Assembly (NCBI GenBank): GCA_030710605.1
Contig: CP092886.1
Coordinates: 47,407,794-47,471,793 of the forward strand
Direction: 5' to 3'
DNA: 64,000 bases
Origin: Cordylochernes scorpioides
Taxonomy: Eukaryota; Arthropoda; Arachnida; Pseudoscorpiones; Chernetidae
In this document: positions 1-64,000 of the stretch, in pieces
Numbering within the stretch: position 1 is the first letter of the stretch
Layout of the letters: every line of letters starts with the position of its first letter
Translations under genes and position numbers: made by a program
The notes under the pieces: model-generated
What the model saw: the letters and a program-made list of their open reading frames with translations, nothing else
The model's database searches: none
What the model was told of the DNA's origin: nothing

Positions 1-2
1 TG

Positions 3-3000
3 GGACTTGAAAAAAGGAAAAATTCTTATACACTAAAAGGTGTAGGTGACATTGTTGTCAACAGGACAACATCGCAGGTTGAAATAGAGTTCACCCCACA
101 TCATAATGATCAATTATTTTCTGCCAGAGCATTTGTGGTTGGGAGGGTAACTGCAGACCTTCCAAACTTCCAAATTCAGTCAGCAGACTTTCCTCATTTA
201 GAAAATTTGCTCTTGGCAGACCCAGAATTCTATGTCACCAAGCCCATAGACCTAATTTTGGGTGCAGATACCTTTGTAGAAATAATTCTAGGTCATAAAA
301 CAGATTTAAAGCACCATCCTATAGCACTTAATACCAAGTTAGGTTGGCTTGTTTCTGGGAGAATCCATTCAACTATTAAGTCGAATACTTCGGTAATCAA
401 TCACTGTACCACTGAACTTGATTCCAGCATAAGAAAATTCTGGGAACTTGAAGATGTCCCAATTTCTAAGGCCCAGTTGGGTATAAAGAATGCCCCATCT
501 CCAAGTCTACAAGAGTCCATTCAGAACTCTCCAAGTCTAAAGGAGTTCACTCAGAACTCTCCAAGTCTACAAGAGTCCATTCAGAACTCTCCAAGTCTAA
601 AGGAGTTCACTCAGAACTTTCCAAGTCTGCCGGGGTCCATTCAGACCTCTCCAAGTCTACCAGACTCTGTTCAAGGGTCACCGTCTCTAACTTTGAGCCT
701 ACAGAGCTCCAAACACAACTCTCCAACCCCCTTACAAGTATCAGTTCACAGCCTGAAAGAGGCCATGTCCCCTTTGGTCGAAATGCCATCAAGCCCTGGG
801 TGCTCCAAGCAGATTCCAATTCCTATAGAAGAAGACTCTATAGAGAGCCAGAACCGAGTTGATAATCTGCCATCCTACCCGATGAGCCCAGAGCAGAGTT
901 ACACTCTCTCATCGGCTTCTGTTGAAGATTTCAAGGCCCAAAGTGGGCCCAAGTCCCCTACATCTCCCACCAGAGGTTCAGAGAGTTGCCGATGTTCTGG
1001 GGATTATACAGAGCCACAGATGTCTCAGAACTCCAATTTTTCATGCTCCTCTATAGAAGAATCTGAAGATAATTCAAGTAAATCTGAAGAAAATCTAAGT
1101 AGATCCGAAGATAATTCAAGTAAATCTGAAGAAATTCCAAGTAAATCTAAAAAGTCACGTATCTCTAAGTTAACTCCACAAATTACTTCTAAACAAAACC
1201 AATTACTTCCTTCTGAATCAAGTCAACCATCCACTCCAGAACAACCTCTCGCTTCTCAGTCAAGTGAACCACTCTCATCTAAGAAAGAAACTTCGATTAT
1301 TCCTAAGATAAAGCCACCACCCTATTATAGGCGAAAACGTCAACTTCCTGCTGAGAAAACTTCATGGGATGAACCAATTGAATCAGATATAAAGTCAAAT
1401 TGGAATAAATTCCAAACTCAACTATCATGCCTAAAGGAAATCAAAATACCAAGATACCTGAACAATTCATCTTCTGAAATAGAAGAATTACAACTACATG
1501 GATTTTGTGATGCATCCCTTAATGCTTATTCAGCAGTTTTTTACTTGAAAACTAGATTCAAAAATCAAAAGATCAAAATCAATCTGATAACCTCAAAAAC
1601 TAAGGTTGCACCATTAAAGACCATTACAATTCCAAGACTTGAACTAAGTGCAGCATTGCTTTTGGCTCAACTGAATCAAGTCATTCTTGAATCATTTCCT
1701 TTTCAACCTGACAAAACCTTTTTGTGGACTGATTCACAAATCTGCATAGATTGGATAAGATCAGATGCCAGCAGATGGAAGGCCTTTGTTTCGAACAGAG
1801 TGTCGTCAATTCAAAATTTGACTCAAGTCACTGATTGGTTCCATGTATCCAGTCAAGATAATCCAGCTGATTGCGCATCAAGAGGAATCATGCCTCAAGA
1901 CTTGGTCAATCATAGAATTTGGTGGCGGGGTCCTATTTGGCTTCAAGAAAATAATGTTCGATATATTCCTTCTTCACCAACCCAAGTAAATCTCAATATC
2001 ATTCAAGAAGAAGTCGGTGAGGGTCAAGTGTTGGATCAAACAACCTTAATTCAAAATTCAGAAACTATGTTAAATCTAGAATTCATTGAAAGGTATTCCA
2101 CAATGACCAAATTGATCCGAATAACAGCTTGGTGTTGGAGATTCTACTACAATTGCCTCCTCTTTGATCCAATTCGTCAGAAAGGACCTTTGACAACAAG
2201 AGAATTAACAAAGGCAATTCAAGTCTTAGTCAAATCAATCCAGCAAGTTGAATTCTGCACGGAAATAAAATTACTGAAGTCAAACAAGCAACTACCTCTG
2301 TCCAACAAGCTAACTTCTCTAAATCCCTTCTTAGACACTCAAGGATTTCTAAGAGTTGGAGGTAGACTCAAGTATTCCTATTTAAATGAAAATCAAAAAT
2401 TCCCTCTCTTACAATCAAAATCCCCACGCCAGGAATCACTTATCAAAAATCTCTTAACTGAGAATGCCGACATTCCTGAGGCTATTGATGAGAATCAAGA
2501 AGATTCTTCAATTTTGGAAACCACTTTTGTCATTGAAGACGAAGAGTCTAACAAAGATATCGGGACTCCAAAGATTGAAATCTCCGAAGTTTCGGTTATT
2601 GATAAATCGGAAGGCAAATATTCGAAAGAACCAGTGGTCAGTGCAGAAGCTCTGGATAAGAAAGAACTGTGCCATGATGACTCAGCTCACCTCAATGTAG
2701 TTGAAGCTGATCTTAATCGACCTAAAGAGGCTACCAGTGGCATAATCAATGTTTATACAGAAGCTAATGAATCGTCAAGCAAAGAGAAAGTTGTACCTGT
2801 TGAAATTGGGGATACATCAACAAAGGATTATCTACAGAGCGGTGAAAAGGCTAAATTATCCCGCTGGAAACCCATCGATTCTCTATGCTTAGAAGACGTC
2901 AAGGAATCTGAAGACGACGATGAAAATTACAGTTCATCGGCATATATAGAATGGCCAGAAATCTTGAAGAAAGAAGTCTTAAGACCCGAAGCTTTAGAAA

Positions 3001-3272
3001 AGGCAGTCAATCTGGAAGATTTTGAGAAGGCGGCAGAAAGTCGACAACTCTCCAAAGAACATTTAGAGGAATCGACCAAACAAGGCTCATGCATAAAAGC
3101 TGAATCAAAAACTTGGGAAGATCCTATTGAATCCGACTTAGCAGCCGCAGAGTCTGATAATCCAGCAGTTCCCGAAAGAGAACTGGCCAACGAATCTGAA
3201 AATCTCATCCAAGATTCACCTCAATCGGATACTCAAAGATGGAAGCTGATTCCATTACCTTTCAAACAATGA
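3..3272 (+). CDS. BEL/Pao retrotransposon polyprotein, 5' partial, RT and integrase cores missing
   Basis: The frame is open from the left edge of the window to a TGA at 3270-3272, so the true start lies outside. The first 360 bases encode the C-terminal half of a Pao-type aspartic protease (LILGADTF at 252-275). An RT should follow, but there is a Ser/Pro/Glu-rich stretch instead, including about six 30-bp repeats (10-residue unit like NSPSLQESIQ) at 496-690. From about 1350 the frame returns to Pao RNase H with its acidic residues in place: FCDAS near 1504, RLELSAAL near 1637, WTDSQICIDW near 1726, NPADCASRG near 1860. A pre-integrase segment (NPFLDTQGFLRVGGRL) lies near 2322. The H2C2 and DDE integrase core are then absent and replaced by an acidic Glu/Ser tail. 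It keeps about 1090 codons without a stop. It is a remodelled, probably non-autonomous element; domestication is possible but unproven. Confidence 0.85.
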   Translation, partial: GLEKRKNSYTLKGVGDIVVNRTTSQVEIEFTPHHNDQLFSARAFVVGRVTADLPNFQIQSADFPHLENLLLADPEFYVTKPIDLILGADTFVEIILGHKTDLKHHPIALNTKLGWLVSGRIHSTIKSNTSVINHCTTELDSSIRKFWELEDVPISKAQLGIKNAPSPSLQESIQNSPSLKEFTQNSPSLQESIQNSPSLKEFTQNFPSLPGSIQTSPSLPDSVQGSPSLTLSLQSSKHNSPTPLQVSVHSLKEAMSPLVEMPSSPGCSKQIPIPIEEDSIESQNRVDNLPSYPMSPEQSYTLSSASVEDFKAQSGPKSPTSPTRGSESCRCSGDYTEPQMSQNSNFSCSSIEESEDNSSKSEENLSRSEDNSSKSEEIPSKSKKSRISKLTPQITSKQNQLLPSESSQPSTPEQPLASQSSEPLSSKKETSIIPKIKPPPYYRRKRQLPAEKTSWDEPIESDIKSNWNKFQTQLSCLKEIKIPRYLNNSSSEIEELQLHGFCDASLNAYSAVFYLKTRFKNQKIKINLITSKTKVAPLKTITIPRLELSAALLLAQLNQVILESFPFQPDKTFLWTDSQICIDWIRSDASRWKAFVSNRVSSIQNLTQVTDWFHVSSQDNPADCASRGIMPQDLVNHRIWWRGPIWLQENNVRYIPSSPTQVNLNIIQEEVGEGQVLDQTTLIQNSETMLNLEFIERYSTMTKLIRITAWCWRFYYNCLLFDPIRQKGPLTTRELTKAIQVLVKSIQQVEFCTEIKLLKSNKQLPLSNKLTSLNPFLDTQGFLRVGGRLKYSYLNENQKFPLLQSKSPRQESLIKNLLTENADIPEAIDENQEDSSILETTFVIEDEESNKDIGTPKIEISEVSVIDKSEGKYSKEPVVSAEALDKKELCHDDSAHLNVVEADLNRPKEATSGIINVYTEANESSSKEKVVPVEIGDTSTKDYLQSGEKAKLSRWKPIDSLCLEDVKESEDDDENYSSSAYIEWPEILKKEVLRPEALEKAVNLEDFEKAAESRQLSKEHLEESTKQGSCIKAESKTWEDPIESDLAAAESDNPAVPERELANESENLIQDSPQSDTQRWKLIPLPFKQ

Positions 3273-3380
3273 GAATTGTAATCTTAGCTACATAGTCGGA
3301 ATCAATTAGTCCAGCATCTATACTATTGGAACTCTTTTTTTTATTTTTATTTTTTTTTATTTTCTGGTCATCTCTTCCCA

Positions 3381-3668
3381 GCCGGGGGAGTATGTTGGAT
3401 CCTATAGTTAATAATTTCCTTAAATTCAATTTTATATATGAAAATTAAGCCAAAATATTCTAAATTCAATTGTACAATATAAATCTTTAATATGTAAATT
3501 TTAAAGCAATCAACATGTATGCAAATTTCTAGTTTGGTTAATTAATAGTTTTTTCTTTTCTCTCTCTCTCTACCACTAGTATCAAAATCTAAGTCAAATT
3601 CATGTACTCTAAATTCATGTGGTAGCTACTCATAACTCTAAAACCAAAGACAATAAAATAATTCAACA
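3381..3668 (+). repeat. Polypurine tract and 3' LTR of the BEL/Pao element
   Basis: A purine tract (GCCGGGGGAG, 3381-3390) is followed at 3393 by TGTTGG, the usual start of a BEL LTR. CAACA at 3664-3668 would give matching TG...CA ends and an LTR of about 276 bp. The 5' LTR is outside the window, so the right end is inferred from the terminal inverted repeat only. Confidence 0.6.
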
Positions 3669-3768
3669 CAAGTGGCAAAGTGCTTCTTAGTATCTTTTAC
3701 TGAACATTCAAGCCACGAACACCCACTATAAAAACATCTGCTCAACTCCGTTACCGGAACACTATCTG

Positions 3769-4353
3769 TCCAGCGATTTCCCACTTCGGGTCAAACGGTG
3801 TATTGCCGGACTGAGAATCCTCTCGGTGCTCTTTACTGATGATCGCCCCAAAATATTTAAAACAGACGGATGGACATGCGAGATTTGCGGGACAAGAATG
3901 GAGCCGGGGCTACATCACCATATACTCTCATGTATGAGGCTGAAAGACGAACGAGAAGTGCTCCTCAGTGAAATAGGCCTTGAGGGACTCTCTTTGGAGC
4001 TCCTGTTAAATGAGGTGGTGAGAAACAGAGCTGGAGCGTTTGCGTTGTTCAAATTTTGGAAGACGGCTGAAGAGAAGGGGAAGCTATATACATAATCTAA
4101 TTGATGTAAATAATTATATGTAAATAATCTTTGTCAGGATTAGAATGACGAATCCTGTATCTGACTTTGATTCCAGTAAAAGGCTTGTTGCTGCTGTTGT
4201 ATATAGTCACAGTGTAGAAAATACTATACTAGACCTACTACATATAGGTTTCTCTCTGTATTCTTAGTTCTCTTCTCTTCAATTACTCTGTAAACTGGCG
4301 AATCCTTTATAGGACGAGAGGTCCTCAATAAAGGCTTTTGTTGTTGTTGTTGT
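3769..4353 (+). pseudogene. Non-LTR retrotransposon ORF2 C-terminus and 3' end, 5' truncated
   Basis: The frame is open upstream of the first possible start and ends with TAA at 4093-4095. It encodes a C-terminal zinc-knuckle-like region (CEICGTRMEPGLHHHILSC, about 3877-3933), a typical end for ORF2 of I/Jockey-group LINEs. A 3' UTR follows and ends in AATAAAGGC and a (TTG)n tail at 4337-4352. The fragment begins just after the BEL LTR, as expected of a 5'-truncated insertion. The clade is not resolved. Confidence 0.6.
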
Positions 4354-4935
4354 ATAATAAACAAAAATTAAATCATTTTTAATGCTCCTGTGTACCATCT
4401 GCGGTGTACCATCTGTCGGCTACTTGTTGAAACACAACAATATATATTTGAAGCCAAAGCTTTTAGCAAATATAGAACTTAAATCTATCCATGTGGGCTA
4501 ATGGTACCAGTAGTAAGTGCTGATGTTGACAATATTCAGTATTGTTTTTTTTTTAATTTATAAAGATTTTGGTAAGGTACAATTTGGATTATAGATTATT
4601 ACCTTGTGTTTATAACGATTTTGTTCAAATTTCCTCCAAGTCTGTCCATAAAGCTTGTGACCAATTTTTAATATACTTTTAGACTACATATAAGTCTGAA
4701 ATTTTGTACTTTCCCCAATTCAGATAATAATGCAAGTGTACAAATTTTCAGACTTCTAGGTGGATGGGAATGAACCAATTTCTATATTTTTTTAAATCTT
4801 GTTTTTCAATCATCTATATAAATAGAAATGTCTGTGTGTGATGCATGATTTCAACTCAGAAAGTGTTGGGAGTTGAGGCTTAAATTTTTTTCAGTGATTG
4901 TTAAAGACTTCAAAGGGGAGAATAAAATCCCAATA

Positions 4936-5841
4936 CAGTATAACCTTGTTAATTCGTCGCAAAATAATTCGACACTTGTGATAATTTGAGCATGTCCCCA
5001 CCTCCAGCCTATCAAATAACAAAAGTTATTTGGCAAACGATAATTCGACACCATAAATTATTTGACAGATTTTTAAAATCAAATTCTGACATTGGATCAA
5101 TCTTTTTTTAAATATAAATTTAATGCTAAAATACAATATTTTTTGGCATACATAGCGGCCGGAGTTATTATATGTGCACCGTGCTTAAGAGTGTTACAAT
5201 ACATTGTAAATATCACCGCCGATGTTGCACAATTTTTCTTTACTCCTGCACGAATTACACAGAACTTAAGTGGCCACTAATTGCCAGCATAAACAATGAA
5301 GTAGCAAGTATGTTTAAATGAGTAACAATTTGAAAAAATATAGAAGAGGAAAGGCATGCATGCCTTTTAAAGATTGATTAAGTAGAATGCACACTAAATA
5401 GGGTTCTAGCTTAAAAGCAAACAACAATTAGATTTCTTTAAAGGATAATGATTTTTTAAATAAAATATTTAGCCATTTCTATATTTTTAAATTTATTTGC
5501 TTTCTTCCTATTGCATTTATTCACTTAGATTAAAATAGAATTTATTATTTTCTTTTGTCCTAAAAAATATATTTTAATGCAGTTTTATATTTATCACTAG
5601 AAGTTAATCATGAAAATAGTCTGAAAAAAAAAAGTTCAAATGGTATCAATTCACCCATCATTAATTAAGATATATATCAAAAGTATTTTCAAAAAATATT
5701 TTTAAAATTATATATTTGGTAACCTCAGAAAAATGTTCACTAGCAGTGAATGTTGTGATGAAATCATCTAACTTTAATTCAACACCTATTTTAATTTAAC
5801 TGAAAGCTCTGATCCCATGGGGTGTTGAATTAAAGAGACTG
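4936..5841 (+). mobile_element. Pogo-like DNA element Q, copy in block A
   Basis: The left end is TA then CAGTATAACCTTGTTAATTC; the right end is GTTGAATTAAAGAGACTG then TA. TA flanks and CAGT ends fit the pogo/Tigger group. An internal frame at 5092-5280 matches, at protein level, the frame on the minus strand at 62781-62999, so both are likely remnants of the element's own coding region. No complete transposase remains and it cannot be autonomous. Other parts of the family lie at 51187-54131 (split), 59147-59300, 62700-63173 and 63605 onwards. Confidence 0.65.
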
Positions 5842-5859
5842 TAGTTAGCTTCCCATCTA

Positions 5860-6884
5860 ATTGGGAATTTTGGGATTTGGGAATCTTATTGGGAATTTCT
5901 TGGAGCACAGAAAAAAATCATCATTCTGGGCAACTTTGTGACCCCAGCACATGGAACATCGGTCAAAATCAGCACATTAGTAAACTACTGGAAGGAGCCA
6001 TCGCTATATAGTCCCCTTTTCTCCATAGTCTCTCTCTTGTTGGGCAGGCTAGAGCGGCTATTAGTCTGGTGCTCTCATCAGTCTTCTACCCTCTCAGGCC
6101 TACCTGTCCAGTGACACTTTCATCTCAAGACTGTATGCAAGATTGGCGCGGTTTGTTTGGTGTCTTGATCACACTGCGTAGCTTCCCGGCAGCGTTCTGG
6201 CATGTCCTGTGTCCGTCGGTGATGTGGGGTTATTGGACATCAGCACCTAACTCCAGTTCGCCTGCTTTAAGAGGGTTCAGGCTTCACAAAGAGCTGGAGG
6301 TAAGAACGCCTACTCATGGCTGGCAGACTCTGGGACATGGATGGAACCCTTGTCTTCGTGTTCCTGGGTGCTGTCACGTCGTCGTCGGCTGCTGGAATTC
6401 TGGGAACAGGCCTTTTCCATCCTGGGCCTGAACCACTGGGTGGTGCCCACTCCCATCCTACTGAACCTGCACCACGTCGGCGCCTGCCGGTTCCTCTCGC
6501 CTCCATCATTTCAAGCTCCCTCAAGGTGGGTCGGAGTACGAGCGCCGCTCAATACCAGGCGACAAGGAGGGTCCACTAGGACGTAGTTCCCATGGATCAT
6601 TCTGCCAACTTCTGCTGACCGAAAATGCTAGGAGGGATTACAAGGAGAGGTCCTTGGAGAAAGCCGTGGTGCTGTGCAGGATGACTACTCCATTTCTGCA
6701 GAAGAATACGTAGATCGCAAAATATGTGGTGTGCTGGAGACCCACTGGCGATTCTCCACCAAACCCTGCAGCAGTGGCAGAGGTGCCATATTCATGGTTT
6801 ATAGTATCACGCATATAGACTGTGCACTTTTGCATGTACTGACAAGATGTCAATAAAATTATTTTAATTGTGTCAAAAAAAAAA
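5860..6884 (+). pseudogene. LINE 3' end with polyadenylation signal and poly(A), block A
   Basis: The segment is GC-richer than its surroundings and holds broken reading frames. A readable piece around 6110-6270 resembles the region just after the RT of LINEs (a ...FVW...LPGSVLACPVSVG... stretch). It ends with AATAAA at 6852-6857 and about ten A at 6875-6884. The same unit recurs at 54145-55520 with a SINE inserted. It may belong to the same family as the LINEs at 19.2-21.2 and 56.9-58.3 kb, which have a similar composition; that link is inferred. Confidence 0.55.
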
Positions 6885-6959
6885 TTGCCTAAAACCGCCT
6901 TGAAATTACTAGCTAAAAATGTCAAAATTCAAGAAATATATTAATTTATTGATTATAAT

Positions 6960-7480
6960 ACTATAAGTAATATTTCTCAAATACTGTCTTTTCACACACA
7001 CACACATAACCATATTCATATTTTATAAAGTCACAACATATGTGAATAATATCTCTATAAATGCAATGTTTGTGTGTCCATCTGTATGGCTGTGATGCTT
7101 GATTTCAAATCTGAAGCTGCTGGGAGTAAGACTTACTTTTTAAAGAGGAAGAAATAAAAAAATTCAGGTCTCTAAATCAAACCTCTTTGTTATTACAAGC
7201 AAAAAATATATATTAATATTAATTTATCTGTTTATATAAAAAAGGGTGTCCCTGGATCTTTAAAAAAGAAAGAAAAGAAAATTTTTTTTCCAAATTATTT
7301 AACGGATTGCTTCCTCTTTACCAATTTATTGCACTAAAGAAGGAGCTACTCTCGAAATATTTTGAAAAATAATTTTTCTTCTTTCAAAATCCAGGTATGC
7401 CTTTTTTATATAAAATATTCAATGGATCGCTTTGGACTCAAACAATTGATTTTTCTCATTATAATTAAGTATTCTGCTTG
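6960..7480 (+). repeat. Helitron-like fragment at the end of block A
   Basis: After a short CA repeat (6995-7007) comes a TCTCTATAAATGC...GTGTGTCCATCTGTATGGCTGTGATGCTTGATTTC type sequence that matches 56586-56925 and, more loosely, the stretch at 4812-4880. The motif resembles non-autonomous Helitron 5' ends, but no 3' hairpin can be assigned, so the class is tentative. Confidence 0.35.
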
Positions 7481-7514
7481 AAATTCATCATGAATACATT
7501 TGGCAGAGCTGACT

Positions 7515-7940
7515 GCTATAGGGCGCGTCCCCAGGTGGCGGATAGGGGAACGACCTTCAGATATGAAGGCCAGCTGCGAAACAAGCAGAATAACTGACGA
7601 ATAAGCAGTCGCGGACCAACAGCAGCATTGTTAGAAGAGGAGTAGACCTTTTTAAAAATCCTGACTTCAACTGACCTAGTTGATAGACCTCAGCAAGGGT
7701 CCCACTCCAGGGATACGGAGGAGCTGCGTCTGTACTCATGTTAGAGTCGTCAGCAAAGGCGTCTGCTTCCATGTTAGGAACGGCCTCAGACTACAGACAA
7801 AGTCAGACTTTCACCAAAGTGTGCCTGGATCGTGGTGCCATGATCAACGAAAGCTGCACCCCTACACCCCATTTCATGAGATCAGCATGGAATTCGTGTA
7901 ATCTTTACACAAGGGGATAAGAAACAACAACAACAACAAC
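7515..7940 (+). mobile_element. SINE-like retroposon with (AAC)n tail
   Basis: The unit starts near GGGCGCGTCCCCAGGTGGCG and ends in GATAAGAAACAACAACAAC. The head resembles the stretch at 28300-28400 read on the minus strand (GTCCCCAGCTGGTGATAGGGGAACGG). There is no long reading frame. The (AAC)n tail and the GC-rich head point to a SINE mobilised by a LINE with the same tail. Confidence 0.5.
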
Positions 7941-7962
7941 ATATAATCTAACAACACAGTCT

Positions 7963-8195
7963 TTGCCGGTCCTAAGCCCAGATGAAAAAGGAGAAGGGGG
8001 AGCAGTAACAAGCTCACTAAAAAACCTGGGCTCAGCTGGCCTGGCTGATAGTACCTTATAAGGGCTCCTAATCCAGGAATACAGGATGAGCAGCGTTTGT
8101 ACTCTAAGTTAGGAGCGACTGCACATGGCGTCTGTTCCTCATGTCAGAGGTGGCCATTTCTTTTGGAGCTAAGTCGGCCTGCCACTGAGAGGGTA
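7963..8195 (+). mobile_element. SINE family 2, 5' part
   Basis: It begins TTTGCCGGTCCTAAGCCC and matches the reverse complement of the copies at 21335-21700, 33115-33487 and 54413-54773. It stops abruptly at 8195, where a SINE family 1 copy begins in the opposite orientation, so the family 2 tail is missing. Confidence 0.65.
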
Positions 8196-8450
8196 AAAGT
8201 TGGCGAGTGCTTTTACTGTAAATGCACCACATGTTTACACATGTGAAAAGCAGTTCAAATTTTGCACTTACAAATATGTCAGAGCTCCTTTTGGTTACTT
8301 TCACTCACTGATGTGGTTGGACTTTAGCAGGAATCGGTGGCCATTAGAGCATTTTTTAATTTGAAAAAAGTGACCAAGGTGGGATTCAATCCTGGGTCGT
8401 AGCGGTCGAAGACCAACAGCTTAGACCACCTTCCACCGACCTCCGCATTT
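8196..8450 (-). mobile_element. SINE family 1, tRNA-derived, reverse orientation
   Basis: Read on the minus strand it has the family head GGTCGGTGGAAGGTGGTCTAA and a pol III B-box-like GGATTGAATCC (degenerate here; GGTTCGATTCC in the copies at 32.0 and 62.4 kb). It ends in the family body with the ACATGTG...CACATGT palindrome. It directly abuts a truncated family 2 SINE. Confidence 0.65.
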
Positions 8451-8569
8451 TGGACGTGTAATAATTATTATATACTGACTCTAAATGACCCTGCTTCACC
8501 AGACTTCTCCACTGGTTTATGTTTACCAGGTGAATTTTGCTTTAATGAATATTAACAAATATATCATTA

Positions 8570-8640
8570 TTACTCTATGGCTATAGTGAACCAAAAGCTC
8601 TGTCCCATTGGGGTTCACTATAGAGGGGTTTTACTGTATT
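8570..8640 (-). mobile_element. Element P end fragment
   Basis: GGTTCACTATAGAGGGGTTTTACTG followed by TA is the reverse complement of the left end of element P. Only about 65 bp are present. Confidence 0.5.
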
Positions 8641-8876
8641 TATTTGGATTAGGTCTTGTTTTCTTTTATTATAATCTATAATCCAAATTGTGCTTTATCA
8701 TACTCTAATTAGTAATGAGGTTCAAATGATATGCCATTAATTTTATCATCATCATTTTGTGTTTCATTTTAAAATTTTTATTTTCAAATCATTTCACTTA
8801 AGAGGGAGAGAGAGTGATTTATATTCAAACTATATATTTTATTACATCATCCATATAAGGTTAAATACAAAATTGA

Positions 8877-10525
8877 ATTAATAAGAACAAGGTAATAAGA
8901 CCAAATCCAAATAAATACAGTAAAACCCCTCTATAGTGAACCCCAATGGGACAGAGCTTTTGGTTCACTATAGCCACGGTTTGGCCATTTTTTTAAACTT
9001 TTCTAAATTTTTAGACCGTATAATTAAAAAACAGCCATACAAACAGATAAAGGCAGCAACTTAATAATGGTACTTTATTTTAATTCCTTAAATTGACCTA
9101 TTTCTTTACAGTAATGCTGAATATCAAAAGAAGTCATTTGATAATAGGTTCTTATCATTAGCATACATGCTTATATATAAACCTATGTATTATTTAAAAA
9201 TTAAACCAAATCCCCTAGGCAAAAAATTATTAATTATATATTCAAAAGGTATAAGAGTATTTTAGAATATCTTTCTCAAATAATACAATACTATATTTAT
9301 TTGAAAAAATGCCTCTAATATCTTTTTGTTTGAAAGTGAAATTTGAAAATTAGAATTGTCTTAAATAATGGTTATTTCCATCAAAGAAATAAAGCTCTGT
9401 GTATTCTAAATCAATTGAGGAAGAATCAAAAGTATCCAATTCAGAAAAATCGGACGCGAGACATGCTGATACGATAGCGCGATCGGTAAAATTGTGAATA
9501 AAAACACCAATTTGCAAACACAAAATCGGTGGTAAAACGGCCGGCCAGGGGGAATATCCGCGAAACCTGAATGAGTCATATACCTAACAAGAATTCCATT
9601 CTAAAAATAGAACTGTTGTGGTATTTTTTTTGAGAATTTATAAGTCAATTTGTTTGTGGCCCATAAGACATGGGGAACTGTTTTTTTTTCTTCTTCTTCC
9701 AATTCCAGTTTCCACATATTCTTCTGGAGTGTATATTAAATTTTGTTTTTAACCTGTTATTCAAACCATTTCTGGTTTTAAAATTAATTAGAATTAATTT
9801 TTAGCCTAGTTTAAACTTGATATAGAACTCTTCTAAAAGGGCATGCTGCCACTGTTATTTTTTAGAACGCCACTCTTTGTTTCTTTTCTTTATTTTGGAA
9901 ACCATTTGTATTTTTCTTCTATATCAAAATTGTCGAATGCAAAGATATTCTATTAAATAAAAGTATACTGTGTAAAAATGTATACAACATGCAGCAAAAA
10001 TAGAATGGAAATGAAAACAAACAATGCGCTAATTTTTTGTTTTGAAATCGCGATCCGCGAGCTGAAACATGCTCAAAATTTTGTTGTTCTAAAAAATTTT
10101 TAAATCACAATTTTAAGTTCGTATTTTTAATAGATTTTATCATTTTGGGACCAAAGATAGGTTCGTTATAGGGGTAGTTCATTATTTTAAAAATCGCAAA
10201 GTTCGTTATAACGATGGTAATTTCAATGGAATGGAATAGGGAATTGCCGTGGGTTCGTTAAAAGGAAATGTTTGTTATATCCAGGGTTCGTATTAGCAGG
10301 GTTTTACTGTAAATAGTGTGTGACATTTCGGTAACAGCGTTGTTACCATCTTCAGAAAAAGTATGGAACAATATTTATTTATTTGGATTTGGTCTTATCA
10401 CCCTGTGTTTATAATCTATAATCCAAATTGTGCCTTATCCACACTATTTATTCATTTGGATATGGTCTTATTACATTGTGTTTATAATCTATAATCCAAA
10501 TTGTGCCTTATCATAAATAGATAAG
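8877..10525 (+). mobile_element. Palindromic MITE, interrupted by element P
   Basis: The left arm (AACAAGGTAATAAGACCAAA) is at 8886-8917. The right part resumes at 10310 with TAAATAGTGTGTGACATTTC, then GGTAACAGCGTTGTTACC, then opposite-arm sequence ending in ATAATCCAAATTGTGCCTTA. The element was entered by P at a TA within its arm. Related palindromes lie at 49200-49935, 50763-50870, 58890-59045 and 59655-61085. Confidence 0.6.
8918..10309 (+). mobile_element. Pogo-like non-autonomous element P, complete copy 1
   Basis: Both ends are visible: TA-CAGTAAAACCCCTCTATAG at the left and GCAGGGTTTTACTG-TA at the right, giving 1392 bp with a TA target duplication. The ends are inverted over the first 12-14 bases only, as in pogo/Tigger elements. 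There is no reading frame of note. It matches 46819-48254 along its whole length. Confidence 0.75.
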
Positions 10526-10586
10526 ATCAAAAATGATAAAAATATATGAATAAATAGATGTAAATTTATAAAATAATTGGTAAATA

Positions 10587-10836
10587 CAGTAGAACCTCTC
10601 AATAGTGAACCCCAATGGGACAGAGCTTTTGGTTCACTATAGCCACGGTTTGCTCATTTTTTCCCTTTTCAAAATTTTTAGATCGTATAAAGGACAGCCA
10701 TACACACAGGAAAAGACTACCTCTTAATAGTGATCTCTTTGTTTTAATTCCCTAAATTTACCTATTTTTAATATTAATACTGAATATCAAAAGAAGTAAT
10801 TTGATAGGTTCTATTTATTAGCATACATGTACCTCT
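10587..10836 (+). mobile_element. Element P copy 2, left part
   Basis: It starts TA-CAGTAGAACCTCTCAATAG and follows the family consensus to about 10836, where GC-rich LINE sequence begins. The rest of this copy appears to continue at about 16204-16954 and 18017-18165, so it was split by the LINE and by a piggyBac-like element. Confidence 0.6.
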
Positions 10837-13149
10837 ATGTGTGAATTCTGAGCGGGTGCTTGGGGCCGCGGACCTCGGCCGCGCGGTTTCTCTTCCAGTG
10901 CTCCTGCTTCCGCCCCTGCGAGGGGCCTTCTGCACTCCAGTCCCCGTGGGTTCCCCTGCTGATACACCCGCGATTACCCTTCCCTGTTCCCTTGAATCAC
11001 TGGCCAAACTCAGTTGCCATAATTAATTAATTTTATTCATCGATCCTCCCGGGTGGCCTCCTGCCGCCGTTCCATCGCCTTGGATTTAATTCCGAGGGCA
11101 ACCAACCACAGAGCGGGTCCTCCTGAGTGGCCGCACGCCGCCACTCGACATCTCCCCAATGCCTGGGGCGCTTCCACCCTTCACCGTCTTCCCCTCCGAG
11201 TGGCACCATGCCCGTCCGCCGTTGCGTACCCGCCGGCGAGCCCACTCACTGCAGCTCTGCCAGCGGCGGGTCTTCCCTGGCCTGTGCCCTCTTCCCTGCG
11301 CTCCCCCAGGGGGCCACACCCCCCTCTGACGCCTCCCCGACATCAGGGGACTCTCAGCCTCCCTCCCAAGACTCCTCCACCTCCTCCTCCTCTCCCACAC
11401 CGACTCCTCCTGCCGAGAGGATATACATCACAGCATGTTCAACTCCCTATGGATCCAACCATCGGCGAGAACCTTGACCTTGGCAACCGACCTGGGGTGA
11501 GTTCCTCTACCCCTCTCCACCCTTCCTCCTCCACCCATGTGCAAACACCATGTGAACTCCATCACCCACAATCACACAACTTCAACCTAAACTCTTCACC
11601 ACACACATGTGGCCTTTACAGCACCAACAACTCCTCATACCTCCTCTCTCTTTCCTGGGCCTTCACCTCCTCGCCCCTTTTGCTGACAAGCTTGACCATA
11701 CCTATGTCAATTTGTTTAATGCAACCCTGTCCAAAACTTCACACACCTATCACATATGTACCAACAACGCCTCATTGAGGCCAACCACTCCAAAAATCTC
11801 TTTACACACCTACTTACACAGAACACACACCATCCCTCTTCTTGCCCACCTGCACCTTCCCCTTTTACCAACCCCCCCCCCCCTCCTCACCCCTCCCCCA
11901 GTATCCCTCATCCTCTCGCATCCATCCCTCCTACAACCCCACCCCTCTCCCCACACCACTCCCCTCCTGCCCACTCCCACCTCCTTTGCTGGATTCGCCT
12001 CCCGTCCACCCTCCACCAACCCCACACCCCACCAACCCTCTCCCCGCGACACCACCTCCAACCCACCCCGCCACCTCCCACCCCCTTCCAACCGCAACAA
12101 CCCCTTCCACATCCTCATCACCCAAGACCCCTCCGCCAGCACCCCCATTGACAACAATCTACACTCCAAAATCTCCTTCTCCTCCCTCGTCACAACCACC
12201 ATCCCAATCACCAACATTTTCTGATCTAGAAGCAAAATTATCATCCACACCAACACTAAATCAAGCATGGACACCATTTATGCCAAAATAAAACACGCCA
12301 CCAACGGGACAAACATCAATGTGAACCTACCCTCCACATTCAAACCCTGCTTCACCCAGTTCAATATCCCCAACACCCTCCCACCTAGCGACCTGCCCTC
12401 GCTTCTCAACCAATCAATGGGAACAGAGTGCTAATTGGTCAGGACCTTAACTGGCCGCAACAACACAACCCACGCCATCATCGAAACAGACACCGACACC
12501 TCCTCTCGCCTTTAATCCTGAACCCGCCTCTATTGGATACAACTCCATCATGTTTGAAAGGACTAGGTCCACACACCCCTGCCGAAACTGCTTGACATTT
12601 GTCACCGCAATGACATTTGCAATAAACCACCCAGGTGCTTCCACTGCGGAGAGGCACACACCACCAACATTTGCACAGCCACCGCCCCCCTTCCTCCAAA
12701 CCTCCCCCCCCCCTCCCATCTTCTTGTGGTCCCCCCAATTGCAATCTCTCAAATCGCTTTCACGCAAGTTTCGCCCGCATGGCTCAAAACAGTTCTCCCC
12801 ACAATCGCACCTCCCTCCAAAGCCAGGCTCTTCAGGCAAAAAAGAATTATGTCCACACTCTTTTCAAAGCAAAAAGGGAACACTTCCAAAAACTCTGCTC
12901 CTCCTTCACACATGACCCCTGGGGGTCTATTCACCGATACATCACCTGAAGCACCTCCCGCTCTCTCCCCCTTTCCTCAAACCCCTTCCAAAAATTCCTC
13001 TTCCACTGCTCCATCAACAACCGCCTCCAATCTACTCTATACTCCTTCTTTGACCCTCCTCCCACAGACTCCCGCCCCTTTCACTTTTCCCCCCTATCCT
13101 TCCAACCCCCCGCTCCCTGCCCCCACCTCCCGACCCCCCTTTCACGGCT

Positions 13150-14316
13150 GTCAAACTCTCCCTCGCCCTCCGCAACCTCCGATTCAAGAAGTCCTGTGGG
13201 CTTGACTTCCTTTGGAAAGCGGGCCGCCTCATCCTTCTCCCTAAAAGCGCTACCTCCACCGACTTCAACCACAACTGCCGCCCCATAATCCTCCTCCCCA
13301 TCCTCGGCAAGCTCCTTGAAAGCCTCATAGCCTTCCGACTCTCACACCACTTTGAGGGTAACAATCTGCTCCACTCTCTCCAATTTGGTTTCCGCCGGAG
13401 GCGCTCCACCACCGACGCCCTTTTCCTTCTCCATCATAACATAAAGCAGTGTGTCTCCAAATTTCAGTGCTGTCTCCTAATCAGCCTTGACGTTAAGTCG
13501 GCCTTTGACCACATGTGGCACCCCGCCCTCTTTGGTCGACTTGTTGCCGCCTCCTGCCCCCTCTCTCTCCTCCAACTCTACCGCTCTTTCCTCTCCAACC
13601 GCTCCATCCACTTCTCCTACCGAGGGTTTTCTCGCTCCACCTCCCCCTCAAGGGGGTGTGCCCAAGGCTCCATCAGTGGTCCCCTCCTCTGTTCTCCCTC
13701 CCCCCCCAGCATCCACGTCCAGGCCTTCGCAGACTATATTCAAATCCTCATCTCAGGTCCTCCCAATAGCCTCCCCTCCCTCGCTCAATCCTCTCTCGAC
13801 CTCATCCACTCCTGGTGCCTTGATAACAAACTCTCCATCACCTCCCATAAGTCCCTGGTCCTACCCATTTTCTGCAACCCTCCCCATCTTCTAATTGATA
13901 ACACCCCCCTCTTCTGTCCCGAAACCCTTACCATCCTTGGCGTCACTTTCGACGACCGTCTTTCCTTCACCCCTCACCTCTACCGAGGCTGCAAAAAGGC
14001 CTCCTCAGTAGGGTCTCCCAATGCTCCAACGCTGCCTCTGAGCTCGGTTTTGTTGCCAGGAGATGCTTCTACCTTGGGGTCGTCGAACCCGCCATCTCCT
14101 ACGCCGCCCCCATCTGGAGCGATACAGCTAAACTCCGCGTCAGTAAGGCAAGCATCCACTCCACTCAACGTAAATTCTGAATTCAAGCCATTCGGGGGTT
14201 CCGCACCGTCTCCACTCTCACTGCCATTGCCCTACTCCGCATCCTTCCCTCGACCTCAAGGTCCTCCTCCTCTCCTCTCTCCTCCTCACCCCAACCCACT
14301 TCCCTTCACCCCTTAA
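13150..14316 (+). pseudogene. Reverse transcriptase domain of the pyrimidine-rich LINE
   Basis: One frame is open for almost 390 codons. It contains the palm and finger signatures of a LINE RT: a CRPIILLPILGKLLE stretch (about 13270), FGFRRRRSTTDA, an SLDVKSAFD aspartate block, GCAQGSISGPLL (about 13657) and FADYIQIL, where the second aspartate of the catalytic FADD is Tyr. That substitution would abolish polymerase activity. A clean LGVTFDD motif follows near 13936. No usable initiation context is seen, since this is the middle of ORF2. Confidence 0.7.
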
Positions 14317-14397
14317 TCCCCCCTTCCCCTTTTCGTTTCCCCTCTCCTCCCGAACATCTCTTTCCCTCTGCTCCCCCCCTCCGCTCCTGACTTCGAC

Positions 14398-15212
14398 TAC
14401 TACACCGACAGATCCAAGTCGCGCAGTGGTGTCGGGGCCGGCATCGCCAGGATCTCTACTTCTCCCCTCTCATCTTGTTTCCCCCCCCTCAATTACTCTA
14501 TCCCCTTGGCCTCCCACTGCTCTGTTTTTCATGCAGAATGCTTTGCCTTTCGAACCGCCCTTACAGATCTTTGCAGTGTCCCCCCTCCCTCTCCGACGCC
14601 ATCTCCTCCGACTGTCTCTCCCTCCTTTCGGCCCTCTATTTTCCACACTCCCCTCACCCTCTCGTCGCCCAGTGCCAAACTCTCCTCTACTCCCTCCTCC
14701 CCTCCCGCAACCTCACCCTCCACTGGGTCAAAGGACACTCCGGGAACCCTGGCAACTGCCAAGCCGACACATTAGCCAAAGGCACTACAGTCTCCCCATC
14801 TCTTCCACCACAATACACTCTTGCATCCAAAACCACCCACCACAGATTCCTCTTCCGCCATTTCTGGTCCCTCTGGAAAGACGAATTCATCTCGGCCAGG
14901 CCCACCTTTTTCTCAAACTCGGCCTCACCCCTAGCTCCCTCTCCTCCTACCATCGCTTCCTCCTCCCAAGCACAGCCATCTCCACCGGTCTTCTCACCGG
15001 CCACTCATTCATCGCCGCCTTTACTCACAGAAAGACTCCCCCACCCTTTCGACCCCACCTGTCCACACTGCAACCAAGCCCCTGAAACAATTGACCACAT
15101 TTTCTTCGATTGCCCAAACCTTGATTTTCTACGCGCCATCTACTTCCATAAATGCCTGACAGATCTCGGTCTCATCCCTACTTCCTTTTCCCAGCTATTC
15201 TCCTCTGGCTAG
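14398..15212 (+). pseudogene. RNase H and C-terminal zinc finger of the pyrimidine-rich LINE
   Basis: The RNase H opens with YYTDRSKS near 14398 (DG of the usual YTDGS changed to DR). After a frame change it continues in the frame open from 14475 to 15212, with LHWVKGHSGNPGNCQAD near 14717 carrying the catalytic His/Asp segment. The C-terminal finger CPHCNQAPETIDHIFFDC is near 15060-15113. An RNase H after the RT places the element in the I/LOA/R1-like assemblage rather than in CR1 or RTE; a finer placement needs a tree. Confidence 0.65.
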
Positions 15213-15899
15213 GCCTGGGCCCTCGCCCTCAATTTTGCACTCATTTGCCCCTCGATTCGTCCCCTCCAACATCCCTCAATCTAGCTCAGACTCTGACACC
15301 TCCACTTAAAACACCCCCTAGCTCCCCCACACCCCTCACTGACCTCTCACCTCTTCCCAAACACTATCCCCTCAACTTTTTGGACTGTTGCCATTACACC
15401 CAACACAACTCCTAGAAATGTGGACATTTGCCACTTTTTTTTTTGTTCCCCTTGCACTTACCCCTCTCCCTTGTCCTTCTTGCCCTCTCTCTCTCCTTGT
15501 TTTACTCTTTGTTTTCTCCCTTTCTTATTACTACTTGTGTACATACCCCTCTTCCTCCTTGTTATTTTAATTGCATTGTTACTCTTTTTTGTTCCCCTTG
15601 TACATACCTCCCTCCCTTTTCCACTCTGCCCTCACTCTCCTTGTTTTGCTATTTTCTTTTGGCTACCTCCTTTTTGCTCCCCGTGTATATACCCCAATTC
15701 CTTCCTGCTATCCTTTTGGTCCAACTCTTTGTCAGCTCCCCTTGTACATATTCCTCCCCCTTTTTTTTGTTCTCTTTTGCCCCCCCCCCCATTCCTACCT
15801 ACTTATCTCTTTAGTCACCTGAAAAAAAAGAAAAAAAAATAATTTCTTAATACTAATTTTCACATGAGAGAGAATTACCATAATAATTAAAAAAAAACT

Positions 15900-16203
15900 T
15901 CCAGGTGCTTCTGAGCTTGAATGTTGTACCTCTTTTCAACCTCCCCTGCCCAGTTCACGACCCCACCCAGCCTCCCAGTCTTCTTCCAGCTCTCCTCTCA
16001 ACCTGCCCACTCACGGGCTGATCCCTGCCACCGCGAATTTACCATCTGCCAGACTTATTTGGAGCCTGGCGCTGTACTTGGTGCTCCCTTGGTGCTCTCT
16101 CTAACCGTGCTCCTGCCCTCTTCTTCCCCGGGCTGCTCACTCGCCCTGCCTGCCCCTCTCCACCGCTCTCCATGGCCTTCCCCCGCGGCGGGCGCAATGT
16201 TGG
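15900..16203 (+). repeat. Second CT/GC-rich fragment, unidentified
   Basis: About 300 bp of GC-rich sequence separated from the LINE tail by AT-rich DNA (15841-15900). It ends where element P-like sequence resumes at about 16204. The composition matches the start of the LINE (10840-11050), so it may be a piece of a second copy. No domain was read in it. Confidence 0.35.
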
Positions 16204-16954
16204 CATTTAACAATGAGTCGTGCCTTAAAATGCTAAGTCTTATAGCATGTAGAAGGTTCAACAATTGTTCACGTACCTTTATGTCTAATTTAAAAATGAA
16301 GACAAATTCTAGGCAAAGCTTTATCAATTATATGCTGAAAAATTGAAAAAAAAATTAAAACATCTTCATCATATCATATAATACAAAGTTTACTTCAAAA
16401 AATATCTTTAATACTTTGTTGCTTGAAAATGCTCTTCAAGCATTGCCTCTCTCAAGTAAAGTTAATAGTATTTTTTTTTAACCTGTCATGCAAAACTGCT
16501 GGCTTTAAAATCGGGATAGTTAATGGCATAAAAAATATTTTTTGTCGCATCATGGGCCCATTTCTTTGAACATTTTTTTTTAAAGCCCTAACACGTTCGA
16601 TCTCGGAAAAAGTTGAGGATGATTCCTCTTTGTAACAATTTTTAATAGACTTCTAATTTATATCTAATAATAGAAAAGTTATATTTTATTATATTAACAA
16701 GAGTTCTGAAAATTTTCCTGTGTTGTTTCATTTTGAAAAGTGTTGAAAATGGCCCTTTTTTTAGTAATAGCTTTTTAGAATGCCTTTGTTTGCTTTTGAT
16801 TTCTTTATTTTGTAAGCCATTTGCATTTTTTAAAATTTTATGGTTCCAAGATATTTATTTTTATATATACAGAAAACAAAGCCCCTAAATTTATGGTTTT
16901 GAAATCGCGATCCGTGAGCTGAAACATACTCAAAATTTTTTTGTTTTAATTTTT
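16204..16954 (+). mobile_element. Element P-related sequence, middle part of copy 2
   Basis: It shares with 59640-61265 (reverse strand) the stretches TTTAAAAATG, AAACATCTT and TGCTTGAAAATGCTCTTCAAGCA, and with the other P copies AAATCGCGATCCG and GAGCTGAAACATACTCAAAATTTT (about 16905-16940). It is interrupted at TTAA (16955-16958) by a piggyBac-like element and resumes at 18017. Confidence 0.55.
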
Positions 16955-16958
16955 TTAA

Positions 16959-18012
16959 CCCTTAACTATTTTACATAACTGGACTGGTTTGGTTGATTCA
17001 ATCCACCTATGTAACTTTAGGAAATAAGCGCCAAATAATGATTCAATCAATATTTAAAAAATTATTTAATGAAATTTAAAAATGTTAATATAAAGATTTT
17101 GACTTTTAAAAATTCTTAATATAATCTATTTACAGTTTTCACAAATTAAGAAATGTTTTTGGCAAACATTTAGTTGACATACAGAGTGAAGGGTTTTTAT
17201 ATTTCTCACATTTTTTGATGGACATTTGTAGCACCTTTTTGGAGTATCAGGTAGGTTAGAAAAATTAGAGACCATTTGGTCAATGTTATCTACACCTCCT
17301 TTTGTTACATTATAGTCCATTATAATATCAGGGTTTCCTGTTTTTTTCATCACATTTATTGTCATGATGCATCGAAGATATAAGGAATACCGATTTTTTT
17401 TTTTTTTTTGGGGACATAGGAGACTAAAGTGGTTGTTCTAGAGAACCCAAAAATAGATATTCCTGATTCTCTATTAGGGTGCAGTTGAAATTGTGGTGGA
17501 ATCTGAGGTTTATTCTTTCTCATTATTCCTAAATATGTAAGGTCATGTTCTTTCAACTTATCAACTAATTCTAATGAAGTGAACCAATTGTCTGCTGAAA
17601 TATTTCTATTAGTCTTCCAAAGTGTGGTCTACTAATCTCTAAAACTATCGATATTTGGGTTTGCAGGGATAGTTCTCTCTGTTGATTTGATTGATATAAT
17701 TCTACTTATCCAATATTTTATTAAAGTAAGCTCAAATAAATAGCTGAAGATAGCCACTAGAGTATGAGCCATGAACTTGCATGACAGGAAAAATTCTCAT
17801 GCTTCTGGATGGCCTGGGCAGAATCCGCCCCCACATGTAAACTTATTCCCCTCCCAAAACTGATATTTATAAACGATGGATGGAAAATGTTTGTGTTAGC
17901 GTAAAATTAGAATACATGAAAGCTGGTATCTCTCAGTAAACAAAAAAATATATATATTTCCCTATTAAAGTTTATGTGTAGGCAGAATCAACCCATCTCA
18001 TCCAGTTAAGGG
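16959..18012 (-). mobile_element. PiggyBac-like element, family 2, internally deleted
   Basis: Both ends are visible: TTAA then CCCTTAACTATTTTAC at the left, and AGTTAAGGG then TTAA at the right, so a TTAA target duplication flanks 1054 bp. Two minus-strand reading frames are pieces of a piggyBac transposase: 17362-17556 (IFGFSRTTTLVSYVPKKKKK) and 17126-17365 (DIIMDYNVTKGGVDNIDQM, carrying the third catalytic Asp, then a cysteine-rich tail). The N-terminal half with the first catalytic Asp is missing, so it is a non-autonomous derivative. It sits inside element P-like sequence. Confidence 0.75.
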
Positions 18013-18016
18013 TTAA

Positions 18017-18165
18017 TTACAATTTTAAGTTCGTTATGAGCCTAGTATTTTAAATAGATTTTATTATTTTGGACTTAAATTAGGTTTGTTATAGGGGTAT
18101 AGTTTGCTATTTTAAAAATCTAGAAGTTCGTTATAATGATGGTATTTTCAATGGAATGGAATGGC
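18017..18165 (+). mobile_element. Element P copy 2, right part, 3' end missing
   Basis: TTTTAAGTTCGTTATGAGCC... to ...GGTATTTTCAATGGAATGGA follows the family (compare 10120-10230 and 48040-48180). The expected last 70-80 bp with GGGTTTTACTG are absent; at ATGGAATGG the sequence switches to piggyBac transposase. Confidence 0.6.
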
Positions 18166-18893
18166 ATCCTCATCAAGACCTTCAATATAATTCTATATTG
18201 AGCTTAGTTGACAGGATTGCTGAACCTTACTACCAGAAAGGCCACATAATCTATTTCAATAGGTGGTTTTCCTCTCCCCAACTTTTCAATCATTTATGGG
18301 AAAAGAAAACACTTGCAGTAGGAACAGTCAGGCATAACAGAAAGGGATTGCCAAAGAAAATAAGAAGACAGCCTCAAACCATTTCGATAACCAAACCTGC
18401 TATGGTAGTTGACTACAATAAAAATAAGGCTGGTGTTGATAGAAGTGACCAATTTATGGCATATTATCCTTTTCATCGGCGTACTCTAAAGTGGTGGAAA
18501 AAGCTTTTCTTCCACATTTTCGGCCTCACTATTGTCACTAGCCATATTGTATATAATAAATTGACCACGGGTCGAAAAATGCCACTTAGAGAATATCATT
18601 TGGCTATCATGGAAAGGTTGATGGAAGAAGCAGGTACAGAAATTTTGGATGAACAGCCAAGTGCATCTGGATCATCAGATAGGCTGATTGGAAAACATTT
18701 CCTCACCAAAATCCCTGCTACTGGCAAGACCACCATCCAGAAGAGGTGCAAAGTTTGCTCTGACAAAGGAAAAAGATCTGGTAAAAGAGTGAGGAAGGAC
18801 ACCAGCTATATGTGTAAGACCTGTCTGGTTCCTTTATGCATTGCTGACTGTTTCAAGGCCTTTCACACAAAAGAGAGCTACTGGGGGTGATTT
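18156..18893 (+). pseudogene. PiggyBac transposase C-terminal fragment, family 1
   Basis: The frame encodes the last third of a piggyBac transposase: GHIIYFNRWFSS (second catalytic position, Asp replaced by Asn), VVDYNKNKAGVDRSDQ (third Asp present), WWKKLFFHIFGLT, and the C-terminal cysteine-rich finger (CKVCSDKGKRSG ... CKTCLVPLCIADCFKAFH). It aligns with the fuller copy at 44024-45825 but lacks the N-terminus and about 45 residues between the RKGLPK and VDYNK segments. The apparent start at 18156 lies in element P sequence, so it is a junction artefact and not a real initiation site. Not functional. Confidence 0.75.
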
Positions 18894-19204
18894 ATATTAA
18901 AGTTTGATTCCTCTTCAATCTTTTCCTCAGAAAAAAATTCATGTATATTATTTTTATATATTTGATTCATGGAGTGGATTTGGTCAATTTGTATTTTTTC
19001 TCTTTTATGTACATATCTCATAATTATCATGTATAAATAATCTTAAATTTACATTTAACAATAATTTTGAAGTGTATTTAATTGGTTCTCATTAAAATAT
19101 TTTATAAATATCGAGTTCTTAATGATTTATAAATTTTTAAAAAGCACTCAAAAATTGAACGTCCCGGGAGATTACGTCATACCTCTACTTATGACCTTCA
19201 AGTG
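18894..19204 (+). mobile_element. 3' flank and terminus of piggyBac family 1 fragment
   Basis: AT-rich untranslated part ending in ACCTTCAAGTG followed by TTAA (19205-19208). The end resembles the right end of the complete family 1 copy (CCTCGAAGTG-TTAA at 46126-46139). Confidence 0.55.
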
Positions 19205-19209
19205 TTAAA

Positions 19210-21235
19210 ATAATAAAAAAAAAATTTTAATTAAAATATAAAAAAAGCCTTGCTAGTTAAGATAGCGGGCATGTGTTAGTCGCGCCCACGTGTCCTGCGT
19301 TCAGGGTCGCGCCGTGGTTACACAACAATATATTTAGAGTTAGGTAAATTCCAGGAGGCTCCCCCAATGACAAAGAGCCCTACTCTCGACAGTAAGGGGG
19401 TTCTCATGCTCACCTCTCACCTCAAGGCACAGAAAGACCCATTGTATGGATGACTAAGATAGATTACAGATGCGAGGATGGCGAGGGCGTTGTCATCTAG
19501 CCCTTGGCTAAAGAGCCACCCCTGCATATCGGGTGACCGCTGTATCATGTTGAAGGCCTCCCAAATGAGGGGTCTGATGGAGCTGCAGAACCAGTAATGG
19601 TGGCCCAATGTCAGGTTGCTAGAACCACAGGCGATACAGGTTTTTTGAGCCGAGGCATGATGTGCAGGATGGAGAAGAGCATGCAGGGCTAGCTGTACTG
19701 CAATGTCGTCATTGTGTCCTGAGAAGGTGCAACGTCGAAAGGACGGCTAGCTGATGGGAATGTTGGCAAACTCTTGCCACCGGTATAGAAGCTGGTCGAT
19801 GGGCAGGGTTGACAGACATGGTCACTCAAATGTACGTGGATGGTGCGAGTGGTTAAGTGCATGAACGGAGTGACCAACCTGCACAACACCACAGCTTTAC
19901 TTAGGTTGTCCGCTCAGTGGAACCTTCAGAGGTTTTCTGCTATCAACCTATTGGAAAAGTTGACCAATGCTGTGGCATCTGCAATAGCATATCATGTCGG
20001 ACAAGTGAGGGGTGACACAGGACCATAGAAGTCCCCAATATGTGCTCCTTTCCACTGTACAGTGGCTAGGAGGTCAGGTGGCTGGAGGAACTTAAATCCT
20101 CCAATTATGGCAAGGTCCCTCAGGTGGTGTGTTGGAACTATCAGGTGTTTCAGTGCTAGGAAGTCAGAAATTGCTTCCCATATCTTCATGAGTCTACGAC
20201 GTCGATGTGGAAGACATGTCCCGGATGGAAGGGGAGTTAACTAGGCCCCCCCCCCCCCCCCCCCACATAAGTAAGCCAAGAGTAGGCGTTGAGACTTCCA
20301 CTAAGCGCGGCTTGGACACCTTTCATACATGCTCGTCTCAGCTAAGTGCATTTGTCGAGGAGGCCGAAATCATGGAGACAGGACGTGCTAAGACAACTCC
20401 AGGCAGCCAGACGGTGTGCTCAGGTCCCCAGACGAAACGCACCAGTCAAGCTTGGAGCTTAGAGATGATGGAGTCGGTAGGCAGGTACCTGGGAAGATGG
20501 TGTACCAATAAGGAGAGCACCAGGGAGTTTGAAACTCTCGCCTACCCAACAAGAGAGAGGCTGTGAACAAAGAGAGACCATCATGTAGCGGCCGTCTCCA
20601 TTAGCTCCACAAGATGGTTTTCCTTGTTGTTCCATGTCCTGTAGTCATTAGACAGCCCAGCAACTTCAATTGCGCTGTAGATCAGCAGATGTCCAGAGGG
20701 GTATTGACTCGATTTCTTTAGGCACCACATCAAAAACTTTTGCACTTGTTGTTGTTTACTTATATTCTTGATGCAAGCCAGAATTTTTCGAAAATGCTTT
20801 TGATTCATTGATTTCCAGATCATTCCGGATGAATAGGTTGATGTCATCGGCATAGGCCAGGACGTTCCCTTGACAGAGTATCTGCTCTAAACAACGCAGG
20901 AGTGGTCCTGTCGCAGAACTGAACAAGGTGTCACTAGCAGCGCAGCCATGTTTGGCTCCGTTCAAAAGGTAGAAAGGTGTTGTGTAGTGCTTGTTTACTC
21001 TGACTGTAGTGTCTGCCCTGGCATAGAGTACAAGTAACCACCCAATGCCCAGCGGGCATCAGCAGAAATGAAACCAGTAGAGAAATCAGGAAACTCCGGT
21101 CCAAGGTGTCAAAGGAAGACTCAAGGTCTGTGGAGATGACAGCTACCGGTGTGTTGTTCCTTGAGGCTGCGGCGACCTCATCAGACATTCGAGCTATATT
21201 ACCTGAAGAGGACCGTCCCTGATAATTCAAAAATA
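19210..21235 (-). pseudogene. Non-LTR retrotransposon ORF2 fragment (family L3)
   Basis: Read on the minus strand, RT lies at 21230-20760 (GNIARMSDEVAAASRNN, STDLESSFDTLDRSFL, NGAKHGCAASDTLFS, AYADDINLF at about 20857-20831) and a C-terminal finger (CIACGSSNLTLGHHYWFC) near 19650-19590. Frames are broken repeatedly. The wording AYADDINLF and the C-x2-C...H...C finger suggest an L1/Tx1-like element, but clade assignment is tentative. A second copy at 56938-58262 overlaps it in the RT. A poly(C) run lies at 20248-20263. Confidence 0.6.
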
Positions 21236-21334
21236 ATTCTAAGAATTATTGTATATTTCTATAGGAGCTTCTCAAAACCATAATATACAAGGTGGCCCGT
21301 AAGTTCCGATGCCATTTTAAAAATGTTAACTAAT

Positions 21335-21700
21335 CTTCTTCTTCTTTCTTATCTCCACTCAATCATTAGGGTATCAAGTTGTGACCCTTGAAGGTATTTG
21401 ACAACCATCATTACTGGGTGAAGTAGAATGCGTCTGCCTTTGTCATTAAGACTGGGAGCACTACTCAGTGGCAGGCCGATTTAGCTCCAAAAGAAATGGC
21501 TGCCTCTGACATGAGGAACAGACGCCATGTGCAGCCGCTCCTAACATGGAGTACAAACGCTGCTCATCCTGTATTCCTAGATTAGGAGCCCTTACAGGGT
21601 ACTATCAGCCAGGCCAGCTGAACCCAGGTTTTTTAGCGAGCTTGTTACTGCTCCCCCTCCTCCTTTTTCATCCGGGCTTGGGACCGGCAAAGGCGGAGTT
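21335..21700 (-). mobile_element. SINE family 2, full copy with target duplication
   Basis: The 366-bp unit is flanked by the perfect 12-bp direct repeat ATGTTAACTAAT (21323-21334 and 21701-21712). On the minus strand it starts AACTCCGCCTTTGCCGGTCC and ends in a GAAGAAGAAG-type tail. The long target duplication and simple tail indicate LINE-driven retroposition. Confidence 0.8.
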
Positions 21701-22096
21701 ATGTTAACTAATACATTCTTTATATTATTTGTGTCTAATTAACACATAAGGGTGTTCAGGTTACATCCAAGTTCAATTCAGAAAATATCTTCCCTCGATA
21801 TTAAAGAAATAATTAAAATTATCTGACTCTATTATCAACATGGTAGTTTAACAACTCTACGACATCAATGGTCAAAGCAATCTGAGTCTTCTGCACCTTC
21901 TAAATCAACCATAACAAGAATTAAAAATTTTGAAACTACCGGTAGTGTGTCAGATCTCCCTAGATCAGAAATACCACACTCTTTTTTTTTTTTTACTTAT
22001 CCTTTTAGTCTAAATTAGATAAGATCTTGGAGGTCGTGCTCGTAAAGAAGCTCAAGAACTCTTCTTGGTTCTCTGTACAGGGAGCTCTTGTCCTTT

Positions 22097-22814
22097 TCAA
22101 TACAATTTAGTATATTGTTGGGGAGTGGCCTCTTCGGTTTTGCACCTAGTGCACATGGGGAAGCTTTTGGCTCCCTCTTTATAGACTAGGGGGCGCAGGT
22201 GACCAGATTTCCATCTGGCCAACTGTGTCGATTCCCTTCTGTTTAGTTGGAGGGTCTGTTTTTTAGGGTTTTCTACCTGGTACCAAGAATGATTGAAACT
22301 ATCTCTATGGTTCCTTATTAGTTGTAGTTTCAGTTTGTTAATATGGTCCCTTGCTGAAAGGTAGGTCTCGGAGTTCACCGCATCAGGATGTCCAGCTGCT
22401 CCTTCCTTTGCCAATCTGTCGGCCTCCTCATTTCCAGGGACTCCAACATGTGATGGAATCCATTGTAGAAATATTTTGGTTTTTTTTTTTTAGTTTGTTG
22501 ATTTCTGCAGCAATGTTTTTGAGGAGTCTGTCTTGTGAATAGTAGCAGTTTTTAATTGCAAAGATGGCGGCTTTTGAATCTGTATAAATTATTATGTTTT
22601 TAGTCTCGTTTTTCTCTACGAGTTTTAGAGCTTGTAGTATGGCTGTTAGTTCAGATCTGAAAACTGACAAGTTCTTTGGGTTTTTGATTCTTCTTTTTAT
22701 TTCCATACTATCTTTAAGGATGAGAACTCCACTGCCAGAGGAGCCATTCTCCTCCAGTGAGCCATCGGTGTATATCTGTATGGTCTCTTTGTCTGCTTTT
22801 TCAATCCTCTCCAT
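22097..22814 (-). pseudogene. RNase H and C-terminal region of LINE L4
   Basis: RNase H is read from IQIYTDGSLEENGSSG (about 22780) through FRSELTAILQAL and IIIYTDSKAAIFAI; the WIPSHVGVPGNEEADRLA-type end spans the break at about 22470-22410. A short CTRCKTEEATPQ tail (about 22150) is a reduced zinc finger. Catalytic Asp, Glu and Asp are visible. The frame breaks once near 22425-22480. Confidence 0.75.
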
Positions 22815-23364
22815 AGCGAGGCTCCTGAGTAGCCCAGGGTGGTCGGCCCTTTTGGAGCATTCTTGCTCTAGATCCAGGTTGTGGGAGATTTCTGGTCTTT
22901 ATATGGTGCATATTGGTTCTGGGCATTTCTATTTCTCGTGCTGTTTGGTAGTAGTTCCGGTAGGCTAGGTGCATTGGGCTAAGTCTTTTGAGTCTGGTTT
23001 TTGGTTTCCATTTTTGTATAAATTCTCCGGTTCTCTGTGATTTTGGTGCATTTACTCTCTTGTATATATAATCGGCAAAGCCGATTTTTCTCCTGTGTGT
23101 AAGAGGCAACAAGTTGGCCTCAATCTCTGCAATTTTGGTTGGACAGGTGATTCTGAGTCCACATATGATTCTCGCAGCACTGCTCTGTACCTGATCGATT
23201 TTATTCAGGTTGGTCTTGCTCGCTGTCTGCCACACTGGTTGGCCATATTCTAAGATTGGTCTGATAAGGGCCAGATATGTTTGGCGCAGAGTATCCCTAT
23301 CTGCGCCCCATTCATATCCAGATATTCTTTTCAGAATGTTAAGTCTCTTTTTTGCTCTTAACAC
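22801..23364 (-). pseudogene. Thumb/connection region of LINE L4
   Basis: This frame continues the RT: AKKRLNILKRISGYEWG, TLRQTYLALIRPILEYGQPVW and SSAARIICGLRITCP are standard post-RT motifs of I/Jockey-group LINEs. It connects to the RNase H frame at 22428-22814 through a frame change. Confidence 0.8.
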
Positions 23365-23441
23365 TGTCTGGTTGATATGGGGTCCATAGGTCAGTGAGGG
23401 GTCTAAAGTGACTCCTAGGTATTTGGGTGTCTGAGAAAATT

Positions 23442-25448
23442 TTATTTGATTGTTGTCATATTTGATATTTGGGGTCCATTTTTAAGGTGGTTGTTTATTG
23501 TAAATACTCCTACTTCGGATTTATTAGGGTTTATAATTAATTTCATTTTTTCCGCAAAGTATTGGAGTTTTTTCAGCGCCTTGTTTACATTTTTGTTTGC
23601 TTCCTTGAGATCTCTCTTTGAGGACCAGATGATTATGTCGTCGGCATAGAGAGCAAAGTCGCAGTATTTTGTGATTCTAGAGTCCATGTAATTCAGATAG
23701 ATTGAGAATAGTAGGGGGCTTAGTATGGATCCCTGAGGGAGTCCCTGGAAGAGCGTGCCAGTTTTTGATAGTTGTTCTTTGAAGTTAACCTGGAAGGTCC
23801 TTCCGGTCAGAAAGGATCCAATCCAACCCATCATCTTCCCCCTTATACCTAGTTTGTCCAGCTTCTTAATTAATCTTTCTTTCCACACTCTATCAAAAGC
23901 CTGGCTTAAGTCTATAAAAGCGGCTATGGTAGACTTGGTTGGTTTACTTTGGAAGTTGTCTTGAATTTTCTGTGTGAAGTAGAAAATCTGGTCTATTGTG
24001 TTATGATATTTTTTGAAAGCTGCCTGCTGTTTTGTAAGTACCTTGTTTTTGTTTAGGAAGTATTGCATTCTATTTAGTATCATGCGCTCCATAAGTTTGC
24101 ATGGTATGGAGGTTAGTGATATTGGTCTATAATTCTGTGGGTGGTTTTCTGTTTTTCCTGCTTTATGGATGGGGATTATGATTGCATGCTTCCATTCTTT
24201 AGGTAAGGTGCTGCTTGACCAGCTTAGATTAATTATGTGAAGGAGCTCTAAAATGGCGTTTGTTTCTAGGTGTTTTATCATTTTGGCTGATATGATGTCT
24301 GAACCTGGGGTTTTGTTATCATCTAATCTATTTATAGCTTCTTTTAGTTCATGAGGTAAAAATGGCTTGTGGAATAAGTCTTGGTGAGATGTTGTTTTGG
24401 CCTCGTTTCTTATCTTTTTTGATATGTGAAGTACTTTCTTATCTTGCCTCGTAAAGTTTAGTTTGGAGATTTGTGTATAGTAATCAGCAAAGAGGTTTGA
24501 TATTTGGGTTCGTTCTGTGAGTACGTTGCCATCTTTGTCTGTGAAGGTATTTGAGGTTGTTGAGTACGGAGTTTCTTGGTTTATAGATTTAATTAATTTC
24601 CAGAGTTTCGTATCTCTTGTATGTGGGCCTAGGTTGCTACAGATATCCCTCCACTTCCTCTGTTTTAGTTGATTTGCTTTCTGTCGCACTTGGGCCGAAA
24701 GTTTGTTGAGGTTTATTTTATTTTCAAGTTCATTGTTTTCCATGAGGTATTCTTGGGCCTGATTTCTTTGAGTTATTTCATTTTGTAGGCTGTTAATTGT
24801 TTCAATATATCCTGGGATGTATTGCTTTCTGTTTCCTCTGGGGATGGTTTTCTTGGCAGCTTTGAGTACTGTGGTTTTCCATTTTTTCCATTTACTATTT
24901 AATTGTTGTTTGTCATTCGTTATTTTTGGTGTGAGGTTGGATTCTTGTCTAAATTTGGTCCAATCTGCCTTTCTGTAATTCCAATAAAGTTTCTTGGGCA
25001 GTGCTTCCTCCTTTATTTCAGTTGCTGTTGTTGTAAGCAGGGGGAGATGGTCGCTCCCTACTCCCTCTAAGACTTGGGTGAGGGTCTGATGGGCTAGTTG
25101 TTGAGTAGTTATCACCAAATCCAGGGTTTGGGGAGTACCATAGGAGTTAGATACGTAGGTAGGTCCCTCAGAAATGCAAAGGAGATCAGTATTGTCCAGG
25201 TAGTTACTGAGTGCTTCTCCGCAGTTGTTTGTCTCATTGCAACCCCAGGTGGGGTGTTCGGAGTTGAAGTCTCCTAAAAGGATTGTTTTGTCTGTTAGAA
25301 GGTATGTAATTTGTTGAAGTTCTGGTCCTGGTTTATCTGGGGGGTGGTAGATATTGAAAAGTAGAATTGGTTCTCCTGTTTCCTGGTATAATTTTATTCC
25401 CTGTATTTCTGTCTGGTTTGTTGGGGGGATGATTATTTCTTCGAAGTT
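23442..25448 (-). pseudogene. Endonuclease C-terminus and reverse transcriptase of LINE L4
   Basis: The frame is open from the truncation point to 23442. The endonuclease end shows LLGDFNSEHPTWGC (about 25285-25245) and GVGSDHLPLL (about 25060), both part of the AP-endonuclease active site. The RT contains YRPISLTSIPCKLMER, QQAAFKKYHNTIDQI (FR of the usual motif changed), AAFIDLSQAFDRVW, GLPQGSILSPLLF and ALYADDIIIW (about 23655-23626) with both catalytic Asp present. The frame is lost at 23442 and continues at 22801-23364. A computed start at 25118 is only an internal codon. Confidence 0.85.
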
Positions 25449-26290
25449 TAGTTCACTCTGATACCTATGAAACTAATATAAACCTAGTTAAAGCATCTTT
25501 AGAACCTAGTCCTCAAAAAACAACAAGGAGGTTGTCTCAAGAGCTCAAAAGAACTATAACCTTCATCCAAAGATTGCTAAAAGTTCTTGGTTATAAGCCC
25601 TATATTTCTAAATTAATTAATGCACTTCATGAAGATGATTGGGATTGAAGGATGTAATTTTGTGAAAAAATGCTTTAAATGATCCAAAATGTAGAACATT
25701 TGCCTAATCAAATAATGTGGACTGATGAGGCTATTTTAAATTCATTGGCCATGTCAATTGGCATAATTGTGTTTATTGCGCTTCAGAAAATCCAAAAGTA
25801 GAAATTGAGAAGAAAGTTAATTCTCCTGGCTTAACTGTTTGCGGTGGAATTTGTTTGTAAGGAATAAATGGTCCTTACATTTTCGATGAAAGAGTAAATG
25901 GTGAGAATTATTTTAAAAGGTTGTAGGAATATATGCAGCTAAATTTAGTTGTAAAAAAACCTTTACCTCATGCAGGATGGTGCACCCGCCCATTACTTAA
26001 ACATTGTTAGAACATTTCTCAATGAAATTTTCCTTCAAAAATGGAATGGGCGCCATAGACCCATTAATTGATTTGCGTGATCATCTGATCTTATTCCGGC
26101 AGTTTTTTTTTGTGGGTTTATTTAAAAGTTAGAGTTATCATCGAAAACTTCACCCAAGACTCTAGAGCAAATGAAAATTGCACTAGAAGAATTTAATCGT
26201 ATTGATGCGGATTTATGTGATCGTGTTTGTCAAAGCTTCCCTAAAACACTTAGATTTTGTTTGAAAGCAAATGGAGGACATTTTTAATAA
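25449..26290 (+). pseudogene. Mariner-like transposase, catalytic half, multiply broken
   Basis: In shifting frames one can read LPNQIMWTDEA (first catalytic Asp), LYLMQDGAPAHY (second Asp block) and VRTFLNE followed by a degenerate SSDLIPA (third block). Several in-frame stops are present. The N-terminal part is on the far side of the LINE insertion (WSKQSESSAPSKSTITRIKNF near 21870). Confidence 0.65.
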
Positions 26291-26539
26291 CTATTAAATT
26301 AAATATATTTGAAAAAACTTTAACCTACATATTTCCTAAAATAAAATAGTTTTAATTTTTCATTCTAGTTTTCCTTTTAATTTTTAATATATAAATAAGA
26401 GGGTTCGCAACTTATGGGCCACCCTGTAGAATAATCTTGTGTAGAACTATAGTGACAATGAGAATGTATCATAAAAAAAAAAGTGCCACTCTTATAATCT
26501 GGGGATCCTTCGGAGATTATTTTAAATATTTAACAAGTA

Positions 26540-26720
26540 TTTTTACTTGTATTTTTAAATTATTTTTTTTCACACACACATAAATTATAAAAAGGCACAT
26601 GTGCTTCTGGTCAGGATATGCCTTCTTTATTTTTAATATCAACAACACCTGACCTTTTTATTATTTTTTTCTATATTTTTTCACATATATATACAATTGA
26701 AAAGATCAGAATTATACATA
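26540..26720 (+). repeat. Dispersed repeat with CACATGTGCTTCTGGTCAGG core
   Basis: The core at 26595-26620 is identical to that at 31505-31529; the flanking 50-60 bp are similar in the T-rich part (TTTTTTTCTATATTTTTTCACAT). It looks like a fragment of the foldback element described at 31380-31735. Confidence 0.45.
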
Positions 26721-26795
26721 AAATATTGTGTAAATTTTTCCAAGACATTTATGCAAAAATCTCAATTAAATCATAATAGCCCATCACTTCTTAGG

Positions 26796-27110
26796 GGGGG
26801 TCGGTGGAAGGCTGGTTAAACCATTTAGTTTTCGACCACTACGACCCAGGTTCGATTCCCGCATTGGACACTTTTTTCCAATTAAAAAAAAAATGCTTCA
26901 ATGGCCCCCGATTCTTGCAAAAGTCCAAACCCACCAGCGAGTGCAAGTAACCAAATGGGGCTCTGGCACATTTGTAAGTGCAAAGTTGAACTGCTTTTCG
27001 CATGTGTAGACATGTGGTGCGTTTACAGTAAAAGCAGTCGCTAACTACCCACCATTATTATCATGGCCTGTACCACGTGTACTAGGGATAATAATAAAAA
27101 AAAATCTTAT
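26796..27110 (+). mobile_element. SINE family 1, tRNA-derived
   Basis: The head is GGGGGGTCGGTGGAAGGCTG, then the B-box-like GGTTCGATTCCCGCA (26851-26865), CCACCAGCGAGTGCAAGTAACC, an ACATGTG palindrome and the tail ACTAGGGATAATAATAAAAA. The split promoter and A-rich tail identify a tRNA-derived SINE. Other copies: 8196-8450, 32030-32310, 50034-50165 (3' part) and 62391-62670. Confidence 0.75.
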
Positions 27111-27439
27111 AGACCATGCCTTAAAACTAGCTACACTTCAAATTAGGATCAAGCGACCATCTTATAAAAAAAAATATTTTTAAAAGCTCTCGATTGTTTT
27201 AGAGAAAAACAAATTTCAGTAAGCTATAAGATCTATCTGCCCAAGGTGAGTCACAATATATCTAAATAATTTCGATTTTTATATCAGGGATATTAGTATA
27301 TATTACGAAGGTAACAAATATACATTTTATTTTAAGTTATATTCATATGAAAATGAAACCATTTAAATTTTTAAATAGTAAAACAACTTGATTTTTTTCA
27401 TATAAATAAATCAAAAGTTAGTATAAGTGTGCGTGTTCT

Positions 27440-27760
27440 ATTGTATGAGTGAATGTGTGTAATAAAATTCAAGATTATTATCAATTTTCTATTATTAAGC
27501 TATATATTCGATTACATCAATTGTATATATCATAAGTATATATACAAAAACAAAATAAATATTATAATCATAATTCATATATATAAGCTATTAAGGAAAT
27601 TAGAATGTTTTGGCGCTATTATTTATGGAGAGGAAATTTCTATTTATTCTACTTTAATGAGAAAAAGATTAGGAAGCTCTGTCTCAGAAGTGAGGAACCC
27701 TCCAAACAGCTCATCTCTACCCTCATTAAGACAGAATAGCTTTAAAATACAATGAAATAA
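27440..27760 (+). other. Unidentified stretch with a short Ser-rich reading frame
   Basis: At 27658-27755 a frame reads MRKRLGSSVSEVRNPPNSSS and then SLPSLRQNSFKIQ, less AT-rich than the flanking DNA. The composition looks protein-like, but no splice sites or homology are evident. It may be an exon or chance. Confidence 0.2.
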
Positions 27761-27927
27761 TGCTAAATCATTTGCATGGTACACTAATGATATGAAACAT
27801 CTATGGATCAAGAGATACATCGAGGGAAGCATTTTTCAAAAACAGTGGAGAAAATTACAAATTTCTATCAACATAAAAAAGGCATATATACAAAATAATA
27901 TATAGTTATTAAATTATAAAATATATT

Positions 27928-28088
27928 CAGTGTAACCTGTCTATAGCACCCCCTCTTGAGACTCACCAAAATAGGGTGCTATAGAGAGGGGATGATATAG
28001 ACAAGTCACTTTTAATGTAAATCGCATCGTACTATGTATTTAAAATCGGGCGCTATAGAGAGGAAGGCGCTATAGACAGGTTTTACTG
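27928..28088 (+). mobile_element. Small pogo-like MITE
   Basis: 161 bp with inverted ends CAGTGTAACCTGTCTATAGC and GCTATAGACAGGTTTTACTG. Each end is followed inside by copies of GCGCTATAGAGAGG. The flanks are TT and CA, so the TA duplication has decayed. Confidence 0.65.
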
Positions 28089-28224
28089 CATTTAATTTTT
28101 TCAAAGTAATTTGTAGAAAATGCTATTGTGGGAGTTTGATTGGATCACACACAAACAAAATAAATATATGCTATGCCTGAGTATATGAACATATATAATT
28201 TGTTATATCTATTGAATATAGGAA

Positions 28225-28425
28225 GGTAACAGAAACAGGCCGTAATAAAGAGCTTCAGTTGTCATTTGGTACGGGACTGTGTATTCACCAAGTAGTTGGT
28301 TTATTTCACAGCTAACCATCGCTCGGACGGCCGTTCCCCTATCACCAGCTGGGGACCCGTCCGGCAGCAGTGACCCCTGCCCCTGGGACACAGCCCAGTA
28401 CCGGATGGTGTGTAATAATTTTTTT
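28225..28425 (-). repeat. GC-rich retroposon head fragment
   Basis: On the minus strand CCGGTACTGGGCTGTGTCCC...GACGGGTCCCCAGCTGGTGATAGGGGAACGG resembles the head of the retroposon at 7515-7940. A run of T at 28420-28429 lies before it on the plus strand. Confidence 0.4.
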
Positions 28426-28936
28426 TTTTAGCTCTCATGGTCATTTGGCTTCAGTTTTTATATTTATGATGATTTTATATTTTAAAAGAATTTTTCATTA
28501 TTTGTTTTATATTTTAGTAAAATAACAGATTACTTGGGCATGTATTTATATTCCTTATTCATTTTTTCCTAACAGCTATTCAACACAAAAAAAAAGGGAG
28601 GTAAAACAAATATATGGCATAGAGAAAGAATGTTTTCATATAAATAAGTCAACAAATAATATATATATATTTATAAGTAAAACATATATTAAAATAGAAT
28701 AACATTGTGCATATTTAAAACCTATTAATATTATTTAATTGTTAAATCGATATATTTTTTAAATATTAATTTATTAGCATAAGAAATCTTTGTCCAATTT
28801 CAAAAATATAATAAAAATTATTGCGAATAAATTTCAAATTTTATCTTTAAATATATATATATCAAAATATAAAAGAGAAATGATTAAATCATATATATAT
28901 ATTAACAAAAATGATAAAACGATATTTTTTTTACTC

Positions 28937-29830
28937 CATTACAATAACCCAAACAGAAACTATTCCTTATTACCCTGAAAAAAATACTAAACAAGAATTA
29001 TGAATTTGGAAGGAAGAATTTCACCTTTCACTTTGATTTTAAACTTTAAATCTTATTTCAAATGAAAAAAAAAACAACTCAGATATTGTTATTTAAAAAT
29101 TAAAAAAATCATTGAATAATATACATTTGGCACATACTGTGAAAATGTCCCAGCGTTAAGGTAATATTTTGACCTATTTTAATTATAAAAATATTATATC
29201 TGGAACAATAAATAAATTACACAATTTCCTAATATTAATAGTTTACAAATTTAGGTTTAGTTTACATAAAATATTCCTTAGTGCCATCTAGTTAAGGGTG
29301 AAACAAAAATTAAAAATTATGATGTAAAAGAGAAGGATTCTGCCTTTCACTTTGATTTTAAACTTCAAATTCAATATTTCAAATGGAAAAAAAAAAACTC
29401 AGATATTGTTATTTAAAATAAAAAGGAATGAAACATATATTTAGCAATTACTGTGAAAAGGTCCTAGCATAAAAGTATTTATTTGACTTATTTTAATTAT
29501 AAAAATATTATTTGTTGAACAATAGATATATTACACTATTTCCTAATATTAATAGTTTACAAATTGTTAATAAACGATATCGAATATTTTTCAACAGAAC
29601 TTTTCATAACAAAAGTGATACGACTATATATTTCATTCCATTACAATAACCAAAACAGAAACTATTCCTTAGTGCCCTGAAAAAAATACGAAACAAAAAT
29701 TATGAAGAAGGGAAGGATTTTGACCTTCACTTTGATTTTAAAATTTAAATTCTATATTTCAAATGGGAAAAAACCAACTCGGACATTATTATTTAAAATA
29801 AAAAAGGGAATATACAGATAAATATATATT
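28937..29830 (+). repeat. Three imperfect AT-rich tandem units of about 320-380 bp
   Basis: The phrase CACTTTGATTTTAAA recurs near 29026, 29350 and 29726; AACTC(A/G)GA(T/C)ATT(A/G)TTATTT follows each. ATTCCTTA(T/G)T marks each start. They are diverged and noncoding. The surrounding 28430-28936 and 29831-31370 are AT-rich sequence in which no gene or element was recognised. Confidence 0.5.
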
Positions 29831-31379
29831 TAAACTTTGAAAACTAATACATTTCCTGAAATTATTTTCTATCATTATTTAAATATAATGTTTAAAAAAA
29901 CCATTTTAAAATAATTGACACTGGCTTATATTTGAATATTTTAAAAAGACCGGAATTTTAAAATATGTATTAACTCTATTTTGTGAATTTTTAAATTAAT
30001 TTTTGAATTTAACAAATAAATTTTTAAAAGGCAAATATGCAGTATCTTATAATATTGAATAAATTAACAATATTTTCAAAATATCATGTTATTTAAAAGA
30101 ATCGGAACATTTGAATTTAGATTTCTAAAATATCTGTCTATATATCTTAATTTAACATTTTAAAATTATTCTTTTTTTTTGCTTAGGTTTTAACAATTTT
30201 TCAGAGTATTTTTATTATAATTGGAAGTAGTAGGATATTTTCTTAATTACTATTTGGTGATAGTATTTATTAAATGCTATTCAAACTTGAATGAATCATA
30301 TATTTTGGTTTAATAACAGAAGAAAAGTTATAAAAATAGGAAATATAAAACAAGAATCCTGTAAATAAACTTCCTATATAAATATTAATTAGGTAATAAA
30401 AATTTATACTAATTTATGTTATTATTTTTTAATTATTTAGATATATTTTTACTATTACACAAAACGAATTATTTCAACAAAAATATTTAACAATATATAA
30501 CACGTATATAAAAAATAAAATGGGGAAATCAATATATGGGATTGATAATAGATTTCAAAGGGCATTTAAAATTTTTTAAAAAAGCAGTGATAAAATATAT
30601 AATTGCAAATATTTAACCGCATATTTTAAAAAATATTTATAATTTTTATCAATAAAAAAAGTACGATGGAAATCAAAGTAACGCATTGAATATGAAATTA
30701 ACAATTTGAAAAAGTAATAATAAAAATCAGGTAAAAAGTTTCTTTTGATATTGAATTTGCAAGCTTTCGAGCAAATATACTGCTCTTTAATGGCTAATAC
30801 TTTATGTTCAATCTCTAAATAATCTTTATACAAAATAATTGAAAAACTTTTGTCATTGGCATGTGCTTTAACATGCAATAACAAAAGTTTTACAATTATT
30901 TTGTTTAAATATTAAAAAAGGATTGTACATAGAGTATTAGCCTGTTGAAGAGCAGTATATTTTCTCGGAAGATTGCAAATTCAAAATTAAAAGAAACTTT
31001 TTATCTGATTTTTCTTTTTCAATTAATTTCTGGGAAACTATTGCTCACATAAATTAATAATTGTTATTGAAAATGATCTATTAATTTATATCGATATCAT
31101 ATTTTTCAAAAATATATTTATTGATATATTATTTAAATTTATATATATTTTTGACAGAGAAAAATTATGTTTTAGATTGAATCATATTATTCATATGAAG
31201 GTTATATATATAATTCTTTGCAGGACTTGAAGATAAACCTGAAACATACAAAGCGTTTTAATAATACATCAAATTCAGAATATATTAATATAAATATTTT
31301 TTTAAATACCGAAAATACATTTAAAAAATGAAGGCTTTAGTAAATACAATTTATATAAAAAGGCCTTTAATTAAAAAGA

Positions 31380-31735
31380 CATATATTGGATAAAAATATA
31401 ATTTACTTTACTAATATTCCAGTTGCTGAACGCCAACCTTTTTCAAGGTATTATAATATATTAAGGTGTAAAAAAATTTTGATTGCGCTCTGCAATCTAA
31501 AAAGCACATGTGCTTCTGGTCAGGATATGATTTAATTATTCATTATACATACACCTACCGTTTCATTTTATATTTTTTTCTATTGTTTTTTCATATTAAT
31601 GTGTGTTAACCTACATTTATTGACACACATTAATATGTTATAATACTTTGAAAAAGGTTGGCATTCAGCCAACTGAAATATTAGTAAAATAAATTATATT
31701 TTGTTCCAATTTATGCCTTTTCAATTAAAGATCTA
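31380..31735. mobile_element. Foldback element with long inverted arms
   Basis: The left arm (AATATTCCAGTTGCTGAACGCCAACCT...) and the right arm (AAGGTTGGCATTCAGCCAACTGAAATATT...) are inverted copies of about 90 bp around a core with CACATGTGCTTCTGGTCAGG. One more single arm is at 48805-48905. No coding potential. Confidence 0.55.
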
Positions 31736-31921
31736 TTTATGGATTGTTTTAAAAAAAAAACTTAATAAACTAAAACAGTTTTAAATAAAAGATTTCTGTT
31801 CTTCAAATAGATTTCTATCTTCAGACTATGGTATACACAGTAATAGAAAGTAATATCTCTTCAAACACAAATCAAGTGGTGAATAGGTCAGATTTATATC
31901 ACAATTAAAATAGAAGATTAA

Positions 31922-32310
31922 CTTCTTTCTTATCTCCATTTAATCATATTAAGGTATCAAGCTTTGATGGCGTCTGCTGAGTATGAGTAGAGCTCATCAA
32001 TGGATGAGCCAATACAGGCAATGATGTGGTTTGGTTTGTGGAAGGATGGTCTAAACTGTATGTTTTCGACCGCTACGACCCGGGTTCGATTCCTGCATTG
32101 GGCACTTTTTTCTGATAAAAAAATGCTTCAATGGCCCCCGATTCTTGCAAAAGTTCAACCCCACCAGCGAGTGCAAGTAACCAAATGGGGCTCTGCCATA
32201 TTTGTAAGTGAAAAGTCGAACTTACAGTAAAAGCAGTCGCCTTCTTCTATCCATCATGATTATCATGGCTTGTTCTACTTGTACTAGGAATTAGCAAAAA
32301 AATGTGGTTT
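31922..32310 (+). repeat. SINE family 2 tail fragment joined to SINE family 1 copy
   Basis: 31922-31980 matches the tail end of family 2 (CTTCTTTCTTATCTCC...). After about 45 bp, a family 1 copy runs from 32030 with GGTTCGATTCCTGCA (32083-32097) to the 3' part near 32310; its head is partly eroded. Confidence 0.55.
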
Positions 32311-32332
32311 CGGGTTGAGAATTGCACTTAGT

Positions 32333-32396
32333 TCACAGCGGAAAAACCTTGCAACCATTCTGGAAGGTCATTACCCATAGATGACCATACCTATGT
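32333..32396 (-). other. Candidate terminal exon X8 of a minus-strand gene
   Basis: A strong acceptor (CAACTGTCTTTGATTTCCAG) precedes 32396 on the minus strand. The only long open phase takes one base to finish a codon, reads HRYGHLWVMTFQNGCK, VFPL and then TGA at 32333-32335. That phase fits the end of candidate exon X7 (two bases left over). No polyadenylation signal was seen, since a SINE follows. The product is not recognised. Confidence 0.35.
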
Positions 32397-33114
32397 CTGG
32401 AAATCAAAGACAGTTGATAGAGAATTATAACATATACTATCCATCAAAATATACCTACCTTATTTTAAATATAAATTGCTTAATTCTTTATTATTCATTG
32501 AGGCCGAAGTCACAGGAGAGCTGTCTGCAACATAAAGGTTTATTCGGCTGATTGATTAGAATACAGAATCCTTAACTTATTTATAAAAAGAAAAAGTAGA
32601 CAAACCTAATATTTTATTTGTGTATCTATTGTTTCAAAATTAATGACAAGATATTCCCCTTTGATTTCAATTAATAAAAAATATATTAGGATAATAATAA
32701 TTATTTTTTAAATAGTCAATATAATGTATGAAATATAAATACATATTTGTTTCAAAGATTCCCTTTTCAAATCTTATTACTTCTGATTTGCAGGAAAAAA
32801 CCTTTTAATTTATTTTAAATAATATACTAGGCCTCCACTTTACCAAACACATCTCACATACAGTCTGGGTTGAATATAATATAATATATATATATATTAA
32901 ATGAATTTCAAAAATAACATTCACACATAGCACCATCTCATCTATATATGTGAAAATATGAATTTATGAATCTATTTAAGCTAATTATTTTGCTCTAAAT
33001 TTGAAAGATATATTTTACAACCACCAAACGTAATGAGGAAAATATTATTTTGGTTTGTTGGGTGTAAATTTGTCATTTAAATATAGAAAAATATTTTCCC
33101 AAATTAATAACAAG

Positions 33115-33487
33115 TCTTCTTTTTATTTCTTATCTCCACTCAACCATATTAGGGTATCAAGTTGTGACCCTTGATGGTGTCTGTTTTACAACTATCATAA
33201 TTGGGGAAAGAAAAATGCGTCTGCCTTTGTCATTAAAATTGGGAACACTACTCAGTGGCAGGTCGACTTAGCTTCAAAAGAAATGGCCGCCACTGACATG
33301 AGGAACAGACGCCATGTGCAGCGGTTCCTATCAAAGAGTACAAACGCTGCTCATCGTATCCCTGGATTATGAGCCCTTACAGGGTACTATCAGCCTGACC
33401 AGCTGAGCCCAGGTTTTTTACCGAACTTGTTACTGCTCCCTCTCCTCCCCCCTTTTCATCAGGGTTTGGGACTGGCAAAGGCAGAGT
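33115..33487 (-). mobile_element. SINE family 2
   Basis: The minus-strand copy runs from GCCTTTGCCAGTCCCAAACC to the tail GATAAGAAATAAAAAGAAG. It lies about 90 bp below the candidate exon X7, within what would be an intron. Confidence 0.7.
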
Positions 33488-33574
33488 TGGCAGAGGTTAA
33501 GTACAAGCTAAACCATACAACCACCCAATTTGCCCAAGACTACCATGAACAATCTGTCTTAAGGAAATACTCAC

Positions 33575-33641
33575 TTCATCTGAGAATATGCTGGACTGGG
33601 CAAGATTACCATCACTTCACCACCCACAATCAACATCGAAT
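33575..33641 (-). other. Candidate coding exon X7
   Basis: The 67-bp block has an acceptor (TTATTTTATTTGAAACAG) and a donor (GATGAA then GTGAGT). Only one phase is open, needing two bases to finish the first codon: SMLIVGGEVMVILPSPAYSQ and M, leaving AA. This fits exon E5 upstream (one base left over) and X8 downstream. The protein is not recognised. Confidence 0.4.
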
Positions 33642-33939
33642 CTGTTTCAAATAAAATAATCTATTTTGTTCAATATTATCTCTCTCTTTCCTCCACAAAT
33701 TACACATGGGCAATTTATCATAAATACGAAAGTCTTTGCTACATCCCATTTTACCTTCATCTTATGTACTATCGAATATAAGAAATCCTTACTTAGATTT
33801 TATAGAAAATTCGGGAGTTAAAAATAAATATTTTAAATATCTAAACAAAAACTTCAGGAAGGAACGTAAGCAAACGTTCCAATTCAGTTATATATATATT
33901 ATATCTAAAAATAATTTACCAGAAAATATTTCTCCTCAC

Positions 33940-33999
33940 CTTATGATGGATGATGCAAAAATGAAGAAGAAGAAGGGAAGGATTTCGATCTTGTTCGAT
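33940..33999 (-). other. Candidate exon X6, possibly a stop-bearing alternative exon
   Basis: The 60-bp block is bounded by CAATGGTGTTTCAG and AAG-GTGAGG. In phase 0 it is open (IEQDRNPSLLLLHFCIIHHK). In the phase required after E5 it ends in TAA just before the donor. It could therefore be an alternative exon that truncates the product when included. Confidence 0.35.
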
Positions 34000-34531
34000 C
34001 TGAAACACCATTGACCATTTACTCTACATCAATATTGTACTTTATTGTGAAGCAAAAAATGGCTGATTAATACAAGTTAGATATATTTTTAAAAACATAT
34101 TGGTATTTATCCTTTAAACTATTTTAATGGTGAAAACAAAAATATAATACTACAGTAAATGCAAAATACCACAAATTATTAATTTAAAAAAGGATCTCTT
34201 ATTATTATTATTGAATCAGTGCTAGGTTCACAAATATCTATATATATATATTTTTCAAAATTATTTATAACTCTTCGTGGTTAAAACTATTTCTCTTTAA
34301 TACACAAATAAAAATAGTTGTTTATATATTGTTTTATAAGACTTAGGTAAGGCCATTATTTTTTAAAATGTATATGGGAATATTTTCCTATGGATCCTTT
34401 TTCAATTTTATATAATATATTAACTGTATATTAAGAAAAATAATTATATACATGCATTATATTTTGATATATAATAATACATTGTCAATTAATTGAAAAT
34501 CAACTTTCTTTCAAATATAAAAGCAGCTCAC

Positions 34532-34584
34532 CGGAAAGGTTCAATTTTTCTCTCATTTTTCTAATGTACTCTTGTGATGCTTTT
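34532..34584 (-). other. Candidate coding exon E5
   Basis: This 53-bp block has a near-ideal acceptor (ATTTATTAACTGG then TATTTTTTGTTTCAG, including a possible branch site TTAAC) and a donor CCG-GTGAGC. Only one phase is open: KASQEYIRKMREKLNLS with one base before and one after. The peptide is strongly amphipathic and faintly resembles helix 2 of bHLH proteins, which is too short a match to name a family. Confidence 0.45.
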
Positions 34585-35356
34585 CTGAAACAAAAAATAC
34601 CAGTTAATAAATAATGTGGGGATTAAGAAGTAAAATACCATAGAGAGAAATAAGCAAAGTGGGCGGATATATGTTAGAAGTTTGAATGATGGATAAGGAA
34701 TCAATATGATCTCATCTTCTCAATATGTGCATTGTAAACAATTCTAAATATATATTTTTTATTATAACGATTTCACTAAAATAAAAAAGAAATTACTGAT
34801 TTTCAGAAATCAATTCATGGTTAAACTATAGTAAGAAGAGTGTTATATTCATGTGGTAGCAGTTTAGTTTATCCACGAAGTCAATTGATTGCACTACTCT
34901 CATCACACTGCATTCTATTGAATGTCTATATGTCTTGATGAATGAAATGTCTGAATGTCTTGAAAATCTATATACCTATTGATAGTGTTAAAAAATTTAA
35001 ATTTTAGGGCAATTTGAATATAGCTATATGTTTCAATGTTTTCTGAAGAGTTTAATTTGTAAACAAAAAAAGTTAATTGGTAAATAAAGATGGCGGATGA
35101 GAATTAAAACGATACAGCTCCACACAGCTTATATATTTCTCATGTGTCATATATATTAATGGAAAATGAACATGTTTTCTGAAGGAAGAAAATTGACTTG
35201 TCAGAAATTCAGTTATTAGTGCATTTTTTTCTATTTTGATTTCAAAATCAAACTATTATTTGGGCTATTTTTTATTAATAACATCATTAAGTAGTTGTTT
35301 ATGAGAGAAAATAAATGAAAATTGAAGTGCGGAGTATAGAGAATGACAACACCCAC

Positions 35357-35388
35357 CTGTTGCAGCACTATTGATCCTTGCTGCTCCG
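35357..35388 (-). other. Candidate exon E3, distal part, split by copia
   Basis: With 39937-39972 and without the copia and its 5-bp duplication, this forms a 63-bp exon: acceptor GGTGCCACAG (poor pyrimidine tract), frame ITTLKQSIDSAEQQGSIVLQ plus Q, donor CAACAG-GTGGGT (exon end 35357). Both ends are phase 0. The reading frame crosses the insertion point cleanly. Confidence 0.4.
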
Positions 35389-35669
35389 TGTTGGAAAAAA
35401 AAGAAGAATAGTAAATCAATGATCTTGAAATACTTTTAGACTGACAACACTGTAATATAAAAACTAGAACAAAGGAGTGTTGGTTTTGTTTACAAAATTA
35501 GTAATTGTAATGTAAATTGTTAAATGTTATTTTCTAACTCTCTTTGAAAATAATAAATTTAAAATACTTTCATAAAAGGTAAAATCGCCTAATTCTTTAA
35601 AACCACTTCAGCTGTAAGTAAACTTGTTATTTGTTGTTTCATTGTCTGAACCATAAAAGATTCCCAACA
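35389..35669 (+). repeat. Copia 5' LTR
   Basis: 281 bp from TGTTGGAAAAAAAAGAAG to GATTCCCAACA. It matches the 3' LTR except for a shorter A-run at its start and one base (TTATTT versus TTCTTT at about 35531). AATAAATTTAAAATAC near 35551 may serve as the polyadenylation signal. Confidence 0.95.
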
Positions 35670-35735
35670 TAGTAGCAGTGTGGTTCTTTTTGAATCGCGG
35701 TAAAATATATATATAAAATATAAATAAAAACCAAA

Positions 35736-36605
35736 ATGGCTGTCAGCGAAGATATCACAAATATTGTGAGGCTTAAAAATCCTGAAAATTTTGATTTATG
35801 GAATTTTCAGATAACAATTATTTTCAAAGCAAATGGCCTTCTAGATATTGTAAATGGAAAATCGTTGTTTGAAGACTTGAAAGATGAAACTGGAAAAGAT
35901 AAATGGAGCCTAAAAGATGCCAAAGCACAAAAATACATAATGTTAACCATTGAAAAGAATGTTTTAACACATATTCTAAATTGCAAAACTTCAAAAGAAA
36001 TGTATGAAAAACTAGTAGCCATTTATCAAAGAGAAGATGAGCAATTAAAATGCAAATTACTACAAGAATTTCATGGATTCAAATTTGACAAAAATACAGA
36101 TATGGCAACAAATATAAGCAGAATGCAAAATTTAGTATTCAAACTAAATAATGTAAAACAAGAAATTGATTAAAGCTTTGTAATTTCTAAAATATTGAGC
36201 ATTTTGCCTGACTACTTTAATTACTTCAGCACAGCATGGGATTCGACACCAAAAAGTGAGAAAACGTTAACAAACTTAATATCAAGACTATCACTTGAAG
36301 AAACTAAACAAAAAGTAAAGCCTGAAGAGGGAATAGCCAAGAGTGCTACTAAAGTAAAGCAGTGCTTTAACTGCAAAAAGAGCGGGCACTTAGCAAAATA
36401 TTGTAGAATAAATAAAAAATGGTGTACCATCTGTAAAAAGACAAATCATACTCAAGACCAATGCTTCTTTAAGAAATCTCAAAATAAATTCCAGGAAAAT
36501 ATTCCTTGCCGAATTTGTAAAAAGACAAATCATAAAGAAAAGGATTGCTTTTTCAGAAACAAAAATGAAGAAAAATTGTCTTTTTTGCAGGAGAGACTTT
36601 AAAAT
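35736..36605 (+). pseudogene. Copia gag with one in-frame stop
   Basis: An ATG at 35736 (AAAATGG context) opens the gag. The capsid-like region resembles the UBN2/DUF4219 type (LKNPENFDLWNFQI, YIMLTIEKNVLTHI). A TAA at 36171-36173 interrupts it, and the same frame resumes without shift to 36603. A CCHC knuckle, CFNCKKSGHLAKYC (about 36363-36404), is followed by two related knuckle-like repeats (WCTICKKTNHTQDQC and PCRICKKTNHKEKDC). The single stop looks like a point mutation. Confidence 0.85.
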
Positions 36606-37863
36606 GTAAAAATGAGGAATTGCTAGAATTTATTGTAGACAGTGGCTCAACAAGCCATATGATAAATAGTAAAAAGTTTTTACTAGATGAAGTAGATTGC
36701 AACTCAAAAATATCAATATCAAAAAAAGGAAGAAACTCTAATAGCAAAATCAGTCGGAAAAATTCAAGGGAAAAAAATGTGATCTCAAGGAGGTGATGTT
36801 TGTACCAAACTTGACAAATAATTTACTATCGGTAAGTGCCATTACCAGAAATAAAGGCAAAGTCGTCTTTGAAGATGAAAAGGTATTTGTCGTAAAAAAT
36901 GGAAAAAAAGTTTTAGAAGGAGAAAAACAGGAAAATGGACTCTATACAATAAATATAGAAACAGAAAACCCCGAAATTGAAGAATCTCACCTAACAGCTA
37001 CCCAAAATGAAGAAATGCTAAAATGGCACAGAAAAATGGGTCACATAAGTTTTTCAAGCTTAAAACAATTAAAATATATGGTAAATGGAATAAACATAGA
37101 AAAAATAAGTCAAGATGAAATTTGTGAAACATGCATTAAAGCTAAACAGGTAAGAAAACCATTCAATTCCATTAGAACAAAATCAAAAAGGCCTTTAGAA
37201 ATAATCCATACAGATGTATGTGGACCTTTAGATCCCACTACCCATGACAACAAAAACTATTTTCTAACATTTCTTGATGACTACACACATTTTTGTCATG
37301 TGTATTTGTTACAAAATAAATATGAAGTAAAAGGATATCTAAAAGAATTTATTACAGAAGCAGAAAACCAAATGAATCTAAAAGTTTCAAAAATAAGATG
37401 TGACAATGGCGGAGAATATGTAAATGAAGATATAAAATCCTGGTGCAAAGCTAAAGGAATCATTTTGGATCTCACCATACCTCACTCACCTCAGCTAAAC
37501 GGCAAAGCCGAAAGATTAAATAGAACCCTGATGGAGAAAACTAGAGCTCTTTTGATTGATTCTGGTGTAGAAAAATACATGTGGGGAGAAGCTGTAAGGG
37601 TTTCAGCCTATTTGCTGAACCGAAGCCCTACTCAAGAATTAGAGAAAACCCCTGCAGAACTTTGGTTCAACAAAAGACCAAATTTGTCAAACTTTCAACT
37701 TTTTGGTTGTGAAGCTTATGTCAAAACCCTAAAACACATAAAGAAATTGGAAGACAGAAGTAAAAAATATACCTTTATAGGTTATGCACCAAATGGTTAT
37801 CGCCTTTGGGATGAACAAAGCAAACGAATCTTTACAGCTAGAGATGTGATTTTTTTTAGATAA
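36580..37863 (+). pseudogene. Copia protease and integrase, frame-shifted
   Basis: The protease carries the DSGSTSHM active site (about 36640-36663) in a frame different from gag; the switch is beside a run of six T and could be a natural gag-pol frameshift or a break. Further frame changes lie at runs of seven A near 36725 and 36771. From 36793 one frame holds the GAG-pre-integrase region (WHRKMGHISFSSL), the zinc motif (CETCIKAKQ) and the integrase core: HTDVCGPL, CDNGGEY and NGKAERLNRTL, so the D, D and E residues are present. It ends at a run of eight T near 37851. Confidence 0.85.
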
Positions 37864-39595
37864 AGGATGTATAAATAAAGAAGAAAATAAACCTATTGTC
37901 GAACCAGAAGAAGAATCCGAAGATCAAATAGAATTAAATGAAGAACCAAGTCTACCAGAAGTCTCTGAAGACAAAGAAGATATCCCTACAAAACCAAGTA
38001 CTTCAAAATATAATATTAGACCAAGAAGTAGTTTACAAACACCATCAAGATATGAAGACTTCTATTTAGAGCAGGATGGAACAACAGAATCAGCTCTTCT
38101 AACTTACTCTGAAGCTATATCTGGTCCAAATCAAGAAAAATGGAAAAAGGCAATAAAAGAAGAAAAAGAGTCTCTTGCCAAAAATGAAGTTTGGGAAATA
38201 GTAAAAGAAAATGAAGCGTCAAACAAGAAGATTCTGACCTCTAAATGGCTCTTTAAAGTGAAAGAAGATGGTCGCTACAAAGCAAGACTAGTTGTAAGAG
38301 GCTTTGAACAAGAAGCAGGCATTGATTATGATGAGACATTCAGTCCAGTTATAAGCACTGTCTCTTTAAGGATATACTTTGCTCTAATGGCTAAGAGAAG
38401 GTTTGTTTTTAAAACATTTGACATAAAAACAGCTTTTCTATATGGGTTTTTGGATGAAGAAATATATGTTCAATTGCCAGAAGGTTATAAAGGGAATATA
38501 TGTAGGTTAAGAAAGGCATTGTATGGTTTAAAGCAAGCCCCATTAAAATGGAATGAAAGATTAAAAACCTTTCTCAAATCCCAAGATTTCATACAACTAA
38601 AATCAGAGCCATGTCTTTTTAAAACCAACAAAGGAAATATGTACCTTGCAATATATGTAGATGATGGTATCTTAATGGGAGATAATGAAGAAGAATTAAA
38701 TAATATTTTAGAAAAACTATCCCAAGAGTTTGAAGTTAAAATAAACAATGATCCAAGAACTTTTTTGCGAATAAATTTGTGTTTTGAGGGAAAAAATAAA
38801 ATTTTACTTTCACAAGAAAATTATGCAAAATCAGTTCTTGAAAGATATAATATGCAAAACTCAAAACCAGTACCCACTCCCATTACAGATGTAGCAAAAG
38901 AATTAGACAAAAACTTAGAAATATCAAATGATAACAAATTTCCCTACAGACAAGCAATTGGAAGCCTTTTATATTTGACAAACAAAACTAGACCAGACAT
39001 GACCTTTGCCACAAATTTTGAAAGCAGGTCAATGCATGATCCTACAACTCAAGATATTATAAACATCAAAAGAACCCTAAGATATTTAAATCACCCCACC
39101 AATTTAGGCATATCATATGATGGAGAGATGCCATTTGAATTAAATGTGTATTGTGATTCTGACTTTGCTGGAGATATTAAAACTAGAAAAAGTACCACAG
39201 GATATGTAGTTTACTTTTGTGGAGGTCCTATAAGTTGGTGCTCCAGAAAGCAACCTGTAATTGCCCTTTCCAGCACTGAAGCAGAGTTCATTGCTGCAGC
39301 AGATGCATGCAAAGAAGTGTCATACATAAGATCCCTATTAGAAGAATTAATTCCAGATAATTTTGATATAAATCTCTATGTTGATAACCAAAGCACTATA
39401 AAAATTATAAAATCAGGCCAATTCACCACTAAAACTAAACATATTGATGTCAAATATCATTTTGTGAAAGATCAACCTCAAAAGTTTAACCTGATATATT
39501 GTCCAACAGAACACCAAATTGCAGACATCCTAACAAAACCTCTAGCCAGACCAAAGTTTGACAAATTCAAATCCCTTCTTATGACAACCATTTAA
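37860..39595 (+). pseudogene. Copia reverse transcriptase and RNase H
   Basis: After the frame change the sequence is open from about 37862 through the RT to TAA at 39593-39595; 38258 is merely an internal Met. RT motifs are WLFKVKEDGRYKARLVVRGF, FDIKTAFLYG, KALYGLKQAPLKWNE and AIYVDDGIL (catalytic Asp pair at about 38658). RNase H has YCDSDFAGD, STEAEFIAA, VDNQSTIKI and HIDVKYHFVKD. The catalytic residues are intact. A single run-length difference separates it from the integrase frame. Confidence 0.9.
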
Positions 39596-39653
39596 AACAT
39601 AAGTCAAGTGAAGAAACTGTTGAATGTGATAAGATCACTGATTTAAGAGGGAA

Positions 39654-39936
39654 TGTTGGAAAAAAAAAAGAAGAATAGTAAATCAATGATCTTGAAATAC
39701 TTTTAGACTGACAACACTGTAATATAAAAACTAGAACAAAGGAGTGTTGGTTTTGTTTACAAAATTAGTAATTGTAATGTAAATTGTTAAATGTTCTTTT
39801 CTAACTCTCTTTGAAAATAATAAATTTAAAATACTTTCATAAAAGGTAAAATCGCCTAATTCTTTAAAACCACTTCAGCTGTAAGTAAACTTGTTATTTG
39901 TTGTTTCATTGTCTGAACCATAAAAGATTCCCAACA
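39654..39936 (+). repeat. Copia 3' LTR
   Basis: 283 bp, two bases longer than the 5' copy because of the A-run near its start. It ends directly at the second CTCCG target repeat. Confidence 0.95.
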
Positions 39937-39972
39937 CTCCGCGGAGTCAATCGATTGCTTTAGCGTAGTTAT
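39937..39972 (-). other. Candidate exon E3, proximal part, split by copia
   Basis: The first 36 bp of the exon-like block (ATAACTACGCTAAAGCAATC...) after a CACAG acceptor at 39973-39977 on the minus strand. The copia target repeat CTCCG lies at its end. The acceptor has a purine-rich upstream region, which weakens the call. Confidence 0.35.
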
Positions 39973-40556
39973 CTGTGGCACCTCCTACCACCTGTCGGCA
40001 GTGAACTCAAATCGCCATATATTTATATGAATCTATATTAAATAAATCACATTATTATTTTATCTATGCTGTACTTTGCAGATAAAACGAGAAAAATTAG
40101 TATAAAATGTAAAATATATGGAAAAAAAATATAGGGAACTAGAAATGAAGATGGCGGGAGTTTGAGAAGGATTGATACAGCTTTCATCATTCAAATATCT
40201 TTATCAGCACAGTTAATATAGGAGGATATATGACTGAATTCTCATTAAATGAGTTTTTATTCAAATATTGGTTCTTTTCGAGAATTATATAGACTTTTAT
40301 TATAAACATTTGGCATATGATCAAACTTTAACAAACGAATTTTAACGAGAATATATTGAATGAAATTTATTATAGGTATATAGGCCTTTTAAATAAAGAT
40401 TTAACTGTGGAATTGTGCTCTTACTCTATATTTAAAAAATAAAATGTATATTTGTCAAATTCTCTAACTCTGTTATTGCTAGGCTTTGAAGAAAAATGTT
40501 CTAAAAGACATATATTATTATATATACATATATATATTACTAATGAAAAGACTTAC

Positions 40557-40606
40557 CTTGCGCTTTACAAGTATGACTTCTAGCTACTCCGCGGAGTCAA
40601 TCGATA
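40557..40606 (-). other. Candidate exon-like unit E2, stop-bearing
   Basis: The shared block ATCGATTGACTCCGCGGAG is followed by TAGCTAGAAGTCATACTTGT and a consensus donor AAG-GTAAGT (exon end 40557). In the frame homologous to E3 a TAG replaces CAG after SIDSAE. It is therefore a decayed duplicate or an untranslated exon. Confidence 0.3.
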
Positions 40607-41291
40607 GCCCTAACCTCACCTGTCATGCGCCCTCTTCCCCAGCCATATGTCATGCTTGATATTAAATTATAAATCTTAATTTATTTATAAATTGGACGTA
40701 GAATAGCCTTTTATTGTTCTATATTAGAAGATCAAGAATTTAATATAAGTTTATATTGTACACTAGAGCTACTTCGATGTATTGTGAAGAAGATAAAGAT
40801 GGCGGAGGTAGAGCTGGATGATAAGTTCCATCACTCAAATCCACTTCACAACAGAACGTGTTTATTGGAATAAAATATTGAAGTTCCCAACAATAATTCA
40901 ATATTTTTTACAAAGTTCAAATGCCTATATTACCCAAATCATTTTTTATTTTTAAAATACAAGTATAATATTGAGCACAGGCAAATGATTTACAATAGTT
41001 TAAACTACCATTTCATTCAAATACAGAGATTCGAAACTGTAGAAATTGTTTAATTTTAAAAGAATCCTATGCGTCTATAATAGTTTCGAATTTTCATTAC
41101 AGATGGCATCAAAATTCAGATATATTTTCATAAAATACATTTTTTAATATGAAATATTTTTATTAAATTTAAACTATTATTTGTCCTAAATATGTATATT
41201 GATGGTTATTGAAAATGTAGATATTTTCAATTACACTCTTTGAAAACATAAATAAATGATGATATAATAATTGTAGATGTAATATACTTAC

Positions 41292-41365
41292 TTGAAGGAT
41301 CAGGCTGTAGGCAGGTCTTCTCCAATGGCCTGGATCGTCTGAACTAGCGTAGTGTGGGCTGCATT
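41292..41365 (-). other. Candidate exon X2
   Basis: The 74-bp block ends at a strong donor (CTTCAA-GTAAGT) and may start at GATGAGCACAG. In the phase left by X1 it reads NAAHTTLVQTIQAIGEDLPT, A and TGA. A second frame, starting upstream at an ATG run, is open: MMMMSTECSPHYASSDDPGH and WRRPAYSLILQ. Its ACTACGCTA start is shared with E3, so it belongs to the tandem units. Confidence 0.35.
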
Positions 41366-41684
41366 CTGTGCTCATCATCATCATGTTCAATTAATTATCG
41401 TTTGATGACATATTACATATAAGCATAAAATTCAATTTGGAATTTTGGAATATTTTACTGAATATTTTGTCAGAAATATAATAGTAATCCAAATATTTTA
41501 ACATTAAAAAAAAATTTAAATAGAAAAATTACGAAAAGATATTTTTTCATATTCTCACAAAATATTTTATTGTTAAAAATAATTCTTTAAAACTATAAAG
41601 TTAACTTTTTTTTTCGATTAGAAAAACCCAAATCAACAGATTGTTTTTTAATATATAAACATATTTAAACAATAATAAACTTAC

Positions 41685-41717
41685 CAGAAGTTTTTCAAAA
41701 TGATTTATTATAGGCAT
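41685..41717 (-). other. Candidate first coding exon X1
   Basis: An ATG in good context (AAAAATGCC) opens MPIINHFEKLL and ends exactly at a consensus donor CTG-GTAAGT (exon end 41685), in phase 0. Upstream on the same strand, CGCGCCGCGCGCCGA (41785-41800) is an isolated CpG cluster in AT-rich DNA and may mark a promoter or 5' UTR. Confidence 0.4.
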
Positions 41718-41784
41718 TTTTATTTTGATATCCTTGTCCTTTGAGGAAAGTTTTTTTGAACTGAAGAACAGAACAATTTTATTT

Positions 41785-41800
41785 TCGCGCCGCGCGCCGA
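41785..41800 (-). promoter_or_regulatory. CpG cluster, possible promoter of the minus-strand gene
   Basis: A lone run of CG dinucleotides about 70 bp upstream of the candidate initiator ATG. No TATA box was recognised at a fixed distance. A Helitron end lies at 41836, just upstream. Confidence 0.25.
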
Positions 41801-41835
41801 TATTGTAATTCTTTATTGCAATTATATATATATAA

Positions 41836-42300
41836 CTAGTGGATGTGTACCCGGCTTCGCCCGGGTTTTATCCGAGTGAAAGTTTGCCTAACGAATATTA
41901 TATATTATGAAGTATAATAAACAATGTTAAAGATTAGTTTTAATTATTAATCAAGATTGTGTGTGAATATGTGAGAAAGATGTAATATCGTTGTTGTTTT
42001 CTTGGCCGACTGTTTTACATATGGTGTTATCTTAAAATTGCTTGTTTTGAATATTTTTTTAGATTGAGTTGAATGAATTGCTGAATTTTTTTTGTATTTA
42101 TATATAAATAAAATTAACTCTGTTGATTTTTTTTTGTATTTAATCGATAACAGCGAAGTTACGCATGTTAAAGTTAGGAAAAATATTTTGATGTTAAGCA
42201 AAACCTGCTCCATCTCGTTTTACATAAATGTTGAAAATTTGGTCGAAATTGATGCATTGTAACGAAAGTTTTTAGTGAACAACACTTATGAAATTTGCAT
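41836..42300 (-). mobile_element. Helitron 3' end, minus strand
   Basis: On the minus strand a CCCGG-GCGAAG-CCGGG hairpin is followed ten bases later by CTAG and then T, the standard Helitron terminus inserted between A and T. The 5' end was not found, so the right limit is approximate. No Rep/helicase frame is present. Confidence 0.6.
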
Positions 42301-43186
42301 TTTATTAATATAAGATTTGTAGGATAATTTTTATAAGATTTTTTAAACTCCAAAATGCTTAAATTCTTTCACGTTATTCATTCTTAACTGTATTACGATA
42401 GAATATAAGACACACTGTGTAACACTAAAATAAGTCGTAAACAATTCATTGATCTATGAAAGGGTTATTAAATAACCGTGTGTATCTATTTAACTCAATT
42501 CCTTCTCTGAATTATTGTGTGAGAATTGAAAATAAATTGAAAAAAAAAATCATATTTGCGCTCCCAATATTTAATCAAATTTGACCAAACAAATTTAGTT
42601 TTGATCGCCTTTTGTAAACACACGTTTAGAGATGAACTTTTGGTTACTTCTGTTCGCTTCGTAAACCACAGTGTTAGCCTAATAATTTACATTTTAAAAA
42701 ACAATCTTCCTTTTTTTTATTTTTTTGGTGTATGTAATTTTAACTTATTTTAGCTTCAAGTTACAGGCGAAGAAAGAAATAATAGACGCTTTATGAAAAG
42801 GTAGGAAGTAATATGATTCAGCCAAATTATACACTTTACCACAGACTACCAATCAAAAAAAGTTGTGCCAAAAATAATTTATTAAATTAAACAATTTAAT
42901 GGCTTTGTAAAAAATTACTTGTGTTATTGCTCCAATTTTGTAGAATAATATATTTTTTAATTTAATAAAGCCATTGCCTTATAAATATTGACATAAGTGG
43001 CCAGTAATTTAGAGAAAATACCACTTTAATTCCATTAAAGATCAAAATTATAAACTTTGAAGCCAGTTCACAGGTTGGTTTGACACTTTCAGAGATCAAT
43101 ATTTGACGAGATTTGCAGTGATAAACATTTATAAATAAGTGACAATGTATGGTGCAAAGACGTCTCATCAGAAGTCAGGTACAACT

Positions 43187-43628
43187 TGGCATCCATCAAA
43201 AGATTTACAAAACCGTTGAGTGAGATACTCATTTCTGAGGATGACTGGTGTCAACATGCCGCCGAGTATATCAATACGTTAAGTTAGGTTAAATTATGTT
43301 AGTTTAGTTTGGGTTAGGTCAGGTTAGGTTGTTTAAAGAATGGGATTGCTTTTGTTTACTGTGAGTGAGCCTAATAAGGAATAATACATTTGCCGACATA
43401 TTTACATGGTCTGCAGATATATATGAGTATCTAACCAACAAAATTGACATCCATCAAAAGCTAAAAAACATTGAGTATCCTTAAAAAAAAAAGAGAAACA
43501 AGATGGTGAGATACTCATTTCTGTGGATGACTGGTGGCAACATAATGCTGAGTATATCAATACGCTAGGTTAGGTTATATTAGGTTAAATTAAGTTAGTT
43601 TAGTTTGGGTTAGGTCAGGTTAGGTTGT
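43187..43628 (+). repeat. 285-bp tandem repeat units with GGTTA motifs
   Basis: GAGATACTCATTTCTG recurs at about 43219, 43507 and 46297; removing the piggyBac gives periods of about 288 and 283 bp. Each unit contains a stretch such as GGGTTAGGTCAGGTTAGGTT, a degenerate form of the insect telomere repeat. Confidence 0.7.
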
Positions 43629-43632
43629 TTAA

Positions 43633-46135
43633 CACTTCGAGGACGCAGGACGTCAATTAACGTCCTCGTGAAAATGGCACAGTGCCCGCAGGACGTATAT
43701 TAACGTCCTACTTTCTTAAAAATCGGTATAAAATCATAGCGCGCGCTACGTCCCGTGGCCACTTGCCCTCCTGCAAGTTTAAACATGCCTCAAGGTCGTT
43801 CACCACTTTGCCACGTGACAGGGTGGATGGCTGACCAATTAAATTGAGTTTTGAGTGCGCGCTTCCTCGAGTTTCCTCCCCTCCCAACCTCTACTGACCT
43901 ATTTTTAATCTGCCGTCATTTGCCAATTGTACTTTGCGCGCTTCTTCTTGTCACGTTTTTTTTTTTTGCTTAATATTTTTATTTGAAGTTTCTAATATTT
44001 TCAATAGACATTTTTGGATAAAAATGAATCCTGATCAGCCCAGTACATCCAAAGTTATCTCCTCTTGCCCATCTCCAGAGTGGGAGATGTATGACCCCCA
44101 TCTTTTTGATTCTGGATCAGAATTAGATGATTCTTTTGAGGATCCAGATTTCACACTCCATGCTAACTTTGATGAAGATATTGATTCGGATTCAACAGAA
44201 ATATATTTGGAGGGACCAAGAGATGAAGAGGCTCCTGCAACAACAAGGTCTCCTCTGGTAAGTGATGACTGGATTGAAACTACTACATCCACGATACCCA
44301 GACCTCTGTTTACTGCCCAACCTGGACCAAGGGCCGAGTTATTTCCAGAACCCAACTCTCCTTACCAGATTTCCAAAAAATTTATTGATGAGGATTTTTT
44401 TGGTAATCTGAAACTTGAGACTAACCGCTATGCTAGGGCAACCATAGACAGAGAAAGAAAAAATGGTCCTTTGAATCCTAGGAGTCATTTAGAAATGTGG
44501 AAAGCTGTTTCTGTGTCTGAGCTCAAGATATTTATGGCTATAATAATTCACATGAGCCTTGTTGTAAAGACCAGATTGAAAGATTATTGGTCAACCCGCA
44601 GTGAACTTAGGACAACTTACTGCAGAGATGTGGGGATGATCAGACCACGGTTTGAAGCCATTCTCTCCATGCTTCACCTAAATGACAACGCTTCCTATGT
44701 GGCTTTTGGTCAACCAGGCCATGATCCTCTCCATAAAATTAGGACATTCCTTGATCCTCTGGTCCACAAATTCAAAACATATTACTATCCCTGCCAACCT
44801 TTGACTATTGACGAAGCTATATGTCCTTTTAGAGGAAGAATACGGTTCAGAATATATATCAAAGGAAAGCCACACAAATATGGGATAAAGATATTTGAAC
44901 TTTGTGAATCAAGTTCAGGATATGCCTGCAACATAGAAGTATACACAGGGAAGCAGCCTGGTCAAGGTGCAGACTACAATTCGACCTTAAAACTGGTGGA
45001 AAGGATAGCGGCTCCATACTTCATTAGAGGACATGTTATATACTTTGACAGATGGTTCTCCTCTACCACACTTTTTCAATTTCTCTGGAGAAACAATACC
45101 CAATCTGTGGGAACAATAAAAAAAATAGAAGAGGCTTGCCAAAAAATGCATTTTCCAAAAAAATGAAAAAAGGAGAGGTAATTTACAGAATGAAAGGTCC
45201 TCTTTTGGCATTCAAATGGCATGATACTAGGGACGTTTTCATGGTCTCCACAGCACATGATCATGCCATGATACCTGTAACCAAGAAAGCCAGGAAATCT
45301 GACCAACCTCTCACCATGAAACCAGCTGCAGTATTGGACTACAACAAGCACAAGGCTGGTGTTGACAGAAGTGACCAGCTCCTCTCTTACTACTCTTTTC
45401 AGCGGAGAACTATGAAATGGTGGAAAAGGCTTTTCTTTCACATCTTTGGCCTGACAATAGTCAATTCTCATATAATTTATAATAAATTAAATCCAACATC
45501 CAAACTGTCACTCCGAGACTACCATCTTGTCATTATGGAAAAATTGGTTGAAGAAGCCGGAGTTGAGATCACAGATCAACAACTTGGTAGTTCAAGCTCA
45601 AAAGCCAGACTTTTGGAGAGACACTTCATTACAAGAATAAAAGAAGAAAACAAGCCAAATGTAAATATCCAACAAAAATGCAAAGTCTGTGCTGAAAAAG
45701 GAAAAAGTGCCACTGGAAAAAGAATAAGGAAGGACACTGCTTATATGTGCAAGACCTGCCTTGTTCCTCTGTGTATAAATGATTGTTTTGAGGCTTTTCA
45801 CATCAAGGAGAAGTATTGGCTTTAATTGGCTCTTAGAAATGGCCTTTATAAATAGTTCTTACTAATTTTCAGCATGTTTTTTGTATATATAACATTTGTC
45901 TATGTGTTGGAGTGAATTTAGTTTTTTTTTTTTTATATAATTTTTAATTTTTTATTTCTTTATCAAAATTCATTTTATATAGCATTAAAAATAATTTTAA
46001 ACCCTATATATATTGGCTTATAAATTTGGCATATATTACTAAAATAAATATATTAAATTTTATTTTTCATAAAAGTGTCTTTTTTACTGCATCCTGGTGG
46101 ACCATGAGGTCTGCTTAGGCTGCGTCCTCGAAGTG
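43633..46135 (+). mobile_element. Complete piggyBac-like element, family 1
   Basis: It is 2503 bp, flanked by TTAA on both sides (43629-43632, 46136-46139), with 16-bp inverted ends CACTTCGAGGACGCAG. Two palindromic AACGTCCT-type motifs lie just inside the left end. One transposase gene fills the middle and is broken once. It sits in a unit of the 285-bp tandem repeat. Confidence 0.9.
44024..45825 (+). pseudogene. PiggyBac transposase with a single frameshift
   Basis: The ATG at 44024 (AAAATGAATCC) starts an acidic N-terminus (MNPDQPSTSKV), followed by the DDE_Tnp_1_7 domain. Catalytic Asp positions are visible in PLTIDEAICPFRGR (about 44805), HVIYFDRWFSS (about 45037) and VLDYNKHKAGVDRSDQ (about 45337). 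The C-terminus has the usual cysteine-rich finger (CKVCAEKGKSATG ... CKTCLVPLCINDCFEAFH). The frame is lost at a run of eight A near 45118-45125 and continues one frame over to TAA at 45823-45825. Apart from that run the gene looks intact, about 600 residues, so the break may be recent or an assembly error. The 3' flank has an AT-rich UTR. Confidence 0.9.
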
Positions 46136-46139
46136 TTAA

Positions 46140-46440
46140 AAAAAGGAATTGCTTTTGTTTACTGCGAATGGGCCTAATGCGGAATAATACAATTTTAATG
46201 GTCTGGAGATATGAGTATCTCACCAACAAACTTGACAACCATCAAAAAGTTTACAAAAACATTGAGTGTTCCTTAAAAAAAGAAGAAACAAGATGGTGAG
46301 ATACTCATTTCTGTGGATAACTTGTAGCAACATGCCGCCGAGTATATCAATATGTTAGGTTCAGATATGTTAAATTAGGTTAGTTTATAGGTTGGGTTAG
46401 GTCAGGTTAGGTTGTTTAAAAAAAGGAATTACCTTTTTTA
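46140..46440 (+). repeat. 285-bp tandem repeat units, right side of piggyBac
   Basis: Continues the array broken at 43629: GGAATTGCTTTTGTTTACTG, GAGATACTCATTTCTG and GGTTAGGTCAGGTTAGGTTG recur in order, followed by the start of another unit. Confidence 0.65.
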
Positions 46441-46818
46441 CTGCGAGTGGGCCTAACGTTGAATATACGGCGAATATTTTTACTGTCCACAGAAATGAAT
46501 ATCGCACCAACAAAGTTTCAAATTCCAATTAAAAAAAAAAAAAGAATGCCTGAAAAATATACACTTATGGACAAAACTTAAGGAAGTGGAAAATATTTGA
46601 TGTCACCGGTCATCTTTTTTTTTTTTTTTGAAGATGACAGAGGCAATTTTGTTTACATTTGATTATCCTGTGTCTTCAATTAAAGTCATTGTATATCAAA
46701 ATCTTTCAGGGTTTATATGAATCCAGATTATGCTAAAAAGTAAAACTTCCTTAAGTTTTGTCAATGAGTGTACTTCAGCCAATTTTTTTTTTTTTAAATC
46801 GGTCTTATATTCAATATA

Positions 46819-48254
46819 CAGTAAAACCCCTATATAGTGAACCCCAATAGGACAGAGCTTTTGGTTCACTATAGCCATGGTTCACTATTGCCACGGTTTG
46901 GCTATTTTTTAAACTTTTCTAAAATTTTAGACCGTATAATTAAAAAACAGCCATACAAACAGGAAAAGGCAGCCACTTAATGGTCACTTTGTTTTAATTC
47001 CCTAAATTGACCTATTTCTTTACAGTAATGCTGAATATCAAAAGAAGTCATTTGATAATAGGTTCTTCTTATCATTAGCATACATGTTTATATATAAACC
47101 AATGTATTATTTAAAAATTAAGCCAAATCCCCTACGCAAAACATTATTAATTATATATTTAAAAGGTGTAAGAGTATTATATAACATCTTTCTCAAATAA
47201 TATAATACTATATTTATTTGAAAAAATGCCTCTAATGCCTTGTTGTTTGAAAGTGAAAAGTGAAATTTGAAAATCAGAATTGTCTTAAATAATGGTTATT
47301 TCAATCAAAGGAATAAAGCTCTGTGTATTCTGAATCAATTGAGGATGAATCAAAAGTATCCAATTCAGAAAAATCACTCGAAACATGTTGATACGATAGC
47401 GCGATCGGTAAAGTTGCGAATAAAAAACGCCAATTTGCAAACACAAAATCGGTGGTAAAACGGATGGCCAGGGAGAATATCCGCGAACCCTGAATGAGTC
47501 ATATACCTAACAAGAATTCTATTCTAAAAATAGAACTTTAGCGGTAGTTTTTGAGAATTTATAAGTCGGTTTGTTTGTGGCCCATGAGACCGGGTAACTT
47601 GGGGGAACTGTTTTTTTTTTCTTCTTCTTCCAATTCCAATTTCTACATATTCTTCTGAAGTGTATATTAAATTTTGTTTTTAACCTGTTATTCAAACCAT
47701 TTCTGGCTTTAAAATTATTTGGAATTATTTTTTAGCCTAGGTTAAACTTGATATAGAACGCTTCTAAAAGGCATGCTGCCACTGTTTTTTTTTTTTTTTA
47801 GAACGCACTCTTTGTTTCTTTTCTTTATTTTGGAAGCCATTTGTATTTTTATTTTATTTCAAAATTGTCGAATGCAAAGATATTCTATTAAATAAAAGTA
47901 TAATGTGTAAAAATTTATACAACATACAGCAAAAATGAATGGAAATGAAAACAAACAATGCCGCTAATTTTTTTTTTTTAAATCGCGATCCGCGAGTTGA
48001 AACATGCTCAAAATTTTGTTTTAATTTTTTTTTTAAATCACAATTTTAAGTTCGTTATAAGCATAGTATTTTTAATAGATTTTATCATTTTGGGACCGAA
48101 AATAGGTTCGTTATAGGGGTAGTTCGTTATTTTAAAAATCGCAAAGTTCATTATAACGATGGTATTTTCAATGAAATGGAATCGGGAATCGCCGTAGGTT
48201 CGTTATAAGGGAAGGTTCGCTATATCCAGGGTTCATATTAGCGGGGGTTTACTG
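46819..48254 (+). mobile_element. Pogo-like element P, complete copy 3
   Basis: 1436 bp from TA-CAGTAAAACCCCTATATAG to GGGGGTTTACTG-TA, collinear with 8918-10309. It has a small duplication of the TTCACTATAGCCA end motif (46863-46892). No coding region. Confidence 0.75.
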
Positions 48255-48804
48255 TATATATAAAAGGGAAAAATAACTACTCAAGAAAGGATTAGGCAGT
48301 AAAAATGATTGAAAAGACATGCAATGAGCATCTTGAATGAGCTTTTTAGATGGGAAAGTGCCATATTTCAGAATAAATAGAAGCTTAATATTGGTAATCC
48401 ATTTGATCAATCAAGAAAAGCCAACCATGTACACATTGAGCATGGTGCTAGCTGTACCTCCTCGATCCATGATGGCTACATTGAAAATCAAAAATGGAAT
48501 ATTAAAACATGTAATTTATGATTTATTATTTATTCATTATTTACAATATAATATACAATACACAACAATATATATTATTTTTATACGAAAAATCTTTTTA
48601 CACATAGTACAAATAATTTTAAATATATAATACGCGTTATTGTTAATTTTCAAAATATTTACACCTAATTTTTTCAAAATATATTTTGTCCATAATATAA
48701 ATATTATATATCAAAATTTTTCTCCCCATTGAATATAACATAATATTTTTAAAACCTAAATGCTGTTGACGTTATGTGACGCTGAGTTTTGTTGTTGACA
48801 CACT

Positions 48805-48905
48805 TTAAAATGTTATAACACCTTGATAACGGTTGGCGTTCAGACAACTGAAATATTGGTAAAATAAATAATATTTTGATCCAATATATGCCTTTTCAAT
48901 TAAAC
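48805..48905 (+). repeat. Arm of the foldback element
   Basis: ACGGTTGGCGTTCAGACAACTGAAATATT matches the right arm at 31650-31690. Only one arm is seen. The neighbouring 48260-48800 and 48906-49190 are AT-rich without recognisable genes. Confidence 0.45.
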
Positions 48906-49199
48906 AACAATATATGTAACTCAAATATTTATGCTAATACCTCCTGAAAATCTTTACCAGCTTGAACACCTTTTTGGAAGATTTGAGCACTGCCATAACT
49001 CTTCATGTAGGATACAATGAAATTGAAGATGCCATTATACTGATAAAGCCATAGCCCCAAAACAGTGGTATACAAGTTGAATTTTGAAAAAAAAAAGAGG
49101 GTTTTTCCACTTCTAATTCTAAGCACAATATTTTAGGTTGTCTTAGAAAACTATTTTTTTATTATCTGCTATCTTGTTTACACATTTGATAACAGTACT

Positions 49200-49560
49200 A
49201 TTTAAGTGATAAGGAACAATTTGGATTATAGAATAATCTATAATAGAGCATGCAATAATATAAGAAATACAAATACAAAAAGACAAAGACAAGTAAAAGA
49301 AAATAAGACCTAATTCAAATAAATAGTGTGTGACGTTTCGGTAACAGCATTGTTACCATTTATTCTTTTGTCTGATGATGGAAACAATGCTGTTACTGAA
49401 ACGTCACACACTATTAATTTATTTGGATTAGGTCTTATTTTCCTATTACTATTTAAGAATATTCCGTGATATTTATTCTTTTTTCTGATGATGGTAACAA
49501 CGCTGTTACTGAAATATCCCACACTATCAATTTATTTGGATTTGGTCTTAGTTTCTTGTA
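49200..49560. mobile_element. Palindromic MITE pair
   Basis: AATAAGACCTAATTCAAATA ... GTGTGTGACGTTTCGGTAAC and its inverted counterpart enclose CTGATGATGG; a second, similar half follows to 49560. Inner hairpins of the type GGTAACA-N4-TGTTACC are present. Confidence 0.55.
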
Positions 49561-49679
49561 ATTGAAATGTGCTGCAATTAACAGAATGGAAGAAAATAAA
49601 TATCAATGATTTTTACAGATATGCCTTCAGTTATATATAAAAAAAAATTATAAAAAAAAAAAGAGGGTTTTTCCACTTC

Positions 49680-49935
49680 TATTTCTAAGAATAATATTTT
49701 AGGTTGTCTTAGACCTTTTTTTTTTCTTATCTGCTATCTTGTTCACACACTTTATAACAGTACTATTTAAGAACATGCTGTGATATTTTTCTCATTTATT
49801 ATTTTGTCTGATAGTGTAAAAAGGCTGTTACCAAAACGTCCCACACTATTTTAACACAAGGTAATAAGACCAAATCCAAATAAATAAATAGTGTTATTAA
49901 TTTATTTGGATTTGGTCTTGTTACCTTGTAGTTCT
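49680..49935. mobile_element. Palindromic MITE, further copy
   Basis: AAACGTCCCACACTATTTTAACACAAGGTAATAAGACC then TTTGGTCTTGTTACCTTG. It is a rearranged copy of the family next to a Helitron end. Confidence 0.45.
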
Positions 49936-49941
49936 AATCTA

Positions 49942-50510
49942 CTAGCCGAATGACCCGGGCAACGCCCGTGTTTTACCCGATTGAATGTTTTTATTCAAAA
50001 ACTATTTGTTACAATTATAAATTGGCGCGTGCAAAGTCGAACTGCTTTCACATGTGCAGACATGTGGTGCGCTTACAGTAAAAAGCAGTCGCTAACTACC
50101 CACCATGATTATCATGGCCTGTACCACGTGTACTAGGGATAAGCAAAAAAAATAAATAAATAAATAAATTGGCGCCTTAAATAAATGCATATATTAGTTA
50201 ATAACTATAGCCTATGTGCTTTATCTGTCTATGTACTGTTGGCTTCCGTAGGCGTCTCATACTGGGAAAAAGAAAGAGAGGATTCCATTTAGTTATTAAC
50301 TAATATATGCATTTATTTAAGGAGCGACCAACACAATAGTTACAAAAACGAAAAAGCGAGTGGGGGAGGCATGATGGGGGGGGGGGGGGGGGGCAAAGGT
50401 GGCGTGATCGTAGCCAACCAATAGGAGGGCGCAATTCCAAAAAAAAAAGCAAACGGTGACAGAGTTGATTAGGAGATGAGGAATGACGCTCGTAACTGTA
50501 TATAGAATAA
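49942..50510 (-). mobile_element. Helitron family H, minus-strand copy with inner foldback
   Basis: On the minus strand it starts near TATACAGTTACGAGCGTCAT and ends in hairpin CGGGC-GTT-GCCCG, then GGTCATTCGGCTAG and T. Nested in it is a foldback element (50164-50325) with arms TAAATAAATGCATATATTAG, and a SINE family 1 3' fragment (50034-50165). A run of about 18 G lies at 50377-50394. It is an inverted relative of 63195-63603. Confidence 0.65.
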
Positions 50511-50762
50511 TTCAAATTATACCTTATCAAGTTTAGAAATAATATGTGATTTAACTGCACTCTTTGCTGATGATGGACAAAAATCTGAAAACAATATGTA
50601 TAGGTAAATATAGATTTGAAACCAAGGCTTTTAGCAAATATAGGACTTAAGTCTATTCATGGGTGCTAAAGGTACCAATAGTAAGTGCTGATGTTGACAC
50701 TATTCAGTATTGTTTTTTTTTTAATTTATAAAGATTTTGATAAGGTACAATTTGGATTAAAG

Positions 50763-50870
50763 ATTATAAACACAAGATAATAAGACCAAATTCAAATAAA
50801 TAAATAGTGTGCCTAACACACTATTCATTTATTTGAATTTGGTCTTATTATCTTGTGTTTATAAAGATTT
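50763..50870. mobile_element. Near-perfect palindromic MITE
   Basis: Arms TATAAACACAAGATAATAAG and its complement meet around GTGTGCCTAACACAC, about 100 bp in all. Block A carries only a short remnant of this sequence at the same place. Confidence 0.65.
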
Positions 50871-51318
50871 TGTTCAACTTTCCTCCATGTCTGTCCATAA
50901 AGCTTGTGAGCAATTTTTAATATACTTTCAGGCTACATATAAGTCTGGAATTTTGTATTTTCCCCAATTCAGATAATAATGCAAGTATACAAATTTTCAG
51001 ACTTCTAGGTGGTTGGGAATGAACCAATTTCTACATTCCTTTTAAATCTTGTTTTTCAATCATCATTCAATCATAAATACAATGTCTGTGTGTGATGCAT
51101 GATTTCAACTCAGAAACTGTTGGGAGTTTAGACTTACATTTTTTTTCAGTGATTGTTAAAGACTTCAAAAGAGAAGGAAATCCCAATACAGTATAACCTT
51201 GTTAATTCGTCACACAATAATTCGACACTTGTGATAATTTGAGCATGTTCCCACCTCCAGCCTATCAAATAGTCTGAAAAAAAATTAAAAAGTTCAAATG
51301 GTATCAACTCACCCATTA

Positions 51319-53932
51319 CACAGGTCTACAAAAAAAAACTTTTTTTTTTTTTGCACAAGAGAACCTGATGGTGTTTCTTGTGTAACTTTTCATGCTGAAC
51401 TCAAAAATCTAATCAGAAATTTCCCATCACCCATGGTTTTTGCCTGATGGTCTTTTTTTAGTATTGGGATAAATACAGTAATAAATGCAACCAATGTTAC
51501 GTAAGCATTTTTAAAGTTACATCATTAACTAAGCTAGCGCTTTATTTTTGACAAGAAGAGTTGGTATGTGGAGCCAAAAGCTTTATTTTATTTGTTATTA
51601 ATTAAATTTTGCTCTTTAAGAATCATAAATATTAATTTAAATAACAAATTATTGAAATTTTAATTGAATATATATAATTTATTATTATATAATATTATAA
51701 TCTGTTTTGCTTTCAACTCAAAAATAACGACAAGCTCTGTAATGCTATTTGCTCATTAACAGTTTTAATATATATATTTAAATTGAACCTACCGATTTGT
51801 TTACTAGATTTGCAGCAGAAGTGACAGGTAAATTTGAAGTGATTAGTTTATTCTTCTCTATCGATTTGCTTTTATAAATCGTGTGCACTAGACTGTGTCA
51901 ATATGCCGAGGCATTGCATTAATATTCCTGATATTTTCTGTTATATATGTGGGGAATTAACTTTCAAAGTTCAAAGGCGAAACTTTATACCGCTCATCAA
52001 AAAGTGCTATGAACTTTATTTTGGCTTTAAAGTCGGTGACCAAGATAAGACTTGGGCTCCTCACCATTGTTGTGTAATTTGTGTTCGACATCTTACAGGG
52101 TGGATTAAAGGTGAATGTCATATGCCTTTTGCGGTTCCAATGATATGGAGGGAACCTAAAGACCATTCTTCAGACTGTAATTTTTGTTTGACAAAGACTA
52201 CATGTATTACATCCAAATCAAGACATACAGTTGAATATCCAGATTTGCCTTCTGCTATGAGACCGGTTCCTCATAGTGATATTTTACCTGTTCCACAGCC
52301 TCCTGAAAATGTAATATTTAGTGACGATGATTCAGATAGACGAGAGCAACAGTGGGATGACACAAATTTTGAAGCAGGTGCTTTATCTGAACCTCATTTA
52401 TTAACCCAAGGAGATTTGAACGACCTCATACGTGATTTAGATTTATCCAAAAAACAGAGTGAAGTTTTAGGCTCTAGGTTAAAAGGCTGGAATCTGCTGC
52501 ATAAAGGCACAAAAGTATGCTTTTTTCGCAAGCGTCAATATGAATTTCAAGACTTCTTTTCACAAGAGAATGATTTAGTATATTGCAATGATGTTGTTAG
52601 TCTAATGGAAGCGCTTGGTCATGACCATGATACAGAAGAGTGGCGTTTATTCATTGATTCTTCAAAAATTAGTATGAAAGCTGTTCTCCTTCACAATGGA
52701 AATAAGTTCCCATCAGTGCCAATAGCACATGCATCCAACATGAAAGAGACTTACGAAAACATGAAACTGCTTTTGAAAAAGATAGAATATGAAAGATACG
52801 GTTGGAAAATATGCAGCGATTTGAAAGTCGTTGCTCTCTTGCGTGGATTACAGCTTGGATATACAAAATTTTGTTGTTTTCTGTGTGAGTGGAATAGCAG
52901 AGATAGGGAAAGGCATTACATTTAAAAAAATCTGGCCAAACCGTAAAATCTTTACTCCAGGATATAAAAATATTGCAAATCTACCCCTGATCGATTCAGA
53001 AAATATTTACTTACCACCATTACATATTAAACTGGGATTAATGAAGAACTTTGTCAAGGCAATGGATCGAAATGCCAGTGGATTTGCCTACCTAAAACAA
53101 AAATTTTCTAGTATAAGTGAAGCGAAGATTAAAGAAGGCATTTTCGTTGGACCTCAGATTCGAGAATTGCAGCAGGATGGAAATTTTCAAAATAGTTTGA
53201 ATGAAGTTAAAGCAGCAGCATGGAATTCCTTTAGAAACGTTTGCAAAAACTTCTTAGGAAGTGTCAAGGTTGAAAATTACCGAGACATAGTTCATACACA
53301 CTACAAGGCACTGGGATGTAACATGTCCCTCAAGATCCATTTCCTGCATTCACATCTAGATTTCTTTCCAGACAATCTTGGCGCAGTTAGCGATGAGCAT
53401 GGTGAGAGGTTTCATCAAGATATATCAAGCATGGAGAAGCGGTACCAAGGTAAATGGAGTCCCGCTATGCTTGCCGACTACTGCTGGACACTCAAGAGGG
53501 ATCTACCACAAGCAAAGTATAGAAGAAAATCCACTGTCGCTCTGCTTTTCAATAAATAAATATGTTTTGTTCATATATTTCTATATATTAACAATATTTC
53601 CAAATTTCAAGTAGGTGTATCTCAGAAATATTACGTAATAGAAAAAAACTAATGGTATATTTGGATTCAGGACTTGTAGATAAGATGCTATTTCTTTGTG
53701 TACAAAGAAAAATATTTTTTGATAAACTAGTGTAATGTAATAAGGGTTATGCAAAACTGCTTACGTAACATTGTTTGCATTTTTTACTTCATTTATCCCA
53801 ATACTAAAAAAAGACCGTCACGCAAAAACCATAGGTGATGGGAAATTTCTGATTAGATTTTTGAGTTCAGCATGAAAAGTTACACTAGAAACATAATCAG
53901 GTTCTCTTGTGCAAAAATCTTGTTGACCAGTG
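51319..53932 (+). mobile_element. DNA transposon with long inverted repeats, unclassified
   Basis: The ends CACAGGTCTACAA and TTGTTGACCAGTG are the outer parts of inverted repeats of about 130-150 bp, including AATCAGAAATTTCCCATCAC near 51412 and its complement near 53840. Block A provides the approximate empty site. The target duplication cannot be fixed: TTA-like bases lie at both sides, and an extra TGTGCGTGTG follows the right end. One gene of about 1.65 kb fills the interior. Confidence 0.8.
51903..53559 (+). pseudogene. Transposase-like protein of the unclassified transposon, one frameshift
   Basis: ATG at 51903 (CAATATGCC) opens a frame to 52925; the same protein continues in the next frame (FKKIWPNRK...) to TAA near 53559. 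The break is in AAAAAAA at 52922-52928. The N-terminus is cysteine-rich (FCYICGEL, HHCCVICVRHLTGWIKG, CNFCLTKT), a probable zinc-binding DNA-recognition region. Three conserved-looking acidic spots are FIDSSK (about residue 252), CSDLKVVALL (about 305) followed by CCFLCEW, and SDEHGERFHQDIS in the second frame. They would suit an RNase H-fold D-D-E transposase with a C-x2-C insert, but this is inference. I know similar proteins as uncharacterised ones in aphids and other invertebrates. Confidence 0.7.
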
Positions 53933-54144
53933 TGTGCGTGTGTTATTAATTAAGATATATATCAAAAGTATTTTCAAAAAATATTTTTAAAATTATATAT
54001 TTGGTAATCTCAGAAAAATGTCCACTAGCAGTGAATATTGTGACGAAATCATCAAACTTTAATTCAACACTTATTTTAATTTAACCGAAAGCTCTGATCC
54101 CTTGGGGTGTTGAATTAAAGAGGTTAGACTGTAGTTAGCTTCCC

Positions 54145-55523
54145 ATCTAATTGGAAATTTTGGGATTTGGGAAATTTGGGGATCCCATTGGGAATTTCTT
54201 GGAGCGCACAGAAAAAAATTACCATTCTGGGCACCCCCGTCACCCCGGGACATGGAACATCGGTACAAGATCAGCACATAAGTTAACTACTGAAAGGAGC
54301 TATCGCTATCTGGTCCTCTTTTATCGGCAGTCTCTCTCTTGGTGGGCACGCGAGAGTGGTCAATAGTCTGGTGCTGTCATCAGTCTTCTACTATCTTCAG
54401 GCCTACCTTATTCTTCTTTCTTATCTCCACTCAATCATATTAGGATATCAAGTTGTGGCCCTTGATGGTGCTGTTTGACAACCATCATGACTGGATGAAG
54501 TAGAATGTGTCTGCCTTTGTCATTAAGACTGGGAGCACTACTCAGTGGCAGGCCGACTTAGCTCCAAAAGAAATGGCCGCCTCTGACATGAGGAACAGAC
54601 GCCATGTGCAGCTGCTCCTAACATGGAGTACAAACACTGCTCATCCTGTATCCCTGGATTAGGAGCCCTTACAGGGTACTATCAACCGGGCCAGCTGAAT
54701 CCAGATATTTTTAGCGAGCTTGTTACTGCTCCCCCTCCTTTTTCATCCGGGCTTGGGACCGGCAAAGGCGAAGTGAGACTTTCATCTCAAGACTGGCGCG
54801 ATTTGTTTGGAGTCTTGACCGCACTGTGCGACTTCCCGGCAGCGTTCTGGCGTGTCCTGTGTCCGTCGGTGGCGTGAGATTATTGGACATCAGCACCCAA
54901 CTCCAGCTCGCCTGGAGAATGCCTACTCATGGCTGGCGGACTCTGGGACCTGGATGGCTCCCTTGTCTTCGAGTTCCTGGGTGTTTCCCTGTCGCATCGG
55001 CTGCTGCAACTCTGGAAACAGGCCTCTTCCATCCTGGGCCTGAACCACCGGGTGTTGCCCACTCCCACCCACTGAACCTGCCCCTTGTCAGCGCCTGCAT
55101 GTTTCTGGCGATTCCATCGCTTCAAGCTCTCTCAAGATGGGTCAGAGTGCGAGTCTGAGACATAGCGGGCCTTGATTCACTGCTCAATACCAGGACGACA
55201 AGAAGTGTCCATGAGAATGCAGTTGCCCATGGATCATTCTGCCAGCGTCTGCTGATCGAGAAATGCTAGGAGCGATTACCAGGAGAGGTCCTTGGAGAAA
55301 GCCATGGTGTTGCACGGGATGACTACTCCGTTTTTTCAGAAGAATACATATATCGCAAAATGCGTGGTGTCGCTGGAGACTCACTGGCGATTCTCCACCA
55401 AACTCTGCAGCAGTGGCAGAGGTGTCCTATTCATGGTACATAGTATCATGCATATAGACTGTGCACTTTTGCATGTATTGACAAGATGTCAATAAAATTA
55501 TTTTAATTGTCAAAAAAAAAAAA
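54145..55523 (+). pseudogene. LINE 3' end, block B copy, with SINE inside
   Basis: It matches 5860-6884, ending with AATAAA at about 55492 and poly(A) near 55513-55523. A SINE family 2 copy divides it at the position equivalent to 6108. Reading frames are broken. Confidence 0.55.
54413..54773 (-). mobile_element. SINE family 2 in block B
   Basis: Minus-strand copy from TTCGCCTTTGCCGGTCCCAA to the tail GATAAGAAAGAAGAA. Block A lacks it at the matching place, so it arrived after the duplication. Confidence 0.75.
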
Positions 55524-55670
55524 GTCTAAAACCGCCTTGAAATTACAAGCTAAAAAAGGTCAAAATTCAATAAATATATTAATTTTTTCATTATAATACT
55601 ATAAGTAATATTTCTCAAATACTGTATTGTCATAAATATCCCTATATATAGTCACAACATTTGTGAATAA

Positions 55671-56585
55671 TTAAAATATACAAGTATCAGAGTCATCAAT
55701 CAACAATTCTGTCACCGTTTGCTTTTGTGAATGGAATAAATACCCAAATATGGCCATTTTTTATAAGCATCGGTGGTTCAGTGGTAGAATGCTCGCCTGC
55801 CACGCGGGCGGCCCGGGTTCGATTCCCGGCCAATGGATTTTTTTTTTTTTTTTTACAATTTTTAAAACTCATTTATATTATTATTAAAATATACAAGTAT
55901 CAGAGTCATCAATTCTGTCATTGTTTGCTTTTGTGAATGGAATGCTTTTATGTAAAATACGTAACTAATATGAAATTTTAGCAGTATGTATAGTAGAATC
56001 TGGAAAAACCTATATTGAATATTTCAGGTCTCTATCCCGAATATTCTTCAAGTTATTTGCAAATTTGCTCTTTCGCTCGCAAGCAGAGCCTCTAGCGGTG
56101 AAGATGGGAGGTAATATCAGCTGACCTAATGTACATGTAAAATGTGTTTTAACAGGACATAGAAAAAAATATGGAAGAGATATTTGTCGCATTTTTAGCC
56201 AAGAAAAATTGAAATTGACAGGTTCTGGGCAAAAATAGTTGTTTTTTTTAAGTCAGAAAATGATTATGACAATATTGCTGTATCATATTTGATTATCAGA
56301 TACAAAATTATATCCGGAAAAATTCCAAAAAGCAGAGACCACGGGTGAAGCCAGTTCATTTTTAGTATGCAGGAACAAAATTCTAACAGAAAAACATCAT
56401 TCGAGCAGAAGACACAAAGCCAGATCATCTCTTTATAAAAATATCGCTTCTCAGACACAAAATTTGGAGCGGGACGTTTCACAAGAATGACATCCACGGC
56501 GCCAATTTATAATTGTAACGAATAGTATTTTAATAAAAGCATTTAATCGGGTAAAATCCAGGCGTTGCCCGGGTCATTTGGCTAG
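55671..56585 (+). mobile_element. Helitron family H carrying a tRNA-like gene
   Basis: The filled site is GTGAATAA-(915 bp)-TATCT; block A has the uninterrupted GTGAATAATATCT at about 7040. The 3' end shows a GGCGTTGCC-type hairpin, GGTCATTTGGCTAG and T, and the target is A|T without duplication. The 5' end sequence (ATACAAGTATCAGAGTCATC ... CTGTCACCGTTTGC) occurs twice, at 55677-55740 and 55890-55943, with the tRNA-like gene between. No Rep/helicase frame is present. Confidence 0.75.
55767..55837 (+). tRNA. tRNA-Gly(GCC)-like gene or pseudogene
   Basis: 71 bp with an A box TGGTTCAGTGG, anticodon loop CTGCCAC (anticodon GCC, 55799-55801), a GGGCGG region and a perfect B box GGTTCGATTCC. A run of T follows directly as a pol III terminator. 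The acceptor stem GCATCGG/CCAATGG has two mismatches (G1 with G, C5 with A), so it may be a recent pseudogene. It lies inside a Helitron. Confidence 0.8.
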
Positions 56586-56935
56586 TATCTATATAAATAT
56601 GTCTGTCTGTCCATCTGTCTGGCTGTGATGCTTGATTTCAACTCTGAAGCTGCTGGGAGTTGAGACTTACTTTTTAAAGAGGAAGAAATTCAAAAATTCA
56701 GGTCTCTATATCAAACCTTTTTGGAATTACAGGCAAAAAAAAATCAATATAAATATTAATTTATCTGTTTATATAAAAGGGTGTACCTGAATCTGTGAAA
56801 GAAAAAAGAATAAAAAATTATTTCACAGATCCAGGTACGCCCTTTTTCATATAAACATATTCAATGGATCGCCTTTTGACTCAAACAATTAATTTTTCTG
56901 TTATAATTAAGTATTCTGCCTCAAAAAATCATCAA
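56586..56935 (+). repeat. Helitron-like start at end of block B
   Basis: TATCTATATAAATATGTCTG and following bases match 7045-7480. It ends where a LINE begins near 56938. Confidence 0.4.
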
Positions 56936-56937
56936 GA

Positions 56938-58262
56938 CTTTTGCACTTGTTGTTTACTTATATTCTTGATGCATGCCAGAATTCGTCAAAGATGCTTTAG
57001 ATGAATTGAATTTGCTCATCATTCTTGATGAATAAGTTGATGTCGTCGGCATAGGCCAGGACGTTCCCTTGGCCGAGTATCTGCTCTAAACGACACAAGA
57101 GTGGTCATGTTGCAAAACTGAACAAGGTGGCACTGGCAGCGCAGCCATGTTTGGCTCCATTCAGAATGTAGAAAGGTGTTGTGTAGTGCTTGTTTACTCT
57201 GACTGTAGCGTCTGCACTGGCATAGAGTACGAGTAACCACCCGATGAAAGCCGGCAGCAGCTGAAATGAAACCAGTAGAGAAATCAGTAAACCCCGGTCC
57301 AAGTTGTCAAAGGCAGACTCAAGGTTTGTGGAGATTACAGCTAGCGGTGTGTTGTTTCTTGAGGCTGCGGCGACTTCATCGGACATGAGAGCTATATTCC
57401 AAGAAAAGGACCGTCCCGGAACAGCATAGGTCTGGAACTCCGGCACGAGGTGAGGAATATAAGGTTGAAGTCACCTGAGGAGAACGCTGCTGAGGATTCA
57501 ATAGTCTATCGTTGGAATGTAAATGGGTCTGTATCTGTTGAGGCCAGGACCACATTGCAACTTGGGTATGAGACAGATGGAGTTCCATCGTGGTGAAGAA
57601 GGTAAGGCCCCACAAATCTGCGACGCCTTGAAGAGTCGCTGGAGCGCACCAACGAAGAACTCATCAAAGGCCATCATCAGTACGCGGGGTATTTCATCTA
57701 ATCCGGGTGCTCTCTTGAGTGGCAGGCGGCAGATAGCTGCAGAAACCTCCTCCAAAGAAATCTCATGCCTGTGTAGGGGATTTCTTGGGTGATGGTGGTC
57801 ATTACCTCACACAGGAAATCTGTGGCAATGTAAGGGTCACAGGACGGGAGTGAGAAGCATTCCCAGAAGGTTGTGAAGATCTTGTGACGCGCCACCTGAC
57901 CTTCCATGGGACGCCCATTCTTATCATAGATGTTGTTCAGTCCTGAACGATGCACATGGAGCACTCGGCTAAGGTCTGGTAGTGATGTGTAGTCTGCGTT
58001 CATTAATGCGGCTTTAAGCCTGGCTTGCAGGAACCAGCTAGCATGGATAACGTAATCATCTTCAGTGACGTGGGGGACATCAAAAACTTAATCTGTGAAA
58101 CTAAACTCCGTAGTTGTCTGTTGGACAAATCTGTAATAGTCCTAGATGCCTCGTTGAAGAGCGTCACCACTCTGGCAACAGCGATTCTCGAGCAAAGCAT
58201 GGCAGTGATGGATGTCAGGTTTAGAGGAGGTGGTTGGCCCAACTGAAGAATCACAGCACGGT
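56938..58262 (-). pseudogene. LINE family L3, 3'-truncated copy
   Basis: On the minus strand, from 58262 downward: a pre-RT region, the RT start (SAAICRLPLKRAPGLDEIP, about 57740), GRSFSWNIALMSDEVAAASR (about 57415), LAVISTNLESAFDNLDRGLL (about 57350), NGAKHGCAASATLF (about 57150) and the YADD box near 57055-57029. It overlaps the RT of the copy at 19.2-21.2 kb. It stops just after the YADD region, so the 3' part is missing, unlike ordinary 5'-truncated LINE insertions. Confidence 0.65.
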
Positions 58263-58506
58263 GGTCCGGCAGCCTATAAGAAAGAGAGAGATAGTAAGTT
58301 ATACAATATTGCCACGTGGAAAATTAGGGAAGACAAAAACTTCAGGAGGAAACAAAATTTATTTCAGGCAGGAACAAATTATGAATGGTAAACAAAAGAT
58401 AAGCCACGAGAGAAATTTACAGAGTAGCAAAATATAAACATAAAAATGACCACTCTGTTAATAAAAATAATAAAATTTATAAATAACTTGTTACATAGCT
58501 TCTTCC
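58263..58506 (-). other. Possible 3' UTR with polyadenylation signal
   Basis: On the minus strand, about 150 bp after the stop codon at 58507, AATAAATTTTG occurs (plus 58354-58364), followed by a T-rich stretch. This would suit the 3' UTR of the exon above it. Confidence 0.3.
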
Positions 58507-58792
58507 CTATGGGAGCTGTGACCCACAGCTAGCAATTATTGTAGATACTGACATGGATATGACGTGCTTCTGCCAAGGATTCCATCGAAGTCTTGGAACT
58601 TTGTCCCTAGTACCTTTGCGTCCTTTTTCTTGTGGTGTGAAGAGCGGCTTTGCCGTCATATCGTCTATAGGGACATCGTCATCTTCGAGGGAAGTTTTGG
58701 CTTTAGCACAGCGGTGGAATCCTGGAGCCAGTCTCCGAAAATTATATAATAAATAATATTTTTTAAAGAATTTTTCATTGGGAAAACAATTA
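58507..58792 (-). other. Candidate last coding exon of an unidentified gene
   Basis: An acceptor with a long pyrimidine tract (CTTTTCCTGTCTTTTCCCTCAG) ends at 58793 on the minus strand; a second possible acceptor is at 58733. The open frame reads NCFPNEKFF ... FRRLAPGFHRCAKAKTS, LEDDDVPIDDMTAKPLFTPQ, EKGRKGTRDKVPRLRWNPWQ and ends with TAG at 58507-58509. The mixed charge and low AT content argue for real coding, but no family was recognised. It could also be an unknown transposon gene. Confidence 0.35.
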
Positions 58793-58889
58793 CTGAGGGA
58801 AAAGACAGGAAAAGCTGGGTCATAATATTTAATTGTAAAATTTGATTTGATTTAAAATGCACATCATTTGATTTCATACATATACACTC

Positions 58890-59045
58890 ATAAACACAAG
58901 GTAACAAGACCAAATCTAAATAAATAGTGTGCGACATTTCGGTAACAGCATTGTTACCAAAGAGCATCACACTATTTATTTATTTGGATTTGGTCTTATC
59001 ACCTTGTGCTTATAATCTATAATCCAAATTTTGCCTTATCTTATA
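58890..59045. mobile_element. Palindromic MITE
   Basis: Arms AACACAAGGTAACAAGACCA and TGGTCTTATCACCTTGTG flank GTGTGCGACATTTCGGTAAC and ATCACACTATTTATTTATTT. The right side continues ATAATCCAAATTTTGCCTTA. Confidence 0.6.
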
Positions 59046-59146
59046 CACTCATATAAAAATGCACTCGAAAAATCCTGGGCATTGTCCAGGTCATTTGGCT
59101 GGTTAAGAATAATAATTCTCCAAGTATAAATACAGTCTGACCTATT

Positions 59147-59300
59147 TAATTCAACACCCCAAGGGATCAGAGTTTTCAGTTGAATCAAAGTAAGCGTTGA
59201 ATTAAAGTCAGTTAAATGATTTCATCATAACATTCATTGCTAGTGGACATTTTTCTAGGGTAACCAAATACATTATTAAAATATTTTTAGAAAATACTGT
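59147..59300 (-). mobile_element. Element Q end fragment
   Basis: TACAGTCTGACCTATTTAAT with CAACACCCCAAGGGATCAGAG is the inverse of the right end of Q (5770-5841). It continues to GGTAACCAAATAC, then stops. Confidence 0.55.
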
Positions 59301-59685
59301 AATAATATACACTAAAACCCCGCTAATACGAACCCTGGATATAGTGAACCTTCCCTTATAACTAACCTAAGGCGATTCCCAATTCCATTCCATTGAAAAT
59401 ACCATCGTTATAACGAACTTTACAATTTTTAACATAACAAACTACCCCTATAATGAACCTATTTTAGGTCCCAAAATAATAAAATCTAAACTCTAATCTA
59501 AAATTTACTTAAAATACTAGGCTTATAACGAGCTTAAAATTGTAATTTAAAAAAATTTAAAACAACAAAATTTTGAGTATGTTTCATCTCACAGATCACA
59601 ATTTTAAAACAATAAATTTAGCGGCATTGTTTATTTTCATTTACATTCTCTTTTTTGGATTATAGATTATAAACACAAGGTAATA

Positions 59686-60968
59686 TTAGGAGTACAAATA
59701 AGTTTTGAGGGATTTTTTTATAAATTCGCTTTATTCAGAGAAATCAGTACAATATATTTCATTCAAAGTATTGTCCATCTTTAGCTACAACCTTTTCCCA
59801 TCTTTCAGGCAGCATACGGATTCTGTGTCGAAAAAATTCCTCTTCTTTTGAGGCGATCCAAACATTGACCCAATTTTTCGCCTCTTCGTAAGAAGTGAAG
59901 TGCTGCTCGGCCAGGCCATGTGTCATCGAACGGAACATGTGGTAGTCTGAAGGAGCAATGTCTGGTGAATACAGCGGGTGAGGTAGGACATCCCATTGAA
60001 GCGCCTCCAAAGTCTCCTTGACAACTTTTGCAACATGTGGCCGAGCGTTGTCGTGCTGATAGATCACCTTGTCATGTCTTTTGGCATATAGTGGGCGTTT
60101 AATCTTCAATGCTCGGCTTAATCGCATCAATTGCTGTTGGTAACGTTCTCCAGTGATAGTTTCGTTAGGCTGAAGTAGCTCATAGTAGATCACTCCGAGC
60201 TGATCCCACCAGATGCACAGCATTAGCTTCTTGCCATGAATATTCGGTTTGGCCGTTGAAGTTGATGCATGACCGGGCTTAACCCACGATTTTCTGCGCT
60301 TTGGGTTGTCGTAGTGAATCCACTTTTCGTCCCCCGTCACGATTCGATGCAAAAAACCCTTCCGATTTTGTCTTTTGAGCAGTAGTTCGCACGTGCAAAT
60401 ATGGCGCTCGATGTTTCCTGGCTTGAGTTCATATGAAACCCAATTTCCTTGTTTTTGCACCATACCCATGACCTTGAGACGGTTCGAAATCGCTTGTTGA
60501 GTCACTCCCAAGGTTTCAGCGAGCTCCTCTTGAGTTTGGCTTGAATCTTCGTCCAATAAAGCCTCCAACTCAGCGTCTTCGAACTTTATTGGCCTCCCTC
60601 CGCGTTCTTTGTCTCTGGTGTCAAAATCGCCACTTTTGAAACGCCGAAACCAGTACTCACATGATTTTATTGATAGAGCATGTTTAGCATATGCCTCACA
60701 CAGCAATCGATGTCCATCAGTTGCACTTTTCTTCAAATTAAAACAAAAAAGCAGCGCTTCCCGCAAATTGTGTTTTGTTGGCAAAAAGGTTGACATGGTT
60801 AGAGCACCAAAAAAAAAAGTTCCTTACACTTGAGTGAAAAGACTTCTTCTGATTTTTTTGGGGAAATGATGAAGCCTTAACATGAAACCTTACAAGGTCC
60901 GATGCTATTTATATAATATTTGTTGTGGCTTCTTTTGCAAATCCCTCAAAACTTATTTGTACTCCCAA
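59686..60968 (-). mobile_element. Complete mariner element, Mos1-like
   Basis: 1283 bp with matching ends GGAGTACAAATAAGTTTTGA and TCAAAACTTATTTGTACTCC and TA duplications (59684-59685, 60969-60970). The size is that of Drosophila Mos1 (about 1286 bp). The transposase frame is unbroken. Confidence 0.92.
59759..60796 (-). CDS. Mariner transposase, intact, DD34D
   Basis: The ATG at 60796-60794 (ACCATGTCA) opens a 345-residue protein with no stop or shift, the same length as Mos1 transposase. The N-terminal half has two helix-turn-helix regions (around residues 12-60 and 70-112) for binding the inverted repeats. A linker motif WVSYEL (119-124) replaces the usual WVPHEL. The catalytic Asp triad is D156 (TGDEKW), D249 (QHDNARPH) and D284 (APSDYHMF), with 34 residues between the last two. 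The enzyme cuts and pastes the element at TA. All features expected of an active copy are visible; activity itself is not shown. Confidence 0.95.
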   Translation of the reverse strand: MSTFLPTKHNLREALLFCFNLKKSATDGHRLLCEAYAKHALSIKSCEYWFRRFKSGDFDTRDKERGGRPIKFEDAELEALLDEDSSQTQEELAETLGVTQQAISNRLKVMGMVQKQGNWVSYELKPGNIERHICTCELLLKRQNRKGFLHRIVTGDEKWIHYDNPKRRKSWVKPGHASTSTAKPNIHGKKLMLCIWWDQLGVIYYELLQPNETITGERYQQQLMRLSRALKIKRPLYAKRHDKVIYQHDNARPHVAKVVKETLEALQWDVLPHPLYSPDIAPSDYHMFRSMTHGLAEQHFTSYEEAKNWVNVWIASKEEEFFRHRIRMLPERWEKVVAKDGQYFE

Positions 60969-61679
60969 TAAGATCAAATCCAAATAAATAAATAGTGTGT
61001 GACGTTTCGGTAACAAGCTGTTACCGAAACGTCATACACTATTTATTTATTTGGATTTGGTCTTATTACCTTGTGTTTATGAAATGGAAGAAAAACACTT
61101 ATTAGCTTTATTTGAAAGTTGCAATGCTTGAAGAGTATTTTCAAGCAACAAGGTATTAGAGCCATTCTTTAAAGTAAACATTGTATTATATAAAGTGATA
61201 AAGATGTTTTAAAAAATCATTTTATATCTTTGAATATTTAATTAATAAAACTTTGCCAAGGATTTGTCTATTTTTAAATTAGACATAGAGGTACATGTAT
61301 GTTAATGATAAGAAGAACCTATCATCAAATAATTTCTTTATTATTCAAAATTAATATAAGGAAATTGGCCAATTAAGGGAATTAAAACAAAGTGATCACT
61401 ATTAAGAGACAGCCTCCTGTGTGTATGGCTGTCGTTTAATTATATGGTTTAAAATTTTTGAAAAGTAAAAAAAAAAAGCCAAACTCTGGCTATAGTGAAC
61501 CAAAAGCTCTGTCACACTATAGAGGAATTTTACTGTATTTTCAATTTATAATGTTAATTGATACCACATTGTGGGATATTTTATTTAATTTTTTCAGTAT
61601 GTTCATGGTTAACTTTTAGTAATGAGTAAAATTGCGTTGACATATTTTTAAACGTTTTAAAAATTCGTGCAGTTTTTTT

Positions 61680-62155
61680 TTTTCTTCATCAAAAATTGAA
61701 GCTTTATTGTGAAAAATTGGTTGGACATTCAATGTTCAAAGTATTGCCCATTGCTAGTCACTACTTTTCCCCCATCTTTCTGGCAATTGATGGGTCCCAT
61801 CGCAGAAAAAGGCCGGCTCTTTGGTTGCTATCCATTCATCAATCCATTTTTTTACTTCATTGTAATTGGAGAAGTGTCAGCCAGGCCATATTGCATTGAT
61901 CAGAAGAGATAATCGAAAGGAGCAATGTCTGGGCTATATGATGGGTGGGGTAGGACATCCCATTTGAGCGTTTCTAAGTATGTTTTAACAGGTACTGCAG
62001 CATGTGGCCAAGCATTATCATGTTGCAAAATAACTTTGTCGTGTCTATTGGTGTATTGCAGCTGTTTTTCTTGCAATGCTCGGCTCAAATGCATCAATTG
62101 TCTTTGGTAGACCTCCCCTGTGATCCTTTCCTTCGGGGCTAATAAAGGCTAAAAA
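61680..62155 (-). pseudogene. Mariner transposase relic, second subfamily
   Basis: On the minus strand, HDKVILQHDNAWPHA (second Asp, about 62040), ETLKWDVLPHPSYSPDIAPF and DY (third Asp region, about 61960-61915) are readable, followed by shifted frames. The N-terminal half is absent beyond 62155. It is similar to, but clearly diverged from, the intact copy 1 kb away. Confidence 0.75.
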
Positions 62156-62390
62156 TTGAAATATATATATTATCTTTGAAGAAATCTTTATGATTGTTTA
62201 CTTTTTGTAGTAATTTCATATGATGATTTGTTCTCTTTTTTTTTTTTTTTTTAAAGAAGAAAAATGCCGTAAATATGTATACACTGCATTGAAGAAATGA
62301 AAAATTCAATAAATATAAAAGGATATATATAAGGTGTTGGTGCATACTGAAGAGTTGTTGAATTTGTCAAAATAAAAGCTCTTTTTTAGG

Positions 62391-62675
62391 GGGGTCGGTG
62401 GAAGGCTGGTCTAAAACCGTTGGTTTTGGACCGCTACGACCCGGGTTCGATTCCCGCATTGGGCACTTTTTTCTGATTTAAAAATAAATTTGCTCCGATG
62501 GCCCCCAATTCTTGCTAAAGTCCAACCCCACCAGCGAGTGCATGTAACCAAATGTATTTGTAAGTGCAAACTAACTGCTTTTCACATGTGTAGACATGTG
62601 GTGCACTTACAGTAAAAGCAGTCGCCTACTTCTTCCAACCACGTGTACCACGTCTACTAGGGATAAGCAAAAAAA
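62391..62675 (+). mobile_element. SINE family 1, tRNA-derived, well preserved copy
   Basis: GGGGGGTCGGTGGAAGGCTG, ACGACCCGGGTTCGATTCCC (B box about 62444-62456), the CCACCAGCGAGTGCATG segment, the ACATGTG palindrome and the tail GGGATAAGCAAAAAAAAAG are all present. Confidence 0.8.
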
Positions 62676-62699
62676 AAAGCTCACTTTTATGTGGTCGGA

Positions 62700-63173
62700 G
62701 ATTTGAGGCAATCAATAGGTAGAAAACACAACAACTTTAGGCTAAAACCCTATTTAGTGTATATTCTAGCTAATTAATTTTCAAAAGGCAATTTCATGTC
62801 TGTATGTTATTTCAAATAACAGGACGTTATTCTCTAAGACATCTTGTTGTTTACTCTGATTACTAATGCCACTTAAGTTAGGCTTTAAATTGTCCACAAG
62901 AAAACCAATGTCATGCGACTGATGCTGATATTTGCAACAAAGCATTGTAACACTTTTAAGCATGGTCCACATTCTAACTACAGCTGTTGTACCCTGCATA
63001 ACAAGTAAGGTATTTTTAGCAATAATTTTCTATTTAAACAAAAAATGTCAAATGTTCAAATTTTATTTTTTAAAACGGTTGAATTATTGATGGTCATTTA
63101 ATAGCCTGCAGGTCAGGAGAAATGAAAACTCGGTTAGATTATCGCAAGTGTTAAATTAATGAGATTATACTGT
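62700..63173 (-). mobile_element. Element Q fragment with transposase-like frame
   Basis: The minus-strand left end CAGTATAATCTCATTAATTT lies at 63173. The frame at 62781-62999 (VVRMWTMLKSVTMLCCKYQH ...) is related to the frame at 5092-5280 of copy A, so it is element coding sequence, not a host exon. It ends at a TGA. Confidence 0.55.
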
Positions 63174-63194
63174 TATAAAGCAATAATGCACCAT

Positions 63195-63603
63195 TCTATA
63201 TACAGTTACGAGTGTCATGCGTTCTTAATAATTTTTCATCTCTGTCACTGTTTGCTTTTTTTTTTTGGAATGGCGCTCTCCTATTGGTTGGCTACGATCA
63301 CGCCACCTTTGCCCCCCCCCCCCCCACTCGCTTTTTCGTTTTTGTAACTATTGTGTTGGAGCGGGTCGCTCCTTAAATAAATGCATATATTAGTTAATAA
63401 CTAAATGGAATCCTCTCTTTCTTTTTCCCAGTAAGAGACGCCTACGGAAGCCAACAGTACATAGACAGATAAAGCACATAGACTATAGTTATTAACTAAT
63501 ATATGCATTTATTTAAGGCGCCAATTTATAATTGTAACAAATAGTATTTGAATAAAACATTCAATCGGGTAAAACACGGGCATTGCCCGGGTCATTCGGC
63601 TAG
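63195..63603 (+). mobile_element. Helitron family H, plus-strand copy
   Basis: From ATATACAGTTACGAGTGTCA to the hairpin CGGGC-ATT-GCCCG, GGTCATTCGGCTAG and T. It carries the same foldback insert as the copy at 49942-50510, and a run of about 15 C at 63314-63328. Noncoding. Confidence 0.65.
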
Positions 63604-63604
63604 T

Positions 63605-63720
63605 ACAGTCGAACCTCTTTAATTCAACACCCCAAGGGATCAGAGCTTTCGGTTGAATTAAAGGAAGTGTTGAATTAAGGTTAGATGATTAGCTAATCAT
63701 CTAACTAGCTAAAATAATAT
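63605..63720 (-). mobile_element. Element Q right end
   Basis: CAGTCGAACCTCTTTAATTC and CAACACCCCAAGGGATCAGA match the inverse of the right end of Q. The element runs directly after the Helitron terminus. The last 280 bp of the window are AT-rich without recognisable genes. Confidence 0.55.
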
Positions 63721-64000
63721 ATATATATTTTATAAATAGCTTTGTAATATAAATTAATGATATTAATTGAAACCATTGTGTGTGTACTTTTTTATATTTA
63801 TTTTTTTATTTTCATGATTAACTTTTAGTATCTGGGACAAAATGGCAATAATACATATTTTCGAAACAAATAATATTTTATTCCAATTGAATAATAGTTT
63901 AAAGAAAATAAAAAGAAAATTAAAAAATATTCTTTGAAAAGAATCAAGATTAAAAAATATATATATTTTATAGATGTCTGTTTTTTCTCTGAAATCCTAT

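Follow-up and report, generated by a model that had tools for sequence, protein, structure and literature searches.

The element and its transposase gene

The window analyzed here is a 64,000-nucleotide stretch of contig C24 of the pseudoscorpion Cordylochernes scorpioides (C24:47407794-47471793; the genome is 2.62 Gb in 24 contigs). Positions 51319-53932 of the window are occupied by a 2,614-bp DNA transposon with CAC...GTG termini, which carries inverted repeats of 165 nt that are 93% identical to each other (Table 1). Inverted repeats of about 130 bp had been predicted; they are indeed present, but longer. An 81-nt piece of them occurs twice in the window, versus no occurrence in 100 shuffles. 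The left outer terminus reads CACAGGTCTACA and the right one CACTGGTCAACA. Between each terminus and the inner arm is an A/T-rich run that differs in length at the two ends, so that 29 bases lie outside the inner arm at the left end and 15 at the right end. With up to two mismatches allowed, the outer terminus was found seven times in the window, versus 4.8 expected; no extra ends therefore stand out beyond the element's own two. A search of Rfam gave no match within positions 51000-54300.

Table 1. Positions of the window copy, its flanks and its empty site
Feature	Position in window	Strand	Remarks
Left target duplication	51316..51318		TTA, preceded by A; flank of the copy
Left terminal inverted repeat	51319..51512	+	Outer terminus CACAGGTCTACA, A/T-rich run, 165-nt arm at 51348-51512
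Transposase gene, 5' part	51903..52925	+	340 aa; Cys-rich N-terminus, D252, D306, C(2)C; frame lost close to the end
Transposase gene, 3' part	52831..53559	+	Other frame; LH, H(4)H, E501/E504; the listed ORF begins in the overlap
Right terminal inverted repeat	53753..53932	-	165-nt arm at 53753-53917, end TGTTGACCAGTG
Extra TG-rich bases	53933..53942		10 bases separating the GTG end from the right target duplication
Right target duplication	53943..53945		TTA, followed by T
Paralogous empty site	5614..6105	+	Uninterrupted host repeat, 87%; TCA in place of TTA

Intact copies of the element contain one ORF of 552 aa and no intron. The reading frame of the window copy is interrupted near 52.9 kb, which splits the gene over two frames and leaves this copy unable to make the full protein. 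In what follows, residues are numbered according to one intact copy (P0001). The protein has a Cys/His-rich N-terminus with CxxC at positions 13, 57, and 92, and contains the FIDSSK, CSDLK, and SDEHGERFHQ blocks, in agreement with the original prediction of a cysteine-rich N-terminal region and three acidic blocks. From the N- to the C-terminus, the motifs are D252, D306, C325-C328, L373-H374, H482-H487, and E501/E504; 53 residues separate D252 from D306, and 194 separate D306 from E501. The acidic blocks plausibly form a D-D-E arrangement. The order C..C, LH, H....H was reproduced in 12 of 20,000 shuffles of residues 307-500, a figure that is a guide only, since the motifs were looked up with the protein already in view.

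Other mobile elements are represented elsewhere in the window. An uninterrupted 345-aa mariner-type transposase ORF lies at 59759-60796 on the minus strand (Transposase_1, E 5.9e-28, with a Mos1-type HTH_48 domain). Two transposase genes with DDE_Tnp_1_7 and zf-Tnp_2 domains, which we take to be piggyBac-like, are found on the plus strand at 43934-45825, where the gene is split over two overlapping frames, and at 18156-18890. Also on the plus strand are a 1,045-aa ORF (135-3272) that combines a Pao-type peptidase domain with a long repetitive stretch rich in serine, and pieces of a Copia-like integrase and reverse transcriptase (rve and RVT_2, 36793-39595), while a LINE-like reverse transcriptase ORF of 558 aa (RVT_1) is located on the minus strand at 23442-25118. 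The region 10001-16000 (plus strand) has a strong GC skew (-0.31 to -0.55), a raised GC content (0.47-0.55), and proline-rich overlapping ORFs.

Homology and structure searches

No significant Pfam family was detected with the window ORFs, with the intact protein, or with two parts of the protein. A match to RAG1_imp_bd was at chance level (E 5.2 and 5.8), and PF06918 (DUF1280), which is equated with Chapaev transposases in a section of PMC3985635, was not among the Pfam matches at E<=10. When the genome was searched for PF06918, neither the search nor its controls produced a match, so that this search carries no information. Searches of PDB sequences, run with the protein itself as well as a profile of 15 rows, gave chance-level matches only. 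Protein searches found no relatives outside the host in IMG/VR, GTDB genomes, and phages, collections in which animal genomes are few or absent. Degenerate motif patterns retrieved 2, 12, 3, 0, and 8 loci, and the best tblastn match of the protein against these loci had an E-value of 0.075. The string GERFHQ was not found in the text of open-licence papers.

AlphaFold models of the whole protein and of residues 226-552, computed from an alignment of 15 near-identical proteins (97-99%), were of low confidence (mean pLDDT 30.6 and 39.1, respectively). The second model contains three strands, the first of which ends in D252, followed by a helix; D306 is located at the start of a helix, and E501/E504 in a late helix. 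This order would suit an RNase H fold, and is given no weight at a mean pLDDT of 39. Foldseek returned 331 matches to the second model at E<=10 and none at E<=0.001, with no transposase among the 50 matches listed.

Copies in the genome and their age

A DNA search of the same genome yielded 3,913 first-look candidates, 40 of which were scored. All 40 are copies of the element, 95-100% identical to it. Thirty-eight align over the entire length of the query (1-2614) and two stop early, which bears out the prediction of a transposon with clear ends at 51319-53932; by the stricter measure of a single blastn alignment, positions 1-2614 are covered in 34 of the same 40. Nine of the 40 copies have the intact 552-aa ORF. 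In a protein search of the genome (13,423 first-look candidates, 79 scored), residues 1-552 could be read without a stop at 20 places.

Divergence was measured in 36 of the 40 copies (L002, L037, L038, and L040 excluded). Their mean pairwise identity is 98.3%, the ratio of replacement to silent changes per site is 0.91, and 31 variants create stops. For variants common to at least three copies, the ratio is 0.67, on 3 silent and 8 replacement variants only. Taken together, these figures point to a recent burst of copying, with nearly neutral decay since then.

A GERFHQD pattern, which permits synonymous changes only, plus Ser for Arg, was found at 2,091 genomic places, versus 0 for the control. 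The exact spelling of the element's family is present at 1,393 of these; the remaining 698 are a mixture of point variants of this family and clearly different spellings. Such other spellings suggest that older related families or subfamilies exist.

Target site duplication and empty sites

Alignment of genomic copies, which the original prediction had proposed as a way to define the ends and the target duplication, did both. The right end was not recognized in three of the 40 copies (L037, L038, and L040). Among the 37 copies with both ends, 34 have CAC...GTG ends flanked by an identical 3-mer (20 TAA, 12 TTA, 1 ATA, and 1 TAT); the duplication is thus TWA in 32 of the 37. Unmatched 3-mers were observed in L035 (TTA/TAA) and in the window copy, L001, and another copy, L002 (both TTA/TGT). 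Of the 34 matched copies, 28 have an A directly before the duplication and a T directly after it; the other six comprise three cases of G..T, two of A..C, and one of A..A. The same preference is seen genome-wide. The exact right end, TTGTTGACCAGTG, occurs 2,504 times, versus 30 times for a reversed control, and TWAT follows directly in 2,005 of the 2,504, versus 0 in the control and about 2% expected from base composition (at ca. 65% A+T, the value for this part of the window).

Joined flanks were available for 36 copies (L001, L002, and the 34 whose duplications match), and for nine of them an empty site spanning the junction was found. Since the sequence searched represents only a small part of the genome, nothing follows from the lack of a partner for the other 27 flanks. 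Seven of the nine empty sites are clean (L001, L002, L007, L012, L028, L032, and L033, with L001 and L002 counted as one event), and two (L011 and L030) have gaps at the junction. The best empty site of L007 lies inside the window, at 56006-56586; this copy has two further matches, to more distant copies of the repeat in which the duplicated 3-mer is different. For the L032/L046 insertion, located on C24 near 113.25 Mb, an empty target copy is present nearby and is 100% identical over 386 bp, which suggests either a young insertion or a homogenized local repeat. The 3-bp target duplication is confirmed by the empty sites.

In the window copy, as in L002, TTAT appears beyond the ten TG-rich bases, and we conclude that the duplication is TTA. 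Among the 40 copies, these ten bases are confined to L001 and L002. When the flanks of L001 are joined with a single TTA, they match the uninterrupted host repeat listed in Table 1. If "block A", by which the ends had been defined in the original prediction, is this interrupted flanking repeat, its use was justified. Further copies of the host repeats that flank the element are found in the window at 4439-5018, 5614-6105, 7961-8189, 21335-21699, and 33116-33482. L002 is located ca. 325 kb from L001 on the same contig; the right flanks of the two are 99.3% identical over 1,500 bp, and the left flanks 98.7% identical over 854 bp. Because of these shared flanks, L001 and L002 most likely descend from a single insertion, the locus having been duplicated afterwards. 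About 600 bp near the left end are absent beside L001 and are kept in L002 and in the empty repeat.

Probable assignment to the Chapaev3 group

We consider it very probable that the element belongs to the Chapaev3 group of the CMC (CACTA-Mirage-Chapaev) DNA transposons and moves by a cut-and-paste mechanism. Since the searches gave no significant Pfam or PDB match, no Rfam match, no Foldseek match at E<=0.001, and no relative outside the host within the collections examined, the assignment is based on the ends, the target site, the empty sites, the size, and the motif order. As described in the parts of PMC4079192 that deal with these elements, Chapaev transposons have CAC/GTG ends, Chapaev as a whole generates a 3-4 bp duplication, and C(2)C, LH, and H(4)H motifs are given for the Chapaev superfamily as a whole. 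All Chapaev3 elements considered there duplicate TWA and are inserted between A and T. Most of them are apparently single-exon, and their sizes are exemplified by Garfield_BM (2,289 bp, a 556-aa transposase) and Merrow_PM (2,451 bp, 78 plus 484 aa). The pseudoscorpion element has the CAC/GTG ends, the 3-bp TWA duplication, the A/T context (in 28 of 34 copies here versus always in the account of PMC4079192), and the C(2)C, LH, and H(4)H motifs between D306 and E501 of its predicted catalytic site. According to a section of PMC4411706, Chapaev3 has a Chapa zinc-finger domain at the N-terminus; the Cys/His-rich N-terminus of the present protein would suit such a domain. The original prediction, that the overall pattern fits no known superfamily, is not supported: ends, duplication, target context, size, and motif order all match Chapaev3 as presented in the relevant parts of PMC4079192. 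The element is probably a family of its own within Chapaev3; most likely it is well preserved but otherwise an ordinary representative of this known animal group.

The closest alternative is that the element represents a separate, unnamed CMC/Transib-like lineage, a clade of its own in which ends, TWA target, and zinc motifs are common with Chapaev3 by descent. The lack of any Pfam match, DUF1280 included, would be in line with this, as would the fact that the filing under Chapaev3 was made by hallmarks rather than by sequence comparison. Every testable Chapaev3 hallmark is nevertheless present, down to the A-TWA-T context, and we regard a separate lineage as unlikely. In parts of PMC4411706, Chapaev, Chapaev3, and Transib are placed in one superfamily and Chapaev3 is grouped with Transib and RAG1. 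Also unlikely is a deep sister clade of Chapaev3 within this RAG1/Transib/CMC assemblage, abundant in the present genome and represented elsewhere only by uncharacterized proteins; in that case, the intact copies would be a compact new RAG1 relative with defined ends.

PIF/Harbinger-type elements, according to the sections of PMC4482050 that describe them, also generate a 3-bp TWA duplication, and most candidate autonomous ones contain a second ORF with a Myb/SANT domain. The present element has one 552-aa ORF, and among unspliced ORFs of at least 60 aa in 51319-53932 there is no second long one beyond short overlapping frames. Pfam matched the protein to no transposase, C(2)C and H(4)H lie between D306 and E501, and the ends are CAC/GTG. 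A PIF/Harbinger origin is accordingly very improbable. The broken frame of the window copy is what might be expected of a host repeat that was never mobile and whose inverted repeats are fortuitous. This explanation, to which we assign hardly any probability, is refuted by the empty sites, the matched target duplications, and the many near-identical copies.

For this Chapaev3-like family of recent amplification, the exact ends, the target site, and intact frames are now available. They help to annotate proteins that a general family library misses, as no Pfam model matches the present one. If the family turned out to form a separate branch, the tree around RAG1 would gain one more point; nothing in our results requires that.

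Proposed mechanism and comparison with known systems

The observed ends, target duplications, empty sites, near-identical copies, intact ORFs, and motif order allow a scheme of transposition to be proposed. The N-terminal Cys/His region of the 552-aa transposase would bind the long inverted repeats, and the enzyme would cut at CAC/GTG by means of a putative D-D-E site formed by D252, D306, and either E501 or E504, the chemistry, the choice of the catalytic glutamate, and the fold being predicted. Zinc would be held by C(2)C and H(4)H within an insertion in the D-D-E site. The excised element would then be joined to staggered cuts at A^TWA^T, giving rise to the 3-bp TWA duplication.

CAC-type ends are shared by the element with Chapaev sensu stricto and with Transib/RAG1; the ends of Transib are of this type as well. 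The target duplication of Transib is 5 bp, as opposed to 3 bp in the pseudoscorpion element. PIF/Harbinger (PHIS) elements share the TWA duplication (PMC4482050) and differ in motif set, ends, and the Myb/SANT ORF that most candidate autonomous ones have. Compared by description with the Chapaev3 elements Garfield, Merrow, and Conan, as portrayed in the corresponding parts of PMC4079192, the pseudoscorpion element has the same CAC/GTG ends, A-TWA-T target, and C(2)C-LH-H(4)H motifs, a transposase within the same range of ca. 550-560 aa, and an element size within 2.3-2.6 kb. In the same account, Garfield and Merrow have two exons, whereas the pseudoscorpion element, like most Chapaev3, has one.
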